Assembly: GCF_002251835.1 (NCBI RefSeq)
Contig: NZ_NOXV01000304.1
Span: 6,149-70,148 of the forward strand
Direction of reading: 5' to 3'
From: Flavobacterium cyanobacteriorum
Lineage (GTDB): Bacteria > Bacteroidota > Bacteroidia > Flavobacteriales > Flavobacteriaceae
DNA length: 64,000 nt
Below the pieces are notes generated by a model, which did not search any database, was not told where the DNA came from, and saw only the letters and a list, made by a program, of their open reading frames with translations. The position numbers were made by a program, and so were the translations under genes. The first letter of the stretch is position 1. Each line of letters starts with the position of its first letter. This document shows, one piece after another, positions 1-64,000 of the stretch.

Positions 1-85
1 TTTTAATTATGAATTTTTAAATGTTGAATGACCTTCGGGCTAATTTAAAATTTCTCCATTTAAAATTTAAAATGAAGGATAAGTT

Positions 86-157
86 GCCGGTGTAGCTCAG
101 GGGTAGAGTGCTTCCTTGGTAAGGAAGAGGTCACGGGTTCAAATCCCGTCATTGGCT
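86..157 (+). tRNA. tRNA-Thr (anticodon GGT)
   Basis: A complete cloverleaf can be drawn. The acceptor arms GCCGGTG and CATTGGC pair with G-T wobbles, the anticodon stem CTTCC/GGAAG closes a seven-base loop TTGGTAA, and the T arm ACGGG/CCCGT carries the TTCAAAT loop. Bases 34-36 read GGT, which decodes ACC/ACT threonine codons. The CCA end is not fully encoded. A threonine tRNA just before tuf is the usual order in many bacteria. Confidence 0.95.
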
Positions 158-210
158 CAAAGTATAAATTTTGAACACTAATTATATAACTAAGATTAAA
201 TTATTAAATC

Positions 211-1398
211 ATGGCAAAGGAAACTTTTGATCGTTCCAAACCCCACCTTAATATAGGTACTATTGGACACGTTGACCACGGTAAAACAACTTTGACTGCT
301 GCTATTACTAAAGTATTGGCTGATGCAGGTCTTTCTGAAGCTAAATCATTTGACCAAATTGATAACGCTCCTGAAGAAAAAGAAAGGGGTATTACAATTA
401 ATACATCTCACGTAGAGTATGCTACTGCTAACCGTCACTACGCTCACGTTGACTGTCCTGGTCACGCTGACTACGTTAAAAACATGGTTACAGGTGCTGC
501 CCAGATGGACGGTGCTATCCTTGTAGTTGCTGCTACTGACGGACCGATGCCACAAACACGTGAGCACATCCTTCTTGGCCGCCAGGTAGGTGTGCCTAGA
601 ATGGTTGTTTTTATGAACAAAGTGGACATGGTGGACGATGCTGAGCTTCTTGAGCTTGTTGAAATGGAAATCCGTGACCTTCTTAACTTCTACCAGTATG
701 ATGGCGATAACGGGCCTGTAATTAAAGGTTCTGCTCTTGGTGCACTTAACGGTGAGCCAAAATGGGTTGCTACTGTAATGGAACTTATGGATGCGGTTGA
801 CAACTGGATTGAACTTCCTGTTCGTGACGTTGAAAAACCTTTCCTTATGCCTGTTGAAGACGTATTCACTATCACTGGTCGTGGTACTGTTGCTACCGGC
901 CGTATTGAAACAGGTGTTGCTAACACTGGTGACGCTGTTGAGATTATCGGTATGGGTGCTGACAAACTTACTTCAACAATCACTGGTGTTGAGATGTTCC
1001 GTAAGATCCTTGACAGGGGTGAAGCTGGTGACAACGTAGGTCTTCTTCTTCGTGGTATTGATAAAGCTGATATCCGTCGTGGTATGGTAATCATCAAGCC
1101 AGGATCTGTTAAGCCACACGCTAAATTTAAGGCTGAGGTTTATATCCTTAAGAAAGAAGAAGGTGGACGCCACACTCCATTCCACAACAACTACCGCCCT
1201 CAGTTCTACGTTCGTACAACTGACGTAACAGGAACAATTTCTCTTCCTGCAGGTGTTGAGATGGTAATGCCTGGTGATAACCTTACTATCGAGGTGCAGC
1301 TGCTTAGCCCAATCGCTCTAAGCGTAGGTCTTCGTTTCGCTATCCGCGAAGGTGGCCGTACGGTAGGTGCAGGTCAGGTAACTGAAATCCTTGACTAA
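211..1398 (+). CDS. tuf: Elongation factor Tu
   Basis: EF-Tu is the GTPase that delivers aminoacyl-tRNA to the ribosomal A site in the cytoplasm. The 395-residue protein has the family's normal length. The P-loop GHVDHGKT lies at residues 19-26, followed by DCPGH and NKVD, the other GTP-binding motifs; domains 2 and 3 fill the C-terminal half. The ATG is the only sensible start because the MAKE N-terminus is canonical. It sits between tRNA-Thr and tRNA-Trp, and a strong hairpin follows the stop codon, so much of its transcription may end there. Identification is certain; whether the genome has a second copy cannot be told from here. Confidence 0.99.
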
Positions 1399-1419
1399 TT
1401 TTTAATTAGGTAAATATAC

Positions 1420-1455
1420 AAAGCCAGCACGGCGCCTGTGCGCCGGCTGGCTTTT
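1420..1455 (+). terminator. Hairpin terminator after tuf
   Basis: AAAGCCAGC (1420-1428) pairs with GCTGGCTTT (1446-1454), and an inner GGCGC/GCGCC stem closes a CTGT loop, with one bulged A. A short T run follows. The hairpin ends six bases before tRNA-Trp, so it may only reduce read-through into tRNA-Trp and secE, or it may mark a processing point. Confidence 0.75.
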
Positions 1456-1460
1456 AACAA

Positions 1461-1531
1461 ACGGGTGTAGTTCAAGGGTAGAATAGCGGTCTCCAAAACC
1501 GTTGATGGGAGTTCGAATCTCTCCACCCGTG
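1461..1531 (+). tRNA. tRNA-Trp (anticodon CCA)
   Basis: The acceptor stem ACGGGTG/CACCCGT pairs perfectly. The anticodon stem CGGT/ACCG holds the loop CTCCAAA, giving anticodon CCA, and the T arm contains GTTCGAATC. The tRNA ends 15 bases before the secE start codon. A tRNA-Trp before secE-nusG is a widespread arrangement and suggests the tRNA is cut from the secE messenger. Confidence 0.95.
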
Positions 1532-1546
1532 CAAAAACAAAATACA

Positions 1547-1744
1547 ATGTCAAAGGTTACAAATTATATATCAGAAGCATTTGCTGAGCTTAAAACAAAT
1601 GTTACCTGGCCAGAGTGGGCAGAGATACAACGCCTTACTATTATTGTTGCTGTTTTTTCGGTAATATTTGCTTTGCTTACTTTCGGTATAGACCGTGGTT
1701 TTGAAGTGCTTGTGGCAAATATATATAGTTTCTTAAAAAATTAA
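1547..1744 (+). CDS. secE: Preprotein translocase subunit SecE
   Basis: SecE is the small essential subunit that clamps SecY in the inner-membrane protein channel. The 65-residue product begins MSKVTNYI, has a conserved amphipathic stretch with the typical NVTWP motif (residues 18-22), and ends with one membrane segment at about residues 29-48. An in-frame ATG at 1502 would extend it, but that codon lies inside tRNA-Trp and gives an unrelated N-terminus, so the start at 1547 is chosen. It is followed ten bases later by nusG, the classical pair. Length and layout match single-helix SecE proteins of Bacteroidota. Confidence 0.95.
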   Translation: MSKVTNYISEAFAELKTNVTWPEWAEIQRLTIIVAVFSVIFALLTFGIDRGFEVLVANIYSFLKN

Positions 1745-1754
1745 TTTACTTGCA

Positions 1755-2306
1755 ATGACTGATAACAATGTCAAAAAATGGTATGTGGTTAGGGCGGTAA
1801 GCGGTCAGGAAAACAAAGTAAAGAACTACATCGAAACTGAAATAAACAGGCTTGGCATGAGTGATTATATTTCGCAGGTGCTTGTTCCTACTGAAAAGGT
1901 TGTGCAGGTGCGTGACGGGAAAAAGATCAGCAAAGACAGGGTGTACTTCCCCGGATATGTAATGATTGAGGCCAACCTTACAGGTGAGATTCCGCATATT
2001 ATCAAATCCATTACCGGTGTTATCGGGTTTTTGGGTGAAACCAAAGGTGGTGATGCGGTACCGCTTCGTATGTCTGAAGTAAACAGGATGCTTGGCAAGG
2101 TTGATGAGCTTTCGGTTAAGACTGATAATGTTTCGATACCTTTTACAGTGGGTGAAACCATTAAGGTTATTGATGGTCCTTTCAACGGGTTTAACGGCAC
2201 TGTTGAAAAGGTGAATGAAGAAAAGCGTAAGCTGGAGGTGATGGTGAAGATCTTCGGAAGGAAGACCCCGCTGGAACTCAGCTTTATGCAGGTTGAAAAA
2301 GTATAA
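1755..2306 (+). CDS. nusG: Transcription termination/antitermination factor NusG
   Basis: NusG binds RNA polymerase and couples it to ribosomes or Rho. The 183-residue protein has the N-terminal NGN domain starting at WYVVRAVSGQE (residues 9-19) and a C-terminal KOW domain near residues 130-183 with the typical VIDGPFNGFNG sequence. It directly follows secE and precedes rplK, the standard context of the housekeeping copy. A second, divergent NusG-family protein is encoded in the polysaccharide locus at 40911, so this window holds both the general factor and a probable specialised paralogue. Confidence 0.97.
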   Translation: MTDNNVKKWYVVRAVSGQENKVKNYIETEINRLGMSDYISQVLVPTEKVVQVRDGKKISKDRVYFPGYVMIEANLTGEIPHIIKSITGVIGFLGETKGGDAVPLRMSEVNRMLGKVDELSVKTDNVSIPFTVGETIKVIDGPFNGFNGTVEKVNEEKRKLEVMVKIFGRKTPLELSFMQVEKV

Positions 2307-2331
2307 TTTTTGTTACACTTATTATAAAAAT

Positions 2332-2359
2332 CACATCCTCGCTTCCAATTGAAGATGTG
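2332..2359 (+). promoter_or_regulatory. Hairpin in the rplK leader
   Basis: In the 69-base gap before rplK, CACAT pairs with ATGTG, and an inner CTTC/GAAG stem closes a CAATT loop. Five unpaired bases (CCTCG) form an asymmetric bulge on the 5' side. In several bacteria ribosomal protein L1 represses its own operon by binding a stem with an asymmetric loop in this leader. Equating this hairpin with such a site is inference from shape and position only. Confidence 0.3.
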
Positions 2360-2375
2360 CTAATCTTTAAAAGAA

Positions 2376-2813
2376 ATGGCTAAAGAAATTAGTAAAGTAG
2401 TTAAACTACAAGTTAAGGGAGGTGCTGCGAATCCGTCGCCACCGGTTGGACCTGCTTTGGGAGCTGCGGGCGTTAACATCATGGAGTTCTGTAAGCAATT
2501 TAATGCCAGGACCCAGGATAAGCCCGGTAAAGTTTTACCAGTACAAATTACTGTGTACAAAGACAAATCTTTCGATTTTGTTGTTAAAACGCCACCGGCT
2601 GCTATACAGCTGCTGGAAGCTGCCAAGCTTAAAGGCGGTTCAGGTGAGCCTAACCGTAAAAAAGTAGCAAGTGTTACCTGGGATCAGATCAGGACTATTG
2701 CAGAAGACAAAATGCCGGACCTTAATGCTTTCACTATCGAGAAAGCTATGAGCATGGTTGCAGGTACAGCAAGGTCTATGGGTATAACAGTAACAGGAGC
2801 AGCTCCTTTTTAA
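2376..2813 (+). CDS. rplK: 50S ribosomal protein L11
   Basis: L11 binds 23S rRNA at the GTPase-associated centre and takes part in factor binding and stringent signalling. The 145-residue product has the usual length. The N-terminal domain carries the conserved proline-rich stretch [12 protein letters not shown] (about residues 17-28), and the C-terminal RNA-binding domain ends with the SMGI segment. The gene starts the rplK-rplA-rplJ-rplL series, 21 bases before rplA. A small hairpin lies in the leader upstream. Confidence 0.98.
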
Positions 2814-2834
2814 TCTTAAAAAGAAAAAGAAGAC

Positions 2835-3524
2835 ATGGCAAAATTGACAAAAAAACAGAAAGAGGCTGCTGCAAAGATTGAGAAGAACAAACTGTATTCG
2901 CTGAAAGATGCTTCTGCATTGATCAAAACAGTTGCTTCAGCAAAATTTGACGAGTCAGTTGACATCGCAGTACGTTTGGGCGTAGATCCAAGGAAAGCGA
3001 ACCAGATGGTAAGGGGCGTGGTAACACTTCCACACGGTACAGGTAAAGATGTAAGGGTGCTTGCGCTTGTTACTCCTGATAAAGAAGCTGAAGCTAAAGC
3101 TGCAGGCGCTGACCACGTAGGTTTAGATGATTACCTTCAGAAAATAAAAGACGGCTGGACTGATGTTGATGTTATCATCACTATGCCTGCCGTAATGGGT
3201 AAACTTGGTCCTCTTGGTAGGATTCTTGGTCCACGCGGACTTATGCCAAACCCTAAAACGGGTACTGTAACCATGGAGGTTGGCAAAGCCGTTCAGGAAG
3301 TAAAATCAGGTAAAATCGACTTTAAAGTTGATAAGACGGGTATCGTTCATGCAGGTATCGGGAAAGTATCTTTTGATGCTGACAAGATATCGGAGAACGC
3401 TCACGAAATTATACAAACATTAATAAAATTAAAACCAACTGCAGCAAAAGGTACATATATCAAGAGTATCCACATCTCTTCTACTATGAGCCCTGCTATT
3501 GCTTTAGACCCTAAAGCGGTATAA
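2835..3524 (+). CDS. rplA: 50S ribosomal protein L1
   Basis: L1 forms the mobile stalk at the ribosomal E site and in many bacteria also represses the L11 operon. The 229-residue protein has the full two-domain layout. The signature around [20 protein letters not shown] (about residues 121-140) is diagnostic. Its position between rplK and rplJ is universal. The rplA-rplJ gap is only 22 bases, so any L10-type regulatory leader for rplJL would have to lie inside rplA. Confidence 0.98.
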
Positions 3525-3546
3525 TTGGTAGTTAAAAATATTTATT

Positions 3547-4062
3547 ATGACCAGAGAAGAAAAATCAAGAGTTATTGAAGATTTAACTGCACAGTTATCC
3601 GGTTCAAACGTGGTTTATGTTGCAGATATTTCAGGACTTGATGCTGAAACTACTTCAAACCTTAGGAGGGCTTGCTTTAAAGCGGGCATAAAGCTTGAGG
3701 TAGTTAAAAACACCCTGCTTGAAAAAGCAATGGAAAGTGTTGAAAATAATTACGGCGAACTTCCGTCAGTACTTAAAGGCAACACTGCCATCATGATTGC
3801 AGAGAATGGCAACGCTCCTGCTAAAGTTATCAAGGAATTTCGCAAAAAAGCTGATAAGCCTATCCTTAAGGGTGCTTATATACACGAAGCTGTATTTACA
3901 GGCGACAACCAGCTTGATGCCCTTGTAGCACTTAAATCTAAAGACGAAGTTATCGGTGAAATCATCGGCCTTCTTCAGTCTCCTGCTAAAAATGTTGTTT
4001 CTGCCCTTAAATCAGGCGGCAGCACTATTGCAGGCCTTGTTAAAACGTTATCAGAAAGATAA
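3547..4062 (+). CDS. rplJ: 50S ribosomal protein L10
   Basis: L10 anchors the L7/L12 dimers to the ribosome and forms the base of the stalk. The 171-residue protein has the typical N-terminal rRNA-binding domain (MTREEKSRVIEDL) and a C-terminal helix that binds L12 dimers. The VVKNTLLEKAM segment at about residues 53-63 is a family hallmark. It precedes rplL by 61 bases, as expected for the stalk operon. Nothing unusual is seen. Confidence 0.97.
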   Translation: MTREEKSRVIEDLTAQLSGSNVVYVADISGLDAETTSNLRRACFKAGIKLEVVKNTLLEKAMESVENNYGELPSVLKGNTAIMIAENGNAPAKVIKEFRKKADKPILKGAYIHEAVFTGDNQLDALVALKSKDEVIGEIIGLLQSPAKNVVSALKSGGSTIAGLVKTLSER

Positions 4063-4123
4063 CAAATCCGCGAGTACGCACTTAATAAATTATATATTAC
4101 AAACTATTTAAAACGATAGAAAA

Positions 4124-4504
4124 ATGGCAGATTTGAAACAATTCGCAGAACAATTAGTTAACCTTACAGTTAAAGAAGTTAACGAACTTGCTACAATACT
4201 AAAAGAGGAGTATGGCATTGAGCCTGCAGCTGCTGCTGTAGCTGTAGCCGGCCCTGTTGCAGGTGGTGGTGACACTGCTGCTGCTGCTGAGCAAACTGAG
4301 TTTACTGTAGTTCTTAAAGATGCTGGCGCTTCTAAGCTTGCTGTAGTTAAAGCTGTAAAAGAGCTTACAGGCCTAGGTCTTAAAGAAGCTAAAGACCTTG
4401 TAGACGGTGCTCCTGCAAACGTAAAAGAAGGCGTTTCTAAAGATGAGGCCGAAGGCCTTAAAAAGTCTCTGGAAGAAGCCGGAGCTGTTGTTGAGCTTAA
4501 ATAA
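4124..4504 (+). CDS. rplL: 50S ribosomal protein L7/L12
   Basis: L7/L12 is the multicopy stalk protein that recruits translational GTPases. The 126-residue product shows an N-terminal dimerisation domain ([19 protein letters not shown]), an alanine/glycine-rich hinge at about residues 37-55, and a globular C-terminal domain with the conserved [15 protein letters not shown]. The gene is followed by a strong hairpin before rpoB, which fits the general pattern that ribosomal stalk mRNA is made in excess over polymerase mRNA. Confidence 0.98.
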
Positions 4505-4526
4505 GCTTACTACGGTTAAAAACCCA

Positions 4527-4570
4527 GGTTTAGGCCTTGAGAAGCACTCTCAAAGGCCTAAACCATTTTT
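4527..4570 (+). terminator. Attenuator-like hairpin between rplL and rpoB
   Basis: GGTTTAGGCCTTGAGA pairs with TCTCAAAGGCCTAAACC around the loop AGCAC, with one bulged base, giving a 16-pair stem that ends at 4564. The run ATTTTT follows at once, as in an intrinsic terminator. Because rpoB starts 61 bases further on without another obvious promoter, the hairpin is best read as a partial terminator that lowers rpoBC relative to rplJL. That role is known for other bacteria and is inferred here. Confidence 0.8.
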
Positions 4571-4630
4571 CGTATAATAACATTTTATACGTTCTTTTCT
4601 CAATTATTTTAATCAAAATTTTGTCCATTG

Positions 4631-7600
4631 ATGATAACAAATCAGACTGAAAGATTAAATTTTGCCTCGACCAAGAACATTCCTGCTTACCCGGATTTCC
4701 TGGATATTCAGGTAAAATCGTTTAAAGATTTTTTTCAGCTTGAAACTAAATCTGATGAGCGAGGCAACGAAGGTCTATATAACACCTTCATGGAAAACTT
4801 TCCGATTACTGATACAAGAAATCAGTTTGTGTTGGAGTTCCTTGATTACTTTGTTGATCCGCCAAGATATACAATTGAAGAGTGTATTGACAGAGGGCTT
4901 ACCTATAGCGTTCCCCTTAAAGCAAGGTTAAAGCTGTATTGTACTGACCCTGAGCATGAAGATTTTGAAACTATTGTACAGGACGTTTACCTGGGTACCA
5001 TCCCTTACATGACGCCAAGCGGTACTTTTGTTATCAACGGTGCTGAGCGTGTTGTAGTATCGCAGCTGCACAGGTCTCCGGGAGTTTTCTTCGGTCAGTC
5101 ATTCCATGCAAACGGTACAAAATTATATTCGGCAAGGGTAATTCCTTTTAAAGGTTCGTGGATTGAATTTGCTACTGACATCAACAATGTGATGTATGCG
5201 TATATCGACAGGAAGAAAAAACTTCCTGTAACCACGCTTTTCCGCGCCATAGGCTTTGAAAGGGATAAAGATATCCTTGAAATTTTTGACCTTGCTGAAG
5301 AGATCAAGGTTTCAAAAACAGGCCTTAAAAAATATGTAGGCAGAAGGCTTGCCGCGCGTGTATTGAATACATGGCATGAGGATTTTGTGGATGAGGATAC
5401 AGGCGAGGTGGTTTCTATTGAGCGTAACGAGATCATATTAGACCGTGATACTATTATCGATAAAGATAATGTTGAGGAGATCATAGAGTCTAACGTGAAA
5501 TCAATCCTGCTACACAAGGAGGATAATAACCAGGCTGATTATGCCATTATCCATAACACGCTTCAAAAAGACCCTACCAACTCAGAAAAAGAGGCCGTAG
5601 AGCACATTTACCGTCAGCTGCGTAACGCAGAACCACCTGATGAGGAAACGGCTCGTGGCATTATAGATAAACTGTTCTTCTCTGACCAGCGTTACAACCT
5701 GGGTGAAGTAGGCCGCTACAGGATGAACAAAAAGCTTGGCCTTGATATCCCGATGGAAAAGCAGGTGCTTACCAAAGAAGATATCATTACCATAGTTAAA
5801 TACCTTATCGAGCTTATCAACTCTAAAGCAGAGATTGACGATATCGACCACTTGTCAAACCGCCGCGTAAGGACGGTTGGCGAGCAGCTGTCAGCACAGT
5901 TCGGTGTAGGCCTTGCCCGTATGGCAAGGACTATAAGGGAGCGTATGAACGTGAGGGATAACGAGGTGTTTACACCAATCGACCTTATCAATGCCAAAAC
6001 ATTGTCGTCGGTTATAAACTCTTTCTTTGGTACCAACCAGCTGTCGCAGTTCATGGACCAGACAAACCCGTTGGCAGAGATAACCCACAAGCGCAGGCTT
6101 TCTGCACTTGGTCCGGGTGGTCTTTCGCGTGAAAGGGCAGGTTTCGAGGTACGTGACGTTCACTATACACACTATGGACGTTTATGTCCTATTGAAACGC
6201 CTGAAGGTCCGAACATCGGTCTGATATCTTCGCTTGGTGTTTATGCCAAGGTGAACGGAATGGGCTTTATTGAAACCCCGTACCGCAAGGTTGAGAACGG
6301 AAAGGTGGATTTAGAGTCTGAACCTATCTACTTAAGCGCTGAAGAGGAAGAAGGCAAACTTATAGCCCAGGCTAATACTGAAATGGGTAATGATGGTACT
6401 ATTACTGCCGAAAGGGTAATTGCCCGTGAGGAAGGCGACTTCCCGGTAGTGGAGCCAACAGCAGTACATTATACTGATGTGGCACCTAACCAGATTGCTT
6501 CCATATCAGCATCGCTTATCCCGTTCCTTGAGCATGATGACGCTAACCGTGCGCTGATGGGCTCGAACATGATGCGCCAGGCCGTACCATTGCTGCGTCC
6601 TGAGTCGCCAATTGTAGGAACAGGCCTTGAACGTCAGGTAGCTTCAGATTCAAGGGTACTTATAAATGCTGAAGGGCATGGTACTGTTGAGTATGTAGAT
6701 GCTAACCAAATTACTATTAAATATGACAGGACTGACCGTGAAAGGATGGTTAGTTTTGACCCGGATGAGAAAACGTACCAGCTTATAAAATTCAGGAAGA
6801 CCAACCAGAGCACGAGCATAAACCTTAAGCCTATTGTACGCAAAGGTGACAGGGTAGTGCCGGGCCAGGTGCTTTGCGAAGGCTATGCCACGCAAAATGG
6901 TGAGCTTGCCCTTGGGCGTAACCTGCAGGTGGCATTTATGCCATGGAAAGGCTACAACTTTGAGGATGCTATCGTGATTTCTGAAAAAGTGGTTCGCGAT
7001 GATATCTTTACCTCAATACACGTAGATGATTATTCACTGGAGGTAAGGGATACCAAGCTGGGTAACGAGGAGCTTACCAATGATATACCTAACGTATCGG
7101 AAGAGGCTACTAAAGACCTTGATGAGAACGGTATGATAAGGATTGGTGCCGAAGTTAAGCCAGGCGACATCCTTATAGGTAAGATTACCCCTAAAGGAGA
7201 ATCAGACCCAACTCCGGAAGAGAAGCTGCTACGCGCCATATTTGGTGACAAGGCAGGTGACGTAAAAGATGCTTCACTAAAAGCCTCTCCGTCTCTTCAT
7301 GGCGTGGTTCTTGATAAAAAACTTTTTGCACGCGCCGTTAAAGATAAGCGTAAGCGTACAAAAGATAAAGATGATTTAGGAAAGCTTGAAATGGAGTTTG
7401 AGGTTAAGTTCAACGAGCTTAAAGACAGGCTGATTGACAAGCTGTTTAATATAGTTAACGGTAAAACTTCGCAGGGAGTTATGAACGACCTGGGTGAGGA
7501 AGTACTGCCAAAAGGCAAGAAATTTACCCAGAAGATGCTTTACGCGGTTGAGGATTTTGCACACCTTACCAAAGGCCAGTGGACTACGGATGATGAAACC

Positions 7601-8443
7601 AATGCAATGGTTAACGACCTTATCCACAACTACAAGATAAAGCTTAACGACCTTCAGGGTGCGCTCAGGAGGGAGAAATTTACCATTACTGTGGGAGATG
7701 AGCTTCCGTCAGGAATTTTGAAACTTGCCAAGGTTTACATTGCTAAAAAACGTAAGCTGAAAGTGGGTGATAAGATGGCGGGCCGCCACGGTAACAAAGG
7801 TATTGTAGCCAAAATTGTACGTGAGGAAGACATGCCGTTCCTTGAAGATGGAACGCCGGTTGACATTGTGCTTAACCCGCTTGGGGTACCTTCGCGTATG
7901 AACATCGGGCAGATATATGAAACTGTTTTAGGATGGGCCGGTTTAAAATTAGGCAAAAAGTTCGCTACTCCTATTTTTGATGGTGCTACCCTTGATGAAA
8001 TCAATAAACTGACTGATGAGGCAGGTATACCGCGCTTTGGCCATACATATCTTTATGATGGGGGTACAGGTGAGCGTTTCCACCAGCCGGCAACTGTAGG
8101 TGTTATCTACATGCTTAAGCTGGGCCACATGGTTGATGATAAGATGCACGCACGTTCAATCGGTCCGTACTCGCTTATTACGCAGCAGCCTCTTGGAGGT
8201 AAGGCACAGTTTGGTGGCCAGCGTTTTGGTGAGATGGAGGTTTGGGCCCTTGAGGCATACGGTGCATCAAGCACACTTAGGGAAATCCTTACTGTTAAAT
8301 CAGATGACGTTATCGGAAGGGCTAAAACTTACGAGGCTATCGTTAAGGGTGAAACCATGCCGGAACCTGGTCTGCCTGAATCTTTCAACGTGTTGATGCA
8401 CGAACTGAAAGGCCTTGGGCTTGACATCAGGTTAGAAGAATAA
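4631..8443 (+). CDS. rpoB: DNA-directed RNA polymerase subunit beta
   Basis: RpoB forms one half of the catalytic cleft of RNA polymerase. The ATG at 4631 gives 1270 residues beginning [11 protein letters not shown]; a TTG codon just before it is in frame but is not needed. The rifampicin-binding cluster runs from about residue 467 ([11 protein letters not shown]) through [13 protein letters not shown]. The residues equivalent to E. coli Gln513, Asp516, His526 and Ser531 are all the rifampicin-sensitive type. C-terminal motifs such as [13 protein letters not shown] and the final LRLEE-like end are present. A hairpin separates it from rpoC. Confidence 0.99.
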
Positions 8444-8449
8444 TTACAC

Positions 8450-8490
8450 GGGAACGGGGCCCTGGCTCCGTTCCCATTCTATACGTTTTT
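8450..8490 (+). terminator. Hairpin between rpoB and rpoC
   Basis: GGGAACGG (8450-8457) pairs with CCGTTCCC (8468-8475) around a GC-rich ten-base loop. A T5 run lies about ten bases further on (8486-8490). It resembles a weak intrinsic terminator or an mRNA-stabilising hairpin. Since rpoC must be expressed at the same level as rpoB, full termination here is unlikely. Confidence 0.4.
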
Positions 8491-8513
8491 AATATAATTG
8501 ATATTTCGTTATC

Positions 8514-11500
8514 ATGACAAGATTAAAAGATAAAAATACGGTTAAGAGATTTAACCAGATTTCGATAGGCCTTGCTTCACCGGAGTCAATCCTGGCAGAA
8601 TCAAGGGGTGAGGTTTTAAAGCCGGAAACCATTAACTATCGTACACACAAGCCTGAAAGGGACGGTCTTTTCTGCGAGCGTATCTTCGGTCCGGTAAAGG
8701 ATTTTGAATGTGCCTGCGGCAAGTACAAAAGGATACGTTATAAAGGTATCGTTTGTGACCGTTGCGGGGTAGAAGTTACCGAAAAGAAAGTACGTCGTGA
8801 CAGGGTAGGGCATATCAATCTTATAGTGCCTATTGCACACATATGGTATTTCCGCTCACTGCCTAACAAAATAGGCTACCTTCTTGGCCTTCCGTCTAAA
8901 AAGCTTGACATGATCATATACTATGAAAGGTATGTGGTTATACAGCCCGGTATTGCCAAAGGCCCTGACGGGGAAACACTTAACACACTTGACTTTTTAA
9001 CAGAGGAAGAGTACCTGAATATACTGGACTCTCTTCCTATGGAAAACCAATATTTAGACGACAGCGACCCTAACAAGTTTATTGCTAAAATGGGTGCGGA
9101 GTGTATTATGGACCTGCTGGCAAGGATTGACCTTGACGCACTTTCGTATGAGCTTCGCCACAGCGCTAACAACGAAACATCAAAGCAGCGTAAAACTGAA
9201 GCGCTTAAAAGGCTGCAGGTAGTTGAATCATTCCGCGAAAGCAACATGAACAGGGAAAACCGCCCTGAATGGATGATCCTTAAAGTTATACCTGTTATCC
9301 CGCCAGAGCTTCGACCGCTTGTACCGCTTGACGGCGGACGTTTCGCTACGTCTGACCTTAATGACCTTTACCGTAGGGTAATTATCCGTAACAACCGTCT
9401 GAAAAGGCTGATGGAAATAAAAGCCCCTGAAGTAATTCTTCGTAACGAAAAGCGTATGCTACAGGAATCTGTTGACTCGCTGTTCGACAATACAAGGAAA
9501 GCATCGGCGGTGAAAACAGAATCAAACAGGCCGCTAAAATCACTTTCAGATTCACTTAAAGGTAAGCAGGGACGTTTCCGTCAAAACCTGCTTGGTAAGC
9601 GTGTTGACTATTCAGCGCGTTCGGTAATTGTTGTTGGCCCTGAAATGAAACTGTTTGAGTGTGGCCTTCCAAAAGATATGGCTGCTGAGCTTTACAAGCC
9701 GTTTGTTATCAGGAAACTGATAGAGCGTGGTATTGTTAAGACAGTGAAGTCGGCTAAAAAGATCATTGATAAAAAAGAGCCGGTAGTATGGGATATCCTT
9801 GAAAACGTAATTAAAGGCCACCCGGTACTGCTAAACAGGGCTCCTACGCTTCACCGTTTAGGTATCCAGGCATTCCAGCCGAAACTTATTGAAGGTAAGG
9901 CTATCCAGCTGCACCCGTTAGTATGTACGGCGTTTAATGCTGACTTTGACGGTGACCAGATGGCGGTTCACCTGCCGCTTGGCCCTGAGGCTATACTTGA
10001 GGCACAGCTGTTAATGCTTGCTTCACACAATATCCTTAACCCGGCTAACGGTGCGCCTATCACTGTACCGTCTCAGGACATGGTACTTGGTCTTTATTAC
10101 ATGACCAAAGAGCGCCTTTCTACACCTGATTATGTTGTTAAGGGAGAAGGCCTTACATTCTACTCGGCTGAAGAGGTGAACATTGCCCTAAACGAAGGCA
10201 GGCTTGACCTTAACGCCCGTGTGAAAATACGTGCCAAGGACTTTAATGAGAATGGCGAGCTTGTATGGAAAATAATCCAGACAACAGCCGGAAGGGTACT
10301 GTTTAATGAAGTAGTGCCTGAAGCTGCAGGATATATTAATGAGGTATTGACCAAAAAATCATTAAGGGATATTATCGGTAAGATTTTAAGTGTTACCGAT
10401 GTGCCTACTACTGCCGCGTTCCTTGATAACATGAAAGATATGGGTTACAAATTCGCTTTCAAAGGCGGTTTGTCATTCAGCTTAGGTGATATTATTATCC
10501 CGGACAGGAAAGAGGAGCTTATTGCTGATGCTAACGAGCAGGTTGAGGCTATCACCATGAACTATAACATGGGGCTTATTACTAACAACGAGCGTTACAA
10601 CCAGGTTATTGACGTGTGGACTTCTACCAACGCATTGCTTACTGAGCTTGCCATGAAGAACATCCGCGAAGACCAGCAAGGATTTAACTCGGTGTACATG
10701 ATGCTTGACTCTGGTGCGAGGGGTTCTAAAGAACAGATACGCCAGCTTACAGGTATGCGTGGTTTGATGGCCAAGCCTAAAAAATCAACTGCCGGTGGTG
10801 GTGAAATTATCGAGAACCCTATCCTTTCTAACTTTAAGGAAGGCCTTTCGATCCTTGAGTACTTTATCTCTACCCACGGTGCACGTAAAGGTCTTGCGGA
10901 TACCGCTCTTAAAACGGCTGACGCGGGTTACCTTACCCGTAGGCTTCATGACGTATCGCAGGATGTTATTGTTAACTCGGTTGACTGCGGCACGCTAAGG
11001 GGTATTGAGGTTACTGCGCTTAAAAAGAACGAAGAGGTTGTTGAAACCCTTGGAGAAAGGATACTTGGCCGCGTGGCGCTGCATGATGTAGTGAACCCGC
11101 TTACCAGCGATATACTGGTACATGCCGGCGAGCAGATAACCGAAGCTGAAGTAAGGGCTATAACTGCTGCCCCTATTGAGGCTGTTGAGGTGCGTTCACC
11201 GCTTACCTGCGAGGCTACAAAAGGTATCTGTGCCAAGTGTTACGGCCGTAACCTTGCTACTGGTAAAATGACACAGAAAGGTGAGGCAGTAGGTGTTATT
11301 GCGGCACAGTCTATCGGTGAGCCGGGTACACAGCTTACGCTCCGTACCTTCCACGTGGGTGGTACTGCGGGTAACATTTCTGAGGAATCAAGCATTGTAA
11401 CCAAGTTCCGCGGAAGGCTGGAGATTGAAGACCTTAAAACGGTTAAAGGCGAAGACAATGAGGGCAATGAAGTAGACATCGTGGTATCACGTTCTACCGA

Positions 11501-12812
11501 ACTTAAGCTTGTTGACGAAAATACAGGAATTGTTTTAAATACACACAACATACCTTACGGTTCAAGCATTTACGTGAAAGACGGCGATGTGGTTGATAAA
11601 GGGACTGTAATATGTAAGTGGGATCCATATAACGGGGTTATTATCTCTGAATTTACCGGTAAGGTAGCTTATGAAGATATCGAGCAGGGACAATCGTTCA
11701 TGGTTGAGATTGATGAGCAGACCGGATTCCAGGAGAAAGTAATCTCTGAAGCAAGGAATAAAAAGCTTATCCCTACGCTATTGATCTACGGAAAAGACAA
11801 TGAGCTTATCCGTTCGTACAACCTTCCGGTGGGTGCCCACCTTATGGTTGACAATGGCGAGAAGATTAAGGCCGGTAAGATCCTTGTGAAGATACCAAGG
11901 CGTTCTTCTAAAGCGGGCGATATTACGGGTGGTTTACCAAGGATTACCGAGCTTCTTGAAGCGCGTAACCCAAGTAACCCGGCTGTGGTATCAGAAATTG
12001 ACGGTGTGGTTTCATTCGGTAAGATCAAGAGGGGTAACCGCGAGATCATTATTGAATCTAAGTTTGGAGAGATCAAGAAATATCTTGTGAAGCTTTCGAA
12101 CCAGATCCTTGTACAGGAGAATGACTACGTTAAAGCCGGTATGCCGCTATCTGACGGTGCCATTACACCGGATGATATCCTTCGTATTCAGGGGCCGTCT
12201 GCCGTACAGCAGTACCTTGTAAACGAGATACAGGAGGTTTACCGCCTTCAGGGTGTGAAGATCAACGACAAGCACTTTGAAGTGGTAATCCGCCAGATGA
12301 TGCGTAAAGTACAGGTTCAGGATCCGGGAGATACATTGTTCCTTGAAGACCAGCTCATCCATACATCAGACTTTATCGAAGAAAATGATAAGCTATATGG
12401 CATGAAGGTGGTTGAGGACGCAGGTGACTCGGAGAACCTGAAACCGGGCCAGATCGTTTCTCCTCGTGAGCTAAGGGATGAGAACTCTATCCTTAAGCGT
12501 AACGACAAGAGGCAGGTTGTGGCGCGCGATGTAGTTCCGGCAACGGCTACACCGGTACTTCAGGGTATTACAAGGGCATCACTACAAACCAAGTCGTTCA
12601 TCTCTGCGGCGTCGTTCCAGGAAACTACCAAAGTACTGAACGAAGCAGCCGTAGCAGGTAAAATAGATGCGCTTGAAGGCCTTAAAGAGAACGTTATTGT
12701 AGGGCACAGGATACCTGCAGGTACAGGTATGAGGGACTATGATAACACTATTGTAGGGTCTAAAGAAGAATACAATGAGCTTTTAACTCCGAAAGAGGAA
12801 TATAACTATTAA
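8514..12812 (+). CDS. rpoC: DNA-directed RNA polymerase subunit beta'
   Basis: RpoC carries the catalytic magnesium site of RNA polymerase. The 1432-residue protein contains the N-terminal zinc ribbon (CACGKY then CDRCG, about residues 64-85), the bridge-cleft motif NADFDGDQM with three catalytic aspartates, the second zinc site [11 protein letters not shown] and the C-terminal LTPKEEYNY end. There is a moderately long insertion between the second zinc site and the C-terminus, as in other Bacteroidota. It is followed after two bases by a DUF3467 gene, so the two are almost certainly co-translated from one messenger. Confidence 0.99.
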
Positions 12813-12814
12813 TT

Positions 12815-13126
12815 ATGAGCGAACAGAAGCAACAGCCCGGACAAATAAACATTGAGCTGGACGAGAAAACGGCCGAAGGGACTTACAGTAACCTTGCCAT
12901 CATCAACCATTCGGCATCAGAGTTTGTTGTGGATTTTGTGAGTATTATGCCCGGTACTCCAAAGGCGAAAGTAAAATCGCGCATAGTATTAACGCCCCAG
13001 CATGCCAAGCGCCTGCTGAAGGCTTTAGGCGAGAACATCCACCGCTTTGAGAGCGCCCACGGCGTAATCAGCGATACGGAACAGCCGCCGCTTCCTTTGA
13101 GTTTCGGTCCTGCGGGACAGGCTTAA
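12815..13126 (+). CDS. DUF3467 domain protein
   Basis: This 103-residue protein matches the DUF3467 pattern as remembered: an N-terminal INIELDE strand, the EFVVDFVSIMPGTPKAKVKSRIVL core and HAKRLLKALGENIHRFE near the C-terminus. It has no signal peptide, so it should be cytoplasmic. Its function is not established. It starts two bases after the rpoC stop and is followed by a strong terminator, so it is the last cistron of the ribosomal/polymerase block. The constant linkage with rpoC suggests a role connected to transcription, but that is inference. Confidence 0.9.
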   Translation: MSEQKQQPGQINIELDEKTAEGTYSNLAIINHSASEFVVDFVSIMPGTPKAKVKSRIVLTPQHAKRLLKALGENIHRFESAHGVISDTEQPPLPLSFGPAGQA

Positions 13127-13136
13127 ATAAATAAAG

Positions 13137-13165
13137 AAACCCTTCAGCAATGGAGGGTTTTTTTA
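13137..13165 (+). terminator. Intrinsic terminator after DUF3467
   Basis: AAACCCTTC (13137-13145) pairs with GGAGGGTTT (13152-13160) around a six-base loop, and a run of seven or more T residues follows. This is a textbook intrinsic terminator and closes the tuf-rpoC-DUF3467 block. Confidence 0.9.
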
Positions 13166-13351
13166 TTTATCTAAAGCCTCAGCTACGCATACTTATAAGA
13201 TTAGTTATGATTATCTATCCTGAACTTTTTTTGAAGTAATGGAAATATATTTCATTATCCTGTAGCATCGCCCTGCATAAATAAATTATGATTAATCGTA
13301 ACGAAATATACGTTTATACAGAATATAATCATCCTGCCATCCCTGTAGGCA

Positions 13352-13379
13352 TAGCAAAAAAAGCCGCGCAAGGCGGCTT
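13352..13379 (-). terminator. Terminator of the OmpW-like gene
   Basis: Read on the minus strand, AAGCCGC and GCGGCTT pair around a five-base loop and are followed by a run of T residues. It lies about 20 bases beyond the stop codon of the OmpW-like gene and so is its probable transcription end. Confidence 0.8.
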
Positions 13380-13398
13380 CTCATAAGTATCAGGATTT

Positions 13399-14079
13399 TT
13401 AAAAACTATACCCTACACCCACACCCAGCAGCAGCGGGTTAATATCTACCTCGGCAGGTATTTTCAGCCCTGGTGCCAGGTTAGTGGCATCAACGGTTAC
13501 GTCAGTATTCAGGAACAATTGCTTCACATCGGCATTAATATAAAATTTATCGCTCACCTTCACATCAAAGCCCAGTTGCAGGGCAAAGCCTACATTGTTG
13601 TCATAGTCAACATCTTTTACCGTATTTCCGGCTTTAACATCATAAAAAATAGTATAGTTTATCCCCGCGCCCACATAGGGTTTAAACACGCCGTCAAAGG
13701 TATAAAAGTGGTATTGCACCGTCAGGGTAGGTGGCAGCAGGCGTACACTGCCCAGGTCAATGTCTGCCCTGGCAGGCCCGCCTATGGCAGTGATGTTAGA
13801 GCCTTCGGTGTTAACATCATGCTTCGATGTGCCCAGTATAAGCTCAGCCGCAATATTTTTAGTAAAAAAGTAAGTAAAGTCAAGTTCCGGTATAAAAGTA
13901 GACGAAATAGCGGCATCACCTCCTATAATCCCTATGGTTGCGCTTTCGTTAGGTATAACCCCTACGCCGCGGGCGCGTATCATCCAGCGGTTAAAGCCAT
14001 CATTTTTTTGTTCTTCCTGGGCAAACATTACAGATGTGCTTAAAAAGGCTAAGGCAGCATAAAAGAATAACTTTCTCAT
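13399..14079 (-). CDS. OmpW-family outer membrane beta-barrel protein
   Basis: The 226-residue product has a clear signal peptide (MRKLFFYAALAFLSTSVMFA, cleavage near residue 20) and ends with an aromatic residue after a beta strand (GVGVGYSF), as outer-membrane barrels do. Alternating hydrophobic strands run through the protein, and LPPTLTVQYHF followed by FKPYVGAGINYTIFYD is the core OmpW signature. OmpW barrels are small eight-stranded proteins thought to pass hydrophobic compounds. The gene stands alone, divergent from lpd and with its own terminator. The family call is fairly strong; the substrate is unknown. Confidence 0.85.
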   Translation of the reverse strand: MRKLFFYAALAFLSTSVMFAQEEQKNDGFNRWMIRARGVGVIPNESATIGIIGGDAAISSTFIPELDFTYFFTKNIAAELILGTSKHDVNTEGSNITAIGGPARADIDLGSVRLLPPTLTVQYHFYTFDGVFKPYVGAGINYTIFYDVKAGNTVKDVDYDNNVGFALQLGFDVKVSDKFYINADVKQLFLNTDVTVDATNLAPGLKIPAEVDINPLLLGVGVGYSF

Positions 14080-14285
14080 GGTATTTGTGTTTAGAATTAC
14101 AGGTCAAAAGTAAGGCGGACAAATGCCGTAAAAGCTGACAATAATCATGGTTTACAATGTATTTTATCTTCATAATAAGGGTGGTGGGCATTAGCTTATT
14201 GGGCAGCTCCTCCCTCTCATTTTCACAGGGCCGGGGTGAGGAAAAAAATAAACCCTTTTATTCCGCCCATATAAATCATAATCCC

Positions 14286-14293
14286 TAAATTTG
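14286..14293 (+). promoter_or_regulatory. Candidate -7 element for lpd
   Basis: TAAATTTG matches the Bacteroidota -7 consensus TAnnTTTG and lies 35 bases before the lpd start. No convincing -33 TTTG was found at the expected distance, so the call rests on one element and its position. Confidence 0.4.
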
Positions 14294-14328
14294 CCTTACA
14301 AAATCAAAACACACAAAAAAGATATAGC

Positions 14329-15735
14329 ATGAGTTCATTTGACGTAGTCGTTATAGGTTCAGGCCCGGGCGGTTATGTGGCAGCCATCCGCTGTGCACAG
14401 CTGGGTTTCAATACAGCAATTATCGAAAAATACCCAACCCTTGGCGGCACCTGCCTCAACGTGGGCTGCATCCCGTCTAAAGCGCTGCTGGATTCATCGC
14501 ACCATTACCATGATGCCATCACGCACTTTAAAGAGCACGGTATCGACATCCCGGGTGAGATAAAAGTGAACTTTCAGCAGATGATAGCGCGCAAGCAGGG
14601 CGTGGTAGACCAGAATGTAAGTGGCGTAAAATACCTCATGGACAAGAACAAGATAACCGTTTTTGAAGGCCTTGGGTCATTTGAAGACGCCACGCATATA
14701 AAAGTAACAAAGAACAATGGCTCATCAGAAACTATCGAAGCTAAAAATACCATTATCGCTACAGGCTCCAAGCCTTCAACGCTTCCGTTCATAAAGATTG
14801 ACAAAGAGCGTATCATAACATCAACCGAAGCCCTTAAGCTGAAGGAAGTGCCTAAGCACCTTATAATTATCGGCGGGGGCGTTATAGGCCTTGAGCTGGG
14901 CCAGGTGTACCTGCGCCTGGGCGCTGAAGTATCAGTGGTGGAGTACCTCGACAGGATTATTCCGGGTATGGACAGTGCGCTTTCTAAAGAGCTTACCAAA
15001 GTGCTTAAAAAGCAGGGCATGAAGTTCTACACCAGCCACAAAGTGAAGTCGGTGGAGCGCAACGGCGAAGGTGTGCAGGTGCAGGCCGAGAATGCCAAAG
15101 GCGAAACGATTACGCTTGACGGTGATTATTCACTGGTATCAGTTGGCCGCCGTCCTTATACTGACGGGCTTAATGCTGAAGCTGCCGGAGTAAAAATTAC
15201 AGAGCGCGGACAAATCGAGGTGAACGACCACCTGCAGACAAGCGTACCAAACATTTACGCTATAGGCGATGTGGTTAAAGGTGCCATGCTTGCCCACAAA
15301 GCAGAGGAAGAAGGTGTATTTGTTGCCGAAACCCTTGCAGGCCAGAAGCCGCATATCGACTATAATCTTATCCCTGGTGTGGTGTACACCTGGCCGGAAG
15401 TTGCCGCAGTTGGCAAAACCGAAGAGCAGCTGAAAGAGGCAGGGGTGGAGTACAAAGCAGGTACCTTCCCGTTCAAGGCATTGGGACGCAGCCGCGCCAG
15501 TATGGACACCGACGGTTTTGTTAAAATACTGGCCGATGCCAAGACCGATGAGGTTTTGGGCATACACATGATAGGCGCCCGTACTGCCGACCTTATTGCC
15601 GAGGCAGTAACGGCAATGGAGTTCAAGGCTTCGGCTGAAGATATCTCCCGCATGAGCCACGCGCACCCAACCTACGCCGAGGCTATGAAGGAAGCCGCGC
15701 TTGCCGCTACCGATAACAGGGCACTGCACATTTAA
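14329..15735 (+). CDS. lpdA: Dihydrolipoyl dehydrogenase
   Basis: This is the E3 flavoenzyme of the 2-oxo acid dehydrogenase and glycine cleavage complexes; it reoxidises dihydrolipoyl groups with NAD+. The 468-residue protein has the FAD-binding GSGPGG motif (residues 10-15), the redox-active disulfide Cys42/Cys47 in GGTCLNVGCIPSK, a second dinucleotide fold IIGGGVIGLELG, and the catalytic His446/Glu451 pair in HPTYAEA. All active-site residues are present. It is monocistronic here, with a terminator just downstream, so it probably serves several complexes rather than one neighbouring operon. Confidence 0.97.
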   Translation: MSSFDVVVIGSGPGGYVAAIRCAQLGFNTAIIEKYPTLGGTCLNVGCIPSKALLDSSHHYHDAITHFKEHGIDIPGEIKVNFQQMIARKQGVVDQNVSGVKYLMDKNKITVFEGLGSFEDATHIKVTKNNGSSETIEAKNTIIATGSKPSTLPFIKIDKERIITSTEALKLKEVPKHLIIIGGGVIGLELGQVYLRLGAEVSVVEYLDRIIPGMDSALSKELTKVLKKQGMKFYTSHKVKSVERNGEGVQVQAENAKGETITLDGDYSLVSVGRRPYTDGLNAEAAGVKITERGQIEVNDHLQTSVPNIYAIGDVVKGAMLAHKAEEEGVFVAETLAGQKPHIDYNLIPGVVYTWPEVAAVGKTEEQLKEAGVEYKAGTFPFKALGRSRASMDTDGFVKILADAKTDEVLGIHMIGARTADLIAEAVTAMEFKASAEDISRMSHAHPTYAEAMKEAALAATDNRALHI

Positions 15736-15758
15736 AAAATCATATAGTTATTATAATC

Positions 15759-15784
15759 AACCCACTTGAAAGAGTGGGTTTTTT
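15759..15784 (+). terminator. Intrinsic terminator after lpd
   Basis: AACCCACT (15759-15766) pairs perfectly with AGTGGGTT (15773-15780) around a six-base loop and is followed by a T run. It separates lpd from the toxin-antitoxin genes. Confidence 0.9.
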
Positions 15785-15838
15785 ATTGCTGAATAACAAA
15801 CGTTGTTTGCAGCGTTTTTAGCTTAAATGGATTTTTAT

Positions 15839-15846
15839 TACTTTTG
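15839..15846 (+). promoter_or_regulatory. Candidate -7 element for the RelE/ParE-type module
   Basis: TACTTTTG matches TAnnTTTG exactly and lies 16 bases before the ATG at 15863. It also overlaps the longer reading frame that would begin at 15827, which argues for the downstream start. Confidence 0.5.
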
Positions 15847-15862
15847 TATAAATGTTTTTGCT

Positions 15863-16072
15863 ATGAGTACCTTAGAGATAAAGAAAGAGCTTCATGAAAT
15901 TATAGAGAAAGGGGATGCTGCTACTGTTAAGGGCTTTTACAATATGCTTAAAAGTTACCTGGCTAAGTCCGAAAATGACAAAATGATAGCCGAATCAGAG
16001 GCGGATATCAAGGCCGGAAGGGTTTTAACGCATCAGCAGGTTAAGGACATTGTGGCTTCCTGGAGAAAATAA
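15863..16072 (+). CDS. Antitoxin-like protein of a type II toxin-antitoxin pair
   Basis: The 69-residue product (MSTLEIKKELHEIIEKGD) is small, charged and mostly helical, and ends AGRVLTHQQVKDIVASWRK, the sort of C-terminal tail that folds on a toxin. The start at 15863 is preferred because a candidate promoter lies between it and the earlier in-frame ATG at 15827. The stop codon overlaps the next ATG by one base (TAATG), so the two genes are translationally coupled. The antitoxin call depends mainly on the partner and the arrangement; no DNA-binding motif is obvious, and the exact family is not recognised. Confidence 0.75.
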   Translation: MSTLEIKKELHEIIEKGDAATVKGFYNMLKSYLAKSENDKMIAESEADIKAGRVLTHQQVKDIVASWRK

Positions 16073-16383
16073 TGAAGCAATTATACTGGACTGAAAGGGC
16101 GCTAAAAGATTTACAGAAAATAGACCTATTCAATAGTGAATTACTTGGCGATAATAAAGCTTCTGAAATTACTTTAAAGATAATTGCTAAAGCTGATTTT
16201 CTTGAAAATCCGTCTTTTGATTTTACAGAAATTGGTGCTCCTGATGATGATTTTTCACATCTTAAAAGAAAGTATCGGAAACTAATTGAAGGACATTATA
16301 AAATTACATATAGATCCGGTAAATCAAAGATCTATATAAACAGGATTTTTGATACAAGGCAGAACCCGAAGAAAAATAAATAA
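16072..16383 (+). CDS. RelE/ParE-superfamily toxin
   Basis: The 103-residue protein opens with YWTERALKDLQKI, the usual first helix of RelE/ParE toxins. It continues to RKLIEGHYKITYRSGKSKIYINRIFDTRQNP, which matches the strand-arginine-strand end of the fold. RelE members cleave ribosome-bound mRNA and ParE members poison gyrase; sequence alone does not decide between them. It follows the antitoxin with a one-base overlap. Its 3' end lies only six bases from the end of the convergent hepT gene, so two toxin-antitoxin modules abut here. The superfamily call is good; the target is unknown. Confidence 0.82.
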   Translation: MKQLYWTERALKDLQKIDLFNSELLGDNKASEITLKIIAKADFLENPSFDFTEIGAPDDDFSHLKRKYRKLIEGHYKITYRSGKSKIYINRIFDTRQNPKKNK

Positions 16384-16389
16384 TCTTTT

Positions 16390-16725
16390 TTATTGTTGCA
16401 GTAACTCTTCAACTTCTGTTTTTAACAGGGGTAGGTCACGTATTACTATTGCCCAAATTATATCTTCTGAAACTGTATCGTAGCCATGTATGATCCTGTT
16501 GCGGGTGTCAACAATCTTCCTCGCATTGGCAATAGGGTAGGTTGGGTCAGTTTTTAAAATTCGGTTTATTGCTTCCCCAATAATTTCTACATTTCGCTCA
16601 ATGGCACGCTTTGTTTTCAGATCATGCTGAAAATCAAGGAAATTTCTTTTTTCAGGAAGGAACGAATTAATCTCTTCAATAGCCTGAAGTACATCAGAAA
16701 GCCACGTTTTGATTTGGTTATCCAT
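16390..16725 (-). CDS. hepT: HepT-like HEPN ribonuclease toxin (DUF86)
   Basis: HEPN toxins of this kind are RNases that are silenced by their MNT partner. The 111-residue protein contains the motif R75-x4-H80-x-Y82 (RNRIIHGY), exactly the RX4HXY signature of HepT: Arg and His form the RNase site and the Tyr is the residue that the partner AMPylates in characterised systems. It lies downstream of and overlaps mntA by eight bases on the minus strand, the classical order. It converges on the RelE/ParE-type toxin gene. Catalytic residues are intact, so the module is probably functional. Confidence 0.9.
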   Translation of the reverse strand: MDNQIKTWLSDVLQAIEEINSFLPEKRNFLDFQHDLKTKRAIERNVEIIGEAINRILKTDPTYPIANARKIVDTRNRIIHGYDTVSEDIIWAIVIRDLPLLKTEVEELLQQ

Positions 16726-17020
16726 AAATCAAAACCTTTGTTTCATCAATTTGTTTTCTCAGATACGGGTTTTTAAGAGATTTGTTCTCAAGCAGGTCAA
16801 TTCTCCGGTGAAGCAGTTTTTGGAGTTGTTCTTTAAGATTGAAGTATCTGTCAGAGTACTCCAGCGGATCTTCAGAATCAATATCAACAATCATGTCAAT
16901 ATCGCTTTCAGGATTAAATTTATCAGTAGTTACAGAACCAAAAGCAAATAAAGACCTTACTTTGTTATCAGCACAAAGCTTTTTAATTTGATTGATATGT
17001 GATGCCAGTTCTGATCTCAT
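16718..17020 (-). CDS. mntA: MntA-like minimal nucleotidyltransferase antitoxin
   Basis: The 100-residue protein carries G28-S29, ten residues, then D40-x-D42 (GSV...SDID), the GSX10DXD motif of minimal nucleotidyltransferases. In the Shewanella HepT-MntA system the antitoxin transfers AMP to a HepT tyrosine; the same chemistry is inferred here because both motifs are complete. The ATG is followed by the usual N-terminal helix. A candidate -7 element ends four bases before the ATG, so the transcript may be leaderless. The gene is divergent from pabB across 49 bases. Confidence 0.9.
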   Translation of the reverse strand: MRSELASHINQIKKLCADNKVRSLFAFGSVTTDKFNPESDIDMIVDIDSEDPLEYSDRYFNLKEQLQKLLHRRIDLLENKSLKNPYLRKQIDETKVLIYG

Positions 17021-17024
17021 ATTT

Positions 17025-17032
17025 CAAAAGTA
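17025..17032 (-). promoter_or_regulatory. Candidate -7 element for mntA-hepT
   Basis: On the minus strand the sequence reads TACTTTTG, matching TAnnTTTG, and the final G lies four bases before the mntA ATG. A start point at the usual distance would fall at or next to the start codon. No clear -33 element was found. Confidence 0.45.
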
Positions 17033-17044
17033 GTAAAAATACTG

Positions 17045-17052
17045 TAATTTTG
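17045..17052 (+). promoter_or_regulatory. Candidate -7 element for pabB
   Basis: TAATTTTG matches TAnnTTTG and lies 17 bases before the TTG start of pabB. It is only 12 bases from the divergent mntA element, so polymerase could hardly occupy both at once. Confidence 0.45.
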
Positions 17053-17069
17053 AAATAGAATTAGTAATC

Positions 17070-18362
17070 TTGAGAACCACCGCTACATTCGCCGTTCAGA
17101 AACCAGAACATTTCAAACAACAGTTGCTGCAATGGGCGCAGCAGTTCAGGGAAGTAGTATTCCTGGATAGTAACGATTATAAGCAGCAGTATTCGTCGTA
17201 TGATGCCGTGCTGGCTGTTGATGCCTTTACTTCCGTTAAAACGGATTATGAAAATGCTTTTGATGAGCTGGACACCTACCGGCAAATTACAGGCGACTGG
17301 CTTTTTGGGTACCTTTCGTATGATCTTAAGAATGATGTTGAGGGCCTGGCCTCAGATAATTTTGACGGCCTACAGTTCCCAGACCTTTTTTTCTTCCAGC
17401 CGAAAAAACTTTTCCTGCTAAAAGGCCGGCAGCTTGAAGTGCACTACCTGAAGCTGTGTGATGATGAAATTGAAGCTGATTTTGAACAAATTACAAAGGC
17501 AGGGTTGCAGGTACCGGATTCACAGCCGCTGACCAATATCAGGCAGCGTATCTCTAAACAACAATATTTAGAGAAAGTGGGGCAAATGCTGGCGCACATA
17601 CACAGGGGCGATATTTATGAAGCCAATTTTTGCATGGAGTTTTACGCTGAAGATGCCAGCATAGCGCCTGTTTCTGTTTATCAAAAACTAAATAAAATTT
17701 CAGGGCCGCCGTTTGCAGTGTTCTTAAAGCATCATAAGCAATACCTCCTGTCAGCTTCGCCGGAGCGTTACCTGCGGAAAGAAGGGAACAAGGTTATCTC
17801 TCAGCCAATTAAAGGTACTTCAAAAAGAACTTCAGATATGGCGGAAGATGATGCTATAAAACAGCAGCTTGCAATAAATGAAAAGGAACGCAGCGAGAAC
17901 ATAATGATTGTTGACCTGGTGCGGAACGACCTGTCAAGAACGGCAGCCAGGGGTACGGTAGCAGTGGAAGAACTGTGCGGTGCCTACACGTTCAAACAGG
18001 TGCACCACCTGATATCTACAGTTGTTTCACAGGTTGCTGAAGGCGTTACACCTGTTGAGGTTATCCGGCATTCTTTCCCGATGGGCAGCATGACGGGAGC
18101 GCCAAAAATTTCGGCAATGCAGATCATCGAAAAGCTGGAAGAAACCCGCCGCGGGCTGTATAGTGGTGCGGTTGGGTACTTTACGCCTGAGGGTGATTTT
18201 GATTTTAATGTAGTTATCCGCAGTATTTTATATAACGAGGAACGGCAGTATGTCTCCTTTTCTGTAGGCAGCGCCATTACGGCCAAAGCCGACCCGGCAC
18301 AGGAATATGAGGAGTGCCTGCTGAAAGCGGGGGCGATGCGGCGTGTGCTGGAACGGGAATAA
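17070..18362 (+). CDS. pabB: Aminodeoxychorismate synthase component I
   Basis: PabB aminates chorismate to aminodeoxychorismate on the way to folate. The 430-residue protein has a short N-terminal domain and a C-terminal chorismate-binding domain. The motif PIKGT at residues 246-250 contains Lys248, the residue that marks PabB; anthranilate synthase has Ala there. Further hallmarks are MTGAPKISAMQIIE and SGAVGYF near the C-terminus. Translation probably starts at a TTG codon because no ATG fits and a promoter element lies just upstream. No pabA or pabC neighbour is visible. tilS follows after 16 bases. Confidence 0.92.
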   Translation: MRTTATFAVQKPEHFKQQLLQWAQQFREVVFLDSNDYKQQYSSYDAVLAVDAFTSVKTDYENAFDELDTYRQITGDWLFGYLSYDLKNDVEGLASDNFDGLQFPDLFFFQPKKLFLLKGRQLEVHYLKLCDDEIEADFEQITKAGLQVPDSQPLTNIRQRISKQQYLEKVGQMLAHIHRGDIYEANFCMEFYAEDASIAPVSVYQKLNKISGPPFAVFLKHHKQYLLSASPERYLRKEGNKVISQPIKGTSKRTSDMAEDDAIKQQLAINEKERSENIMIVDLVRNDLSRTAARGTVAVEELCGAYTFKQVHHLISTVVSQVAEGVTPVEVIRHSFPMGSMTGAPKISAMQIIEKLEETRRGLYSGAVGYFTPEGDFDFNVVIRSILYNEERQYVSFSVGSAITAKADPAQEYEECLLKAGAMRRVLERE

Positions 18363-18367
18363 AATTG

Positions 18368-18375
18368 TAACTTTG
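18368..18375 (+). promoter_or_regulatory. Candidate -7 element for tilS
   Basis: TAACTTTG matches TAnnTTTG and ends three bases before the ATG at 18379. This supports that start over the in-frame ATG at 18343 and suggests a leaderless transcript. No clear -33 element was found. Confidence 0.45.
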
Positions 18376-18378
18376 TAC

Positions 18379-19689
18379 ATGCTTTCCAGGTTTGAAGATC
18401 ATCTAAAAGTTAATCTCCCGTTTTTAAAGGACAAAAAACTCCTGCTGGCCTGTAGCGGCGGTATCGACAGTATGGTACTGGCGCATCTTTTAAAACAGCT
18501 TGATTATCCATTTTCTATTGCACATTGCAATTTCATGTTGCGGGGTGAAGAAAGCGACGCTGATGAAGATTTTGTGCGCAACTATGCATCTTGTAACAAT
18601 ATTCCCGTCTATATAACCCACTTTGATACGATGCTTTTTGCTACTGATAATAAACTATCGCTCCAGGTGGCGGCAAGGCAGTTGCGTTACGGCTGGTTTA
18701 ATGAGCTATTACGGGAAAACGGGCTTGACTACCTGCTCACGGCACATCACCTGGATGATTCTGCTGAAACGTTTTTAATAAATTTTACCCGAGGGACCGG
18801 GCTGGAAGGCTTAACAGGCATCCCGCAGCAAAATGAAGCCATTGTGCGCCCGCTATTGCCTTTTACTCGGGAAGAGGTTGAGGCTTATGCCCGGGAAAAT
18901 AGTATTATATGGCGCGAGGACAGCAGCAATGCTACCGATAAATACCTGCGCAACCGGGTGAGGCATGATGTAGTCCCGGTACTGAAGTCCTTAAACCCGT
19001 TGTTTGGACAATCGTTTCAGCAGACACTTAAGAACCTGCAACAGGCAAAATCACTTGCGGATGATGCTGCAATTTTGGTTTACAGGCAGGTTGTAACAGA
19101 ACATAAAGGCAGGAAACACATTGATATACGGGAGCTGGCGCGGCTTACTAATTACCGGGCATACCTGTACCGGTGGCTTAGCCCATTTGGTTTTACGGCG
19201 TGGGAAGACATTTATGCACTGGCAGATGCGCAGCCGGGCAAATATGTCCTTGCCGGGCCCTACCGCTTGCTTAAAGACCGCAAAATCCTTATCCTGGAGC
19301 GTATTGTTGAAGATGAAGTCGCCGTACACGAGATATATGAGGGGATGAACACCATCAGTACTGCCTTCCGGTTATCTGTTTCAGATGTTACGGGTGTTTC
19401 TGAAGATTCGCTTAAAAATACCCTTTATGCCGATAAGGAAAAACTTAAATTCCCGTTATTTGTAAGAAAATGGCAGGCAGGCGATTATTTTTATCCTGTC
19501 GGTATGAACGGGCAGAAAAAGAAGGTTTCCAAGTATTTTAAAGATGAAAAAATGTCTTTAAGCGAAAAGGAGGGTGCCTGGCTCTTATGCTCCGGCAGCC
19601 AGGTTGTATGGATAATAAACAAACGCGCAGATGAGCGCTTTAAACCCGATAATAACACAACACAAATAATAAAAATAGAAGTTCTTTAA
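18379..19689 (+). CDS. tilS: tRNA(Ile)-lysidine synthetase
   Basis: TilS attaches lysine to C34 of tRNA-Ile2 so that it reads AUA. With the start at 18379 the protein has 436 residues. The ATP-binding PP-loop SGGIDS is at residues 26-31, HCNFMLRGEESD follows, and the TilS C-terminal domain lies near the end (RKWQAGDYFYPVGMNGQKK). An upstream in-frame ATG at 18343 overlaps pabB and gives a non-conserved leader, so it is rejected. The stop is one base before the dsbD-like start, suggesting coupled expression. It is essential in most bacteria. Confidence 0.93.
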   Translation: MLSRFEDHLKVNLPFLKDKKLLLACSGGIDSMVLAHLLKQLDYPFSIAHCNFMLRGEESDADEDFVRNYASCNNIPVYITHFDTMLFATDNKLSLQVAARQLRYGWFNELLRENGLDYLLTAHHLDDSAETFLINFTRGTGLEGLTGIPQQNEAIVRPLLPFTREEVEAYARENSIIWREDSSNATDKYLRNRVRHDVVPVLKSLNPLFGQSFQQTLKNLQQAKSLADDAAILVYRQVVTEHKGRKHIDIRELARLTNYRAYLYRWLSPFGFTAWEDIYALADAQPGKYVLAGPYRLLKDRKILILERIVEDEVAVHEIYEGMNTISTAFRLSVSDVTGVSEDSLKNTLYADKEKLKFPLFVRKWQAGDYFYPVGMNGQKKKVSKYFKDEKMSLSEKEGAWLLCSGSQVVWIINKRADERFKPDNNTTQIIKIEVL

Positions 19690-19690
19690 A

Positions 19691-21682
19691 ATGAAGAAGA
19701 TTATTTATTGTATAGCATTTTTGTTCGTATTTATAGGTGGCCATGCACAGGTGCTTGACCCGGTAAAGTGGACTTCAAAACTTGAGAAAACATCAGATAC
19801 AGAATATGTTTTAGTGTTTGATGCTGTAATAGAGCCTAAGTGGCACATGTATTCTCAGTACACACCCGAAGGTGGGGTTAACCCTCTGGAAGTGCTTTTT
19901 AATAACAACAAAAATAACTATGAAGCGGTTGGTAAAGCCGAAGAAAGTAAAACACGCACAGCTTTTAATGATGTTTTTGGGGTAGATGAAACCTTTTGGG
20001 AAAATACCGCGCAGCTAAGGCAAAAAATAAAGGTTACCAATACTGCTAATACCTTAGTTCAGGTTGAACTGGCTTACCAGGTCTGTAAAGATGTATGCAT
20101 TCAGCAGAACAAGCTCTTTGAGTTCGACCTTAAAGCGTTAACTGCCAAAGAAGTGATTTCTTTTGATGAGCCGGCCCCGGCGGCAGTTAAGGATACTGTG
20201 GCTGGTCAAGATGCAAAAGCTGGTGCAAATATTTCACTTACTTCTGGTAATGAAGCTGAAAAAGGGCTGCTTTCAATCTTTCTAATAGCCTTTATATCAG
20301 GTTTTGCGGCGTTACTCACACCGTGTGTTTTCCCTATGATACCGATGACGGTGAGCTTTTTCACTAAGCAAAGCAAATCAAGGGCCGCAGGCATCAGGAA
20401 CGCTGTTTTCTATGGAATTTCCATAATCATCATTTATGTGGTGCTGGGTTCCATAGTAACGGCTATTTTTGGTGCTGACGCATTAAATGCTTTATCTACA
20501 AATGTTTGGTTCAACGTTATTTTCTTTGTTTTACTTATAGTTTTTGCATTTTCTTTCCTTGGGGCTTTCGAAATAATGCTCCCCAACTCATGGGCCAACA
20601 AAGTTGACAGGCAGGCCGACAGGGGTGGTTTTGTAGGTATATTGTTTATGGCCCTTGCCCTCGCTATTGTTTCATTTTCATGCACAGGCCCCATAGTGGG
20701 CACATTGCTTGTTGATGCTGCTTCAAAAGGCGGTATTGCCCCTGTAATTGGGATGCTGGGCTTTTCACTTGCGCTGGCACTTCCATTCATGTTGTTTGCC
20801 ATGTTCCCCGGGTGGCTGAATAGTTTACCAAAATCAGGGGGATGGTTAAATACAGTAAAGGTTTTTCTTGGATTTCTTGAACTGGCGCTGGCATTTAAAT
20901 TTTTATCTAATGCAGACTTGGTATTACAGCTTCATATTTTGGAAAGGGAAACTTTCCTTGCTATTTGGATAGCTATATTTGGGGCGCTGGCACTATATCT
21001 TTTTGGCAAAATTTCCCTTCCTCATGATACTCCCCTGAGCTATATTTCAGTAAGCAGGTTGTCTTTGGGCTTGCTTGTATTGGCGTTTACCGTCTACCTG
21101 ATACCTGGTTTGTGGGGTGCGCCTCTCAAGCTTATCAGCGGCTTCCCGCCGCCATCAAATTACAGCGAATCGCCATTTGGTTTTGGTACGCCTGCAAGCG
21201 GCGCAACAGATGGAGCACTCCCGGAAGGGGCTAAAGCTTCGGTGCATGGCATCATAGCTTTTGAAGATTATGATAAAGGGTTGGCTTATGCAAAAAAAGT
21301 CAATAAGCCTGTCCTTCTTGATTTTACGGGTTACGCCTGTGTAAACTGCCGCAAAATGGAAGATTATGTATGGTCTGATGAGCGGGTTCTGTCTGTTTTG
21401 AACAAAGATGTCGTGCTTATTTCTTTGTATGTTGACTATAAGAAAGAATTACCTGAAAATGAACACTATATTTCCAAAACTACAGGTAAAAAAGTTAAGA
21501 CTATTGGTAATAAATGGAGTGATTTCCAGATAACAAAATACAGCATCAATGCCCAGCCTTACTATGTACTCATGGGCCATGATGGGCAAAACCTTAACGA
21601 GCCTGTAGCTTACACACCCGATATAGCCACATACGAGGCCTGGCTGAAAGACGGAATTTCCAAGTTTAAAAATAATAATTGA
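19691..21682 (+). CDS. dsbD: DsbD-like thiol:disulfide interchange protein
   Basis: DsbD-type proteins move electrons from cytoplasmic thioredoxin to the periplasm. The 663-residue protein has a signal peptide (about 1-19), an N-terminal periplasmic domain with Cys132 and Cys136 (QVCKDVC), about eight membrane segments with the transporter cysteines in LTPCVFPMIPM and FSCTGPIVG, and a C-terminal thioredoxin domain with C550-V-N-C553. Every redox pair is therefore present. It follows tilS by one base, an arrangement that may reflect position only. It probably supports periplasmic disulfide isomerisation or cytochrome c maturation. Confidence 0.9.
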   Translation: MKKIIYCIAFLFVFIGGHAQVLDPVKWTSKLEKTSDTEYVLVFDAVIEPKWHMYSQYTPEGGVNPLEVLFNNNKNNYEAVGKAEESKTRTAFNDVFGVDETFWENTAQLRQKIKVTNTANTLVQVELAYQVCKDVCIQQNKLFEFDLKALTAKEVISFDEPAPAAVKDTVAGQDAKAGANISLTSGNEAEKGLLSIFLIAFISGFAALLTPCVFPMIPMTVSFFTKQSKSRAAGIRNAVFYGISIIIIYVVLGSIVTAIFGADALNALSTNVWFNVIFFVLLIVFAFSFLGAFEIMLPNSWANKVDRQADRGGFVGILFMALALAIVSFSCTGPIVGTLLVDAASKGGIAPVIGMLGFSLALALPFMLFAMFPGWLNSLPKSGGWLNTVKVFLGFLELALAFKFLSNADLVLQLHILERETFLAIWIAIFGALALYLFGKISLPHDTPLSYISVSRLSLGLLVLAFTVYLIPGLWGAPLKLISGFPPPSNYSESPFGFGTPASGATDGALPEGAKASVHGIIAFEDYDKGLAYAKKVNKPVLLDFTGYACVNCRKMEDYVWSDERVLSVLNKDVVLISLYVDYKKELPENEHYISKTTGKKVKTIGNKWSDFQITKYSINAQPYYVLMGHDGQNLNEPVAYTPDIATYEAWLKDGISKFKNNN

Positions 21683-21763
21683 ATGATATAGAAATAGAAA
21701 TGCTTACATAGGTAACTGTAAGATTTTTTAATTAATAAGTAATATTTTATTATACTGAATCCT

Positions 21764-21771
21764 TATGTTTG
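21764..21771 (+). promoter_or_regulatory. Candidate -7 element upstream of the exported hydrolase operon
   Basis: TATGTTTG matches TAnnTTTG in the AT-rich 253-base gap after dsbD. It would give a leader of roughly 160 bases before the isochorismatase-like gene, long for this genome. Nothing else clear is seen in the gap, apart from short AATAACTAAA-like direct repeats just before the gene. Confidence 0.3.
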
Positions 21772-21935
21772 TATAGATTTTGCAGTCAGTTTCAATGGAT
21801 ACAGCTAGCCGGGTAATGTAATATAAGTTTTTTCTTAATCTGGTTCAATGCGCAGGATGTAAACATGGCAGAAATTTGTGATGTTATTAAACGAGTAATA
21901 GTAAAATAACTAAAAAATAACTAAATCACTTTTCT

Positions 21936-22637
21936 ATGAAAAACACAGTTTTAACTATCGCTGCAGCATTGCTAACCACAGTGGCTTTCGCACAAAAGCC
22001 TTCTCCAAAATTATTAAGCCCGTCAAACCACACTCTTGTGCTTATTGACCACCAGCCCCAAATGGCCTTTGCAACCCAGTCACACAGTATTGAAAGTATA
22101 AGGAACAATGCTGCACTGGTTTCAAAAGCAGCCAAAACATTTAATGTTTCGGTTGTGCTTACCTCTGTGGCAGCCAAAACATTCAGTGGGCCATTATTCT
22201 CTGAAATTACGGATACTTTCCCTAATGAAAAGATAATTGACAGGACTACCATGAACACATGGGAAGACCCCGCAGCTTACAAAGCTATTACCGGCAAGGG
22301 CAAAAAGAAAATTGTTTTTGCGGGCCTTTGGACAGAAGTATGTATAGTAGGCCCGGTATTAAGTGCGCTTAATGAGGGATATGAAGTTTACTTTATTTCT
22401 GATGCCTGCGGAGGCGTATCAAAAGAAGCGCACGATATGGCAGTACAAAGGATGATACAGGCAGGCGCACAACCGATGACAAGCCTTCAGTACATGCTTG
22501 AGCTGCAGAGAGACTGGGCAAGGCAGGAAACCTACAATCCTGTAAATGATATTGCCAAAGAACACGGTGGCGGTTACGGCCTTGGTATTAAGTATGCCAA
22601 AGAGATGTTCAACGCGCAGGAGGGTAAGAAAAAGTAA
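21936..22637 (+). CDS. Exported isochorismatase-family (YcaC-like) hydrolase
   Basis: The 233-residue protein carries a signal peptide (MKNTVLTIAAALLTTVAFA, cleavage near 19-20) before an isochorismatase fold. The family's catalytic Asp is in LVLIDHQPQ (Asp38) and the nucleophilic Cys is in LWTEVCIVGP (Cys136), followed by SDACGGVSKEAHDMA. Members hydrolyse amides or isochorismate-like substrates; YcaC-like proteins have no settled substrate. A periplasmic location is unusual because most family members are cytoplasmic. It is the first gene of an operon with an amidohydrolase, a DoxX protein and a porin, so it may act on the same imported compound. The specific reaction is unknown. Confidence 0.82.
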   Translation: MKNTVLTIAAALLTTVAFAQKPSPKLLSPSNHTLVLIDHQPQMAFATQSHSIESIRNNAALVSKAAKTFNVSVVLTSVAAKTFSGPLFSEITDTFPNEKIIDRTTMNTWEDPAAYKAITGKGKKKIVFAGLWTEVCIVGPVLSALNEGYEVYFISDACGGVSKEAHDMAVQRMIQAGAQPMTSLQYMLELQRDWARQETYNPVNDIAKEHGGGYGLGIKYAKEMFNAQEGKKK

Positions 22638-22648
22638 TGCTTAACCTG

Positions 22649-22677
22649 ATACCCCTGCCGCAAGGCGGGGGTATTTT
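22649..22677 (+). terminator. Hairpin between the exported hydrolases
   Basis: ATACCCCTGCC pairs with GGCGGGGGTAT around a GCAA tetraloop, giving 11 pairs, and is followed by TTTT. It looks like an intrinsic terminator, yet the next gene starts 13 bases later in the same direction with no obvious promoter between, so partial termination or transcript stabilisation is more likely. Confidence 0.7.
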
Positions 22678-22689
22678 AATTATGGTACT

Positions 22690-24492
22690 ATGAAAAAGTT
22701 ATTTTTCTTCCTTATCGCTGCACTGCCTGTTATGGCACAAAAAGCAGCGCCTGACCTTATTGTGCATAATGCTTCGGTGCATACGCTTGATGATGCCCTC
22801 CCTGTGGCACAGGCAGTAGCGGTATCAGGCGGCAGGATTATTAAAGTGGGTACTACTGCAGAAGTATTTACATTAAAAAATAAGAAGACCAAAGTGATTG
22901 ACGCACAGGGAAAAACACTGGTGCCCGGAATTTTTGACAGCCACCTCCATGTAATCAGGGGCGGGCGCTTTTATAATGCTGAACTGCGTTGGGATGGGGT
23001 TAGGTCGCTAAAAAGGGCGCTGCAAATGCTCCGCGAGCAGGCACAGCGCACTCCCGCGGGGCAGTGGGTACGTGTTGTTGGCGGCTGGAATGCCTACCAG
23101 TTTGAAGAAAAGCGGTTGCCAACCCTGCAGGAAATAAATGAAGCTACCGGGCAGGTGCCGGCTTTTGTACTGCACCTGTACGGACATGCCTACCTCAACA
23201 GGGCGGGGCTGAAAGCACTTAATATTACTGCTGATACTCCAAGCCCCAAAGGCGCACTGATACAAAAAGATGAAAATGGTGAGCCTACAGGGCTGCTGGT
23301 GGCAGAACCGAACGCTTTCCTGCTGTATTCAACGCTGGCAAAGCTGCCAGAACTTTCGCAGGAAGAAAAGCTGAATTCCACCAGATTATATATGGCAGAA
23401 CTTAACCGACTGGGCATAACCTCAATAATGGATGCCGGCGGGGGGTTCCAGAACTACCCTGATGATTATGGCATAACCGATTTGCTCAATAAGCGTAATG
23501 AGCTTACCGTAAGGCTGCCTTTTTATCTTTTTGCACAAAAAGCAGGTACAGAACTGTCAGATTATACCAAATGGATAACCGAAGTGGAAATAGGAGGATA
23601 TTGTGAGGCTTCAGCTGAAAGAAAGGCTGTGAAGAACTTTGGTAAATGGGGCAGTGTGGAATATTTTGTGCAGGGTGGAGGTGAAAACCTTGTTGCCACA
23701 GCTGCCGATTTTGAGAATTTTGACCAGCCCAGGCCCGACCTGCCGCCTGCAATGGAAGCACAGCTGAAAGCAGTTATAAGCACATTGGTTAAAAACCGCT
23801 GGCCTTTCAGGCTGCATGCCACTTATGATGAAAGCATAACCCGTTTCCTTAACGTTATTGAGGAGGTAAATGTCGAAACACCTTTAAACGGGCTGCTCTG
23901 GTTTTTCGACCATGCTGAAACAATTTCGGCAGCAAACCTGCAACGGGTAAAAAAGCTGGGCGGGAGCATTGCTATACAGCACAGGATGGCTTACCAGGGC
24001 GAAAGCTTTATAAAACGCTACGGAAAGAAAGCAGCAGAATTTACCCCGCCGGTAAAACAGATGATCGATATGGGAATTACGGTAGGTATGGGGTCAGACG
24101 GCACAAGGGTTAGCTCATACAACCCGTGGATAGGGTTGTACTGGCTTACTACGGGCAAAACGGTGGGAGGCCTTAAACACATGGCCGATGCCAACCTGCT
24201 TGACAGGGAAACCGCATTAGCCCTGTTTACGAAAGGCAGCGCCAAACTGGTAAACCTTCATCATGACAGGGGTATGATAAAGGAAGGCCACCTGGCGGAT
24301 TTTATACTTCTTTCCGAAGATTATTTTACGGTTGATGCTGAAAAGATACCCGGTATTACCTCGTTACTTACGGTATTGGGAGGTAAAATAGTTTATGGCG
24401 ACGGGGGCTTTAAGGCACATGCACCTGCGCTGCCACGCGCCCTGCCCGGGTGGAGCCCGGTTAATTTTTATGGTGGTTACCAAAACAGATAA
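22690..24492 (+). CDS. Exported YtcJ-type amidohydrolase
   Basis: The 600-residue protein has a signal peptide (about 1-16, ending VMA) and the amidohydrolase-superfamily layout of the YtcJ group: an N-terminal beta sandwich segment (LIVHNASVHTLD), the first metal-binding pair His85-x-His87 in FDSHLHV, and a C-terminal HxD-type region near GMGSDGTRVSSYNPW. YtcJ members act on amides, lactams or related cyclic compounds but substrates are mostly unknown. Three bases separate it from the DoxX gene. An ATG eight bases upstream is followed at once by a stop and cannot be the start. The family is clear; the substrate is not. Confidence 0.87.
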   Translation: MKKLFFFLIAALPVMAQKAAPDLIVHNASVHTLDDALPVAQAVAVSGGRIIKVGTTAEVFTLKNKKTKVIDAQGKTLVPGIFDSHLHVIRGGRFYNAELRWDGVRSLKRALQMLREQAQRTPAGQWVRVVGGWNAYQFEEKRLPTLQEINEATGQVPAFVLHLYGHAYLNRAGLKALNITADTPSPKGALIQKDENGEPTGLLVAEPNAFLLYSTLAKLPELSQEEKLNSTRLYMAELNRLGITSIMDAGGGFQNYPDDYGITDLLNKRNELTVRLPFYLFAQKAGTELSDYTKWITEVEIGGYCEASAERKAVKNFGKWGSVEYFVQGGGENLVATAADFENFDQPRPDLPPAMEAQLKAVISTLVKNRWPFRLHATYDESITRFLNVIEEVNVETPLNGLLWFFDHAETISAANLQRVKKLGGSIAIQHRMAYQGESFIKRYGKKAAEFTPPVKQMIDMGITVGMGSDGTRVSSYNPWIGLYWLTTGKTVGGLKHMADANLLDRETALALFTKGSAKLVNLHHDRGMIKEGHLADFILLSEDYFTVDAEKIPGITSLLTVLGGKIVYGDGGFKAHAPALPRALPGWSPVNFYGGYQNR

Positions 24493-24495
24493 GTT

Positions 24496-24912
24496 ATGGC
24501 ACGTTTATTTTTCAATATAAAGAAACTCAATTTTGATGTAGCTATGCTCCTGTTCCGCGTGGCAGTATCAGTGCAGCTTATTGTGGTACACGGACTCAAG
24601 AAAATCGGTGTCGGTACAGGTATAGCCGAAACAGTTCCTAATCCTTTCGGCTTGCCTGAAGCGCTTAATCAATATTTTGCCATTGCCTCAAACCTTGTGT
24701 TTCCGCTATTCGTTATTATCGGGCTATTCACAAGGCTGGCCTGCCTCCCTGTGCTTGCCGTAACATTGTCAGGCTACTTTGTAGTACACTGGAACGATCC
24801 GTTGCTGGTTAAAGATGTACCTTTTATGTACAGCCTATGCTTTTTGTTTATAGCAGCTGTTGGCGGCGGCAGGTATTCCGTTGATGCATATTTTGAGGGC
24901 AGGAGAAAGTAG
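24496..24912 (+). CDS. DoxX-family membrane protein
   Basis: The 138-residue protein has four hydrophobic stretches and the DoxX pattern, with MLLFRVAVSVQLIVVHGLKK in the first helix and FPLFVIIGLFTRLACLPV in the middle. DoxX proteins are small inner-membrane subunits linked in various organisms to quinone-coupled redox enzymes or to oxidative stress. It lies three bases after the amidohydrolase and four bases before the porin gene, so it is certainly in the same operon. It could couple the pathway to the respiratory chain, but the sequence does not show that. Confidence 0.85.
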   Translation: MARLFFNIKKLNFDVAMLLFRVAVSVQLIVVHGLKKIGVGTGIAETVPNPFGLPEALNQYFAIASNLVFPLFVIIGLFTRLACLPVLAVTLSGYFVVHWNDPLLVKDVPFMYSLCFLFIAAVGGGRYSVDAYFEGRRK

Positions 24913-24916
24913 TATT

Positions 24917-26269
24917 ATGAAAGCGGCACTATTAACAGCCCTGCTTGCACTTTATTGCCCCTACCTGCGGGGGCAGGAAATCAGCTTCCGGCCATTGCGT
25001 TATGAAGAGGATCATGCCCTGTATGCTGATGATACTGTTAAAAGTTTTTACAAAAAACTGAAATACACACAGCTTAGTGCTGAGCCCGCCATTGCACTTT
25101 CGGTGGGAGGTGAGTTGCGGCTGCAATACCAGTTTTATGATAATGAGAACTGGGGCGATGCACCGGATGATCATGACGGTTACCTGCTCACACGCTCACT
25201 GCTTCATGCAGATGTAAGGTTTAGCAAAGCATTCAGGGTATTTACGCAGTTGCAGAGCAGCTTGGCATCGGGCCGTATAGACCCGAACCCGCTGGAGCAC
25301 AACCCGCTGGAACTGCACCAGTTTTTTGCCGATGCTGTAGCAGGCAGGTTTACGCTAAGGGCCGGCAGGCAGGAATTCCTTTACGGGTCGCAACGCCTTA
25401 TTGCGGTGCGGGAAGGCCCCAACAGCCGGCAGTCTTTTGATGCGGTAAAGGTTATATATAATACCAAGGATTGGCAGGCCGATGCGTTCTACAGCCAGTT
25501 TGTACGCAACTTTAAGGGCAATTTTAACGACAGGATGAACCCTGACACCAAACTATGGGGTTTTTATAATATTATCAGGCTACATCAGGGCTTTATTATC
25601 GACCTGTACTATCTGGGGCTTTATCGTAAACGTGGTATTTTTGATGATGCAGCAGGAACTGAAACAAGACATTCGGCAGGTATGAGGTTCTCGGGTAAGA
25701 AAGCTGGCTGGAAGCATGACGCTGAAGCACTGTACCAGTTCGGTTCTTCGGAAGATAAGGCAATCAGTGCCTGGACCGTATCACTTAACAGTTCCTACCA
25801 GTTTAATGATACGCCCCTGAAGCCTGTGCTGGGAATAAAGACTGAATATATATCCGGCGACAGGGAGTATGATGATAACAGCCTGAACACCTTTAACCCG
25901 CTGTTTCCGCGTGGTGCTTATTTTGGCCTGGCGGCGCTTATAGGGCCTGCCAACCTGTTTGATGTGCATCCGTTTGCCGAATTGCAGGTTACGGAGAAGA
26001 TAGCTATAGGGCTGGATTATGACTTTTTCTGGAGGGCCAGCCTTAATGACGGTATCTACTCGCCCAATACAGCGCTGATTTATACGGGGCGTAACTCCCG
26101 TAGGAGCCATATTGGCAACCAGCTTGGTTTTGAGGCAGGTTATGCGGTAAACGGATTTATAGAGTTGAAGGCAGAGGGTACGTGGTTTGATGCCGGCAGG
26201 TATTTGAAAGAATCCGGTGCCGGTAAAGATGTGTTGTTCTTTGCGGCTACGGCCACCCTTAAGTTATAA
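24917..26269 (+). CDS. Alginate-export-type outer membrane porin
   Basis: From the ATG at 24917 the 450-residue product has a signal peptide (about 1-19) and a C-terminal region of alternating strands ending LFFAATATLKL. Segments such as GGELRLQYQFYDNENWG, RAGRQEFLYGSQRL and FSGKKAGWKHDAEALYQFG match the alginate_exp family of outer-membrane channels. That family also contains channels for other compounds, so alginate need not be the substrate. A longer frame starting at 24860 overlaps the DoxX gene and lacks a signal at its N-terminus. It is the last gene of the exported operon and is the likely entry or exit port for its substrate. Confidence 0.83.
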   Translation: MKAALLTALLALYCPYLRGQEISFRPLRYEEDHALYADDTVKSFYKKLKYTQLSAEPAIALSVGGELRLQYQFYDNENWGDAPDDHDGYLLTRSLLHADVRFSKAFRVFTQLQSSLASGRIDPNPLEHNPLELHQFFADAVAGRFTLRAGRQEFLYGSQRLIAVREGPNSRQSFDAVKVIYNTKDWQADAFYSQFVRNFKGNFNDRMNPDTKLWGFYNIIRLHQGFIIDLYYLGLYRKRGIFDDAAGTETRHSAGMRFSGKKAGWKHDAEALYQFGSSEDKAISAWTVSLNSSYQFNDTPLKPVLGIKTEYISGDREYDDNSLNTFNPLFPRGAYFGLAALIGPANLFDVHPFAELQVTEKIAIGLDYDFFWRASLNDGIYSPNTALIYTGRNSRRSHIGNQLGFEAGYAVNGFIELKAEGTWFDAGRYLKESGAGKDVLFFAATATLKL

Positions 26270-26650
26270 CAACATGCCGTATTGCCCAAAAAAATTAAAA
26301 TGACGGCCGGAAAGCCTTTGTGTGTGTATTAGCCGCGATGGCAGCGGCATCCTCCCCGCCGCCCGCTTTTGCGGCGGGGATATATAGCGGACAGCGCGAC
26401 CAAGCCTTTTAAAAAGTGCACTTTGCCTGCCTCTCCAGAAAAACATATTGCATAATTGAATCCAGATGCGATAGGTTTGACTACTTAAGTTTTATTGTTG
26501 ATTCAGGGAGTGGCTTAAGGGAGCACCCCTTGTTTTCTATGTCCTTTAAGGCCTTTTACATATTTTTTGAGTGTCTTCTCAAATACGGGTTAAGCAATAT
26601 TTTGCCTGCTTTTCGGGCAGCATCCGGGGGCATGGTATATAATGGAATGT
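26270..26650. other. 381-base intergenic region with structured element
   Basis: This gap between the porin gene and the convergent DUF2892 gene holds a GC-rich structured element near its left end, listed separately. A small AAGGG/CCCTT hairpin with a TTGTTTT tail lies near 26517-26537 and could end the porin operon. The remainder is AT-rich with no supported gene; a 96-codon open frame across it has no family resemblance and is probably chance. Confidence 0.6.
26330..26407 (+). repeat. Structured palindromic intergenic element
   Basis: The element has three parts. The left arm is TTAGCCGCGATGGCAGCGGC, where GCCGC can pair with GCGGC. The centre is a perfect ten-pair hairpin, TCCCCGCCGC (26353-26362) with GCGGCGGGGA (26371-26380). 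The right arm is ATATAGCGGACAGCGCGACC. From memory, sequences of this layout (AGCCCCGATNGNAGCGGCATCC ... GATATAGCGGANAGCGGGA) recur in Flavobacterium intergenic regions with a variable central stem. It could be a transcribed RNA motif or a mobile palindrome. The match to a known repeat is inference, as only one copy is in this window. Confidence 0.6.
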
Positions 26651-27001
26651 CTATACATCTCCTGCAGCGCCTTCAAACAAGGCATAAGCGGGGCAGTAGC
26701 CGGTGACACCCCTGAACAGCATGGCTCCTGCCGTAATACCTTCAATAGCTTTTTTACCGGTGCTGTGGTCTTTGATAAATGCCCTGTATAACAGGTAGCT
26801 GCCTGCCGCAATCATAAATATGCGTTCCGGGGTACCCACGTTTATCCTGAGGCCGGGGATAATATTTTTTTTGTTCTCGTGCAGGTAAGGTTCGGCTTCT
26901 TTGATGTTTGATATTGATGCGTACCGGTTCGGGTCCGTACCGGACATGTCATACTTAGAGAAATTCCTTTTTGCTGATGACTGGTTTTTAGGAAGTGCCA
27001 T
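26651..27001 (-). CDS. DUF2892 family membrane protein
   Basis: The 116-residue protein has a polar N-terminal half of about 50 residues and then the DUF2892 pattern: NVGTPERIFMIAAGSYLLYRAF, a glycine-rich second hydrophobic helix and the terminal GYCPAYALFEG with the conserved CPxY. The family is a short two-helix inner-membrane module, often beside rhodanese or other sulfur-handling proteins, but no such neighbour is seen here. No function is known. It stands alone, about 150 bases from murA on the same strand. Confidence 0.78.
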   Translation of the reverse strand: MALPKNQSSAKRNFSKYDMSGTDPNRYASISNIKEAEPYLHENKKNIIPGLRINVGTPERIFMIAAGSYLLYRAFIKDHSTGKKAIEGITAGAMLFRGVTGYCPAYALFEGAAGDV

Positions 27002-27156
27002 AATTCTGTATTTTTAGTTATTGTATAAAAATACTTATTAAAACACGGATTATGTTGTAATTAAATTATAAAAAAACCTTAATTAAAGTTAATGAATTCT
27101 GTGACACAATATGTGCGGGCCTGATAAAAATTGAGGGCTGCCGCAGCAGCCCTGAA

Positions 27157-28470
27157 TTAATTTATCCTTTCAATTTTTGCTCCGAGCGCCCTGAGCCGTT
27201 CGTCTATGCGTTCATATCCACGGTCAATCTGGTCACTGTTCTGGATGATGCTGGTACCTTTTGCGGAAAGTGCCGCGATAAGGAGTGATATGCCCGCACG
27301 TATATCGGGTGATGACATCATGATGCCTTTGAGTTGTGATTTAAAGTCGTGCCCGATTACGGTGGCCCTGTGCGGGTCGCAAAGGATGATTTTGGCGCCC
27401 ATATCAATAAGCCTGTCCACAAAGAACAGGCGGCTTTCAAACATTTTCTGGTGAATCAGTACGCTTCCGCGTGCCTGTGTGGCGACTACCAGGACAATGC
27501 TCAGCAGGTCCGGCGTGAAGCCCGGCCATGGGGCATCGGCAATGGTGAGTATGGAGCCGTCAATATAGTTCTGTATTTCGTAACCTTCGGTATGTGCCGG
27601 TATGTGTATGTCATCGCCTATGCGTTCTATAGTAATGCCCAGTTTCCTGAACGTATTGGGGATAATGCCCAGGTTGTCCCAGCTTACGTTTTTAATGGTT
27701 ATTTCGCTGCGCGTCATGGCGGCCAGCCCTATCCAGCTGCCTATTTCAATCATGTCGGGCAGTATCCTGTGTTCACACCCGCCAAGGCTTTCCACGCCTT
27801 CAATTTCAAGCAGGTTGGAGCCTATGCCAGTTATTTTTGCGCCCATGCTGTTGAGCATTTTGCAAAGCTGCTGGAGGTAAGGTTCGCAGGCGGCGTTATA
27901 TATTGTTGTTTTGCCTTGGGCCAGTACTGCGGCCATCACTATGTTAGCCGTGCCTGTCACTGATGCTTCGTCGAGCAGCATGTAGGTGCCCCGGAGCCTG
28001 CCATCGGTTTCTACACCATAAAAGTAGTCTTCTTTATTATAACGGAACTTGGCCCCAAGATTTATAAATCCTTCAAAGTGGGTATCCAGCCTGCGGCGTC
28101 CAATCTTGTCGCCCCCAGGCTTAGGAATGTAGCCTTTGCCGAAACGTGCCAGCAGCGGGCCAACAATCATAATGGAGCCGCGCAGAGATTTTCCTTCTTC
28201 TTTGAAAGCTTCTGACTCGAGGTAGCTTAGGTTTACCTCATCTGCCTGGAAAGTATATGCGCCGTGGCCCAGTTTTTCGGTTTTCACGCCAAGGTTCTGC
28301 AACAGCTTTATGAGCTTGTTTACATCAATAATATCGGGTATATTGGTTATGGTTACTTTCTGTGGGGTGAGCAATACGGTGCACAGTACCTGTAGTGCTT
28401 CGTTTTTTGCGCCCTGGGGCGTAATTTCACCTTTTAATTGTGTTCCTCCTTCAATTTTAAATGTTCCCAT
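27157..28470 (-). CDS. murA: UDP-N-acetylglucosamine 1-carboxyvinyltransferase (MurA)
   Basis: MurA transfers enolpyruvyl from PEP to UDP-GlcNAc in the first committed step of peptidoglycan synthesis. The 437-residue protein is full length, with the catalytic Lys22-Asn23 in GAKNEALQ and the EPSP-synthase fold repeated twice. The loop that normally reads PGGC carries PGGD here: Asp121, encoded by GAC at 28108-28110, replaces the Cys that fosfomycin alkylates (Cys115 in E. coli). A Cys-to-Asp change keeps activity and gives fosfomycin resistance in characterised enzymes. It precedes, on the same strand, only the DUF2892 gene; DUF4290 lies 15 bases upstream and may be co-transcribed. Confidence 0.97.
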   Translation of the reverse strand: MGTFKIEGGTQLKGEITPQGAKNEALQVLCTVLLTPQKVTITNIPDIIDVNKLIKLLQNLGVKTEKLGHGAYTFQADEVNLSYLESEAFKEEGKSLRGSIMIVGPLLARFGKGYIPKPGGDKIGRRRLDTHFEGFINLGAKFRYNKEDYFYGVETDGRLRGTYMLLDEASVTGTANIVMAAVLAQGKTTIYNAACEPYLQQLCKMLNSMGAKITGIGSNLLEIEGVESLGGCEHRILPDMIEIGSWIGLAAMTRSEITIKNVSWDNLGIIPNTFRKLGITIERIGDDIHIPAHTEGYEIQNYIDGSILTIADAPWPGFTPDLLSIVLVVATQARGSVLIHQKMFESRLFFVDRLIDMGAKIILCDPHRATVIGHDFKSQLKGIMMSSPDIRAGISLLIAALSAKGTSIIQNSDQIDRGYERIDERLRALGAKIERIN

Positions 28471-28485
28471 GTAAGCGTAAAAGAA

Positions 28486-29178
28486 TTAGTTTTTCCTGTT
28501 TTTGTTATTCTGGTTATTTTTCCCGTTACTGTTGCGCTGCATTTTCTGTTTGGGGTTGTTGAACTGCATTTTGTTCGACATTTTTTTGTTTACCCGCATC
28601 AGTTCGTTTGTGTTAGAAAGCTCCTCATTAGTCTTAAGCAGGTTTATGCTGCCTCCGGAGAGTTCCAGCAGGTGCTCAAATATTACCTCATCGGTTACGG
28701 TATCTTTATTCCAGCTTAGGTATGATTTTTTCATGTGGTTGGCAATCACGATGATGAGGGCGTTCTTCATTTCGCCATCTTCCCATTTATTGGCTACATC
28801 AATCATGTATTTAATATTGTTGCCATAAAAGCGGTACTTGGGGAAGTTTTGCGGGTAGCCGAGCCTGTCGGGCTTTTGTGCCAGCATTTCGCGTGACGGT
28901 ATTGGGTAGGGCGAGTCAACATCCAGCCTGAAGTCAGACATTATGAATATCTGATCCCATAATTTATGCTGAAAATCGGGTACATCCCGCAAATGGGGAT
29001 TAAGGCTTCCCATAACTGATATGATATATTTTGCGGCCTTATTTCGCTCTTCACGGTCTTCCAGTGCTACAGCCTGTTCTATAAGCTTTTGCAGGTGCCG
29101 CCCGTATTCGGGTATCCTAAGGCCTGGCCTTTCTGAATTATATTCAAGAAAAGTAACTGCTTCTTTTGTGTTTTGCAT
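28486..29178 (-). CDS. DUF4290 domain protein
   Basis: This 230-residue soluble protein fits the DUF4290 family, which is restricted to Bacteroidota as far as remembered. Conserved parts include LEYNSERPGLRIPEYGRH (residues 11-28), LNPHLRDVPDFQHKLWDQ and FYGNNIKYMIDVA. The last 35 residues form a low-complexity Asn/Lys-rich tail that could bind nucleic acid. It sits between the DUF493 gene and murA on the same strand, with gaps of 12 and 15 bases, so the three genes are probably one transcript. The link with murA hints at a cell-envelope role, but no function is established. Confidence 0.88.
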   Translation of the reverse strand: MQNTKEAVTFLEYNSERPGLRIPEYGRHLQKLIEQAVALEDREERNKAAKYIISVMGSLNPHLRDVPDFQHKLWDQIFIMSDFRLDVDSPYPIPSREMLAQKPDRLGYPQNFPKYRFYGNNIKYMIDVANKWEDGEMKNALIIVIANHMKKSYLSWNKDTVTDEVIFEHLLELSGGSINLLKTNEELSNTNELMRVNKKMSNKMQFNNPKQKMQRNSNGKNNQNNKNRKN

Positions 29179-29190
29179 ATTCCGTAATAT

Positions 29191-29475
29191 TTAAAGGGAG
29201 ATTATGCCTTCAATACCTGAAAGCTCTATGTATTTGTCAATAACACTTTGCGCACTTGCCATGCGTACATTTACAGATACGCTCGTGTACTTGCCGGTTT
29301 TAGACTGCGTAGTGTCTATTACGGCGCCCATCTGGTCAAAGGAGTTTTCTATTTTTAGTATTTTTTCCTCGTCTGAAGGTACTATAAATTTAAACAGGTA
29401 TTCGGCAGGCCAGGTAGCTGAATCCATAAGTTCCTGCTTCAGCCTCTGGTAAAATTCTTCAGTTTTTTTGTCCAT
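29191..29475 (-). CDS. DUF493 domain protein
   Basis: From the ATG at 29475 the protein has 94 residues and matches the small ACT-like DUF493 family: FYQRLKQELMDSATWPAEYLFKFIVP, then the strand GKYTSVSVNVRMAS and the final helix. Two further ATG codons lie just upstream (29478 and 29481), and a frame open to 29595 has no family similarity. The -7-like element at 29493-29500 lies inside that longer frame, which favours the short start. Family members are of unknown role. It heads the probable DUF493-DUF4290-murA transcript. Confidence 0.85.
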   Translation of the reverse strand: MDKKTEEFYQRLKQELMDSATWPAEYLFKFIVPSDEEKILKIENSFDQMGAVIDTTQSKTGKYTSVSVNVRMASAQSVIDKYIELSGIEGIISL

Positions 29476-29492
29476 CATCATTAAAATAAACG

Positions 29493-29500
29493 CAAATATA
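29493..29500 (-). promoter_or_regulatory. Candidate -7 element for DUF493-DUF4290-murA
   Basis: On the minus strand this reads TATATTTG, an exact TAnnTTTG match, 17 bases before the ATG at 29475. A TTG lies upstream but at too short a spacing to be a convincing -33 element. Confidence 0.5.
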
Positions 29501-29684
29501 CAATTATCCTGTCGCAATACCCTATAATAAATTTTAACCCAAAATTTAAATTTGTTTTTTGCTTCACTAAAGCAACCTTTCACTGATATTTTCATCTACA
29601 AAGAACAATCAGTCAGTAAATCAAAAAATGGACAGTAACAGCTTTTACATACCAGGAGTATGAAATTGGGTTGTTTATTTGGTT

Positions 29685-29712
29685 GCCGCATTGGCCGTAA
29701 GGCTGATGCGGC
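29685..29712 (-). terminator. Perfect hairpin at the end of the small membrane gene
   Basis: GCCGCAT (29685-29691) and ATGCGGC (29706-29712) pair, and the stem continues inward with two G-T wobbles and GCC/GGC to a four-base GTAA loop, giving 12 pairs without a bulge. It overlaps the stop codon of the minus-strand membrane gene. There is no T run on that strand, so it may stabilise the 3' end rather than terminate by itself. Confidence 0.45.
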
Positions 29713-30068
29713 TATTTATAATACATTTTTATTACGGTTAAAATAACCACAGTGGCAGCGCCCATAAAGCAATAAGAATAAAGGACGAGCCTGTTAAGCA
29801 CCGTTTTGTTGCGGTAAAGCCTTATGACTATAAACAATATGCTGCCCATAAGCAGATTGAAGAAAACCCAGAGCATAAGCGCCCTGTTCAGGGAGGGGTT
29901 GCCATTGCCGGAAGCATTATGAAGCGTAATATATAATAAGATGCCATACACTACCAGCCATAGCATATACAGCGCTATCAGTATATGAAAAATGATATGA
30001 CGGGTATCCAGATTCTTCATCGTATTACTATAAAAAACGTTTTCACGGGTTTCTTCATATCCAGCCAT
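29712..30068 (-). CDS. Small membrane protein of unknown function
   Basis: The 118-residue product has a polar N-terminus and three strongly hydrophobic segments (about residues 26-48, 62-84 and 92-115), so it is an integral inner-membrane protein. No family is recognised. A second in-frame ATG at 30020 (MKNLDTRHI) would remove 16 residues and is equally possible. It stands alone, divergent from the AlkB-like gene across 68 bases, with a hairpin at its 3' end. Confidence 0.6.
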   Translation of the reverse strand: MAGYEETRENVFYSNTMKNLDTRHIIFHILIALYMLWLVVYGILLYITLHNASGNGNPSLNRALMLWVFFNLLMGSILFIVIRLYRNKTVLNRLVLYSYCFMGAATVVILTVIKMYYK

Positions 30069-30136
30069 GACAATTTAACATTTAAAGTTTTAAATGCCGA
30101 TGCATTACTGTAATTTTAAGCACTGAATACAAAGAT

Positions 30137-30742
30137 ATGGATCTATTTACCACTCCGGGAATTATGCCTAACCTTCTCCCTTATGATGGGGAAGCCATCT
30201 TTTGCGGGGCGGTACTTTCCCAACCGGAGGCGCAACAGTATTTTGACCTCCTGATGGCAACCATACCGTGGAAGAACGATGAAGTGGTTATTTATGGAAA
30301 AAAAATTATTACCAAAAGAAAAGTTGCCTGGTTTGGCGATTCTGATTTCTCTTATACTTATTCAAACGTGACCCGCACCGCATTGCCATGGACGGCAGGA
30401 CTGCTGGAGCTGAAAATGCTTGCAGAGGCACATTCGGGCACTGTTTTTAATTCATGCCTGCTTAACCTGTATCATTCGGGAGAAGAAGGGATGTCATGGC
30501 ATAGTGATGACGAAAAAGAACTTGGCGAGAATACCGTAATTACTTCATTAAGCCTCGGGGCTGCCCGAAGATTTGCATTCAGGCATAAAATAACTAAGGA
30601 AAAGGCTGAACTAGTTCTGGGTAATGGCGACCTGATGATAATGCAGGGAAGTACACAAAAACACTGGCAGCACAGCCTCCTTAAATCTGTAAAGGTAAAA
30701 CATCCCCGCATAAACCTTACATTTAGGACATTTACATTTTAA
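30137..30742 (+). CDS. AlkB-like 2-oxoglutarate/Fe(II) dioxygenase
   Basis: AlkB-type enzymes remove methyl groups from damaged bases in DNA or RNA by oxidation. The 201-residue protein has the iron ligands His122-x-Asp124 (WHSDDE) and His179 (HWQHSLLK) and the 2-oxoglutarate-binding arginines in RINLTFR (Arg191, Arg197). The N-terminal nucleotide-recognition part includes PWKNDEVVIYGK and KVAWFGD, closer to the ALKBH2/ALKBH3 type than to E. coli AlkB. It stands alone with no Ada gene nearby. All catalytic residues are present, so repair activity is likely. Confidence 0.9.
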   Translation: MDLFTTPGIMPNLLPYDGEAIFCGAVLSQPEAQQYFDLLMATIPWKNDEVVIYGKKIITKRKVAWFGDSDFSYTYSNVTRTALPWTAGLLELKMLAEAHSGTVFNSCLLNLYHSGEEGMSWHSDDEKELGENTVITSLSLGAARRFAFRHKITKEKAELVLGNGDLMIMQGSTQKHWQHSLLKSVKVKHPRINLTFRTFTF

Positions 30743-30878
30743 TTAAAACATAAACAAAGTATGTTTTGTAAAAAAACTGTCAAAATATATAATAGTTATT
30801 AGCATATATTTAATAATTTTAACACCATATTTTACGCTTTTAAAATGCGCTCCCCAAGGTATTTTAATTAAAACTATT

Positions 30879-31184
30879 ATGCAGATGAAGTTACGTGATT
30901 TCAAAGACTGGATCAATAAACTTTCGGAAGATGAACTGGATAAAGACCTTATGTATAATTCCATTGATTACGGTATTTCGGGTAATGTTAATGAAATTAT
31001 AAAGTCTGAGCATAACCTTTACTATGTAGGCGACGAGCCTGTCCTGCTGCACACCCGTGAAGAATTACTGAAAAGGGGGTTTACAGAGCCTGATATTGCA
31101 CAGTTTGAAATAGAAATCCCCGAAGGCTGTTACTATATCGAGATCAGTAATGAGTACAGTATACTTGAAAGATTCCTCCAGTAG
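30879..31184 (+). CDS. Hypothetical acidic protein
   Basis: The 101-residue product is acidic, soluble and without signal peptide or membrane segment. It starts MQMKLRDFKDWINKLSEDELDKDLMYNS; an alternative ATG two codons later is possible. The pattern of short helices and strands (NLYYVGDEPVLLHTREELLKRGF) looks folded, not random, and codon use resembles neighbouring genes. No family is recognised and no function is proposed. It is a single gene between the AlkB-like gene and the pfkB-type kinase gene. Confidence 0.65.
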   Translation: MQMKLRDFKDWINKLSEDELDKDLMYNSIDYGISGNVNEIIKSEHNLYYVGDEPVLLHTREELLKRGFTEPDIAQFEIEIPEGCYYIEISNEYSILERFLQ

Positions 31185-31247
31185 TTTAACAGTGTGTTAA
31201 GTGCTTTATGCCCCACTGTTTGGTAATTTTACAACCAGAAATAAGCC

Positions 31248-32189
31248 ATGTCTAAAACTGTCCTTACCATTACCCTTAATCCGGCTATTGATAAAAGCAC
31301 TATTGTTGAAGGCATCAAGCCTGAAAAGAAACTGCGCTGCTTGCAGCCGGTTTATGAGCCGGGAGGTGGCGGTATCAACGTTTCCCGTGGGCTCATAAGG
31401 CTGGGCATAACTTCCTCCGCCTTATTTACCTCCGGTGGAAGGGCAGGGGCATTGCTTGAATCACTTGTGGATAGTGAAGGTATCTGTGCCATACCATTCC
31501 GTATAGAGGGAGAAACCCGTGAAAATTTTACAGTAGTTGATTCGGCTACCAATGAACAGTACCGGTTTGGCATGCCGGGCGCAGGTATAACCGATGGTGA
31601 AGCCGGCCAGCTTTCCAGGAAAATACTGGCGCAAAAACCTACGCCCGATATCGCAGTTATCAGCGGCAGCCTGCCACCCGGTATCAGTAAAGGTTTTTTA
31701 AGTAATCTTATTAATAGCCTAAAGCAGCAGCACTCAAAAGTCATATTGGATACTTCGGGTGACGCGCTTAAAGAATCGCTTGATGCGGGAGTTTACCTGA
31801 TAAAGCCAAACCTCGGTGAACTGAGCAGGCTGTCGGGTAGGGGAGAACTTGATAATGATTCTGCTGACGAAGCAGCAAAAGAGCTTATCGAAGCGGGAAA
31901 AGCTGAAGTAGTCGTGGTGTCAATGGGGCCACAGGGCGCCTATGTGGTTACAGCCGCACAAAGTATACATGTACCCGCGCCTTCAGTAAAAAAACGTAGT
32001 TCGGTAGGCGCAGGCGACAGTATGGTTGCGGGTATGGTATCCATAATGGCTCAAGGCGGCAGCCTGGCCGACATGGCGCGTATGGGTGTGGCCTGCGGTA
32101 CAGCAGCTACCATGAACCCAGGCACCACATTGTTTAAAAAAGAAGATGCCGAAAGGCTGTATAACTGGCTTGTGAGGTATGTGAAATAA
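31248..32189 (+). CDS. pfkB: 1-phosphofructokinase-family hexose kinase
   Basis: The 313-residue protein is a PfkB/ribokinase-fold sugar kinase of the 1-phosphofructokinase/LacC/Pfk-2 branch. It begins VLTITLNPAIDKS, has the glycine-rich GGGGINVSRGL substrate loop (about residues 44-54), and the signature SVGAGDSMVAGM near residue 256, whose Asp is the catalytic base. It could be 6-phosphofructokinase II or another hexose-phosphate kinase; the sequence does not settle which. Its TAA stop overlaps the next ATG by one base. Confidence 0.85.
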   Translation: MSKTVLTITLNPAIDKSTIVEGIKPEKKLRCLQPVYEPGGGGINVSRGLIRLGITSSALFTSGGRAGALLESLVDSEGICAIPFRIEGETRENFTVVDSATNEQYRFGMPGAGITDGEAGQLSRKILAQKPTPDIAVISGSLPPGISKGFLSNLINSLKQQHSKVILDTSGDALKESLDAGVYLIKPNLGELSRLSGRGELDNDSADEAAKELIEAGKAEVVVVSMGPQGAYVVTAAQSIHVPAPSVKKRSSVGAGDSMVAGMVSIMAQGGSLADMARMGVACGTAATMNPGTTLFKKEDAERLYNWLVRYVK

Positions 32190-32491
32190 TGCTTATTAAA
32201 AATATGGCTATGGATTACCAGGAAGCGAAAGATTTGTATGACGAGCTGAAAAACTTTGAAGGTAAAGCCAGTTTCAAAGGTGAGGACACAGTGATAGACC
32301 TTTTTGTGCTACTGCCCGAAGAAGATGCCGCAGCACTTGATATGGCACTTTTTCTCAGGCAACACCAGTCAACAGGTAGTTTTGAGATTAGCGGGCCACA
32401 TAATGCCGCATATACGGTAATCGGTATCAATATTGCAAAGCAGGATTACAGTAATGATACCGATTATTTTGCGGCTATGATAGTATGGTAA
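32189..32491 (+). CDS. Hypothetical small protein coupled to the sugar kinase
   Basis: The 100-residue acidic protein has no recognised family. Its first ATG overlaps the kinase stop codon (TAATG); internal ATG codons at residues 6 and 8 are also possible, and MDYQEAKDLYDELKNFEGK looks like the conserved start. It contains regular strands (TVIDLFVLLPEED, AAYTVIGINIA) and no membrane segment. The tight coupling suggests co-expression with the kinase, but nothing in the sequence shows a role. Confidence 0.6.
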   Translation: MLIKNMAMDYQEAKDLYDELKNFEGKASFKGEDTVIDLFVLLPEEDAAALDMALFLRQHQSTGSFEISGPHNAAYTVIGINIAKQDYSNDTDYFAAMIVW

Positions 32492-32604
32492 ATGATTCCC
32501 GGCCAGGCGTTTTTAAATTTAAATTTTTATTGGCTTTTTCTTACCAAAACTTTAAAGGTTTGTGCAGCATCTTTGTATTGCTATCAACCACAACATATTT
32601 TAGT

Positions 32605-32829
32605 ATGAAAAAGAATATTGACCTTGCCACAATTAAAAATTTTATCCTTGCCAATGCACTTAACGGGAATGTAATGCTTATGCTCCACCCTAAAAATTTT
32701 GAAAGCCTTTTTGCTAAAGGAACTAAAAGAGTCAGATCGCTCTGTATTGCCGGTGTTAATGTTATCCCTGACAATAATAATGAAATTGCTGAGGATGAAA
32801 TTGATATCCTTGAAATCAAGTTTGGTTAA
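32605..32829 (+). CDS. Hypothetical small protein
   Basis: Starting at the ATG at 32605, the product has 74 residues (MKKNIDLATIKNFILANALNGNVML). The frame is open further upstream to 32485, but that part is AT-rich, unlike a coding sequence, and contains a promoter-like CATCTTTG. It is soluble with a regular helix-strand pattern and an acidic C-terminus (EIAEDEIDILEIKFG). No family is recognised. Confidence 0.55.
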   Translation: MKKNIDLATIKNFILANALNGNVMLMLHPKNFESLFAKGTKRVRSLCIAGVNVIPDNNNEIAEDEIDILEIKFG

Positions 32830-33146
32830 CAGGGGCCATTGCTATCAGTTACCGCACCATACAGGAGGATTTGCAGGAGAACGGCCCACCGGCGATAATA
32901 TCATACTTTTAGGGGTGTTTGAAAAAAAAGTTATTAAAGATACCGCCGGCAGCTGAAAATAAATCATATCGGTATAGTACCGCTTGATGCTTCTTTAGCC
33001 TGTTCATTTTAAACTTTATTTTAGTTCAAAACCCTTAGGGTTTGGTATTTGGAACAATTTGTTTTCAAGGCCTGTCAGGGTTTCCTCCCTACTGTTATAT
33101 TTGAGGCAATTATTATATTTACATGCAATTAAAAAACTGGATGTAA
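32830..33146. other. 317-base intergenic region
   Basis: The region between a small hypothetical gene and the next + strand gene holds little. AAACCC and GGGTTT form a six-pair inverted repeat around 33029-33043, too short and without a T run to be a good terminator. A -7-like element is listed separately near the right end. An open frame of 85 codons crosses the left end but has no family resemblance. No gene or RNA is supported. Confidence 0.5.
33096..33103 (+). promoter_or_regulatory. Candidate -7 element for the CarboxypepD_reg-like gene
   Basis: TATATTTG matches TAnnTTTG exactly and ends 43 bases before the gene start. A similar TATATTTA follows about 19 bases later. No -33 element is evident. 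Confidence 0.45.
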
Positions 33147-34223
33147 ATGAAAGGTATCATCTCTATTGTGCTTCTTTTGTTAGGGCCTATAACCATGTAT
33201 GCGCAGCAGGTTGCGGGATTGGTATATGATAATAAAAACCTGCCCCTTCCGGGTGCATTTGTATACCTCGACGGTACAACATTTTCTACTGATACTGATG
33301 CCAATGGCCACTTTGTCCTGAATACGGGCGACCGCAATGCGGGGATACTGGTGGTAAGTTTTATAGGGTATAAAACCGCACGTATTCAAAATCCATTTGG
33401 AGATAAAAGTCCTCTAAAAATCTATTTAGAAGAAGATATATTAGACATTAAGGAATTAGTAATCAACGCAAAGGCGACTTTTACCCGGAAGCAGATGCTA
33501 GCGGCTTTTCGTGAACTTTTTTTAGGAAAATCTTCTGTTGCATTGTCCTGTGATATTGAAAATGAAGATGATATCCTACTGTACTATGATAACAATACCT
33601 ACACCCTTACCGCCGAAGCCAAAAAGCCACTGCGTATAAAGAATAAAAAACTGGAATATGATGTACAGTTTGATTTAGCCACTTTCGGGGTAAAATACCG
33701 AAAGAAAACCCTCGATAATGACGATGTGGAAAGAAGTGTTTTTGCGGGCACCACCTTTTTTAAAGACCTCTCCGAAAATGGTTCAGCAGACAAAAAAAGG
33801 AAAAAATCGTATCTGGGTTCTGCCACACACCTCATGAAGACAATTGCTTCGCAAGACTGGTATAACCAGGGTTTTGAACTTTATGTTGACGGCTTTAGGG
33901 CTAATCCTAAGGAGTATTTTCAAGTGAAAGATACACTCAATGTGAAAAAGATAACCGGCAAAGTCTATAAACCCTCAACTATTTTTGTAAGGGATACACT
34001 TAACTTAGCTGCAGAGCCAAAAAAGCAGACTCTAATGTCGACAGTACGTTATAACCTACTTTACAGGGGCAGCAAGCGATCAGTTTTTATACTCAGGGAT
34101 GGTGTGTTTTATGTAGACAGGTTCGGGTTGTATTCACCAATAAGCGAAGTAATGTTTGGCGGTTATATTTCAGAACTAAAGGCGGGGGACATGCTGCCTG
34201 CGAATTATGAATACAAAGAGTAA
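33147..34223 (+). CDS. Exported CarboxypepD_reg-like domain protein
   Basis: The 358-residue protein has a signal peptide (MKGIISIVLLLLGPITMYA, about 1-19), then an N-terminal CarboxypepD_reg-like domain (QVAGLVYDNKNLPLPGAFVYLDGT up to SFIGYKTARI), the module found at the start of TonB-dependent receptors. No plug or barrel follows; the C-terminal 250 residues are of unknown fold and rich in charged residues. It is probably a periplasmic or surface-anchored protein of Bacteroidota type. It is a single gene, and its function cannot be deduced. Confidence 0.78.
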   Translation: MKGIISIVLLLLGPITMYAQQVAGLVYDNKNLPLPGAFVYLDGTTFSTDTDANGHFVLNTGDRNAGILVVSFIGYKTARIQNPFGDKSPLKIYLEEDILDIKELVINAKATFTRKQMLAAFRELFLGKSSVALSCDIENEDDILLYYDNNTYTLTAEAKKPLRIKNKKLEYDVQFDLATFGVKYRKKTLDNDDVERSVFAGTTFFKDLSENGSADKKRKKSYLGSATHLMKTIASQDWYNQGFELYVDGFRANPKEYFQVKDTLNVKKITGKVYKPSTIFVRDTLNLAAEPKKQTLMSTVRYNLLYRGSKRSVFILRDGVFYVDRFGLYSPISEVMFGGYISELKAGDMLPANYEYKE

Positions 34224-34295
34224 ATGTTAGCAATACACTAAAAATATAGCTTGTTATTTCTGCACTGGCTAACTTTATAAAAAAAATCCATTCGT

Positions 34296-34664
34296 ATGGC
34301 TACACACAAAAAAACACTGGTAATGGGCGCCTCAACAGAGCCCTCAAGATATGCTTACAAGGCCATCAACATGCTGCGGAGGTACGGACACCCTGTAGTA
34401 GCTATAGGTAAAAAAGCTGATGAGCTTGACGGCATAAAAATAGAGAAAGGCCAGGTCCAGTATGACGGTGTTGATACTGTAACACTTTACCTTAATCCCA
34501 TGAACCAGCGCCAGTATTATGATTATATTATTGGCTTGAAGCCCAGGAGGGTTATTTTCAACCCTGGCACTGAAAACCCTGAGTTTTATTCCCTGCTTAA
34601 GGAAAACGGCATAGCTGTTGAAACCGGCTGTACGCTGGTTATGCTTTCGATAAACCAGTATTAG
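34296..34664 (+). CDS. CoA-binding (Rossmann-fold) protein
   Basis: The 122-residue protein matches the CoA_binding_2 (YccU-like) family: TLVMGASTEPSRYAYKAINML near the N-terminus, HPVVAIGKKADELDGI, and RRVIFNPGTENPEFYSLL with the final ETGCTLVML. It binds CoA in related structures, but its cellular role is unclear. Its 3' end overlaps the convergent symporter gene by 26 bases, so the two messengers would be antisense to each other there. The family call is confident. Confidence 0.88.
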   Translation: MATHKKTLVMGASTEPSRYAYKAINMLRRYGHPVVAIGKKADELDGIKIEKGQVQYDGVDTVTLYLNPMNQRQYYDYIIGLKPRRVIFNPGTENPEFYSLLKENGIAVETGCTLVMLSINQY

Positions 34665-36150
34665 CGTTATGCTTCCTGCTTATAAACAGCAAGAGTATAA
34701 AAGTGACCATGCCGTTTATAATGATTAGCTCATTGTCAAAAGTGTAACCACCCAGCAGTGTTGAAGAATAAGCGCTGATAAAGTAGGTTACAGCCGGAGA
34801 TATGAGGCATACAAGCGGAACCAGCCTGTCGCGCACTTCAAAATTCTTCATGAAAAGCCCAAAACTATACAGGCCAAGTAACGGCCCGTAAGTATACCCG
34901 GCAATGCGGAAAATCATGCTCACTACAGAATCATCATTCACATAATTGAACAGGATGATTACCAGGAACATTGCCAGTGAAAATAATAAGTGTACCATGT
35001 GACGGGTCCTTATATTGTTTTCTTTTTTAAGGTTTTCTTCCTTATCCATTCCTAAAAAATCAACACAAAATGATGTGGTTAATGCCGTAAGTGCCGAATC
35101 AGTAGTGGCAAATGTGGCTGCGGTTAGCCCTAAAAGGAAAATAATTGATGGTATGAGTGCCAGGTGGTTAAATGCAATTTCCGGGAAAAGAAGGTCAGTG
35201 CGCGGTGTGCCATTCACCTCGGGAACAGCAATACCATTATTTTCGGCAAATATATACAGCAGCGCCCCTACACCCAGGAAAAAAAGATTAATTATTACAA
35301 AAATCCCTGTAAAGGTGAACATGTTTTTTTGTGCTTCACCAATATTTTTGCAGCTGAGGTTCTTCTGCATCAGGTCCTGGTCAAGCCCCACCATAGCGAT
35401 AGTTACAAAAATTCCGCCCAGTACCTGTTTTATAAAGTGAAAGCGGTTGGTTATAAAATCTTCAAAGAAAAAAATTTTGGAATAGTTACTTTTCTTAACG
35501 GTTTCAAAAGCCTCGGGCAAACTAAGGTTAAGGCTGTCGCAGATAAAGTAAATAGTAAAAAATACCGATGAAACCAGGAAAAGTGTTTGCAGTGTGTCGG
35601 TAATTATAATAGTTTTTAGTCCCCCTTTGTAAGTATAGGCAAAAATAAGCAATAGCGATATAAGTACGGTAACGGCAAAGGGTACCCCAAAATCATCGAA
35701 TACATATCGCTGGAGCACGAGTACCACCAGGTATAGCCTGAATGCTGAGCCAATAGTACGGCTGATAAGGAAAATGGTTGCCGAAGTTTTGTAGCTGAAA
35801 TATCCCATCCTGCCCTCAATGTAGGTGTATATTGATGTGAGGTTCAGGCGATAATATAGCGGCAGCAGCACCTTTGCAATGATGATAAAACCAATGGCAT
35901 TCCCAATTATAAACTGGAAATATTTGAACTGCGCGCCACTGGGTGCGCCAACCTCTCCCGGAACTGAAATGAACGTAACACCTGAAAGGGCGGTGCCTAT
36001 CATCCCGAAGGCTACCAGGTACCATTTTGAATTTTTATTAGCCTTAAAAAAAGTGTCGTTACTGCTGTCTTTACGGCTTACCAGCCTTGAGATGAGGATT
36101 AGTATACCGAAATAAAGGATAATTATAGATAATATGGTTGCAGAATTCAT
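34639..36150 (-). CDS. Sodium:solute symporter family protein
   Basis: From the ATG at 36150 the protein has 503 residues and about 13 hydrophobic segments, the SSS-family topology. It begins MNSATILSIIILYFGILI, carries GMIGTALSGVTFISVPGEVG in the first inverted repeat, and the motif GLTAATFATTDSALTALTTSF corresponds to the conserved fifth-helix region near the sodium site. The frame extends to 36198, but that extra part is not conserved in character. The substrate cannot be told from sequence. It converges on the CoA-binding gene and diverges from recR. Confidence 0.88.
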   Translation of the reverse strand: MNSATILSIIILYFGILILISRLVSRKDSSNDTFFKANKNSKWYLVAFGMIGTALSGVTFISVPGEVGAPSGAQFKYFQFIIGNAIGFIIIAKVLLPLYYRLNLTSIYTYIEGRMGYFSYKTSATIFLISRTIGSAFRLYLVVLVLQRYVFDDFGVPFAVTVLISLLLIFAYTYKGGLKTIIITDTLQTLFLVSSVFFTIYFICDSLNLSLPEAFETVKKSNYSKIFFFEDFITNRFHFIKQVLGGIFVTIAMVGLDQDLMQKNLSCKNIGEAQKNMFTFTGIFVIINLFFLGVGALLYIFAENNGIAVPEVNGTPRTDLLFPEIAFNHLALIPSIIFLLGLTAATFATTDSALTALTTSFCVDFLGMDKEENLKKENNIRTRHMVHLLFSLAMFLVIILFNYVNDDSVVSMIFRIAGYTYGPLLGLYSFGLFMKNFEVRDRLVPLVCLISPAVTYFISAYSSTLLGGYTFDNELIIINGMVTFILLLFISRKHNANTGLSKA

Positions 36151-36244
36151 GTAAAATATATTGTATGTTGCAAAACAACTAAAAAAAACTGAAACCACAG
36201 CATCTTAAACGTTTCCAAAAACCGCCAGTTAACTGCCAGTTTAG

Positions 36245-36252
36245 TACATTTG
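36245..36252 (+). promoter_or_regulatory. Candidate -7 element for recR
   Basis: TACATTTG matches TAnnTTTG and ends seven bases before the first recR ATG. A start point at the usual distance would leave a leader of only a few bases for the start at 36260, or about eight for the ATG at 36266. Confidence 0.45.
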
Positions 36253-36259
36253 CATTATT

Positions 36260-36877
36260 ATGGAGATGTCGTCAAAATTACTGGAAAAAGCGGTTGCTGA
36301 AATTTCACAGCTTCCGGGTATTGGGAAAAGGACTGCCCTAAGGCTTGCACTGCACCTGCTGAAGCAGCCCACAGAGCAGACGCAGATGCTGGCAAAAGCG
36401 CTGCAAAGCATGCGTGAAGATATAAAATTTTGTACCCAATGCCATAATATTGCGGACACCGATACCTGTGAAATATGCGCTAATCCGCTACGCGACAGGT
36501 CGGTGATATGTGTGGTGGAGGATATAAGGGATGTCATGGCTATAGAAAATACAAACTTGTTCAGGGGCATATATCATGTTTTGGGAGGCAAAATATCGCC
36601 TATTGACGGAGTAGGCCCGGGCCAGCTAACCATAGCATCACTTGTGGACAAGGTAAAAACCGGCACGGTAAAGGAGCTAATATTCGCCCTGAGCCCAACT
36701 ATGGAAGGCGATACCACCAACTTTTATATTTACAGGCAAATAAAAGATACAGGTATAATAACATCGGCTATTGCGCGTGGTATTGCAGTTGGGGATGAGC
36801 TGGAATTTGCCGATGAGGTTACCCTTGGCAGGAGCATACTCCACCGTGTTCCATTTGAAAATTCGCTGGCAAAATAA
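36260..36877 (+). CDS. recR: Recombination protein RecR
   Basis: RecR acts with RecF and RecO in loading RecA at gaps during recombinational repair. The 205-residue protein has the N-terminal helix-hairpin-helix ([17 protein letters not shown]), the zinc finger with four cysteines in [16 protein letters not shown] (about residues 57-72) and the TOPRIM domain with [12 protein letters not shown] and [13 protein letters not shown] codons at 36260 and 36266 are both plausible. It stands alone before the polysaccharide locus. A 238-base AT-rich gap follows, with nothing clear except a -7 element near its end. Confidence 0.96.
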
Positions 36878-37072
36878 TTTCTTAACAAACGCAAAATAAT
36901 ATATTCGTAATTATCTTTACTTAAAAAGGTTAGTAAAATAACAATTCCAATTAATAAATTATAAAGCCGGTCTCAATTTCATAAGAATAAGACCTTATTA
37001 TTGAATTAATAAGAAAAGTGTGGTGAAGCCTTTAAAAAGCACTGATTTATGAGATAAGTATTTATATTTGCA

Positions 37073-37080
37073 AAACTGAC
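37073..37080 (+). promoter_or_regulatory. Candidate -7 element at the head of the polysaccharide locus
   Basis: TATATTTG matches TAnnTTTG and lies 35 bases before the first gene of the polysaccharide locus, in an AT-rich gap after recR. As the first such element before a long unidirectional run of genes, it is the best candidate for the main locus promoter. No -33 element is evident. Confidence 0.5.
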
Positions 37081-37115
37081 AAACAGAGGCTTAATTTAAA
37101 AATACTTCTTTATTG

Positions 37116-38099
37116 ATGCAGGATAATTCCAATACAAAAATCCTTATTACGGGCGGCGCAGGATTTATTGGCTCAAATTTGTGCGATTATTTTTTAGGCA
37201 AAGGTTATAAAGTGACATGCCTTGATAATTTTGCCACGGGACACAGAAAGAATATTGAACATCATTTGTCTGACAGCAATTTCACGCTAATTGAGGGCGA
37301 CATTCGCAGCCTTGCCGATTGTGAAAAAGCCGTGGAGGGCGCGCAGTATGTACTTCACCAGGCAGCCTTAGGCTCGGTGCCCCGCTCTATAAAAGACCCT
37401 GCAACCAGCAATGATGTTAATGTGGGCGGATTTCTTAACATGCTCATCGCCTCAAGAAATGCCGGCATAAAACGGTTTGTTTACGCGGCAAGCTCATCAA
37501 CCTATGGTGACTCTGAATCGCTTCCAAAAGTAGAGGATACAATCGGCAGGCCCCTTTCTCCTTACGCCATTACCAAATATGTAAATGAACTTTATGCCGA
37601 TGTCTTCAGCAAAACATACGGTATTGAAACTATAGGGCTCCGCTATTTCAACGTTTTTGGAAGGCGCCAGGATCCAAACGGCGCCTACGCTGCCGTTATA
37701 CCAAAATTTGTAATGCAGTTCATGAAGTATGAGAGCCCGGTTATCAATGGTGACGGCAATTATTCACGTGATTTTACCTACATTGACAATGTGATACAAA
37801 TGAATGAGCTTGCTATGGTTACTGATAACCCACAGGCAGTTAATACCGTGTACAATACGGCATTTGGCGACCGCACCACACTCAATGATTTAATAAAGTA
37901 TCTAAAACAATATTTAACCCGTTTCGACCCTGCTATTGCAAAGGTTGAGGTTATGTATGGCCCTGTAAGAACTGGCGATATACCACATTCCCTTGCGAGT
38001 ATTGATAAGGCCAAGAATCTATTAGGCTATAGTCCGCAATACTCACTCTCGGCAGGTCTTGAACAGGCTGTTAAGTGGTATTGGGAAAATTTAAAATAA
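37116..38099 (+). CDS. UDP-N-acetylglucosamine/-hexosaminuronate 4-epimerase (TviC/WbpP-like)
   Basis: The 327-residue SDR protein has GGAGFIGS for NAD binding (residues 12-19), the catalytic SSST and YAITKYVNELY (Tyr-xxx-Lys), and the RYFNVFGRRQDPNGAYAAVIPKF stretch typical of TviC/WbpP enzymes. Such enzymes interconvert UDP-GlcNAc with UDP-GalNAc, or the matching uronic acids, at C4. The ATG at 37116 is used; an in-frame TTG precedes it. It is followed at once by a TviB-like dehydrogenase, so together they should make UDP-GalNAcA, as in Vi-antigen loci. Confidence 0.88.
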   Translation: MQDNSNTKILITGGAGFIGSNLCDYFLGKGYKVTCLDNFATGHRKNIEHHLSDSNFTLIEGDIRSLADCEKAVEGAQYVLHQAALGSVPRSIKDPATSNDVNVGGFLNMLIASRNAGIKRFVYAASSSTYGDSESLPKVEDTIGRPLSPYAITKYVNELYADVFSKTYGIETIGLRYFNVFGRRQDPNGAYAAVIPKFVMQFMKYESPVINGDGNYSRDFTYIDNVIQMNELAMVTDNPQAVNTVYNTAFGDRTTLNDLIKYLKQYLTRFDPAIAKVEVMYGPVRTGDIPHSLASIDKAKNLLGYSPQYSLSAGLEQAVKWYWENLK

Positions 38100-38124
38100 A
38101 ATTTTGAACACCTTATTATAGTAT

Positions 38125-39396
38125 ATGAAAATAGCATTAATAGGATTAGGATATGTAGGGCTGCCTTTAGCGAGGTTATTTGCTACCAAATATCCTGTTA
38201 TAGGGTTTGATATCAACCAGGCAAGAGTTGATGAACTCAATGCCGGGAAAGACAGTACGCTTGAGGTTGAAGATAGCCTGCTAAAGTCTGTGCTTGTTGA
38301 TGCCCCTTCAAAGGAAAAAGGCCTTTTCTGCTCTACTGATATTGATGATATTAGGGACTGCAATTACTATGTGGTGACGGTTCCAACACCTGTAGACAAA
38401 AATAACAGGCCCGACCTTACACCGCTTTACAAATCAAGTGAAACGGTGGGTAAAGTACTTAAGAAAGGTGATATTGTAATTTATGAATCTACCGTATATC
38501 CCGGTGTCACAGAGGAAGAGTGTGTACCGGTACTCGAGCGTGTGAGTGGCCTGAAATTTAATATAGATTTTTTTGCAGGGTATTCGCCTGAAAGGATTAA
38601 CCCCGGCGATAAAGAACATACCGTGGAAAAGATACTTAAAGTTACTGCAGGATCTACACCGGAAATAGGGCAGAAAGTGGATGCCCTGTATAAATCGGTA
38701 ATTACCGCGGGTACCCACCTGGCCCCAACCATAAAAGTAGCCGAGGCAGCAAAGGTTATTGAAAATTCACAGCGCGATATTAATATTGCTTTTGTAAATG
38801 AACTTTCAAAAATATTCAACTGTATGGGTATCGATACACATGCCGTCCTGGAAGCCGCAGGCACAAAATGGAATTTCCTTCCGTTTAGGCCGGGCCTTGT
38901 AGGAGGGCATTGCATAGGTGTAGATCCGTATTATCTGGCCCAGAAAGCACAGGAAGTGGGTTATCACCCGGAAATTATCCTTGCTGGCAGGCGGCTTAAT
39001 GACAGTATGGGCGAATATGTCGCATCCCAGGTTGTCAAACTAATGATAAGGAAAGGGATTATTGTAAACGGGTCTAAAATATTGATGCTCGGCATTACAT
39101 TCAAAGAAAATTGTCCTGATGTGCGCAATACTAAAATTGTTGATGTAATTAAATCGCTCAAAGAATACGGAATCACAGTATCCGTTTACGATCCTTGGGC
39201 AAACCCGGCTGAGGTCATGCATGAATATGCCCTTGAAACTTTTAATAATCTTCCTTTTGATACTTTTGATGCTATTGTACTTGGAGTGGCACATAAAGAA
39301 TTTGCCACACTTGATTTTGCGGCCTTAAAAAAAGCCAACAGTGTTGTTTATGATGTCAAAGGAATACTGGGAGCTAAAGCGGATGGCAGGCTGTAA
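38125..39396 (+). CDS. UDP-N-acetylglucosamine 6-dehydrogenase (TviB/VipA-like)
   Basis: The 423-residue protein is a nucleotide-sugar dehydrogenase of the type used in Vi-antigen and O-antigen synthesis. It starts with the NAD-binding GLGYVGLPLA (residues 7-16), contains the conserved ESTVYPGVTEE segment, and has the catalytic cysteine Cys263 in GGHCIGVDPYYL, the wording of the UDP-GlcNAc branch as opposed to the UDP-Glc branch. It oxidises the C6 hydroxyl to a carboxylate with two NAD+. The pair with the upstream epimerase suggests UDP-GalNAcA; the UDP-ManNAc alternative is less likely because no 2-epimerase other than LegG is nearby. Confidence 0.9.
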   Translation: MKIALIGLGYVGLPLARLFATKYPVIGFDINQARVDELNAGKDSTLEVEDSLLKSVLVDAPSKEKGLFCSTDIDDIRDCNYYVVTVPTPVDKNNRPDLTPLYKSSETVGKVLKKGDIVIYESTVYPGVTEEECVPVLERVSGLKFNIDFFAGYSPERINPGDKEHTVEKILKVTAGSTPEIGQKVDALYKSVITAGTHLAPTIKVAEAAKVIENSQRDINIAFVNELSKIFNCMGIDTHAVLEAAGTKWNFLPFRPGLVGGHCIGVDPYYLAQKAQEVGYHPEIILAGRRLNDSMGEYVASQVVKLMIRKGIIVNGSKILMLGITFKENCPDVRNTKIVDVIKSLKEYGITVSVYDPWANPAEVMHEYALETFNNLPFDTFDAIVLGVAHKEFATLDFAALKKANSVVYDVKGILGAKADGRL

Positions 39397-39436
39397 AACT
39401 GCCAAAAACATAATTATTTAAACATAGTAATTTTAA

Positions 39437-40834
39437 ATGAAGATAAAAAATATATGCTGCATAGGTGCGGGGTATGTGGGAGGGCCTACCATGGCAGTCA
39501 TTGCCCATAAATGCCCGGATGTTAAGGTTACAATTGTTGACCTGAACAAAGAACGTATTGCCGCGTGGAATGATAAGGATGTGGCTAATATACCGGTATA
39601 TGAGCCGGGGCTTTCGGAAATTGTGGCATCGGCAAGGGGCAAAAACCTTTTCTTTTCTACTGATGTAGAAAAAGCCATAGACGAAGCAGAAATGATATTC
39701 ATCTCTGTTAATACACCTACCAAAACCTATGGACTGGGCAAGGGTATGGCAGCTGACCTTAAAAATATTGAGCTTTGTGCCCGGCAGATTGCGGCCGTTG
39801 CCAAGACAGACAAAATAGTCGTAGAGAAATCAACCCTGCCGGTACGTACTGCAGAAGCCTTAAGAAGCATACTCGACAATACGGGTAATGGAGTAAAGTT
39901 CCAGATATTGTCAAACCCGGAATTTTTGGCTGAAGGGACAGCCGTAACCGACCTCCTGGATCCGGACCGGGTACTGATTGGTGGCGATACCGACACTGAG
40001 GGACAGGAAGCCATTGAAGCATTGGTGCAGATATATGCCAACTGGATACCCCGCGAGCGGATACTGACTACTAATGTATGGTCATCAGAACTTTCAAAGC
40101 TCACCGCAAACGCGTTTCTTGCCCAAAGGGTGTCATCCATCAATGCTATTTCAGAATTATGCGAAAAAACAGGCGCTGATGTAAATGAAGTAGCGCGCGC
40201 TATAGGGATGGACAGCCGCATAGGGCCAAAATTTCTCAAAGCATCGGTAGGCTTCGGCGGGTCATGCTTCCAGAAAGATATCCTTAACCTGGTTTACATT
40301 GCCAAAAATTATGGCTTACATGAAGTAGCGGATTACTGGGAGCAGGTCATCATCATGAACGACCACCAAAAAAGGCGTTTTGCAGCCAATATTGTAAGGA
40401 CACTTTACAATACTGTTTCAGGTAAAAAAATAGCTTTTTTAGGGTGGGCATTTAAAAAAGATACCAATGACACCAGGGAATCAGCCGCAATATACGTAGC
40501 CGATGACTTGCTTAAAGAGCAGGCAAATATTGCTGTTTATGACCCTAAGGTCGAAGAGGGTGCTGTGCTTTATGACCTTAATTATTTGCACACGCGCAGT
40601 GCTGAAGACAACCGAAAAGGTGTTAAAGCCTATGCGGACCCTTATGAAGCCTGTCATGATGCCCATGCTATTGCAGTACTGACGGAATGGGACGAGTTCA
40701 GGGAATATGACTGGCAGAGGATATATAATAATATGAAAAAGCCGGCCTTTGTTTTTGACGGAAGGAACGTGCTTGATGCTGAACGGATGATGAAAATAGG
40801 ATTTGTTTTTTGCGGGGTGGGCAAAGCCTACTAA
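39437..40834 (+). CDS. ugd: UDP-glucose 6-dehydrogenase, eukaryote-like type
   Basis: This 465-residue enzyme converts UDP-glucose to UDP-glucuronate. The NAD-binding motif GAGYVGGP is at residues 10-17 and the catalytic Cys277 lies in [17 protein letters not shown]. The length, the [18 protein letters not shown] stretch and the [19 protein letters not shown] region resemble the animal/plant form more than the shorter common bacterial form; such versions are found in a range of bacteria. It supplies substrate for the UDP-glucuronate 4-epimerase at 60667. Forty bases separate it from the preceding gene. Confidence 0.93.
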
Positions 40835-40910
40835 GCGGCTATTTTCATACTGATAAATGGAATGACGTGGGTTAGTACATTGTAAAAAATGTGACTGACC
40901 GGGCGAAGCC

Positions 40911-41417
40911 ATGAGTATAGCAGAAATAAAAAATAAAATAAGTATGCCCTGGTATGTGCTATATACAAACCCAAGAGCTGAAAAAAAAGTAGCAGCACAA
41001 CTTACAGCATTAGGCATGGACGTTTATTGCCCGTTAGTCACTAAAGTCCAGCAATGGTCTGACAGGAAGAAGAAAATAAAAACACCCCTTTTTACCTCAT
41101 ATGTATTTATAAATATTGATGAGCAGCATCGGGATAAGGTTTTTTCTATAAAGGGCGTAGCCAGGTACCTTTACTGGCTGGGCAAGCCTGCGGTGGTACG
41201 CGATGAAGAAATTGCGGAGATTAAGAAATGGCTGGCAACGGATTATCTTGATGTTAAAATGGACAATTACAGCAAAGGAGATGAAGTGGAAATCAAGGAA
41301 GGGCCGTTTAAGAATTTTAAAGGTATAGTACAGGAAATTGGCAATACTACAATTCGGCTTGCATTGCCTTCTATTGGTATAATTTTAACGTTGAAGTATA
41401 GCAAATTACCCTCCTGA
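40911..41417 (+). CDS. NusG-family antitermination factor of the RfaH/UpxY/LoaP kind
   Basis: The 168-residue protein has an NGN domain beginning MPWYVLYTNPRAEKKVAAQL (from residue 12) and a KOW domain (KGDEVEIKEGPFKNFKGIVQEI, about residues 120-141). It is clearly distinct from the housekeeping NusG encoded at 1755, being shorter in the linker and ending LKYSKLPS. Specialised NusG paralogues within capsule or exopolysaccharide operons prevent early termination in those long transcripts, as shown for RfaH, UpxY and LoaP. The start may instead be the ATG at 40944. Its place in the locus supports that role; the recognition site is not identified. Confidence 0.85.
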   Translation: MSIAEIKNKISMPWYVLYTNPRAEKKVAAQLTALGMDVYCPLVTKVQQWSDRKKKIKTPLFTSYVFINIDEQHRDKVFSIKGVARYLYWLGKPAVVRDEEIAEIKKWLATDYLDVKMDNYSKGDEVEIKEGPFKNFKGIVQEIGNTTIRLALPSIGIILTLKYSKLPS

Positions 41418-41438
41418 AGGGGTAAATCCTAAATTATC

Positions 41439-42440
41439 ATGAGCAATATTTTGCATGTTATCCTGACTGGGGGGGTAGGAAGCAGGTTATGGCCACTGTC
41501 CCGGAAGAGTAAGCCAAAACAATATCTTAACCTCTTTCAGGGAAAATCACTTTTTGAAATGACCCTTGAGAGGAATTTCGGTATTGCTTCGGATGTGGTT
41601 GTGGTAGGGAATACAGATAACCGCATACTTTCAGAAGAGGCGCTGGAGAAAGCCGGTGTAAGCCATTACCATGAAATTGTAGAATCTACACCCCGAAATA
41701 CAGCCGCAGCTATTGCGTTCGCTGCATTTGAAGCAGAAAGTAATGACATACTTGTGGTGACACCTTCTGACCATATTATAAACGGTATCGACGGGTACAG
41801 GAAAACAATACTGGAGGCTATAGGCCTTGCCAGCGAAGGCTATCTTGTTACTTTTGGTATCAACCCCTTACGGCCTGAAACAGGGTATGGCTATATTGAA
41901 TATTCCGGTAACGATGTAGTGGCTTTTCATGAGAAGCCTGACCTTGACAGGGCGAAGCAGTTTTTAACTACAGGAAGGTTTTTATGGAACAGCGGTATGT
42001 TCTGCTTCAAGGCAGGAATATTCCTTGAAGAACTTAAGCAATTTGAGCCGGAGATATACGAAGCTTCAAAGAAAGCATGGGAAAATATGAATGATGGCGT
42101 TCTGGACCTTGAACTGTCTCTAAAAATACCATCACAAAGCGTGGATTATGCGGTAATGGAACGCAGCAAGCGTATTAAGGTCATTCCGGCATCATTTGAC
42201 TGGAGCGACCTGGGCTCATTTGAAGCCATATACGATTACCTTAAGGATATGGGCCATACGGTTGATGAGCATGGCAATATGATTATTGGTACCGATAAAT
42301 ATACAGTGTTTCTGGGGCTTAAGAATACCATATTCATCAGCACGGACGATGCCAACCTCATCCTTAACAAAGAAAATGCCCAGGATGTAAAGAAAATATA
42401 CGCACTGCTTGAGCAGGCAAATTCTCATCTTTTAAATTAA
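41439..42440 (+). CDS. manC: Mannose-1-phosphate guanylyltransferase
   Basis: ManC makes GDP-mannose from mannose-1-phosphate and GTP. The 333-residue protein has the pyrophosphorylase motif TGGVGSRLWPLSRKSKPKQ (about residues 10-28), ESTPRNTAAAIAFAA, and the FVEKP-equivalent VVAFHEKPD. It lacks the C-terminal isomerase domain of bifunctional ManC/AlgA proteins and is thus the short form, which needs a separate ManA and phosphomannomutase. It lies between the NusG paralogue and legB. GDP-mannose may enter the repeat unit directly. Confidence 0.9.
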   Translation: MSNILHVILTGGVGSRLWPLSRKSKPKQYLNLFQGKSLFEMTLERNFGIASDVVVVGNTDNRILSEEALEKAGVSHYHEIVESTPRNTAAAIAFAAFEAESNDILVVTPSDHIINGIDGYRKTILEAIGLASEGYLVTFGINPLRPETGYGYIEYSGNDVVAFHEKPDLDRAKQFLTTGRFLWNSGMFCFKAGIFLEELKQFEPEIYEASKKAWENMNDGVLDLELSLKIPSQSVDYAVMERSKRIKVIPASFDWSDLGSFEAIYDYLKDMGHTVDEHGNMIIGTDKYTVFLGLKNTIFISTDDANLILNKENAQDVKKIYALLEQANSHLLN

Positions 42441-42513
42441 AAATAACTTTAATATTAAACTTTGGCATTAATCATTTTAACAAAATGAAAAATTTGCAGT
42501 TTATCATTATACT

Positions 42514-43518
42514 ATGAATATGGAGCTACAAGGTAAAAAAGTATTGCTTACCGGTGCCGATGGTTTTATCGGAAGCCATCTTGCTGAAAGGCTTTTAGCA
42601 GAAGGATGCCAGGTGAGGGCTTTTGTATATTATAATTCTTTTAACTCATGGGGATGGTTGGACACCCTGCCAAAAGAAACCCGCGACAGATTTGAAATAT
42701 TTGCAGGTGATATCCGTGACCCTAACGGTGTAAGGACAGCCATCAAGGATATTGATGTAGTTTTTCACCTGGCTGCGTTAATAGCTATCCCTTTTAGTTA
42801 CCATTCGCCTGATTCTTATATTGATACAAATGTAAAAGGTACGCTAAATATTATACAGGCTGCAAAAGACCTTAACGTTTCACGTGTACTGGTTACATCT
42901 ACATCAGAAGTATATGGTACGGCACAGTTTGTACCTATCACGGAGGAGCATCCCAAGCAGCCGCAATCTCCTTATTCAGCATCTAAAATCGGGGCCGACT
43001 GTATTGCAGACTCTTTCTACAGGAGCTTCGACCTGCCGCTTACCATTGTGAGGCCATTTAATACCTACGGGCCCAGGCAGTCGGCAAGGGCGGTAATACC
43101 TACAATAATTACCCAGCTTTTGAGCGGGATGGAAGAAATAAAGCTGGGCGATATAACTCCAACCCGCGATCTCCTGTTTGTAAAAGATACTGCCAATGGC
43201 TTTGTTGAAATTGCTAAATGCGGTGCACTTATTGGACATGAAGTAAACATTGCCACGCAAAGTGAAATTTCGGTGGGCGACCTTGCCCTGGAAATGATCA
43301 GCCAAATCAACCCAAATGCAAGGATAGTTTCAGATGAGCAAAGGCTAAGGCCGGCAAAAAGCGAAGTATTCAGGTTATTCGGATCAAACGAAAAGCTTAA
43401 GCAATTTACGCCATGGCAGCAAAACTATACTTTGCAGCAGGGTATAGCCGAAACCATTGAATGGTTTAAAAAAGAAGAAAACTTAAGTAGGTATAAAGCT
43501 GATATATACAATGTCTAA
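42514..43518 (+). CDS. legB: NAD-dependent 4,6-dehydratase LegB
   Basis: LegB removes water from GDP- or UDP-GlcNAc to give the 4-keto-6-deoxy sugar that starts legionaminic acid synthesis. The 334-residue SDR protein has GADGFIGS (residues 14-21), the active-site TSTSEVYG and YSASKIGAD (Tyr-xxx-Lys), and NTYGPRQSARAVIPT. The family assignment is supported by the next genes, which follow the leg order. It overlaps legC by eight bases. An in-frame alternative ATG at 42520 exists. With a PtmE-like guanylyltransferase in the cluster, GDP-GlcNAc is the more likely substrate. Confidence 0.87.
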   Translation: MNMELQGKKVLLTGADGFIGSHLAERLLAEGCQVRAFVYYNSFNSWGWLDTLPKETRDRFEIFAGDIRDPNGVRTAIKDIDVVFHLAALIAIPFSYHSPDSYIDTNVKGTLNIIQAAKDLNVSRVLVTSTSEVYGTAQFVPITEEHPKQPQSPYSASKIGADCIADSFYRSFDLPLTIVRPFNTYGPRQSARAVIPTIITQLLSGMEEIKLGDITPTRDLLFVKDTANGFVEIAKCGALIGHEVNIATQSEISVGDLALEMISQINPNARIVSDEQRLRPAKSEVFRLFGSNEKLKQFTPWQQNYTLQQGIAETIEWFKKEENLSRYKADIYNV

Positions 43519-44653
43519 GTATCCTGAAGTAATACAATTTATACAGGAAGCCTATGGCACTAAAGAATTTATACCGCTTCATGCCCCACATTTCGGAGGC
43601 AACGAAAAAAAATACCTTAACGATACTATTGATACAACATTTGTATCATCAGTTGGGGCCTATGTAGACCGTTTTGAGGTTATGATGGCCGAAATAAGCC
43701 AGGCACGGAAAGCAGTTGCCTTGGTAAATGGTACTGCCGGTATACAGGTAGCTTTGAGGCTTGCGGGGGTAAAGCAGGGCGATGAGGTGCTTACACAGGC
43801 GCTCACTTTTGTTGCCACTGCAAATGCTATAGCATATAATGGCGCTACACCTGTTTTTATAGATGTTGACCACGATACTATGGGCCTGTCGCCCAAGGCT
43901 GTCGAAGAATTCCTGGAAGAATTTGGTGAGCTGAGGGAGGATGGCTGTTATAATAAAAGTACAGGTAAAAAAATAGCCGCCTGTGTACCCATGCACACCT
44001 TCGGTTTTCCTGTACATATGGATGGACTGCTTGCCGTGTGTAGCAAATGGCGCATACCGGTAGTGGAAGATGCCGCCGAATCTCTGGGCAGTGAATACAA
44101 AGGAAAGCCTACAGGCAGCCTGGGTAAACTTGGCGTGTTTTCCTTTAACGGTAATAAAATTGTTACCTGTGGCGGTGGCGGGGCAATAGTTACTAATGAT
44201 GTAAAACTTGGAGAAAAGGCCAAATACCTTACCACCACAGCCAAAATCCCCCACCCGTATGAATACGTGCACGATGAGCTGGGCTATAATTTCAGGATGC
44301 CCAATCTGAATGCGGCGCTTGCCTGTGCACAGCTGGAGCAGCTGCGGCGGTTCCTCGACAACAAAAGGTCGCTCGCCAAGGAATATGCCTCTTATTTTAG
44401 TTCAAACGGGATCAAATTCAGGACAGAGACTGAAGATACAAAAGCTAATTACTGGCTTATGTGCGTGGAGCTGGAAAATAAGCAGGAACGCGACCTCTTC
44501 CTCAAGATGACAAATGAAGCTAAAGTAATGACCCGCCCTATATGGCAGCTGATGTTCAGGCTTCCCATGTATCAAAATTGCCGGAAAGACAGCCAGCAAA
44601 ACGCTCTTTTTCTGGAGGAAAGGATTGTAAACATCCCCAGCAGTGTCAGATAA
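43511..44653 (+). CDS. legC: LegC-family PLP aminotransferase
   Basis: LegC aminates the 4-keto sugar made by LegB. The 380-residue protein is a DegT/DnrJ-type aminotransferase; Lys216 in FSFNGNKIVTCGGGG is the Schiff-base lysine. The N-terminal FIPLHAPHFGGNEKKYL and SVGAYVDRFE match the LegC family rather than the pseudaminic acid PseC family. The start overlaps legB by eight bases and the 3' end overlaps the GTG start of legH by eleven, so translation is coupled across all three. Confidence 0.9.
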   Translation: MSKYPEVIQFIQEAYGTKEFIPLHAPHFGGNEKKYLNDTIDTTFVSSVGAYVDRFEVMMAEISQARKAVALVNGTAGIQVALRLAGVKQGDEVLTQALTFVATANAIAYNGATPVFIDVDHDTMGLSPKAVEEFLEEFGELREDGCYNKSTGKKIAACVPMHTFGFPVHMDGLLAVCSKWRIPVVEDAAESLGSEYKGKPTGSLGKLGVFSFNGNKIVTCGGGGAIVTNDVKLGEKAKYLTTTAKIPHPYEYVHDELGYNFRMPNLNAALACAQLEQLRRFLDNKRSLAKEYASYFSSNGIKFRTETEDTKANYWLMCVELENKQERDLFLKMTNEAKVMTRPIWQLMFRLPMYQNCRKDSQQNALFLEERIVNIPSSVR

Positions 44654-45266
44654 AGAAGTAATACTTGCAGGATATTCAGGTCATGGCTTTGTCGTTGCGG
44701 AAACAGCACTGGCTGCCGCAATGAATGTAAAATATTATGCCGAATTTAATGCCTTGCCTGTAAATCCTTTTGAACTTGCATACCTTGGTTTTGAAGGCGA
44801 TGCACTTTTTTCGGGGTGGCAAATGGACTGTGATTATATACTTGGCATAGGCGACAATTGTATAAGATATAAAGTAGCCAGATTAATAGAAGATAAAGGC
44901 AAATTATTGGTAAATGTTATACATCCTTCTGCTTCCCTGGCCGCCAAAATTTCTTTGGGAAAAGGAAATTTTATTGCACGGAATGTTGCCATAAACCCAC
45001 TCGCTTTGCTGGGTAACTATTGTATATTTAATACAGGGTGTATAATAGAGCACGAATGTATAGTGCAGGATGGTGCGCACATAGCTCCAGGCGCGGTCCT
45101 GGCAGGAAATGTATCAATAGGAGAACGCACTTTTATTGGAGCAAACGCAGTAGTAAAACAGGGGGTCAAAATAGGAAAAGACGTTATCGTAGGAGCCGGG
45201 TCGGTGGTAGTAAAAGATGTTCCGGACAACGTAACCCTCTTCGGTAATCCCGCCAAAATAAAGTAA
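44643..45266 (+). CDS. legH: NeuD/PglD-type sugar N-acetyltransferase (LegH)
   Basis: The 207-residue protein has an N-terminal Rossmann-like part (VILAGYSGHGFVVAET) and a C-terminal left-handed beta helix of hexapeptide repeats (about residues 95-207), as in PglD and NeuD acetyltransferases. In a leg cluster this should be LegH, which acetylates the 4-amino group of the LegC product. It starts with GTG inside legC, with an eleven-base overlap, and ends three bases before legI. An O-acetyltransferase role (NeuD-like) is the alternative. Confidence 0.83.
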   Translation: MSDKEVILAGYSGHGFVVAETALAAAMNVKYYAEFNALPVNPFELAYLGFEGDALFSGWQMDCDYILGIGDNCIRYKVARLIEDKGKLLVNVIHPSASLAAKISLGKGNFIARNVAINPLALLGNYCIFNTGCIIEHECIVQDGAHIAPGAVLAGNVSIGERTFIGANAVVKQGVKIGKDVIVGAGSVVVKDVPDNVTLFGNPAKIK

Positions 45267-45269
45267 GTA

Positions 45270-46292
45270 ATGGAAAAAGTTTTAATAATTGCTGAAGCAG
45301 GAGTCAACCATAATGGTGATCTTGAGCTTGCAAAACAATTAGTAGACGCCGCGGCTGAGGCAAAAGCTGATTATGTGAAATTCCAGACATTTAAAGCTGA
45401 TAAAATTGTTAGCAAGAATGCACAAAAGGCAGATTACCAAATTAAAAACATAAACGACAACGATAATTCGCAATATGCAATGCTCAAAAAATTGGAAATG
45501 CCCGATGATTGGCATTATCAGCTATTAGAGTATGCACAATCAAAAAATATAAAATTTCTTTCTACAGGCTTTGATCAAGAAAGCATTGACTTTCTTGACA
45601 AGCTTGGTGTTGATTTGTATAAAATACCTTCAGGGGAAATTACAAATAAGCGGTACCTGCAACATATTGCCCGCAAGAATAAAGAAATTATCATTTCTAC
45701 CGGGATGGCTACGCTTGATGAAATAAAACAGGCTGTGAATATAATTGCTGAAGCCGGGACTCCTAAAGAAAAAATATCCGTTTTACACTGCAATACAGAG
45801 TACCCAACCCCTATGAAGGATGTTAACCTTAAAGCAATGAACCGGATAGGTAAAGAACTGGGGGTTACCATAGGATATTCTGACCATACACTTGGTATAG
45901 AAGTGCCCATAGCTGCTGTGGCATTGGGGGCAAAAATCATCGAGAAGCATTTTACTATTGACAGGAATCTTCCCGGGCCTGACCATCTGGCCTCACTGGA
46001 ACCTGCTGAATTAAAGCAAATGGTAACCTCAATACGCAATATTGAGCAGGCCATATCCGGAAATGGCAGTAAGGAACCAAGTGAATCTGAAAAAAAGAAC
46101 ATAGCCATAGTAAGGAAAAGCCTTCACTTTAATAAAAATCTCGATGCCGGCCATGTATTGAGAGAGGAAGATCTTATAGCCATTCGTCCCGGTACAGGCG
46201 TGAGTCCTTTGAGTATTGACGATTTCATAGGGAAAAAATTAAATACCGCGGTTACAGCAAATACGCCTGTGTTTGAAAATTATTTTCTATGA
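45270..46292 (+). CDS. legI: N,N'-diacetyllegionaminate synthase
   Basis: LegI condenses the six-carbon precursor with PEP to form legionaminic acid. The 340-residue protein is a NeuB-family synthase: a TIM-barrel starting IIAEAGVNHNGDLELAKQL, the SGEITNKRYLQ and STGMATLDEI motifs, the GYSDHTLGIEVPIAAVALGA segment, and a C-terminal SAF antifreeze-like domain (about residues 285-340). The SDHT wording and its company fit legionaminate rather than sialate or pseudaminate synthase. It overlaps legG by four bases (ATGA). Confidence 0.92.
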   Translation: MEKVLIIAEAGVNHNGDLELAKQLVDAAAEAKADYVKFQTFKADKIVSKNAQKADYQIKNINDNDNSQYAMLKKLEMPDDWHYQLLEYAQSKNIKFLSTGFDQESIDFLDKLGVDLYKIPSGEITNKRYLQHIARKNKEIIISTGMATLDEIKQAVNIIAEAGTPKEKISVLHCNTEYPTPMKDVNLKAMNRIGKELGVTIGYSDHTLGIEVPIAAVALGAKIIEKHFTIDRNLPGPDHLASLEPAELKQMVTSIRNIEQAISGNGSKEPSESEKKNIAIVRKSLHFNKNLDAGHVLREEDLIAIRPGTGVSPLSIDDFIGKKLNTAVTANTPVFENYFL

Positions 46293-47449
46293 GAAAAGTT
46301 TGTGTAGTAACGGGTACAAGGGCAGAGTACGGCCTGCTATACTGGACGATGAAGGCGCTTCAGGATGATCCTGAAGTACAATTAGATGTTTGTGTTACAG
46401 GAATGCATTTATCGCCGGAATTTGGATTGACATACAGGAAAATTATTGAAGACGGTTTTACTATAAATGAGAAAGTCGAAATTTTGCTGTCTTCTGACAC
46501 ATCAATAGGTGTTTCAAAAAGCATAGGTTTAGGCGTAATTAGTTTTGCTGAAGTTTTTGACAGGATTAAGCCGGATATAATACTTGTATTAGGCGACCGT
46601 TTTGAAATATTTGCAGCATGTACTGCTGCCATGATAGCTAAAATTCCCATAGCACACTGTCATGGAGGCGAAGCAACCGAAGGTTTGATAGATGAGGCTA
46701 TAAGGCATTCGGTAACTAAAATGTCCCACATACACTTTACGAGTACACAAGAATACAGGAACAGGGTAATACAACTGGGTGAGCAGCCCGGTAATGTACA
46801 TAATGTAGGTGCGCTAGGAATTGAAAACATTAACAGGCTCAAGCTTTTAAATAAGGAGGCTTTTGAAGAATCGATTAGTTTTAAGCTCAATAAAAAGAAC
46901 TTTTTAATTACCTATCATCCTGTTACATTAGATCATTCATCTGCCGGACAACAATTTAATGAACTGCTCAAAGCATTGGATAAAATTGAAAATGCCACTT
47001 TAATATTCACTAAACCCAATGCAGATACCGATGGCCGGATAATCATTGAAATGATTGATGAATATGTTTCTAAAAACAGCGATAAAGCCGTGGCATTTAC
47101 ATCACTGGGGCAGTTACGTTACCTATCGGCAATACAGTACATGGATGCCGTTATAGGCAATTCATCAAGCGGCCTTATTGAGGTGCCATCCTTTAAAGTG
47201 CCTACCATCAACATTGGCGACAGGCAGCAGGGCAGGGTTAAGGCAGCATCAGTTATAGATTGTGATGCCGATGAGTCATCAATATCAGGGAGCATTAATA
47301 AAGCATTATCAAATGGCTTTAAAGAAGAAATTAAGGCATCGGAAAATCCATACGGGACAAGAAATTCTTCTGAAGATATAGTACAAGTGTTGAAAACCTG
47401 TAGTTTAGACAATATAGTTAAAAAGAAATTTTATAACATAGTTAAATGA
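46289..47449 (+). CDS. legG: Hydrolysing NDP-sugar 2-epimerase LegG
   Basis: LegG inverts C2 and releases the nucleotide, giving the free sugar used by LegI. The 386-residue protein has the NeuC-type motifs VVTGTRAEYGLLYW (residues 6-19), VLGDRFEIFA, HCHGGE and the C-terminal GNSSSGLIEVPSFKVPTINIG. It belongs to the hydrolysing UDP-GlcNAc 2-epimerase family, and the context makes it LegG. It overlaps legI and the following formyltransferase by four bases on each side, both ATGA junctions. Confidence 0.9.
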   Translation: MRKVCVVTGTRAEYGLLYWTMKALQDDPEVQLDVCVTGMHLSPEFGLTYRKIIEDGFTINEKVEILLSSDTSIGVSKSIGLGVISFAEVFDRIKPDIILVLGDRFEIFAACTAAMIAKIPIAHCHGGEATEGLIDEAIRHSVTKMSHIHFTSTQEYRNRVIQLGEQPGNVHNVGALGIENINRLKLLNKEAFEESISFKLNKKNFLITYHPVTLDHSSAGQQFNELLKALDKIENATLIFTKPNADTDGRIIIEMIDEYVSKNSDKAVAFTSLGQLRYLSAIQYMDAVIGNSSSGLIEVPSFKVPTINIGDRQQGRVKAASVIDCDADESSISGSINKALSNGFKEEIKASENPYGTRNSSEDIVQVLKTCSLDNIVKKKFYNIVK

Positions 47450-48330
47450 GAATAATATTTATAGGGTCGGTGATTTTTTCAGCAAAGGCACTTGAAAAAT
47501 TACTTTCTGTGAATGCCAATATCGTGGGTATAGTAACTAAGGAGGAATCCGCTTTTAACAGCGATTTCTTTGACCTTGCCACAATAGCAAAAAAGCATGG
47601 CATACCTTATAACTATGTAAACAATATAAACAGTGCAGAAAGTATTGAATGGATGGGTGCATTACAGCCCGATGTTATATTCTGCTTTGGCTGGTCTAAC
47701 CTCATTAAAAAGCAGGTTTTGGAAATGTCGCGACTGGGGGTAATAGGTTTTCATCCGTCTCTTCTTCCTGATAATAAAGGCAGGCATCCGCTTATATGGG
47801 CAAAAGTACTGGGCTTGCCAAAAACGGGTTCTACTTTTTTCTTTATGGATGAGGGTGCTGATACAGGCGATATATTGTCCCAGCGTGAATTTGTAATTGA
47901 CTTTAATGATGATGCGGGTTCACTTTATGATAAAATGACAGCTACCGCGCTTGAGCAAATAGTTGATTTTCATGAAACGCTTAAGAATAATACATACAAA
48001 AGGACAAAACAGGATCCTTTAGCCGGAAATAACTGGAGAAAGAGAGGCATGAAAGACGGCCTTATTGATTTCAGGATGACGACCGAGACTATCTGTAACC
48101 TTGTACGCGGTCTTACAAGGCCATATGCCGGTGCCCACGCTGATTATAAGACAGAAGCCATTAAGGTGTGGAAAGCAGAGCCGGGAAATTTTACAAACGA
48201 TAATATAGAACCTGGCAAAGTCTTGCAAACACAAGAGGCCAGTATTGAAGTAAAAACAGGAAATGGCTCCATATGGCTTATAGAACATGAATTTACAGAA
48301 CTGCCCGAAGCAGGCACATATATAATTTAA
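47446..48330 (+). CDS. Formyltransferase-family protein in the legionaminate cluster
   Basis: The 294-residue protein resembles methionyl-tRNA and sugar N-formyltransferases: FHPSLLPDNKGRHPLIWA (residues 102-119) carries the catalytic His103, and DEGADTGDIL holds Asp142. The Asn that normally stands two residues before the His is Gly101 here. As remembered, a GFHPSLLP wording is shared by a whole subgroup, so it may be normal for this branch. The gene sits between legG and a PIG-L deacetylase, so it probably N-formylates an amino sugar after deacetylation. It is too short to be a tRNA formyltransferase of the usual kind, and context argues against that role. Confidence 0.8.
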   Translation: MRIIFIGSVIFSAKALEKLLSVNANIVGIVTKEESAFNSDFFDLATIAKKHGIPYNYVNNINSAESIEWMGALQPDVIFCFGWSNLIKKQVLEMSRLGVIGFHPSLLPDNKGRHPLIWAKVLGLPKTGSTFFFMDEGADTGDILSQREFVIDFNDDAGSLYDKMTATALEQIVDFHETLKNNTYKRTKQDPLAGNNWRKRGMKDGLIDFRMTTETICNLVRGLTRPYAGAHADYKTEAIKVWKAEPGNFTNDNIEPGKVLQTQEASIEVKTGNGSIWLIEHEFTELPEAGTYII

Positions 48331-48346
48331 AGCACAGCTATACTGC

Positions 48347-49018
48347 ATGAAAAATGTGATAGTAATTTCTGCTCATCCTGATGACGAAACACTTGGCGTG
48401 GGTGGTACAATGTTAAAGCATATTGCTAATGGTGATAAGGTTTACTGGCTTATTATAACAAATGTTTTTGAGGAGCAGGGCTTTACAAAAGAAAGGGTTG
48501 AAAGCAGGCAGGAGGAGATAAGAAAAGTGGAAAGAATGTTTGGCATTACAAAAACATTTATGCTGAACTATCCTACCATGACATTATCTTCATCGAGTGT
48601 AATAAAAATGGTGCCCCAAATTTCCAAAGTTTTTATGGAGGTGAAGCCTGAAATTATTTACAGCCTGAACAGGTCTGACGCCCACTCTGACCACCGGGTA
48701 ATTTTTGATGCAACAATTGCGTGTACTAAATCATTCCGCTATCCTTTCATCAAACAAATTTTAATGTATGAATGCATTAGCGAAACTGAGTTTGCACCTG
48801 CCCTCCACGAAAAAGCATTTATACCAAATTACTACGTGGATATTACGGATTATCTGGACAAAAAGCTTGAGATAATGAAAGTATTTGAATCAGAAATTGC
48901 CCCCGCTCCTTTCCCCCGTTCGCTGGAAAACATAAGAGCCTTGGCGCATTTTAGGGGAGCAAGCGCAGGGGTACATTATGCCGAAGCATTTCAATTACTT
49001 AAATTTATAGATAAATAA
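48347..49018 (+). CDS. PIG-L/LmbE-family deacetylase
   Basis: The 223-residue protein carries the zinc-binding AHPDDE motif at residues 9-14 and the second metal site in SDAHSDHRVIF. PIG-L enzymes remove acetyl groups from N-acetylated sugars. Its place directly after the formyltransferase, inside the leg gene run, suggests that the two replace an N-acetyl group with N-formyl on legionaminic acid or a precursor. Gaps to the neighbours are 16 and 10 bases. The family is certain; the substrate is inferred. Confidence 0.87.
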   Translation: MKNVIVISAHPDDETLGVGGTMLKHIANGDKVYWLIITNVFEEQGFTKERVESRQEEIRKVERMFGITKTFMLNYPTMTLSSSSVIKMVPQISKVFMEVKPEIIYSLNRSDAHSDHRVIFDATIACTKSFRYPFIKQILMYECISETEFAPALHEKAFIPNYYVDITDYLDKKLEIMKVFESEIAPAPFPRSLENIRALAHFRGASAGVHYAEAFQLLKFIDK

Positions 49019-49028
49019 TATTAACACT

Positions 49029-50075
49029 ATGAGAAATTACCGGGAGCATCTTCTCCAGTCCGGCAGTACTATTAAGCAAGCCTTGCACCAGCTCGATATT
49101 CTTGCTAAAGATGCTATTCTGTTCATAGTAGACGATGCTGATGTCCTGATAGGCTCCCTGACCGATGGCGATGTAAGGCGCGGACTTTTAAAAGGGATTA
49201 CTATCGATCATACAGTTAATGAAATCATACAGCCGCACCCGAAATTTATCAGAAAAGGGGAACAAAATATTCAACAAATAATTGAGTACCGGGAAGGTAA
49301 TTTCAGGATTTTACCCGTTTTAGACAAGGAGAACCGTGTGGTAAATGTTATTAACTTCAGGGAAATCCGCTCCTATCTGCCTGTAGATGCTGTTATTATG
49401 GCAGGAGGCAGGGGACAAAGGCTCCGGCCGCTTACCGATAGCGTGCCAAAACCATTATTGAAGGTTGGTCACAAAGCAATTATGGAACATAATGTAGACC
49501 GGCTTGCTTTATATGGGATTGATGATTTTTGGTTTTCCGTAAAATATCTTGGGGAGCAGATAGAAGCATATTTTGGCAACGGTAAAGAAAGAAACATTAC
49601 CATCCAGTATATATGGGAAGATTCGCCTCTGGGAACAATTGGGGCAGTATCTAAAGTACAAAATTTCGAACATGATTATATCCTGGTTACCAACTCAGAC
49701 CTTTTGACCAATCTGGATTATGAAAACTTTTTTGTTGATTTCATAAATAATGATGCTGATTTTGCAGTTGTAACCATCCCCTATCAGGTTAAGGTGCCTT
49801 ATGCCGTACTTGAAACAGATTCGGGAAGTATAAAAAGCTTCAAGGAGAAACCTACTTATACCTATTACTCCAACGGTGGCATTTACCTGATGAAGAAGTC
49901 AGTACTTGATTACCTTCCTAAAAACAGTTTCTTTAATGCAACTGATCTCATGGAAAAATTGATTGCCGAACAGAAAAAAGTTATTTCCTACCCGCTTATA
50001 GGATACTGGCTGGATGTAGGCAAGCATGAAGACTTTGAAAAAGCACAGCAAGACATTAAGCAAATTAAATTTTAA
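49029..50075 (+). CDS. ptmE: CBS-domain sugar-1-phosphate nucleotidyltransferase (PtmE-like)
   Basis: The 348-residue protein has two CBS-type modules at about residues 10-115 (SLTDGDVRRGLLKG is typical) followed by a nucleotidyltransferase domain starting VIMAGGRGQRLRPLTDSVPKPLLKV. In Campylobacter jejuni a protein of this build, PtmE, makes the GDP-hexosamine that feeds LegB. The presence of this gene inside the leg run therefore points to the GDP route. The nucleotide preference cannot be read directly from the sequence. Two bases separate it from legF. Confidence 0.83.
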   Translation: MRNYREHLLQSGSTIKQALHQLDILAKDAILFIVDDADVLIGSLTDGDVRRGLLKGITIDHTVNEIIQPHPKFIRKGEQNIQQIIEYREGNFRILPVLDKENRVVNVINFREIRSYLPVDAVIMAGGRGQRLRPLTDSVPKPLLKVGHKAIMEHNVDRLALYGIDDFWFSVKYLGEQIEAYFGNGKERNITIQYIWEDSPLGTIGAVSKVQNFEHDYILVTNSDLLTNLDYENFFVDFINNDADFAVVTIPYQVKVPYAVLETDSGSIKSFKEKPTYTYYSNGGIYLMKKSVLDYLPKNSFFNATDLMEKLIAEQKKVISYPLIGYWLDVGKHEDFEKAQQDIKQIKF

Positions 50076-50077
50076 TT

Positions 50078-50770
50078 GTGGAAAAACTGGTTGTAATTCC
50101 TGCGCGGGGCGGTTCCAAGGGAGTACCCCAAAAAAATATTAAATTGCTGCATGGTATTCCCCTAATCCATTATACTGTAAATGAGGCCAGGAAGGTTTTT
50201 GATGACAGCCGGATTATTGTTTCTACAGATGACGAAGTAATAAAAGATACTACGGAAAGAACAGGCTTAAAAGTCCCTTTTCTGCGGCCTCAAGAACTTG
50301 CCACAGACACGGCAGGTACCTATGAAGTGTTGCTGCATGCCCTAAACTATTTTGAAAGTACCGGGAAACGCGCGGATGTGCTTATACTCCTTCAGCCCAC
50401 TTCGCCTTTCAGGAAAGCCAGGCATATCGAAGAGGCCTTACAATTATATACTGCTGAAACAGATATGGTGGTTTCAGTTAAGGAAACAAAAGCAAATCCT
50501 TATTACCTGCTTTTTGAAGAAAATAAAGAGGGCTATCTGCAAAAGAGCAAGCCGGGGCATTATATACGCCGACAGGACTGCCCTCAGGTCTGGGAATATA
50601 ATGGCGCTGTATATATTATCAATGTTGAAAGCCTTAAAAGTAAACCTATTGCAGATTTTACCCGTGTAAGAAAATATGTTATGGATGAATTTTCATCACA
50701 TGATATTGATACACCGTATGATTGGCTTGTTGCAGAGTCTATAGCACAGTTACAGAATATTAATGGATAG
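50078..50770 (+). CDS. legF: CMP-legionaminic acid synthetase
   Basis: LegF activates legionaminic acid with CTP. The 230-residue protein belongs to the acylneuraminate cytidylyltransferase family: VVIPARGGSKGVPQKNIKLL at the N-terminus is the CTP-binding loop, followed by IVSTDDEVI, LLQPTSPFRKARHIEEA and the C-terminal IDTPYDWLVAE. It begins with GTG and ends inside the next gene, which starts eight bases before its stop. This is the last enzyme of the CMP-legionaminate pathway and delivers the donor for the transferase. Confidence 0.9.
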   Translation: MEKLVVIPARGGSKGVPQKNIKLLHGIPLIHYTVNEARKVFDDSRIIVSTDDEVIKDTTERTGLKVPFLRPQELATDTAGTYEVLLHALNYFESTGKRADVLILLQPTSPFRKARHIEEALQLYTAETDMVVSVKETKANPYYLLFEENKEGYLQKSKPGHYIRRQDCPQVWEYNGAVYIINVESLKSKPIADFTRVRKYVMDEFSSHDIDTPYDWLVAESIAQLQNING

Positions 50771-52205
50771 TTTAAGGAAAAAAACAATATCCGGCCTTTT
50801 GTGGACATTTAGCCAGCAGTTTGGCGTTCAGTTTATTAATTTCTTTGTATCGGTTGTTCTTGCGCGGTTGTTACTGCCACAGGAGTTCGGGTTAATAGGC
50901 ATGATAGCTATATTTGTTGCTATTGGTAATTCTTTGGTAGACAGTGGAATGACTTCAAGCCTTATACGTACTGAAAATCCTGATGATATTGATTATTCTA
51001 CTGTGTTTTATACTAATTTCAGTATAAGCTTACTGTCTTACTTCATCGTTTATTCTCTTGCCCCTTATATTTCATCTTTTTTTTCACAAGATATACTCAT
51101 AGGCATTATAAGGGTTTACTGCCTTACATTCATCATAAGGGCTTTTTCTACTGTCCAGAGCACGCGTCTAAACAAGGAAATGAATTTCAAAACACAAATG
51201 CTTATCAATATTCCTTCTTTGGTTCTTGGGGGTGTGTGTGGTATAATATTAGCATATAATGGCTATGGAGTATGGAGCCTTGTATATATGAATCTTATTC
51301 AAACATGTATAGGTACAATACAGCTCTGGATATATTCAAAATGGAAACCAAAATTGGTTTTCAGTCGGGAGCGGCTGAAATTTCACTTAGGTTTTGGTTA
51401 TAAACTAACACTGGCAGGGCTTACAGATACTTTTGTAAAGAATTTTTATAATATAATCATTGGCAGGGTTTTTCCTGCGGCCCAGTTAGGTTTCTTTACT
51501 AGGGCAAAAACGCTTCAGGAGTTACCTATAACCAATATTTCTGCAGCGCTGAACAAAGTAACGTACCCGGTTTTTTCTTCAATTGTAAATGATAATACAA
51601 AACTTAATTCCGTTTATAAACGCCTTTCCCAGCAGGTTTTTTTTTGGGTTTGCCCTATACTTACGGCATCGGTTATTGTAGCAGAGCCCTTGATAAAATT
51701 TTTACTTACTGAAAAGTGGCTCCCGGCCGTCCCGTACTTCCAGCTGCTTTGTATTGCAGGCATTGTTACTCCGCTTAACTCCTATAATTTGAACATTCTC
51801 CTGATCAAAGGCCGCAGCGATATTTATCTCAGGCTTGGGATTGTACGGAACATTATAGCTGTAGCAGGGGCCCTGCTCATATTACCTTTTGGCATGTATG
51901 GGCTATTGTATGGTATTATTCTCTCTACGTACCTAACTTTTTTCATCAATGCCTATTTTTGCGGGAAGTATATTGATATGTCAGTAGTTAACCAGCTTAA
52001 AGATACTTTACCTGTTTTTCTTATAAGTATCCTTGCAGGCCTCACAGGCTATTTCATAGAGTTTTTGTTAATTTCCTGCTTTAATAGTGACTTACTTGTG
52101 CTTATCGCCTCTGTATCCTGTATTTTTCTTTTTTATTTTGGTATATCTTACGCGGTAAAACTACCTGCTGCCATCGAAATTAAAACCATGCTGCTCAAGC
52201 GATGA
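50763..52205 (+). CDS. Wzx-type polysaccharide flippase
   Basis: The 480-residue protein has 12 or more hydrophobic segments and the Polysacc_synt/WzxC pattern, with ISGLLWTFSQQFGVQFINFFVSVVLARLL at the N-terminus and GLIGMIAIFVAIGNSLVDSGM following. Such proteins flip undecaprenyl-linked repeat units across the inner membrane. It overlaps legF by eight bases and the next gene by four, and a polymerase-like gene lies close by, so a Wzx/Wzy-dependent pathway is indicated. Base composition from here to about 54500 is noticeably more AT-rich than in the upstream sugar genes. Confidence 0.88.
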   Translation: MDSLRKKTISGLLWTFSQQFGVQFINFFVSVVLARLLLPQEFGLIGMIAIFVAIGNSLVDSGMTSSLIRTENPDDIDYSTVFYTNFSISLLSYFIVYSLAPYISSFFSQDILIGIIRVYCLTFIIRAFSTVQSTRLNKEMNFKTQMLINIPSLVLGGVCGIILAYNGYGVWSLVYMNLIQTCIGTIQLWIYSKWKPKLVFSRERLKFHLGFGYKLTLAGLTDTFVKNFYNIIIGRVFPAAQLGFFTRAKTLQELPITNISAALNKVTYPVFSSIVNDNTKLNSVYKRLSQQVFFWVCPILTASVIVAEPLIKFLLTEKWLPAVPYFQLLCIAGIVTPLNSYNLNILLIKGRSDIYLRLGIVRNIIAVAGALLILPFGMYGLLYGIILSTYLTFFINAYFCGKYIDMSVVNQLKDTLPVFLISILAGLTGYFIEFLLISCFNSDLLVLIASVSCIFLFYFGISYAVKLPAAIEIKTMLLKR

Positions 52206-53260
52206 CTCTTAGCAAAGAAAAAATTTTATTTTTAGTACATACTGAATACCATATGATGGTAGCATTAACCATCATTGCAGATAATTTTGCTGATGCTACA
52301 AAGTATGACATTATAATATATCAAACGGAAGATTATTCCAAAAGGAGGTTCCAGTTCCAAAAAGATATACACCTCTTGCCAAACCTTAATTATATTGTAA
52401 TCCGGTACGATGAAAACAGTAATACGTTTAATGAAGAGCTGTTCAAAGCCGTACATACAATTTCGAGAACCGGTTTCAGCAGGTTTGTCATGTTTAACCA
52501 TCATTCTTTCCTGGCAATATATCTTTCTAGAAAACTTGCCCTGAAGAATACTCGGATAGTATTAGCTCCGGATGGCCTTAAGCCTTATTCAAATACCAGA
52601 AGGATGACTCCCCGCTGGAGCTTAAAAACCGCAATTAAGTTTTATAAATTTATAAAAGGTAACAGGCTTTCTTATTTTTTTCATTATCCAAGCCTTGAAT
52701 ATGCTAACCTAAAAGAAATAAGCCTTATATATATACATTTTCCAAAGGCTTTTTTAAATTTTAGGAATATTGTTACTAAAGAAGTAAAAGTTCTTGAATC
52801 TGAAAATTCAAAACATTTGGTGAGCCGGTATTTTAAATTCTCAACAAGCAATGAGGAAATTTTTAATAATGTTATTTTTTTTATAAACCAGCCACTAAAC
52901 AATCAGGATATTTATAACTTTGAAATTGATTTATTAGAACAAATCAAACTAAAATTTCCGCATTATAAACTGGTCATAAAACTACATCCGCTGACTGATT
53001 ATGATCATGTGGAAAAATTTAAGGCATTAAATGCAACTATAATATCAGAAACCTATCCTGCAGAATTATATATTGCGCAGCTTAAACATTCTATCGTACT
53101 GAGTTTCTGGTCAACAGCATCATTAATAGACAATCCTTCATGCAGGTTTTACTGGCTATACCCCATGCTCCAGAATCGGGGAATTATGTTGAGCTATATT
53201 AATATACAGAACCCTACCGAACATATACTGGAGGTCTCTTCAATTGAACAACTACAATGA
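52202..53260 (+). CDS. Candidate nonulosonate (sialyltransferase-like) glycosyltransferase
   Basis: The 352-residue protein has no membrane segment and no GT4 or GT2 signature. It contains KLVIKLHPLTDYDHVE (about residues 259-274), then a TYPAELYIAQ stretch and SFWSTASL, a layout that recalls GT52 and polysialyltransferase-type enzymes, whose motifs are a basic HP and a Ser/Thr near the C-terminus. Because the cluster makes CMP-legionaminate, a transferase that uses a CMP-nonulosonate is expected, and this is the best candidate in the window. The assignment is inference and could be wrong; no GT family is certain. Confidence 0.5.
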   Translation: MTLSKEKILFLVHTEYHMMVALTIIADNFADATKYDIIIYQTEDYSKRRFQFQKDIHLLPNLNYIVIRYDENSNTFNEELFKAVHTISRTGFSRFVMFNHHSFLAIYLSRKLALKNTRIVLAPDGLKPYSNTRRMTPRWSLKTAIKFYKFIKGNRLSYFFHYPSLEYANLKEISLIYIHFPKAFLNFRNIVTKEVKVLESENSKHLVSRYFKFSTSNEEIFNNVIFFINQPLNNQDIYNFEIDLLEQIKLKFPHYKLVIKLHPLTDYDHVEKFKALNATIISETYPAELYIAQLKHSIVLSFWSTASLIDNPSCRFYWLYPMLQNRGIMLSYINIQNPTEHILEVSSIEQLQ

Positions 53261-54495
53261 GGGTAAATTACAATTCCATAGAAAAACAAAATACTGCCTG
53301 GGCCTATATCCTGTTTTTTATATGGCCACTTCTTGCCTTGATTGTCTCATTTAAAAACTTGGGGTATAAATATTCCAGGGTAATAATTATCCTCTTCTTC
53401 GGATTATTTGGCTACACCTTTATATTTAACGAGATGTCAGACTCTTATCGGCATGCGGAGTCCTTTAAATTAACAGCGACCAAGCCGTTTGGCGATTTTT
53501 TTAATATTGTAAGCGGGCTTTATTCTGAAGAAGGTACTAAGCCCGATTTTGTAATGGACCTCATAAGTTTTATTGTAACAAGGTTTACAGATAATACCAA
53601 GATTTATTTCATGGTGCTTTCCCTGATTTTAGGGTGGATGCTCATGGTAAATATCAAACTGTTATTAAGCCTCTACGAGAAAAACAAAACAGCGGCAGGG
53701 ATTATTTTTATTGCTTTCCTGATTATTATAATGCCTCCATCCCGCATACTGTCCTTCCGCCATTATTTGGGGCTTTTGGTTTTTGTTTATTCTTTATATA
53801 AATATTTTACCGAAAAAAAACTCATATATCTACTGTTATTAACTTTTTCGATTTTTATACATTTTGGGTTTTTAATGCTGGTTGGCCTCTTTTATATCTA
53901 TAAATTGTGTGGGCGCCAAAACAGGGTTTATTATATTTTGATTATTCTGTCTTTTATTTTTTACGAACAGTCTGCTACATTGCTTAAAAGCTATGGTGTA
54001 GGCTTAGGCGGTCTGGATAAGACCGTGCGGGGCTATACACATGAAAAGTACCTCGAAAGGGTTGCAGGATATCAGAATAACAGGAATATCATTATTAATT
54101 CTTATGCAAGATGGACTACTTTGTTTATGATATTGTCACTTATTTATCACAAACTCAGGATAAAGAATTTCGATAAAGTATCTGAATACCTGTACTCCTT
54201 TCTTCTGCTTTTTTTTGCCTTCGTAAATTTTATGCAGGGCCTTGAGGCAATAGCCAACCGGTTTAGCGTGGTATTCCAGGTTCTAAGTTGTGTATTTTAT
54301 GTGCATTTATATTCTCAGAACAATGTAAAAATCCCCACTGTTTTCAGGCAGGTATCGCTCATTTTCTTGTTACTTAACGCTGTAGTGCTTATAAGGGTTA
54401 CATTTGAATATACCAACATGCTCGTGCTTGTTCCTTTCGTTCCTGTTTCCCTCCTTGTTGATTCAGACAGTACAATATTAAACCTTATCAAATAG
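53257..54495 (+). CDS. EpsG/Wzy-like polysaccharide polymerase
   Basis: The 412-residue protein has about ten to twelve hydrophobic segments and a large periplasmic loop with polar residues, the general topology of Wzy and EpsG polymerases. FNEMSDSYRHAESF near residue 60 and SRILSFRHYLGLLVFVYSLY in the middle resemble the EpsG family. Wzy sequences are poorly conserved, so the call depends on topology and on the adjacent flippase and transferases. It overlaps the upstream gene by four bases (ATGA) and the downstream GTG start by one. Confidence 0.78.
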   Translation: MRVNYNSIEKQNTAWAYILFFIWPLLALIVSFKNLGYKYSRVIIILFFGLFGYTFIFNEMSDSYRHAESFKLTATKPFGDFFNIVSGLYSEEGTKPDFVMDLISFIVTRFTDNTKIYFMVLSLILGWMLMVNIKLLLSLYEKNKTAAGIIFIAFLIIIMPPSRILSFRHYLGLLVFVYSLYKYFTEKKLIYLLLLTFSIFIHFGFLMLVGLFYIYKLCGRQNRVYYILIILSFIFYEQSATLLKSYGVGLGGLDKTVRGYTHEKYLERVAGYQNNRNIIINSYARWTTLFMILSLIYHKLRIKNFDKVSEYLYSFLLLFFAFVNFMQGLEAIANRFSVVFQVLSCVFYVHLYSQNNVKIPTVFRQVSLIFLLLNAVVLIRVTFEYTNMLVLVPFVPVSLLVDSDSTILNLIK

Positions 54496-55631
54496 TGGCA
54501 AAAACTATAGGTATAGCAGCAAGTTTATTTAATAAACTATATAACTTGGCCGGCTGGAAAACTAAACGCCAACTGGTTATTTTTACCTCAGATGACTGGG
54601 GCAGTGTAAGGGTACCCTCAGCAGAGGCAAGGGAGAATCTATCTAAAAACGGTATTTCTATGGACTCAAACCGTTTTAACAGGTTTGATACCCTGGAGTC
54701 GAATAAAGACATGGAATGCCTTTTTGAAATCCTCACAAAGCATAAAGACAGGAAGGGCTGCCATCCTGTATTCACAGCCCTTACCAATGTGGCAAACCCT
54801 GATTTTGAAACAATAGAAAAAAGCGCATTTACAGAATATGCGTATGAGCCTTTTACTACTACATTAAGTAAATATGAGGGGCGCGATAAAGTATATGAAA
54901 TGTATAAGCAGGGTATTGCACAGCATATATTTGTGCCGGAATTTCATGGGCGTGAACACGTAAACATAAACAGGTGGATGAAAGCTTTACATGCGGGGCA
55001 TGAAGTCAGTATTAAAGCATTCAGGGAACATTTTTATTTTATTGATGATGCAGATTTGCTTCCTGAAATAAAAAAAGGCTTTGACTGTGCTTTTGATATT
55101 GACAGCCCTACCGAAGTACAGGGCCATAAGGCTATCATTAAAGATGGATTAGATTTATTTGAAAACTTATTTAATTACAGGGCTTCTTTCTTTACGGCTC
55201 CTTCTATGATTTTTAGCCCCGCTATTGAGATAGAATTAAAAGATTCCGGTATTGAAGTGATAGATGTTCCCAGGCTGCAAAAAATCCCTTTGGGCAATAA
55301 CAGATATAAAAAGAAATTAAATTTCATGGGCAGCAAGAACACACATAAGCAATTTTATGTAACACGTAATGCTGTTTTTGAGCCCAATATACAAGATGAT
55401 TCTGATAGTATAGGCAGTTGTCTTAAAAATATAGCCGAAGCTTTTAAAAATAACAGCCCGGCCATAATAAGCAATCACCGTGCGGCTTTTACAGGAGGTC
55501 TTAATCCAGAAAATCGTGAAAAAGGTATTAAAGCACTGGATTGCCTGCTGGGAAAAATTGTTGATACATGGCCTAATGTAGAGTTTATAACTATGAAGCA
55601 GTTGCACTATATAATGAATAACAGTGATTAG
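54495..55631 (+). CDS. Polysaccharide-deacetylase-like protein, tandem copy 1
   Basis: The 378-residue soluble protein has no signal peptide. Near the N-terminus it has IFTSDDWGSVRVPS with Asp33-Asp34-Trp-Gly-Ser37, then HPVFTALTNVANPDF, YEPFT, FHGREH at residues 150-155 and ISNHRAAFTG near the C-terminus. The spacing of the acidic, His-rich and late His motifs resembles the beta/alpha barrel of polysaccharide deacetylases, though the canonical NodB motifs are not exact. It starts with GTG, overlapping the polymerase stop by one base. The next gene is a paralogue. Substrate and activity are unknown; N- or O-deacetylation of a glycan intermediate is possible. Confidence 0.6.
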   Translation: MAKTIGIAASLFNKLYNLAGWKTKRQLVIFTSDDWGSVRVPSAEARENLSKNGISMDSNRFNRFDTLESNKDMECLFEILTKHKDRKGCHPVFTALTNVANPDFETIEKSAFTEYAYEPFTTTLSKYEGRDKVYEMYKQGIAQHIFVPEFHGREHVNINRWMKALHAGHEVSIKAFREHFYFIDDADLLPEIKKGFDCAFDIDSPTEVQGHKAIIKDGLDLFENLFNYRASFFTAPSMIFSPAIEIELKDSGIEVIDVPRLQKIPLGNNRYKKKLNFMGSKNTHKQFYVTRNAVFEPNIQDDSDSIGSCLKNIAEAFKNNSPAIISNHRAAFTGGLNPENREKGIKALDCLLGKIVDTWPNVEFITMKQLHYIMNNSD

Positions 55632-56751
55632 AAATAGTATCGCTTCCGTAAGGAACCACTTATACAATATTTCCGGGAAACCGGTATCAAAAAAAGTCAT
55701 TCTTTTTGAATCGGACGATTGGGGCAGCATCCGCATGCCTTCAAAGGCCGTTTATGAGAAGCTCGAAGCCAAAGGCGTTTTATTACACAAAAATCCTTAT
55801 AACAGGTATGACTCTCTTGAAACTGCTGAAGATTTAGAGGCATTATATACAACACTAATTCAGTTTCAGGATAGCAGCGGGAATCATCCGGTTATAACTA
55901 CTAATTTTGTTACGGCTAACCCCGATTTTATCAAAATTAAGGACTCCGGTTTTGCATCTTATTCATATGAGCCTTTTACTGAAACATATAAATCGTATCC
56001 GGGCACTGAAAGTTCCTGGAAAATGGTGCAGGAGGGAATGGCCAACAATTTTATAAAACCTCAATTCCATGGGCGTGAACACTTGAATGTAAAACATTGG
56101 CTTATGCTTCTTGAGGAACCCGATACGGATGTGCTAAACGCTTTTAATGAAAAGGTCTTTTGCATGGATATACAGGGTAAAGAAAATGACAGGAGCAATT
56201 TGATGGCTTCTTTTGATTTTAAGAATACAGAAGAGCAAAAGTATGTTGTGGAAAGCTTAAAAGACGGCCTGCAATTATTTGAGTCAATTTTTGGTTACAG
56301 GTCTTCTTCTATGATTGCGCCCTGCAATGTATGGGATGATTCGGCTGAAAAAGTAGCTAAAGATTATGAGGTAAAATATATACAGAGCCTCCGTGGCAGG
56401 TTTGTGCCACAAATGTCTGCCGGTTATAAACGGGAATATCCCGCTATGGGTGAAAAGAATCAATTTGGGCAGTATTATTTTATCAGGAATGCTTATTTTG
56501 AGCCCTCTACAAATAAAAGCTATGATTGGGTAGGAAATTGTATAAAGAAAATTGATGCGGCATTTTTCTGGAATAAACCGGCAATAATTTCGACACACCG
56601 CCTGAATTTTATCGGGGCAATAGAACCTGAAAACAGGAAGAGGAATTTAGAAATGTTTTCGGTACTATTACGTAAAATCCAAAAAAAATGGCCTGAAGCT
56701 GAGTTTATAAGTACGGATGCTTTAGGGGAGCTTTATGAAAAACAAAAGTAG
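55624..56751 (+). CDS. Polysaccharide-deacetylase-like protein, tandem copy 2
   Basis: The 375-residue protein is a divergent paralogue of the preceding gene product. It shares ESDDWGSIRMPS (Asp31-Asp32), HPVITTNFVTANPDF, YSYEPFTE, FHGREH at residues 148-153 and ISTHRLNF, all in the same order and at nearly the same spacing. It begins with GTG inside the stop region of copy 1, with an eight-base overlap, and ends three bases before asnB. A duplication followed by divergence is likely, so the two may act on different residues or form a heterodimer. The activity is unknown. Confidence 0.6.
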   Translation: MIRNSIASVRNHLYNISGKPVSKKVILFESDDWGSIRMPSKAVYEKLEAKGVLLHKNPYNRYDSLETAEDLEALYTTLIQFQDSSGNHPVITTNFVTANPDFIKIKDSGFASYSYEPFTETYKSYPGTESSWKMVQEGMANNFIKPQFHGREHLNVKHWLMLLEEPDTDVLNAFNEKVFCMDIQGKENDRSNLMASFDFKNTEEQKYVVESLKDGLQLFESIFGYRSSSMIAPCNVWDDSAEKVAKDYEVKYIQSLRGRFVPQMSAGYKREYPAMGEKNQFGQYYFIRNAYFEPSTNKSYDWVGNCIKKIDAAFFWNKPAIISTHRLNFIGAIEPENRKRNLEMFSVLLRKIQKKWPEAEFISTDALGELYEKQK

Positions 56752-56754
56752 TTT

Positions 56755-58650
56755 ATGTGTGGGATTACAGGATTTATAGATTTTAAAGGAAGCAGTAGCG
56801 AGAAAGTGCTAAAAGATATGGTGGCAACACTCCATCATAGGGGGCCTGATGGTAATGGGGCTGAAGTTTACACAACAGGCAATAATGTACAGGTAGGTTT
56901 TGGGCACACCCGCCTCAGTATTATTGACCTTAGCAATAATGGCCACCAGCCAATGCATTTTGAAGATTATTCAATTTTGCTAAACGGAGAGGTCTACAAC
57001 TACAAGGAAATAAAAGCCGCACTCCTAAAGGAAGGATTTTTATTTAATTCAGATTCTGACACAGAAGTTGTATTGAAGGCTTTTATCAAATGGGGGCGGG
57101 AGTGTGTGCACAGGTTCATAGGAATGTTCGTTTTCATTATCTACAGCAGGAAAGAACAAAAGCTATATTTTTGCAGGGACCGTGCAGGGATTAAACCCCT
57201 GTATATTTATGAAGAAGGCGGGCTGCTGCTTTTCGCATCGGAATTAAAATCATTCCACAAGCATCCCGGATTTAGAAAAATCCTCAATAAATATGCGGTC
57301 TATGATTTCGTACAATATGGTTATATCACAGGTAACCAGTCAATCTTTGAAAACTGCCGGAAATTAGCGCCATCAAGTTGGGAAGTCCATGATCTCAAAA
57401 CAGGCACAAAGCAGGAACAACGCTATTGGGACCTTTTGGAACATTTTAAAAAACCACTTATAAAGGCGGATACACAGGAAATTACAACACTTACAGAATC
57501 CCTTATACAATCATCGTGTGATTATAGAATGGTAGCTGATGTGCCTGTAGGTGTCTTTTTGAGCGGCGGGTATGACAGTTCCCTTGTAACCGCTTTGCTG
57601 CAAAAAGATAAAACCGAAAAAATAAAAACATTTACTATAGGCTTCCCCGATGGTATAGATGAATCAAAATATGCCAGACAAGTGGCAGATCATTTAGGGA
57701 CAGACCACACCAGTTATAACTCTACACATAAAGATGCACAGCATATTATCCCAAAACTTCCGTATTATTATGATGAACCTTTTGCAGATATTTCTGCAAT
57801 ACCCAGCATATTAGTTAGTGAACTGGCCCGGGAAAAAGTTACTGTAGCACTCTCAGCAGACGGAGGGGATGAGTTATTTGCCGGATATACCTGGTATAAT
57901 AAATTCTACAAGAGGTTAGCTGAAATAAATGCAATGCCGGAGGTTATTAAGCCACTGTCATCAGCGATAGCCCGAAATATAAATGTGCTGATACCCCGGC
58001 AAAAGCATCACCTCAAGCACAGGCTCAAAGGCCTTAGCAAGGTGTGGGCGGCCACGCCCGAAAACCGTCTTTCGGAGCTTATGTATCAAAGCAGGAGGCT
58101 TCCCGACAATCTCAATAACCTGCTGTTTCAAGAGCGTTTTGCTTCAAAGCCTAAAATATTTTCTAAAGATTATAAAGGGCTTAATTCTGAATATGCATCT
58201 ATGCTGGCCATTGACTACCAGATGAACCTTACAGACTGCCTTTTGGTAAAAGTTGACAGGGCTTCAATGTCTGCATCTCTTGAGGGCAGGGAACCACTAA
58301 TGGATCACCGCCTTGCCGAATGGGCGGCACAGTTGCCTATGGAATATAAATTTGATGGCTTGACACACAAAAAACTATTGCGGGATATCACTCATAAATA
58401 CATCCCAAAAGAAATAATGGAAAGGCCTAAAGTAGGTTTTGACCTGCCTGTTTTTGATTATTTAAAAAGGGAACTGGCTTACCTGATAGATGAAAATTTA
58501 AATGAGGCAGCAATTAAAGAGTCAGGAATTTTTAATCCGGGCTTTGTAACTTTGATAGTCAAACAGTTCAGGGAAGACAAGCTCCTTCACAAGCCACTTA
58601 TATGGAGGTTGTTAATGTTCCAGTTGTGGTATAAAAAATGGATGAAGTAA
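56755..58650 (+). CDS. asnB: AsnB-type glutamine-hydrolysing amidotransferase
   Basis: The 631-residue protein has the N-terminal glutaminase domain with catalytic Cys2 (MCGITGF) and HRGPDG, and a C-terminal ATP-binding synthetase domain with SGGYDSS at residues 270-276. Asparagine synthase is the nearest well-known enzyme. Inside polysaccharide loci, family members such as WbpS amidate hexuronic acids. Since this locus makes hexosaminuronic and hexuronic acids, amidation of a uronate is a reasonable alternative to asparagine synthesis. All catalytic residues are present. Confidence 0.87.
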   Translation: MCGITGFIDFKGSSSEKVLKDMVATLHHRGPDGNGAEVYTTGNNVQVGFGHTRLSIIDLSNNGHQPMHFEDYSILLNGEVYNYKEIKAALLKEGFLFNSDSDTEVVLKAFIKWGRECVHRFIGMFVFIIYSRKEQKLYFCRDRAGIKPLYIYEEGGLLLFASELKSFHKHPGFRKILNKYAVYDFVQYGYITGNQSIFENCRKLAPSSWEVHDLKTGTKQEQRYWDLLEHFKKPLIKADTQEITTLTESLIQSSCDYRMVADVPVGVFLSGGYDSSLVTALLQKDKTEKIKTFTIGFPDGIDESKYARQVADHLGTDHTSYNSTHKDAQHIIPKLPYYYDEPFADISAIPSILVSELAREKVTVALSADGGDELFAGYTWYNKFYKRLAEINAMPEVIKPLSSAIARNINVLIPRQKHHLKHRLKGLSKVWAATPENRLSELMYQSRRLPDNLNNLLFQERFASKPKIFSKDYKGLNSEYASMLAIDYQMNLTDCLLVKVDRASMSASLEGREPLMDHRLAEWAAQLPMEYKFDGLTHKKLLRDITHKYIPKEIMERPKVGFDLPVFDYLKRELAYLIDENLNEAAIKESGIFNPGFVTLIVKQFREDKLLHKPLIWRLLMFQLWYKKWMK

Positions 58651-58666
58651 TCAGCTTTGTATATAT

Positions 58667-59569
58667 ATGAATATCAGGTACAATAAAGCATTAAAGATAC
58701 CAAGAAAATTTGTCAAGCTGCTGCTTGCCTCTTCTTACCCGCTGGTAACAAAAATTTTTCCTTTGCCCCAGGTAAAATCCATAGAAGAAACACTGGATAA
58801 AATCAACGAAACAAAATGCTCCATCTCCCGTTTTGGCGATGGTGAATTCTTATATATAATTGACAGGCTTAATCTTCCGTTCCAAAAATATGAACCACGC
58901 CTGGCAGAGAAGATGAAAAAGATTTTAATTTCTGATGATTCAGCAATATTAGTGGGGCTGCCTATTGGCTATCATTCGCTCAATAATCTTAAAAAAGAAA
59001 GCAGGCTCACATGGAGAAGCCAGATTTCCTGGATATATCCAAGGCTTCGGAAATACCTTGATTTAAATAAAGTATATTATAATGCCAGTATGACCCGCGT
59101 ATATTCCGGTTACGAAGACAAATCATGCAGCAAAGGCTATTTTGAAAAACTTATGAAAATATGGGAGGGAAGGGAAGTACTGCTTATAGAAGGCGAAAAA
59201 AGCCGCCTGGGAGCCGGTAACAATCTTTTCAGCAATGCCACAAAGGTAGAGAGGATCCTGGCCCCGATGCATCATGCTTTTTCAAAATATGATGAATTGT
59301 GTAATGAAGCCACCAAACATGATAAAACAAAGCTGATACTCATAGCCCTTGGCCCCACCGCTACGGCATTATCATATGATTTGGCCAAAGAAGGCTACCA
59401 GGCCATAGATATTGGTAATGTGGATATTGAATATGAATGGTATTTAAGGGGCGCAACATCAAAAACTAAAATCCAGGGCAAATATACAAGCGAAGCAAAA
59501 GGCGGCAGGGATGTGCAGGACATTAATGATCCTGAATACGATTCGCAGATAATTAAAAAAATTATTTAA
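58667..59569 (+). CDS. GT-D fold (DUF1792) glycosyltransferase
   Basis: The 300-residue protein has the DUF1792/GT-D pattern: CSISRFGDGEFLYI near residues 52-65, where the DGE acidic motif is typical, then LIEGEKSRLGAGNNLF and LIALGPTATALSYDLAKEGYQAIDIGNVDIEYEW. GT-D members such as DGT1 add sugars to serine-rich glycoproteins in streptococci, and homologues sit in many polysaccharide loci. The donor here is unknown. The gene is 16 bases after asnB, and its stop lies next to the GTG of the following GT4 gene. Confidence 0.82.
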   Translation: MNIRYNKALKIPRKFVKLLLASSYPLVTKIFPLPQVKSIEETLDKINETKCSISRFGDGEFLYIIDRLNLPFQKYEPRLAEKMKKILISDDSAILVGLPIGYHSLNNLKKESRLTWRSQISWIYPRLRKYLDLNKVYYNASMTRVYSGYEDKSCSKGYFEKLMKIWEGREVLLIEGEKSRLGAGNNLFSNATKVERILAPMHHAFSKYDELCNEATKHDKTKLILIALGPTATALSYDLAKEGYQAIDIGNVDIEYEWYLRGATSKTKIQGKYTSEAKGGRDVQDINDPEYDSQIIKKII

Positions 59570-60640
59570 GTGTACAAAAAGCGTATTGCGGTTGTAGGGC
59601 CCTGCATCAACATGGGCGGTATAGAAAGGGCATCGGCTACTATGGCTAACTTCATCAGTACACAGGGACATACTACATTGTACCTGGCTATATTCCGGCA
59701 TCCCCGTTTTTTTAAACTAAATCCGGATATTGAATATGACGAACCACTCGACGGGAGTAATGTAACAAAACTTAGCCTCATAAAAACAATCATCAGGATT
59801 CGAAAAAAAATCATCGCCTTCAATCCTGATGCTGTATTGGCCTACAATAAGTTCTATGCTTCTTTAACCTTGATTGCCCTGGTGGGATTGCGCAAAAAAA
59901 TTATAATTTCTGAACGTTCGAGCCCGCTCTTCCGCTGGAAAAAAAATGCGGCATTTATCAATAAACTGGCAACATTATTAAACCCGCCTGCAGGTGTTAT
60001 TGCACAAACATCCGTTGCTTTTGAGCATCAATACAAATATTACGGCCCAAAGGTGAAATATAAAATTATACCCAACGCGTTGCGGGAAGTGACGCTTTAC
60101 CCCCATGTAGGGCGAAATAAATGGATTTTGGCAGTTGGCCGTTTTGCAGATCCTCTTAAAGGTTTTGACTTGCTTATTGAAGCTTTCGCAAAAATCAAAG
60201 CACAGGACTGGAAGCTTGTTTTTGCCGGAGGCGACGAAGACGGGGAATATCTAAAAGAACTATCCCGGGAACTTGGGGTACACGAAAAGATTATCTATCT
60301 TGGAAAAGTAAAAGAGATTGACAAAGTGTATGCGCAGGCAGGTATATTTGTCATTCCGTCACGCAGTGAAGGTTTTCCTAATGCCTTATGTGAAGCCATG
60401 GCTGCAGGATTACCATGCATAAGTTTTGATTTTGTAGCCGGCCCAAGGGATATTATTACCGACGGTGTAGACGGGATAATTGTAGAAAATGGTAATACGG
60501 ATAAATTAGCGGCAGCTATTGACGACATCATAACAGATGAACCAAAACGATTGCTGTTGATGAAAAACGCACCTCAAATTTCAGACAGGTTAAAGACGGA
60601 AAATACCGCTCGTGAAGTGCTTGACTTCATACTCTCATAA
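59570..60640 (+). CDS. Glycosyltransferase family 4
   Basis: The 356-residue protein has a GT-B fold. The N-terminal acceptor half begins IAVVGPCINMGGIERASATM, and the C-terminal half has ILAVGRFADPLKGFDLLIEAF and the EX7E-type motif in SRSEGFPNALCEAMAAGLPC. It is a retaining enzyme of GT4, using a nucleotide-diphosphate sugar that cannot be named from sequence. It starts with GTG directly after the GT-D gene. No signal peptide or membrane segment is seen, so it acts at the inner face of the membrane. Confidence 0.88.
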   Translation: MYKKRIAVVGPCINMGGIERASATMANFISTQGHTTLYLAIFRHPRFFKLNPDIEYDEPLDGSNVTKLSLIKTIIRIRKKIIAFNPDAVLAYNKFYASLTLIALVGLRKKIIISERSSPLFRWKKNAAFINKLATLLNPPAGVIAQTSVAFEHQYKYYGPKVKYKIIPNALREVTLYPHVGRNKWILAVGRFADPLKGFDLLIEAFAKIKAQDWKLVFAGGDEDGEYLKELSRELGVHEKIIYLGKVKEIDKVYAQAGIFVIPSRSEGFPNALCEAMAAGLPCISFDFVAGPRDIITDGVDGIIVENGNTDKLAAAIDDIITDEPKRLLLMKNAPQISDRLKTENTAREVLDFILS

Positions 60641-60666
60641 ATGATTAATTCTAATACAGATACCTT

Positions 60667-61704
60667 GTGAAAATATTAGTAACAGGCGCCGCAGGCTTTA
60701 TTGGCTACCACCTCTCCAGGCGGCTTTTAGAAGAAAATAATACCGTTGTAGGCATTGATTCTATTAACGGTTATTATGATATAAGCCTTAAATACGGACG
60801 GCTGCAGGAACTCGGTATAGTACCCGGCCAGGATACCAGTATAAAATACCCTGGCTTTAGTTTTTATAAAATAGATATAAGCCATCTCAGCCAGCTAAGT
60901 AATGTCTTCAAAGAACATAATTTTGATTATATAATACATTTGGCCGCCCAGGCAGGTGTGCGGTATTCGCTTGATAATCCGCAGGCTTATATTGAGAGCA
61001 ATATCCAGGGATTCATAAATATACTTGAGCTAACCAGGGTACATAAGCCTAAACACCTTATATATGCATCTTCCAGTTCTGTTTATGGCCTGAATCGCGA
61101 AATGCCCTTTTCTACGTCACATCATACAGATCATCCGGTGAGTCTGTATGCCGCCACAAAAAAATCCAATGAGATGATGGCGCATTCTTATGCCCATCTT
61201 TTTAACATACCCACTACAGGCCTAAGGTTTTTTACCGTTTACGGTCCCTGGGGCAGGCCGGATATGGCATATTTCAGTTTTACAAAAAAGATTTTTGAAG
61301 GTCAGCCTATAGATGTTTTTAATAATGGTGATTTAATGCGTGATTTCACATATATAGACGATATTGTTGACGGAATAGTAAAACTTTTAGATGTTATCCC
61401 CCAGCCGGTAAACAATCATAACAGCACAGAACCTGATCCTGCTTTTTCAGTAGCGGCCCCCTACAGGCTTTACAATATTGGCAATAATAAACCTGTGAGG
61501 CTGATAAATTTCATCGAAGCACTTGAAGAAGCCATAGGTAAAAAAGCTGTAAAGAATTTTAAGCCAATGCAGCCAGGTGATGTATATGCCACCTTTGCTG
61601 ATATATCAGACCTCACCACCGCATGTGGATTTATGCCTGCTACGGATATCCGTTCTGGCCTTGCTAAATTTGTAGCCTGGTACAAACAATTTTACAAGCT
61701 ATAG
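60667..61704 (+). CDS. UDP-glucuronate 4-epimerase (CapI/LspL-like)
   Basis: The 345-residue SDR protein has GAAGFIGYHLSRRLL (NAD binding, residues 7-21), YASSSSVYG and YAATKKSNEMMA (Tyr-xxx-Lys), and the RFFTVYGPWGRPDMAYFSFTKKI stretch that marks the UDP-glucuronate 4-epimerase group. It converts UDP-GlcA to UDP-GalA. The UDP-GlcA would come from the ugd gene product at 39437. It starts with GTG, 26 bases after the GT4 gene. Closely related 4-epimerases with other substrates cannot be excluded. Confidence 0.87.
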   Translation: MKILVTGAAGFIGYHLSRRLLEENNTVVGIDSINGYYDISLKYGRLQELGIVPGQDTSIKYPGFSFYKIDISHLSQLSNVFKEHNFDYIIHLAAQAGVRYSLDNPQAYIESNIQGFINILELTRVHKPKHLIYASSSSVYGLNREMPFSTSHHTDHPVSLYAATKKSNEMMAHSYAHLFNIPTTGLRFFTVYGPWGRPDMAYFSFTKKIFEGQPIDVFNNGDLMRDFTYIDDIVDGIVKLLDVIPQPVNNHNSTEPDPAFSVAAPYRLYNIGNNKPVRLINFIEALEEAIGKKAVKNFKPMQPGDVYATFADISDLTTACGFMPATDIRSGLAKFVAWYKQFYKL

Positions 61705-61735
61705 CCCTTTCTTAGTTATACACCGCTTTTCGTTT

Positions 61736-62911
61736 ATGATTAATTCATTAGATAAAAAACAATTAAAAGTAGCCGTACTGCTTGATAAGGACATACCTAC
61801 TGACCATTCTTTTGTTCAGGGAACGCTCGAAAATTCGTTAAGTAAAAGAAATTGTCATATTACCTTTATAGGCTATAAAAGCAATATAGAAAGTAGTAAA
61901 AAAGACAATGTATCTTTTATATATGTTCAAAAAGGCTCTGCCAATTTCTTTATAAATAAGTTTCATAAACTGATTACATTTACAAAAAAGGTAAAAGAAT
62001 CCGGGCCGTATGATGTACTGTATACCCGGAACGATCCAGTTTACCTTATCCTGGCATGGTATCTGAAAACAAAAAATATTATACGGCTGCATTTTCATCA
62101 AATATCGCATCTTCATGCTTTTGCGAGTTCTAAAAAGAACATGATTTATAAGATAAAGACGGTGGGTGATTTGATTTTAAGGAAGAAGTTTCTCAAATAT
62201 GCCGACAGGGCCTTGCTAATAAGTGACGAGATGAAAGTTTTTTTAGACCAGAAATGGCCTGCTTTTTCAGATAAATATATTGTTTTTCCAATGGGGATTG
62301 AAGTTTCTGAATTTGAAGATATTATCCCGTATAATCAGAAACAGCTTGATGTAACTTACATTGGGACACTGGCCAAAAGCCGCAGGGTTGATATTATTAT
62401 TGATGCTGTAAAATTATATAATGATACCTACGGCCCACTGAAGCTCCACATTTGGGGGCAGTCCCATGATAAGCAGGATGATATTGACCTTAAAGCGCAT
62501 ACTAAAAAAATCGGGGCGGAGAACCTGGTTACCTTTTACGGTAAAGTCGCCAGGAAAGAAGTTATTGAAAATATAAAAAATACCAAAATAGGTATGGCTG
62601 CCATACCTAACACAGGGCTGCTGAAACAGATTTCGCCAACAAAACTCATGGAGTATCTTGCCGCAGGTTGCTGCGTGGTCGCTACAAAAGGAATAAGAGA
62701 TCAGGAAGATATAGTAAACGAAGCTTACGGTAATGGGCACCTTATAGATTTTACAGCTGAAGATATAGCAAAAGCAGTGCATAGCATATTATCTGACCCG
62801 GCTAATGCTGATGCCCTTTCTCAAAAAGGCCGGGAATATATATTTAAGAAAAGGTCCTATACGGAAATGGCCTCAAGGATATGGTCAGAATTTGATGTAC
62901 TCCTGAAGTAA
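61736..62911 (+). CDS. Glycosyltransferase family 4
   Basis: The 391-residue protein has a GT-B fold with VAVLLDKDIPTDHSF at the N-terminus and a C-terminal half containing VTYIGTLAKSRRVDIIIDAV and PTKLMEYLAAGCCVVATKG, the equivalent of the GT4 donor-binding motif. A first-half LHFHQISHLHAF is histidine-rich and unusual. The donor sugar is unknown. It is separated by 31 bases from the epimerase and by 19 from the next glycosyltransferase gene. Confidence 0.82.
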   Translation: MINSLDKKQLKVAVLLDKDIPTDHSFVQGTLENSLSKRNCHITFIGYKSNIESSKKDNVSFIYVQKGSANFFINKFHKLITFTKKVKESGPYDVLYTRNDPVYLILAWYLKTKNIIRLHFHQISHLHAFASSKKNMIYKIKTVGDLILRKKFLKYADRALLISDEMKVFLDQKWPAFSDKYIVFPMGIEVSEFEDIIPYNQKQLDVTYIGTLAKSRRVDIIIDAVKLYNDTYGPLKLHIWGQSHDKQDDIDLKAHTKKIGAENLVTFYGKVARKEVIENIKNTKIGMAAIPNTGLLKQISPTKLMEYLAAGCCVVATKGIRDQEDIVNEAYGNGHLIDFTAEDIAKAVHSILSDPANADALSQKGREYIFKKRSYTEMASRIWSEFDVLLK

Positions 62912-62930
62912 AGACGCAATTACTTTTACT

Positions 62931-64000
62931 ATGAAGAAAAAGCTTATAAGGATTACCACAGTACCTATTTCCATGAATATTTTACTGAAAGGGCAGCTTA
63001 AATTTATGAATGAGCATTTTGATGTAATTGGTGTAACAGGGCGTGATGAAAAACACTTTGATGAAGTTACCCTGCGCGAGGGTGTCCGTATGCATGCCAT
63101 AGACATGAAACGTACAATAAGCCCTCTCAATGATTTGCTTACATTATTTAAACTATACAGATTTATAAAAAATGAGAAGCCTTACATTGTCCATACCCAC
63201 ACCCCAAAAGCCGGCCTTTTGGGTATGCTTGCGGCTAAATTTGCCGGTGTACCGGTAAAGATGCATACCGTAGCGGGAATGCCGCTGCTTGGTACAAAAG
63301 GCTTAAAAAGGATATTGCTAAACAATATTGAAAAAATCACGTATTTATGCGCCGATAAAATTTACCCCAACTCTAAAGGGTTAAAAGATATAATTATAAA
63401 ACATAAATTTTGCCGCCCTGATAAACTGAAAATTATTGCAAATGGCAGTTCAAACGGGATAAATACCGAATTTTTTTCCACAGATTATACCGGCGATAAA
63501 ATACAGCTAAAGCAAGATTTAAAACATGAATTAGGTATTAAACCTGCCGATATTGTTTATACCTTTGTGGGCAGGCTCTGCACGGAAAAAGGTATAAACG
63601 AATTAATTGGCGCTTTTACAAAACTCTTGTGTAGTTATAACAATGTAAAGCTTCTGCTAGTAGGGCCTTTTGAAAAAGAAAATGGTGTACTGGGTCAGGA
63701 AACAATTAAGCAGATACAAAATGTTCCCGGGATATTGGCTGTAGGGAGGCATGATGATATAAGGCCTTATCTGTTATGCAGCGATATATTTGTCTTTCCC
63801 AGCTACAGGGAAGGTTTTCCTAATGTAGTCCTGCAGGCAGGCGCCATGGGATTGCCATGTATAGTAACAGATATTAACGGATGTAATGAAATAATTACAG
63901 ATGGGCATAATGGCCTTATTATTCCCGTTAAAGATTCTGGGGCGTTGTACATGGCGCTGGAAAAATTATATACAGATTCTGCCCTAAGGGAAAAACTTTC
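62931..64000 (+). CDS. Glycosyltransferase family 4, cut by the window end
   Basis: The frame is open from the ATG at 62931 to the end of the window, giving 356 complete codons with no stop. It reads MKKKLIRITTVPISMN, then VHTHTPKAGLLGMLAAKFAG, FVGRLCTEKGINELIGAF and FPSYREGFPNVVLQAGAMGLPC, the GT4 EX7E-type region with Gln in place of the second Glu. The PKAG and EGFPNV stretches are like PglA/WbnK/CapM-type transferases that add amino sugars. About 20 more residues are probably missing beyond the edge. The Gln substitution, if real, is worth checking. Confidence 0.85.
   Translation, partial: MKKKLIRITTVPISMNILLKGQLKFMNEHFDVIGVTGRDEKHFDEVTLREGVRMHAIDMKRTISPLNDLLTLFKLYRFIKNEKPYIVHTHTPKAGLLGMLAAKFAGVPVKMHTVAGMPLLGTKGLKRILLNNIEKITYLCADKIYPNSKGLKDIIIKHKFCRPDKLKIIANGSSNGINTEFFSTDYTGDKIQLKQDLKHELGIKPADIVYTFVGRLCTEKGINELIGAFTKLLCSYNNVKLLLVGPFEKENGVLGQETIKQIQNVPGILAVGRHDDIRPYLLCSDIFVFPSYREGFPNVVLQAGAMGLPCIVTDINGCNEIITDGHNGLIIPVKDSGALYMALEKLYTDSALREKL

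Follow-up and report, generated by a model that had tools for sequence, protein, structure and literature searches.

The window, the whole stretch of 64,000 nucleotides that was analysed, carries a cluster that is predicted to make CMP-Leg5Fo7Ac, in which legionaminic acid is formylated at N5 and acetylated at N7, as a precursor for a surface glycan of the capsule type; we put the probability of this reading at about 0.65. We observe a set of legionaminic acid (Leg) pathway genes, a conserved pair of formyltransferase (fmt) and PIG-L deacetylase (pigL) genes, and an altered LegG. The nine genes, legB-C-H-I-G-fmt-pigL-ptmE-legF, are all intact and follow one another without interruption on the + strand inside a capsule locus, and a mannose-1-phosphate guanylyltransferase-like gene ends 73 bp upstream of legB (Table 1). 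The spacings from legB to legF are, in order, -8, -11, +3, -4, -4, +16, +10 and +2 bp, with 16 bp as the largest gap. The first-pass annotation had described one overlapping run: the tight single run stands, but true overlap occurs at only four of the eight junctions. The two extra genes that it placed between legG and ptmE are both present and intact, and match their domain models. Comparable gene sets in comparable order recur in many phyla, which argues that the run is more than a chance arrangement, and the pathway can no longer be regarded as mostly one of Legionella and Campylobacter.

Table 1. Features of the locus, with positions in the window and the match or model behind each assignment (bits; cut-off where given).
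Feature	Position	Strand	Basis
Presumed NusG-like (UpxY-type) protein, head of capsule locus	40911..41417	+	open reading frame
Mannose-1-phosphate guanylyltransferase-like	41439..42440	+	TIGR01479 297.3, below cut-off 372.95
LegB, NAD-dependent 4,6-dehydratase	42514..43518	+	TIGR04180 495.6, cut-off 475
LegC aminotransferase (makes free 4-amine)	43511..44653	+	TIGR04181 538.5, cut-off 420
LegH / NeuD-type N-acetyltransferase (4-N, later 7-N; putative role)	44643..45266	+	TIGR03570 193, cut-off 160.8
LegI, nonulosonic acid (NulO) synthase	45270..46292	+	TIGR03569 472, cut-off 399.65
LegI Val281	46110-46112		
LegG, hydrolysing 2-epimerase	46289..47449	+	TIGR03568 500.8, cut-off 235.9
LegG Leu133	46685-46687		
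LegG Asp135	46691-46693		
Formyltransferase-fold protein, Gly type	47446..48330	+	PF00551 (Formyl_trans_N), PF02911 (Formyl_trans_C)
Formyltransferase Gly101	47746-47748		
Formyltransferase His103	47752-47754		
Formyltransferase Asp139	47860-47862		
PIG-L / LmbE-family N-deacetylase	48347..49018	+	PF02585 82.1
Sugar-1-phosphate nucleotidyltransferase, taken to be PtmE-like, CBS region	49029..50075	+	PF00483 142.5, PF00571 28
LegF, CMP-NulO synthetase	50078..50770	+	PF02348 (CTP_transf_3) 84.4
Wzx-type flippase	50763..52205	+	PF13440 299.8
ORF 52202, candidate NulO transferase, sialyltransferase-like (tentative)	52202..53260	+	low-confidence model, Foldseek
EpsG/Wzy-type polymerase	53257..54495	+	PF14897 40.1

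The gene set is best read as a pathway to legionaminic acid in which an N-acyl group is altered. LegB and LegC exceed the cut-offs of Leg-specific models. LegG passes the NeuC model and LegI the NeuB model, which matches once in the whole genome and does not tell LegI from sialic acid synthases. LegF clears none of the specific models, its best NCBIfam match being PseF (145 bits, below the cut-off of 205.7), and the nucleotidyltransferase plus CBS layout of the PtmE-like protein does not tell GTP from UTP use. A pseudaminic acid pathway was rejected: PseB (82.1 against 407.75), PseC (208.3 against 423.5) and PseI (321.1 against 340.25) all fall below their cut-offs, and a model search of the source genome returned no match to PseG. 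The near-complete CMP-legionaminic acid pathway of the first-pass annotation is thus borne out by LegB, LegC, LegG and LegI. Of the enzyme comparisons that it called for, LegC sides with Leg and LegI is set apart from pseudaminic but not from sialic acid synthases, while the models leave LegF without an assignment. The GDP route to CMP-legionaminic acid in Campylobacter jejuni, reportedly described by Schoenhofen in 2009, likewise uses LegB, LegC, LegH, LegG, LegI, LegF and a PtmE-like nucleotidyltransferase; the present cluster has, in addition, the pair for acyl exchange and Leu133 in its LegG. An ordinary Leg5Ac7Ac with unrelated neighbour genes is disfavoured by the adjacency of fmt and pigL and by LegG residue 133.

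Downstream of legF come the flippase, ORF 52202 and the EpsG-type polymerase, spaced by -8, -4 and -4 bp. Together these genes make an exported glycan likely, and a surface glycan with a legionaminic acid variant, as had been proposed, is retained as the best reading. ORF 52202 has no significant Pfam family. Searches gave no homologue with E <= 1e-8 in the 394 remaining genomes of a set of 395 from Bacteroidota, no match among phages or plasmids, and no similar sequence in the PDB even with E values up to 10. Its structure model has a pLDDT of 52.7, and the top Foldseek ranks are a Neisseria LOS sialyltransferase (2yk4) and a polysialyltransferase (5wcn); the motifs PDG, KLHP and WST are common to it and locus L031 of Flavobacterium suaedae. 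On these motifs and this low-confidence ranking, we tentatively regard its product as a sialyltransferase-like NulO transferase.

The two extra genes form a conserved pair that looks made for deacetylation followed by reacylation. Among the best 80 of 124 loci found with the formyltransferase as query, PIG-L follows directly in 75; the other five comprise three contig edges (L055, L099, L103) and two loci with PIG-L several genes away (L066, L110). The upstream neighbour of the formyltransferase in the same 80 is LegG in 57 and LegI in 12. Control stretches were 27 Bacteroidota LegB hits without this formyltransferase, some of them short or without a complete Leg set: 24 lack PIG-L, as do 17 of the 20 with a LegI-like gene. 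Exceptions to the pairing occur in both directions, with a PIG-L paired with an Asn-type formyltransferase in L156 and no PIG-L found near the Gly-type enzyme in L112 and L030. The PIG-L protein has the HPDDE motif at residues 10-14 and HxxH at 113 and 116, and the metal-site residues are kept among its homologues (H10, D12, D13 and E14 in 75/75, H113 and H116 in 76/76). The mirror-tree correlation of formyltransferase and PIG-L (0.50) is no higher than that of formyltransferase and LegI (0.69) and was left out of the evidence. The pair could instead act on a different capsule sugar, leaving the nonulosonic acid as ordinary Leg5Ac7Ac, since similar pairs exist with no NulO synthase in view (L027, L029, L105-L107, L157). 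We consider this quite improbable, as LegI or LegG (at least 40% identity) is found in 70 of the best 80 loci and LegG covaries with the formyltransferase.

The formyltransferase model (pLDDT 95.6) has its best fold match in the ArnA domain 2bln (Z 34.1, rmsd 1.8 over 285). Folate-dependent sugar N-formyltransferases usually have an Asn-His-Asp catalytic triad. Among 81 aligned enzymes, the window's included, Gly replaces the Asn in all 79 that have letters there, and the His (79/79) and Asp (81/81) are kept; the Asn is present in 12/12 housekeeping formyltransferases and in 6/6 encoded at the LegH position. In the formyltransferase tree, with midpoint root, the 83 Gly tips form a single clade with support 0.89. 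The enzyme thus shares its fold, His and Asp with the sugar N-formyltransferases ArnA, WlaRD and WbkC and differs from them in the Gly and in its deacetylase partner. It appears to work like a folate-dependent sugar N-formyltransferase of a non-canonical kind. Because the classical Asn is replaced, formyl transfer is not certain, and we infer both the nature of the group and the timing of the exchange. An unlikely alternative is that the pair does exchange the 2-N group but the Gly-type enzyme carries a different acyl in the space left by Asn. The invariant Gly and the single Gly clade would fit such an enzyme, but the retained His103 and Asp139, the ArnA fold, the change from Ala to a larger aliphatic residue in LegG, which suits a smaller acyl group, and the N-formyl found in Halorubrum (PMC6137143, seen in part) favour formyl, which we hold to be the probable group transferred.

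The gene for a deacetylase points to N2, which becomes N5 in the product, as the site of an exchange that we consider likely: N2 is born acetylated and N4 is born free, so a deacetylase is needed for N2. Reviewed relatives of PIG-L strip N-acetyl from GlcNAc units, and in teicoplanin and A40926 a PIG-L-family enzyme first deacetylates GlcNAc, which then receives a new acyl chain, although those are antibiotic glycans with long acyl chains and no formyltransferase (PMC4101496, seen in part). A formyl on N7, with PIG-L stripping the acetyl that LegH had added and the formyltransferase refilling the position, is improbable. PseJ (PDB 6ci2, 6ci4) lends this alternative some colour, being a solved formyltransferase named for the biosynthesis of a NulO, pseudaminic acid, and one that formylates N7. 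PseJ works on a free amine with no deacetylase and is distant in sequence from the Gly-type enzyme (E 1.6e-12). Within at most six genes of the main formyltransferase, a separate Asn-type one occurs without LegH in five of the best 80 loci and with LegH in one; such a gene without LegH looks like a direct 7-N route, and L115 is a Leg locus with an Asn-type gene and no PIG-L. The LegG signature, moreover, adjoins the C2 base. Least probable is that formyl serves as temporary protection, cut later by PIG-L to leave a free amine, in the manner of ArnA and ArnD with Ara4N: ArnD is not of the PIG-L family, and PIG-L lies beside a GNAT in Leg loci without a formyltransferase. This idea draws on ArnA as the closest fold and on the ArnA-ArnD precedent (PMC12650200, seen in part).

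Exchange at N2 is further indicated by LegG. Of 72 distinct loci that have the formyltransferase (one of which, L055, has PIG-L out of view at a contig edge), 69 show Leu, Ile or Val at residue 133, against none of 18 that lack it. Counted as 73 rows, two of which (L026 and L043) are one contig, the residues are 65 L, 3 I, 2 V and 3 A (L066, L097 and L110), against 13 A, 3 S, 1 Y and 1 H in the 18 rows lacking the formyltransferase. This column, chosen post hoc after a scan of every column in five pathway proteins, is the most discriminating (overlap 0.04), followed by LegG-129 (0.16) and by LegG-115 and LegC-305 (0.24 each). In 30 held-out loci, of which L207 and L208 are near copies, the single pair-bearing locus (L179) has Leu, and 27 of the 29 without the pair agree. 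The exceptions are L180 and L197 (Val); homologues of the formyltransferase and PIG-L in the L180 genome are only weak, and L197 was searched for the pair over its own plasmid record. The closest solved chains to LegG are 5zlr and 5xvs, and position 133 is Ala in solved diacetylbacillosamine 2-epimerases. It lies two residues before the catalytic Asp135, which aligns with GNE Asp143, a proposed catalytic base that in one model is bonded to the 2-NH (PMC4793188, seen in part).

LegI position 281 shifts more weakly (overlap 0.26, no more discriminating than the best LegC and LegF columns), with V or I in 61 and Ala in 12 of 73 formyltransferase rows. V or I stands there in 2 of the 15 controls of the discovery set and, among held-out loci lacking the pair, in 1 of 28. 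The scan of the five proteins found no clean covarying column in LegC, LegF or PtmE. It is rather unlikely that the exchange comes later than LegI and acts on legionaminic acid, whether free or CMP-activated, with the LegG and LegI changes as lineage effects. Labels partly follow the branching of the LegG tree, which takes 5 changes where shuffles take 9.6, and in the 12 loci noted above the pair directly follows LegI, but in 7 of the 8 independent contrasts residue 133 changes together with the formyltransferase, and LegF has no clearly two-state column. We accordingly favour, with reasonable though not strong confidence, an exchange that precedes LegG.

In the proposed route to CMP-Leg5Fo7Ac, the PtmE-like enzyme would supply nucleotide-linked GlcNAc, LegB and LegC would build the 4-amino sugar, and LegH would acetylate the new 4-amine. 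Either on nucleotide-GlcNAc or after LegH, PIG-L would hydrolyse the 2-N-acetyl inherited from GlcNAc, and the Gly-type enzyme would formylate the freed 2-amine with formyl-folate as donor. LegG, adapted by a larger aliphatic side chain close to its catalytic Asp, would then epimerise C2 and release the sugar, LegI would condense it with phosphoenolpyruvate, turning N2 into N5 and N4 into N7, and LegF would add CMP; the product of ORF 52202 may transfer the CMP sugar.

Halorubrum sp. PV6 bears 5-N-formyl-legionaminic acid, and its reported mass step of 302.10 (PMC6137143) matches the 302.111 computed for a Leg residue that carries a single formyl and a single acetyl. By the parts of the published description seen, the two systems share Leg genes, a predicted gene for a formyltransferase (adjacent to legG by gene number in Halorubrum and likewise within the Leg locus here) and formyl as one acyl; they differ in that the Halorubrum glycan is an archaeal N-glycan for which the formyltransferase alone was proposed, with no assay of it described and no deacetylase named. 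The route proposed here, if true, would supply the missing deacetylation step. In another haloarchaeon, Halorussus caseinilyticus, a NulO locus holds both a Gly-type formyltransferase and PIG-L. Flagellin glycosylation islands that include formyltransferases have been published (PMC5109656, PMC4875605, each seen in part); among the open-access matches listed, no description of the PIG-L/formyltransferase pair in NulO loci was found, and in PMC8005017 legionaminic acid appears in a reference title alone. Phage sequences searched by tblastn with the formyltransferase as query yielded 17 records, the best at 30% identity and none of use.

Acyl groups on sialic-acid-like sugars affect recognition by antibodies, lectins and phages, and are hard to predict from genomes. 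Should the reading hold, a two-gene cassette and one LegG residue would predict formyl instead of acetyl on N5 across many phyla, a formyltransferase subclass without the classical Asn would be defined, and the PIG-L genes in such loci would be explained. Nine NulO loci have PIG-L and no Gly-type formyltransferase, and in five of them a GNAT stands instead, which suggests exchangeable acyl cassettes. We tentatively extend this, at somewhat less than even odds, to interchangeable 2-N-acyl cassettes in which PIG-L is joined by the Gly-type subclass (formyl) or by a PF13527 GNAT (a larger acyl in two loci), each with its own LegG version, so that the cassette, together with a single LegG residue, might reveal the N5 acyl. 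Two of the GNAT-cassette loci also hold acyl-carrier/ligase/reductase or 3-hydroxyacyl-CoA dehydrogenase genes.

The first-pass annotation had proposed a near-complete CMP-legionaminic acid pathway of seven genes in a single run, with a formyltransferase (fmt) and a PIG-L deacetylase (pigL) between legG and the ptmE-like gene, nine genes in all. In the 3.24 Mb draft genome that is the source of the window all nine are intact, with junctions of -11 to +16 bp. The pathway reading is also supported: LegB, LegC, LegH, LegI and LegG clear their NCBIfam cut-offs, that of PseI is missed, and whole-genome model searches recover one NeuB match and no PseG. LegF clears no specific NCBIfam model. The genome is probably that of a Flavobacterium: the four best named matches of fmt are all from this genus, and one of them, F. 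suaedae (L031), carries legC to legF in identical order, sharing beyond them the flippase, ORF 52202, the polymerase and two more genes. The legionaminic acid (Leg) part of the cluster is ordinary; the interest lies in its acyl logic.

Coordinates of features in the window and in one compared locus
Sequence	Positions	Feature	Basis or remark
Window	42514-50770	nine intact genes, legB to legF	ORF reading
Window	52202-53260	ORF 52202	fast-evolving
Window	54495-55631	tandem ORF, 378 aa	related to the next
Window	55624-56751	tandem ORF, 375 aa	
L205	10167-12759	LegG-PIG-L-LegI, then ATP-grasp protein	Leg locus on Ensifer plasmid

Several neighbouring features were recorded. ORF 52202 was found only in its own genome among 395 Bacteroidota, yet has a relative in L031; motifs and Foldseek ranking tentatively mark it as sialyltransferase-like. 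The tandem ORFs match no Pfam family at E <= 0.001 and no NCBIfam model at E <= 1e-10; homologous genes of 41-43% nevertheless occupy the corresponding position in L031, and L157 has one of 33%. Upstream of legC in L023, L031-L034 and L046, another 4,6-dehydratase-type protein (PF02719 in L031) stands in place of LegB.

The fmt-pigL pair is conserved. An alignment of seven fmt homologues (five from Leg loci, two from bacillosamine-like loci) recovered 124 relatives in named genomes, and the best 80 of these 124 were kept for counts. By record title they come from Bacteroidota, Campylobacterota, alpha-, beta- and gammaproteobacteria, Bacillota, Nitrospirota, Omnitrophota, Cyanobacteria, Desulfobacterota, Spirochaetota and others. 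Among the 80 loci, PIG-L directly follows fmt in 75; in the other five the contig ends (three) or PIG-L lies several genes off (two). LegI or LegG (at least 40% identity) occurs in 70/80, and the gene directly upstream of fmt is LegG in 57 and LegI in 12. The H, D, D and E of the PIG-L HPDDE motif are kept in 75/75 homologues, and H113 and H116 in 76/76. As a control, 24 of 27 Bacteroidota stretches around LegB matches without this fmt also lack PIG-L, as do 17 of the 20 with a LegI-like gene, a few of the 27 ending early at contig ends. Since fmt (E <= 1e-38) occurs in 7/395 sampled Bacteroidota genomes versus 29/395 for LegB, the pair is a minority variant in this phylum. In L061 (Brevibacillus) and L071 (Thermoanaerobacterium) Leg genes and the pair lie beside ORFs resembling flagellar genes, so the sugar may decorate flagellin in these hosts. 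Three alphaproteobacterial pairs (L105-L107) have no recognised Leg gene within the fetched stretch.

The modelled structure of the window's formyltransferase (pLDDT 95.6) has the fold of the ArnA transformylase (2bln; Z 34.1, rmsd 1.8 over 285). Gly takes the place of the classical triad Asn in all 79 pair-type enzymes with letters at that position, with His and Asp kept; Asn is present in 12/12 housekeeping Fmts and 6/6 formyltransferases at the LegH position. The 83 Gly tips form a single clade (support 0.89). Within six genes of fmt, among the best 80 of 124, LegH alone is found in 53 loci, an Asn-type gene without LegH in five, both in one and neither in 21. In our reading, the free 4-amine would be formylated directly by the Asn type; the Gly type would formylate an amine that first has to be uncovered by PIG-L. 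The link between PIG-L and the Gly type is not strict, because L156 pairs PIG-L with an Asn-type enzyme, and L112 and L030 carry the Gly type with no PIG-L found within the stretch.

Comparison of LegG, LegI, LegC, LegF and PtmE columns between loci with and without the formyltransferase singled out LegG residue 133, two positions before Asp135. In fmt-bearing loci it is Leu in 65, Ile in 3, Val in 2 and Ala in 3 of 73 rows (72 distinct, L026 and L043 being one contig; PIG-L of L055 lies beyond the contig edge), versus Ala in 13, Ser in 3, Tyr in 1 and His in 1 of 18 loci without it. The distributions overlap by 0.04, compared, in the columns ranking next, with 0.16 at LegG 129 and 0.24 at LegG 115 and LegC 305. 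The control LegGs are scattered across the tree, and 7/8 phylogenetically independent contrasts agree. LegI 281 shows a similar shift, being Val or Ile in 61/73 fmt-bearing rows versus 2/15 discovery controls and, among held-out loci lacking the pair, 1/28; with an overlap of 0.26, however, it does not outperform the best columns of LegC and LegF. In the diacetylbacillosamine 2-epimerases of solved structure, Ala stands at the position of LegG residue 133. Asp135 aligns with Asp143 of human GNE, described as a proposed catalytic base, in one model 3.6 A from C2 and bonded to the 2-NH (PMC4793188). Replacing a small aliphatic residue with a larger one next to the C2 nitrogen fits an acyl group on it that is smaller and already in place when LegG acts.

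The residue-133 rule was applied to 30 held-out loci (16 from Bacteroidia, 14 from plasmids). The only one with the pair, L179, has the predicted Leu, and 27 of the 29 without it have residues other than Leu, Ile or Val (Ala 16, Thr 6, Asn 4, His 1). The rule thus held in 27/29 cases in the absence direction and was tested once in the presence direction. The exceptions, L180 and L197, have Val; L180 also has LegI Val281, as if the pair had been lost, and its genome contains only weak homologues of the pair.

Sharpening the first reading, we hypothesize that the acetyl group at N2 would be exchanged for formyl ahead of the LegG step, and that the final product would be CMP-Leg5Fo7Ac. GlcNAc units are reported as substrates of PIG-L relatives, and deacetylation precedes new acylation in teicoplanin and A40926 (PMC4101496). 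5-N-formyl-legionaminic acid is described on Halorubrum PV6 glycoproteins, with a predicted formyltransferase, HrrPV6_1050, numbered next to legG; the reported mass step is 2 x (1697.70 - 1546.65) = 302.10 (PMC6137143). This matches our computed 302.111 for a Leg residue bearing one formyl and one acetyl group, as predicted for the product of the window's cluster. Another haloarchaeon, Halorussus caseinilyticus, has the Gly-type formyltransferase and PIG-L in a nonulosonic acid (NulO) locus.

Close PIG-L relatives (E <= 1e-40) occur in 12/395 Bacteroidota genomes, partnered by the Gly type in eight, the Asn type in one (L156) and a GNAT in three, accompanied by a 3-hydroxyacyl-CoA dehydrogenase in L118 and by acyl carrier, AMP-ligase and reductase genes in L154 and L158. 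The Bacteroidota sample and held-out set combined hold nine NulO loci with PIG-L and without the Gly type (L118, L120, L123, L154, L156, L184, L188, L205, L206). Five of them (L118, L154, L184, L188, L206) have a PF13527 GNAT of a single family, which is absent from all 84 rows with the Gly type that were scanned (L023-L026, L031-L110). The LegGs of these five and of L205 are a distant version with Tyr, His or Asn at 133. These partners and the distant LegG suggest cassettes in which PIG-L stays fixed and the acyl donor enzyme varies. Neither formyltransferase nor GNAT was found in the L205 Leg locus.

PIG-L also occurs in bacillosamine-like loci, with the Gly type in L027, L029 and L157 and with GNAT and acyl genes in L158, next to an ORF which we take to be sugar transferase-like; this suggests that a different 2-acetamido sugar undergoes such an exchange there. 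The PIG-L gene PA5002 and the GNAT gene PA5003, both marked unknown in PMC8005017, adjoin each other in lipopolysaccharide core loci of Pseudomonas, and by analogy deacetylation followed by reacylation might apply there too.
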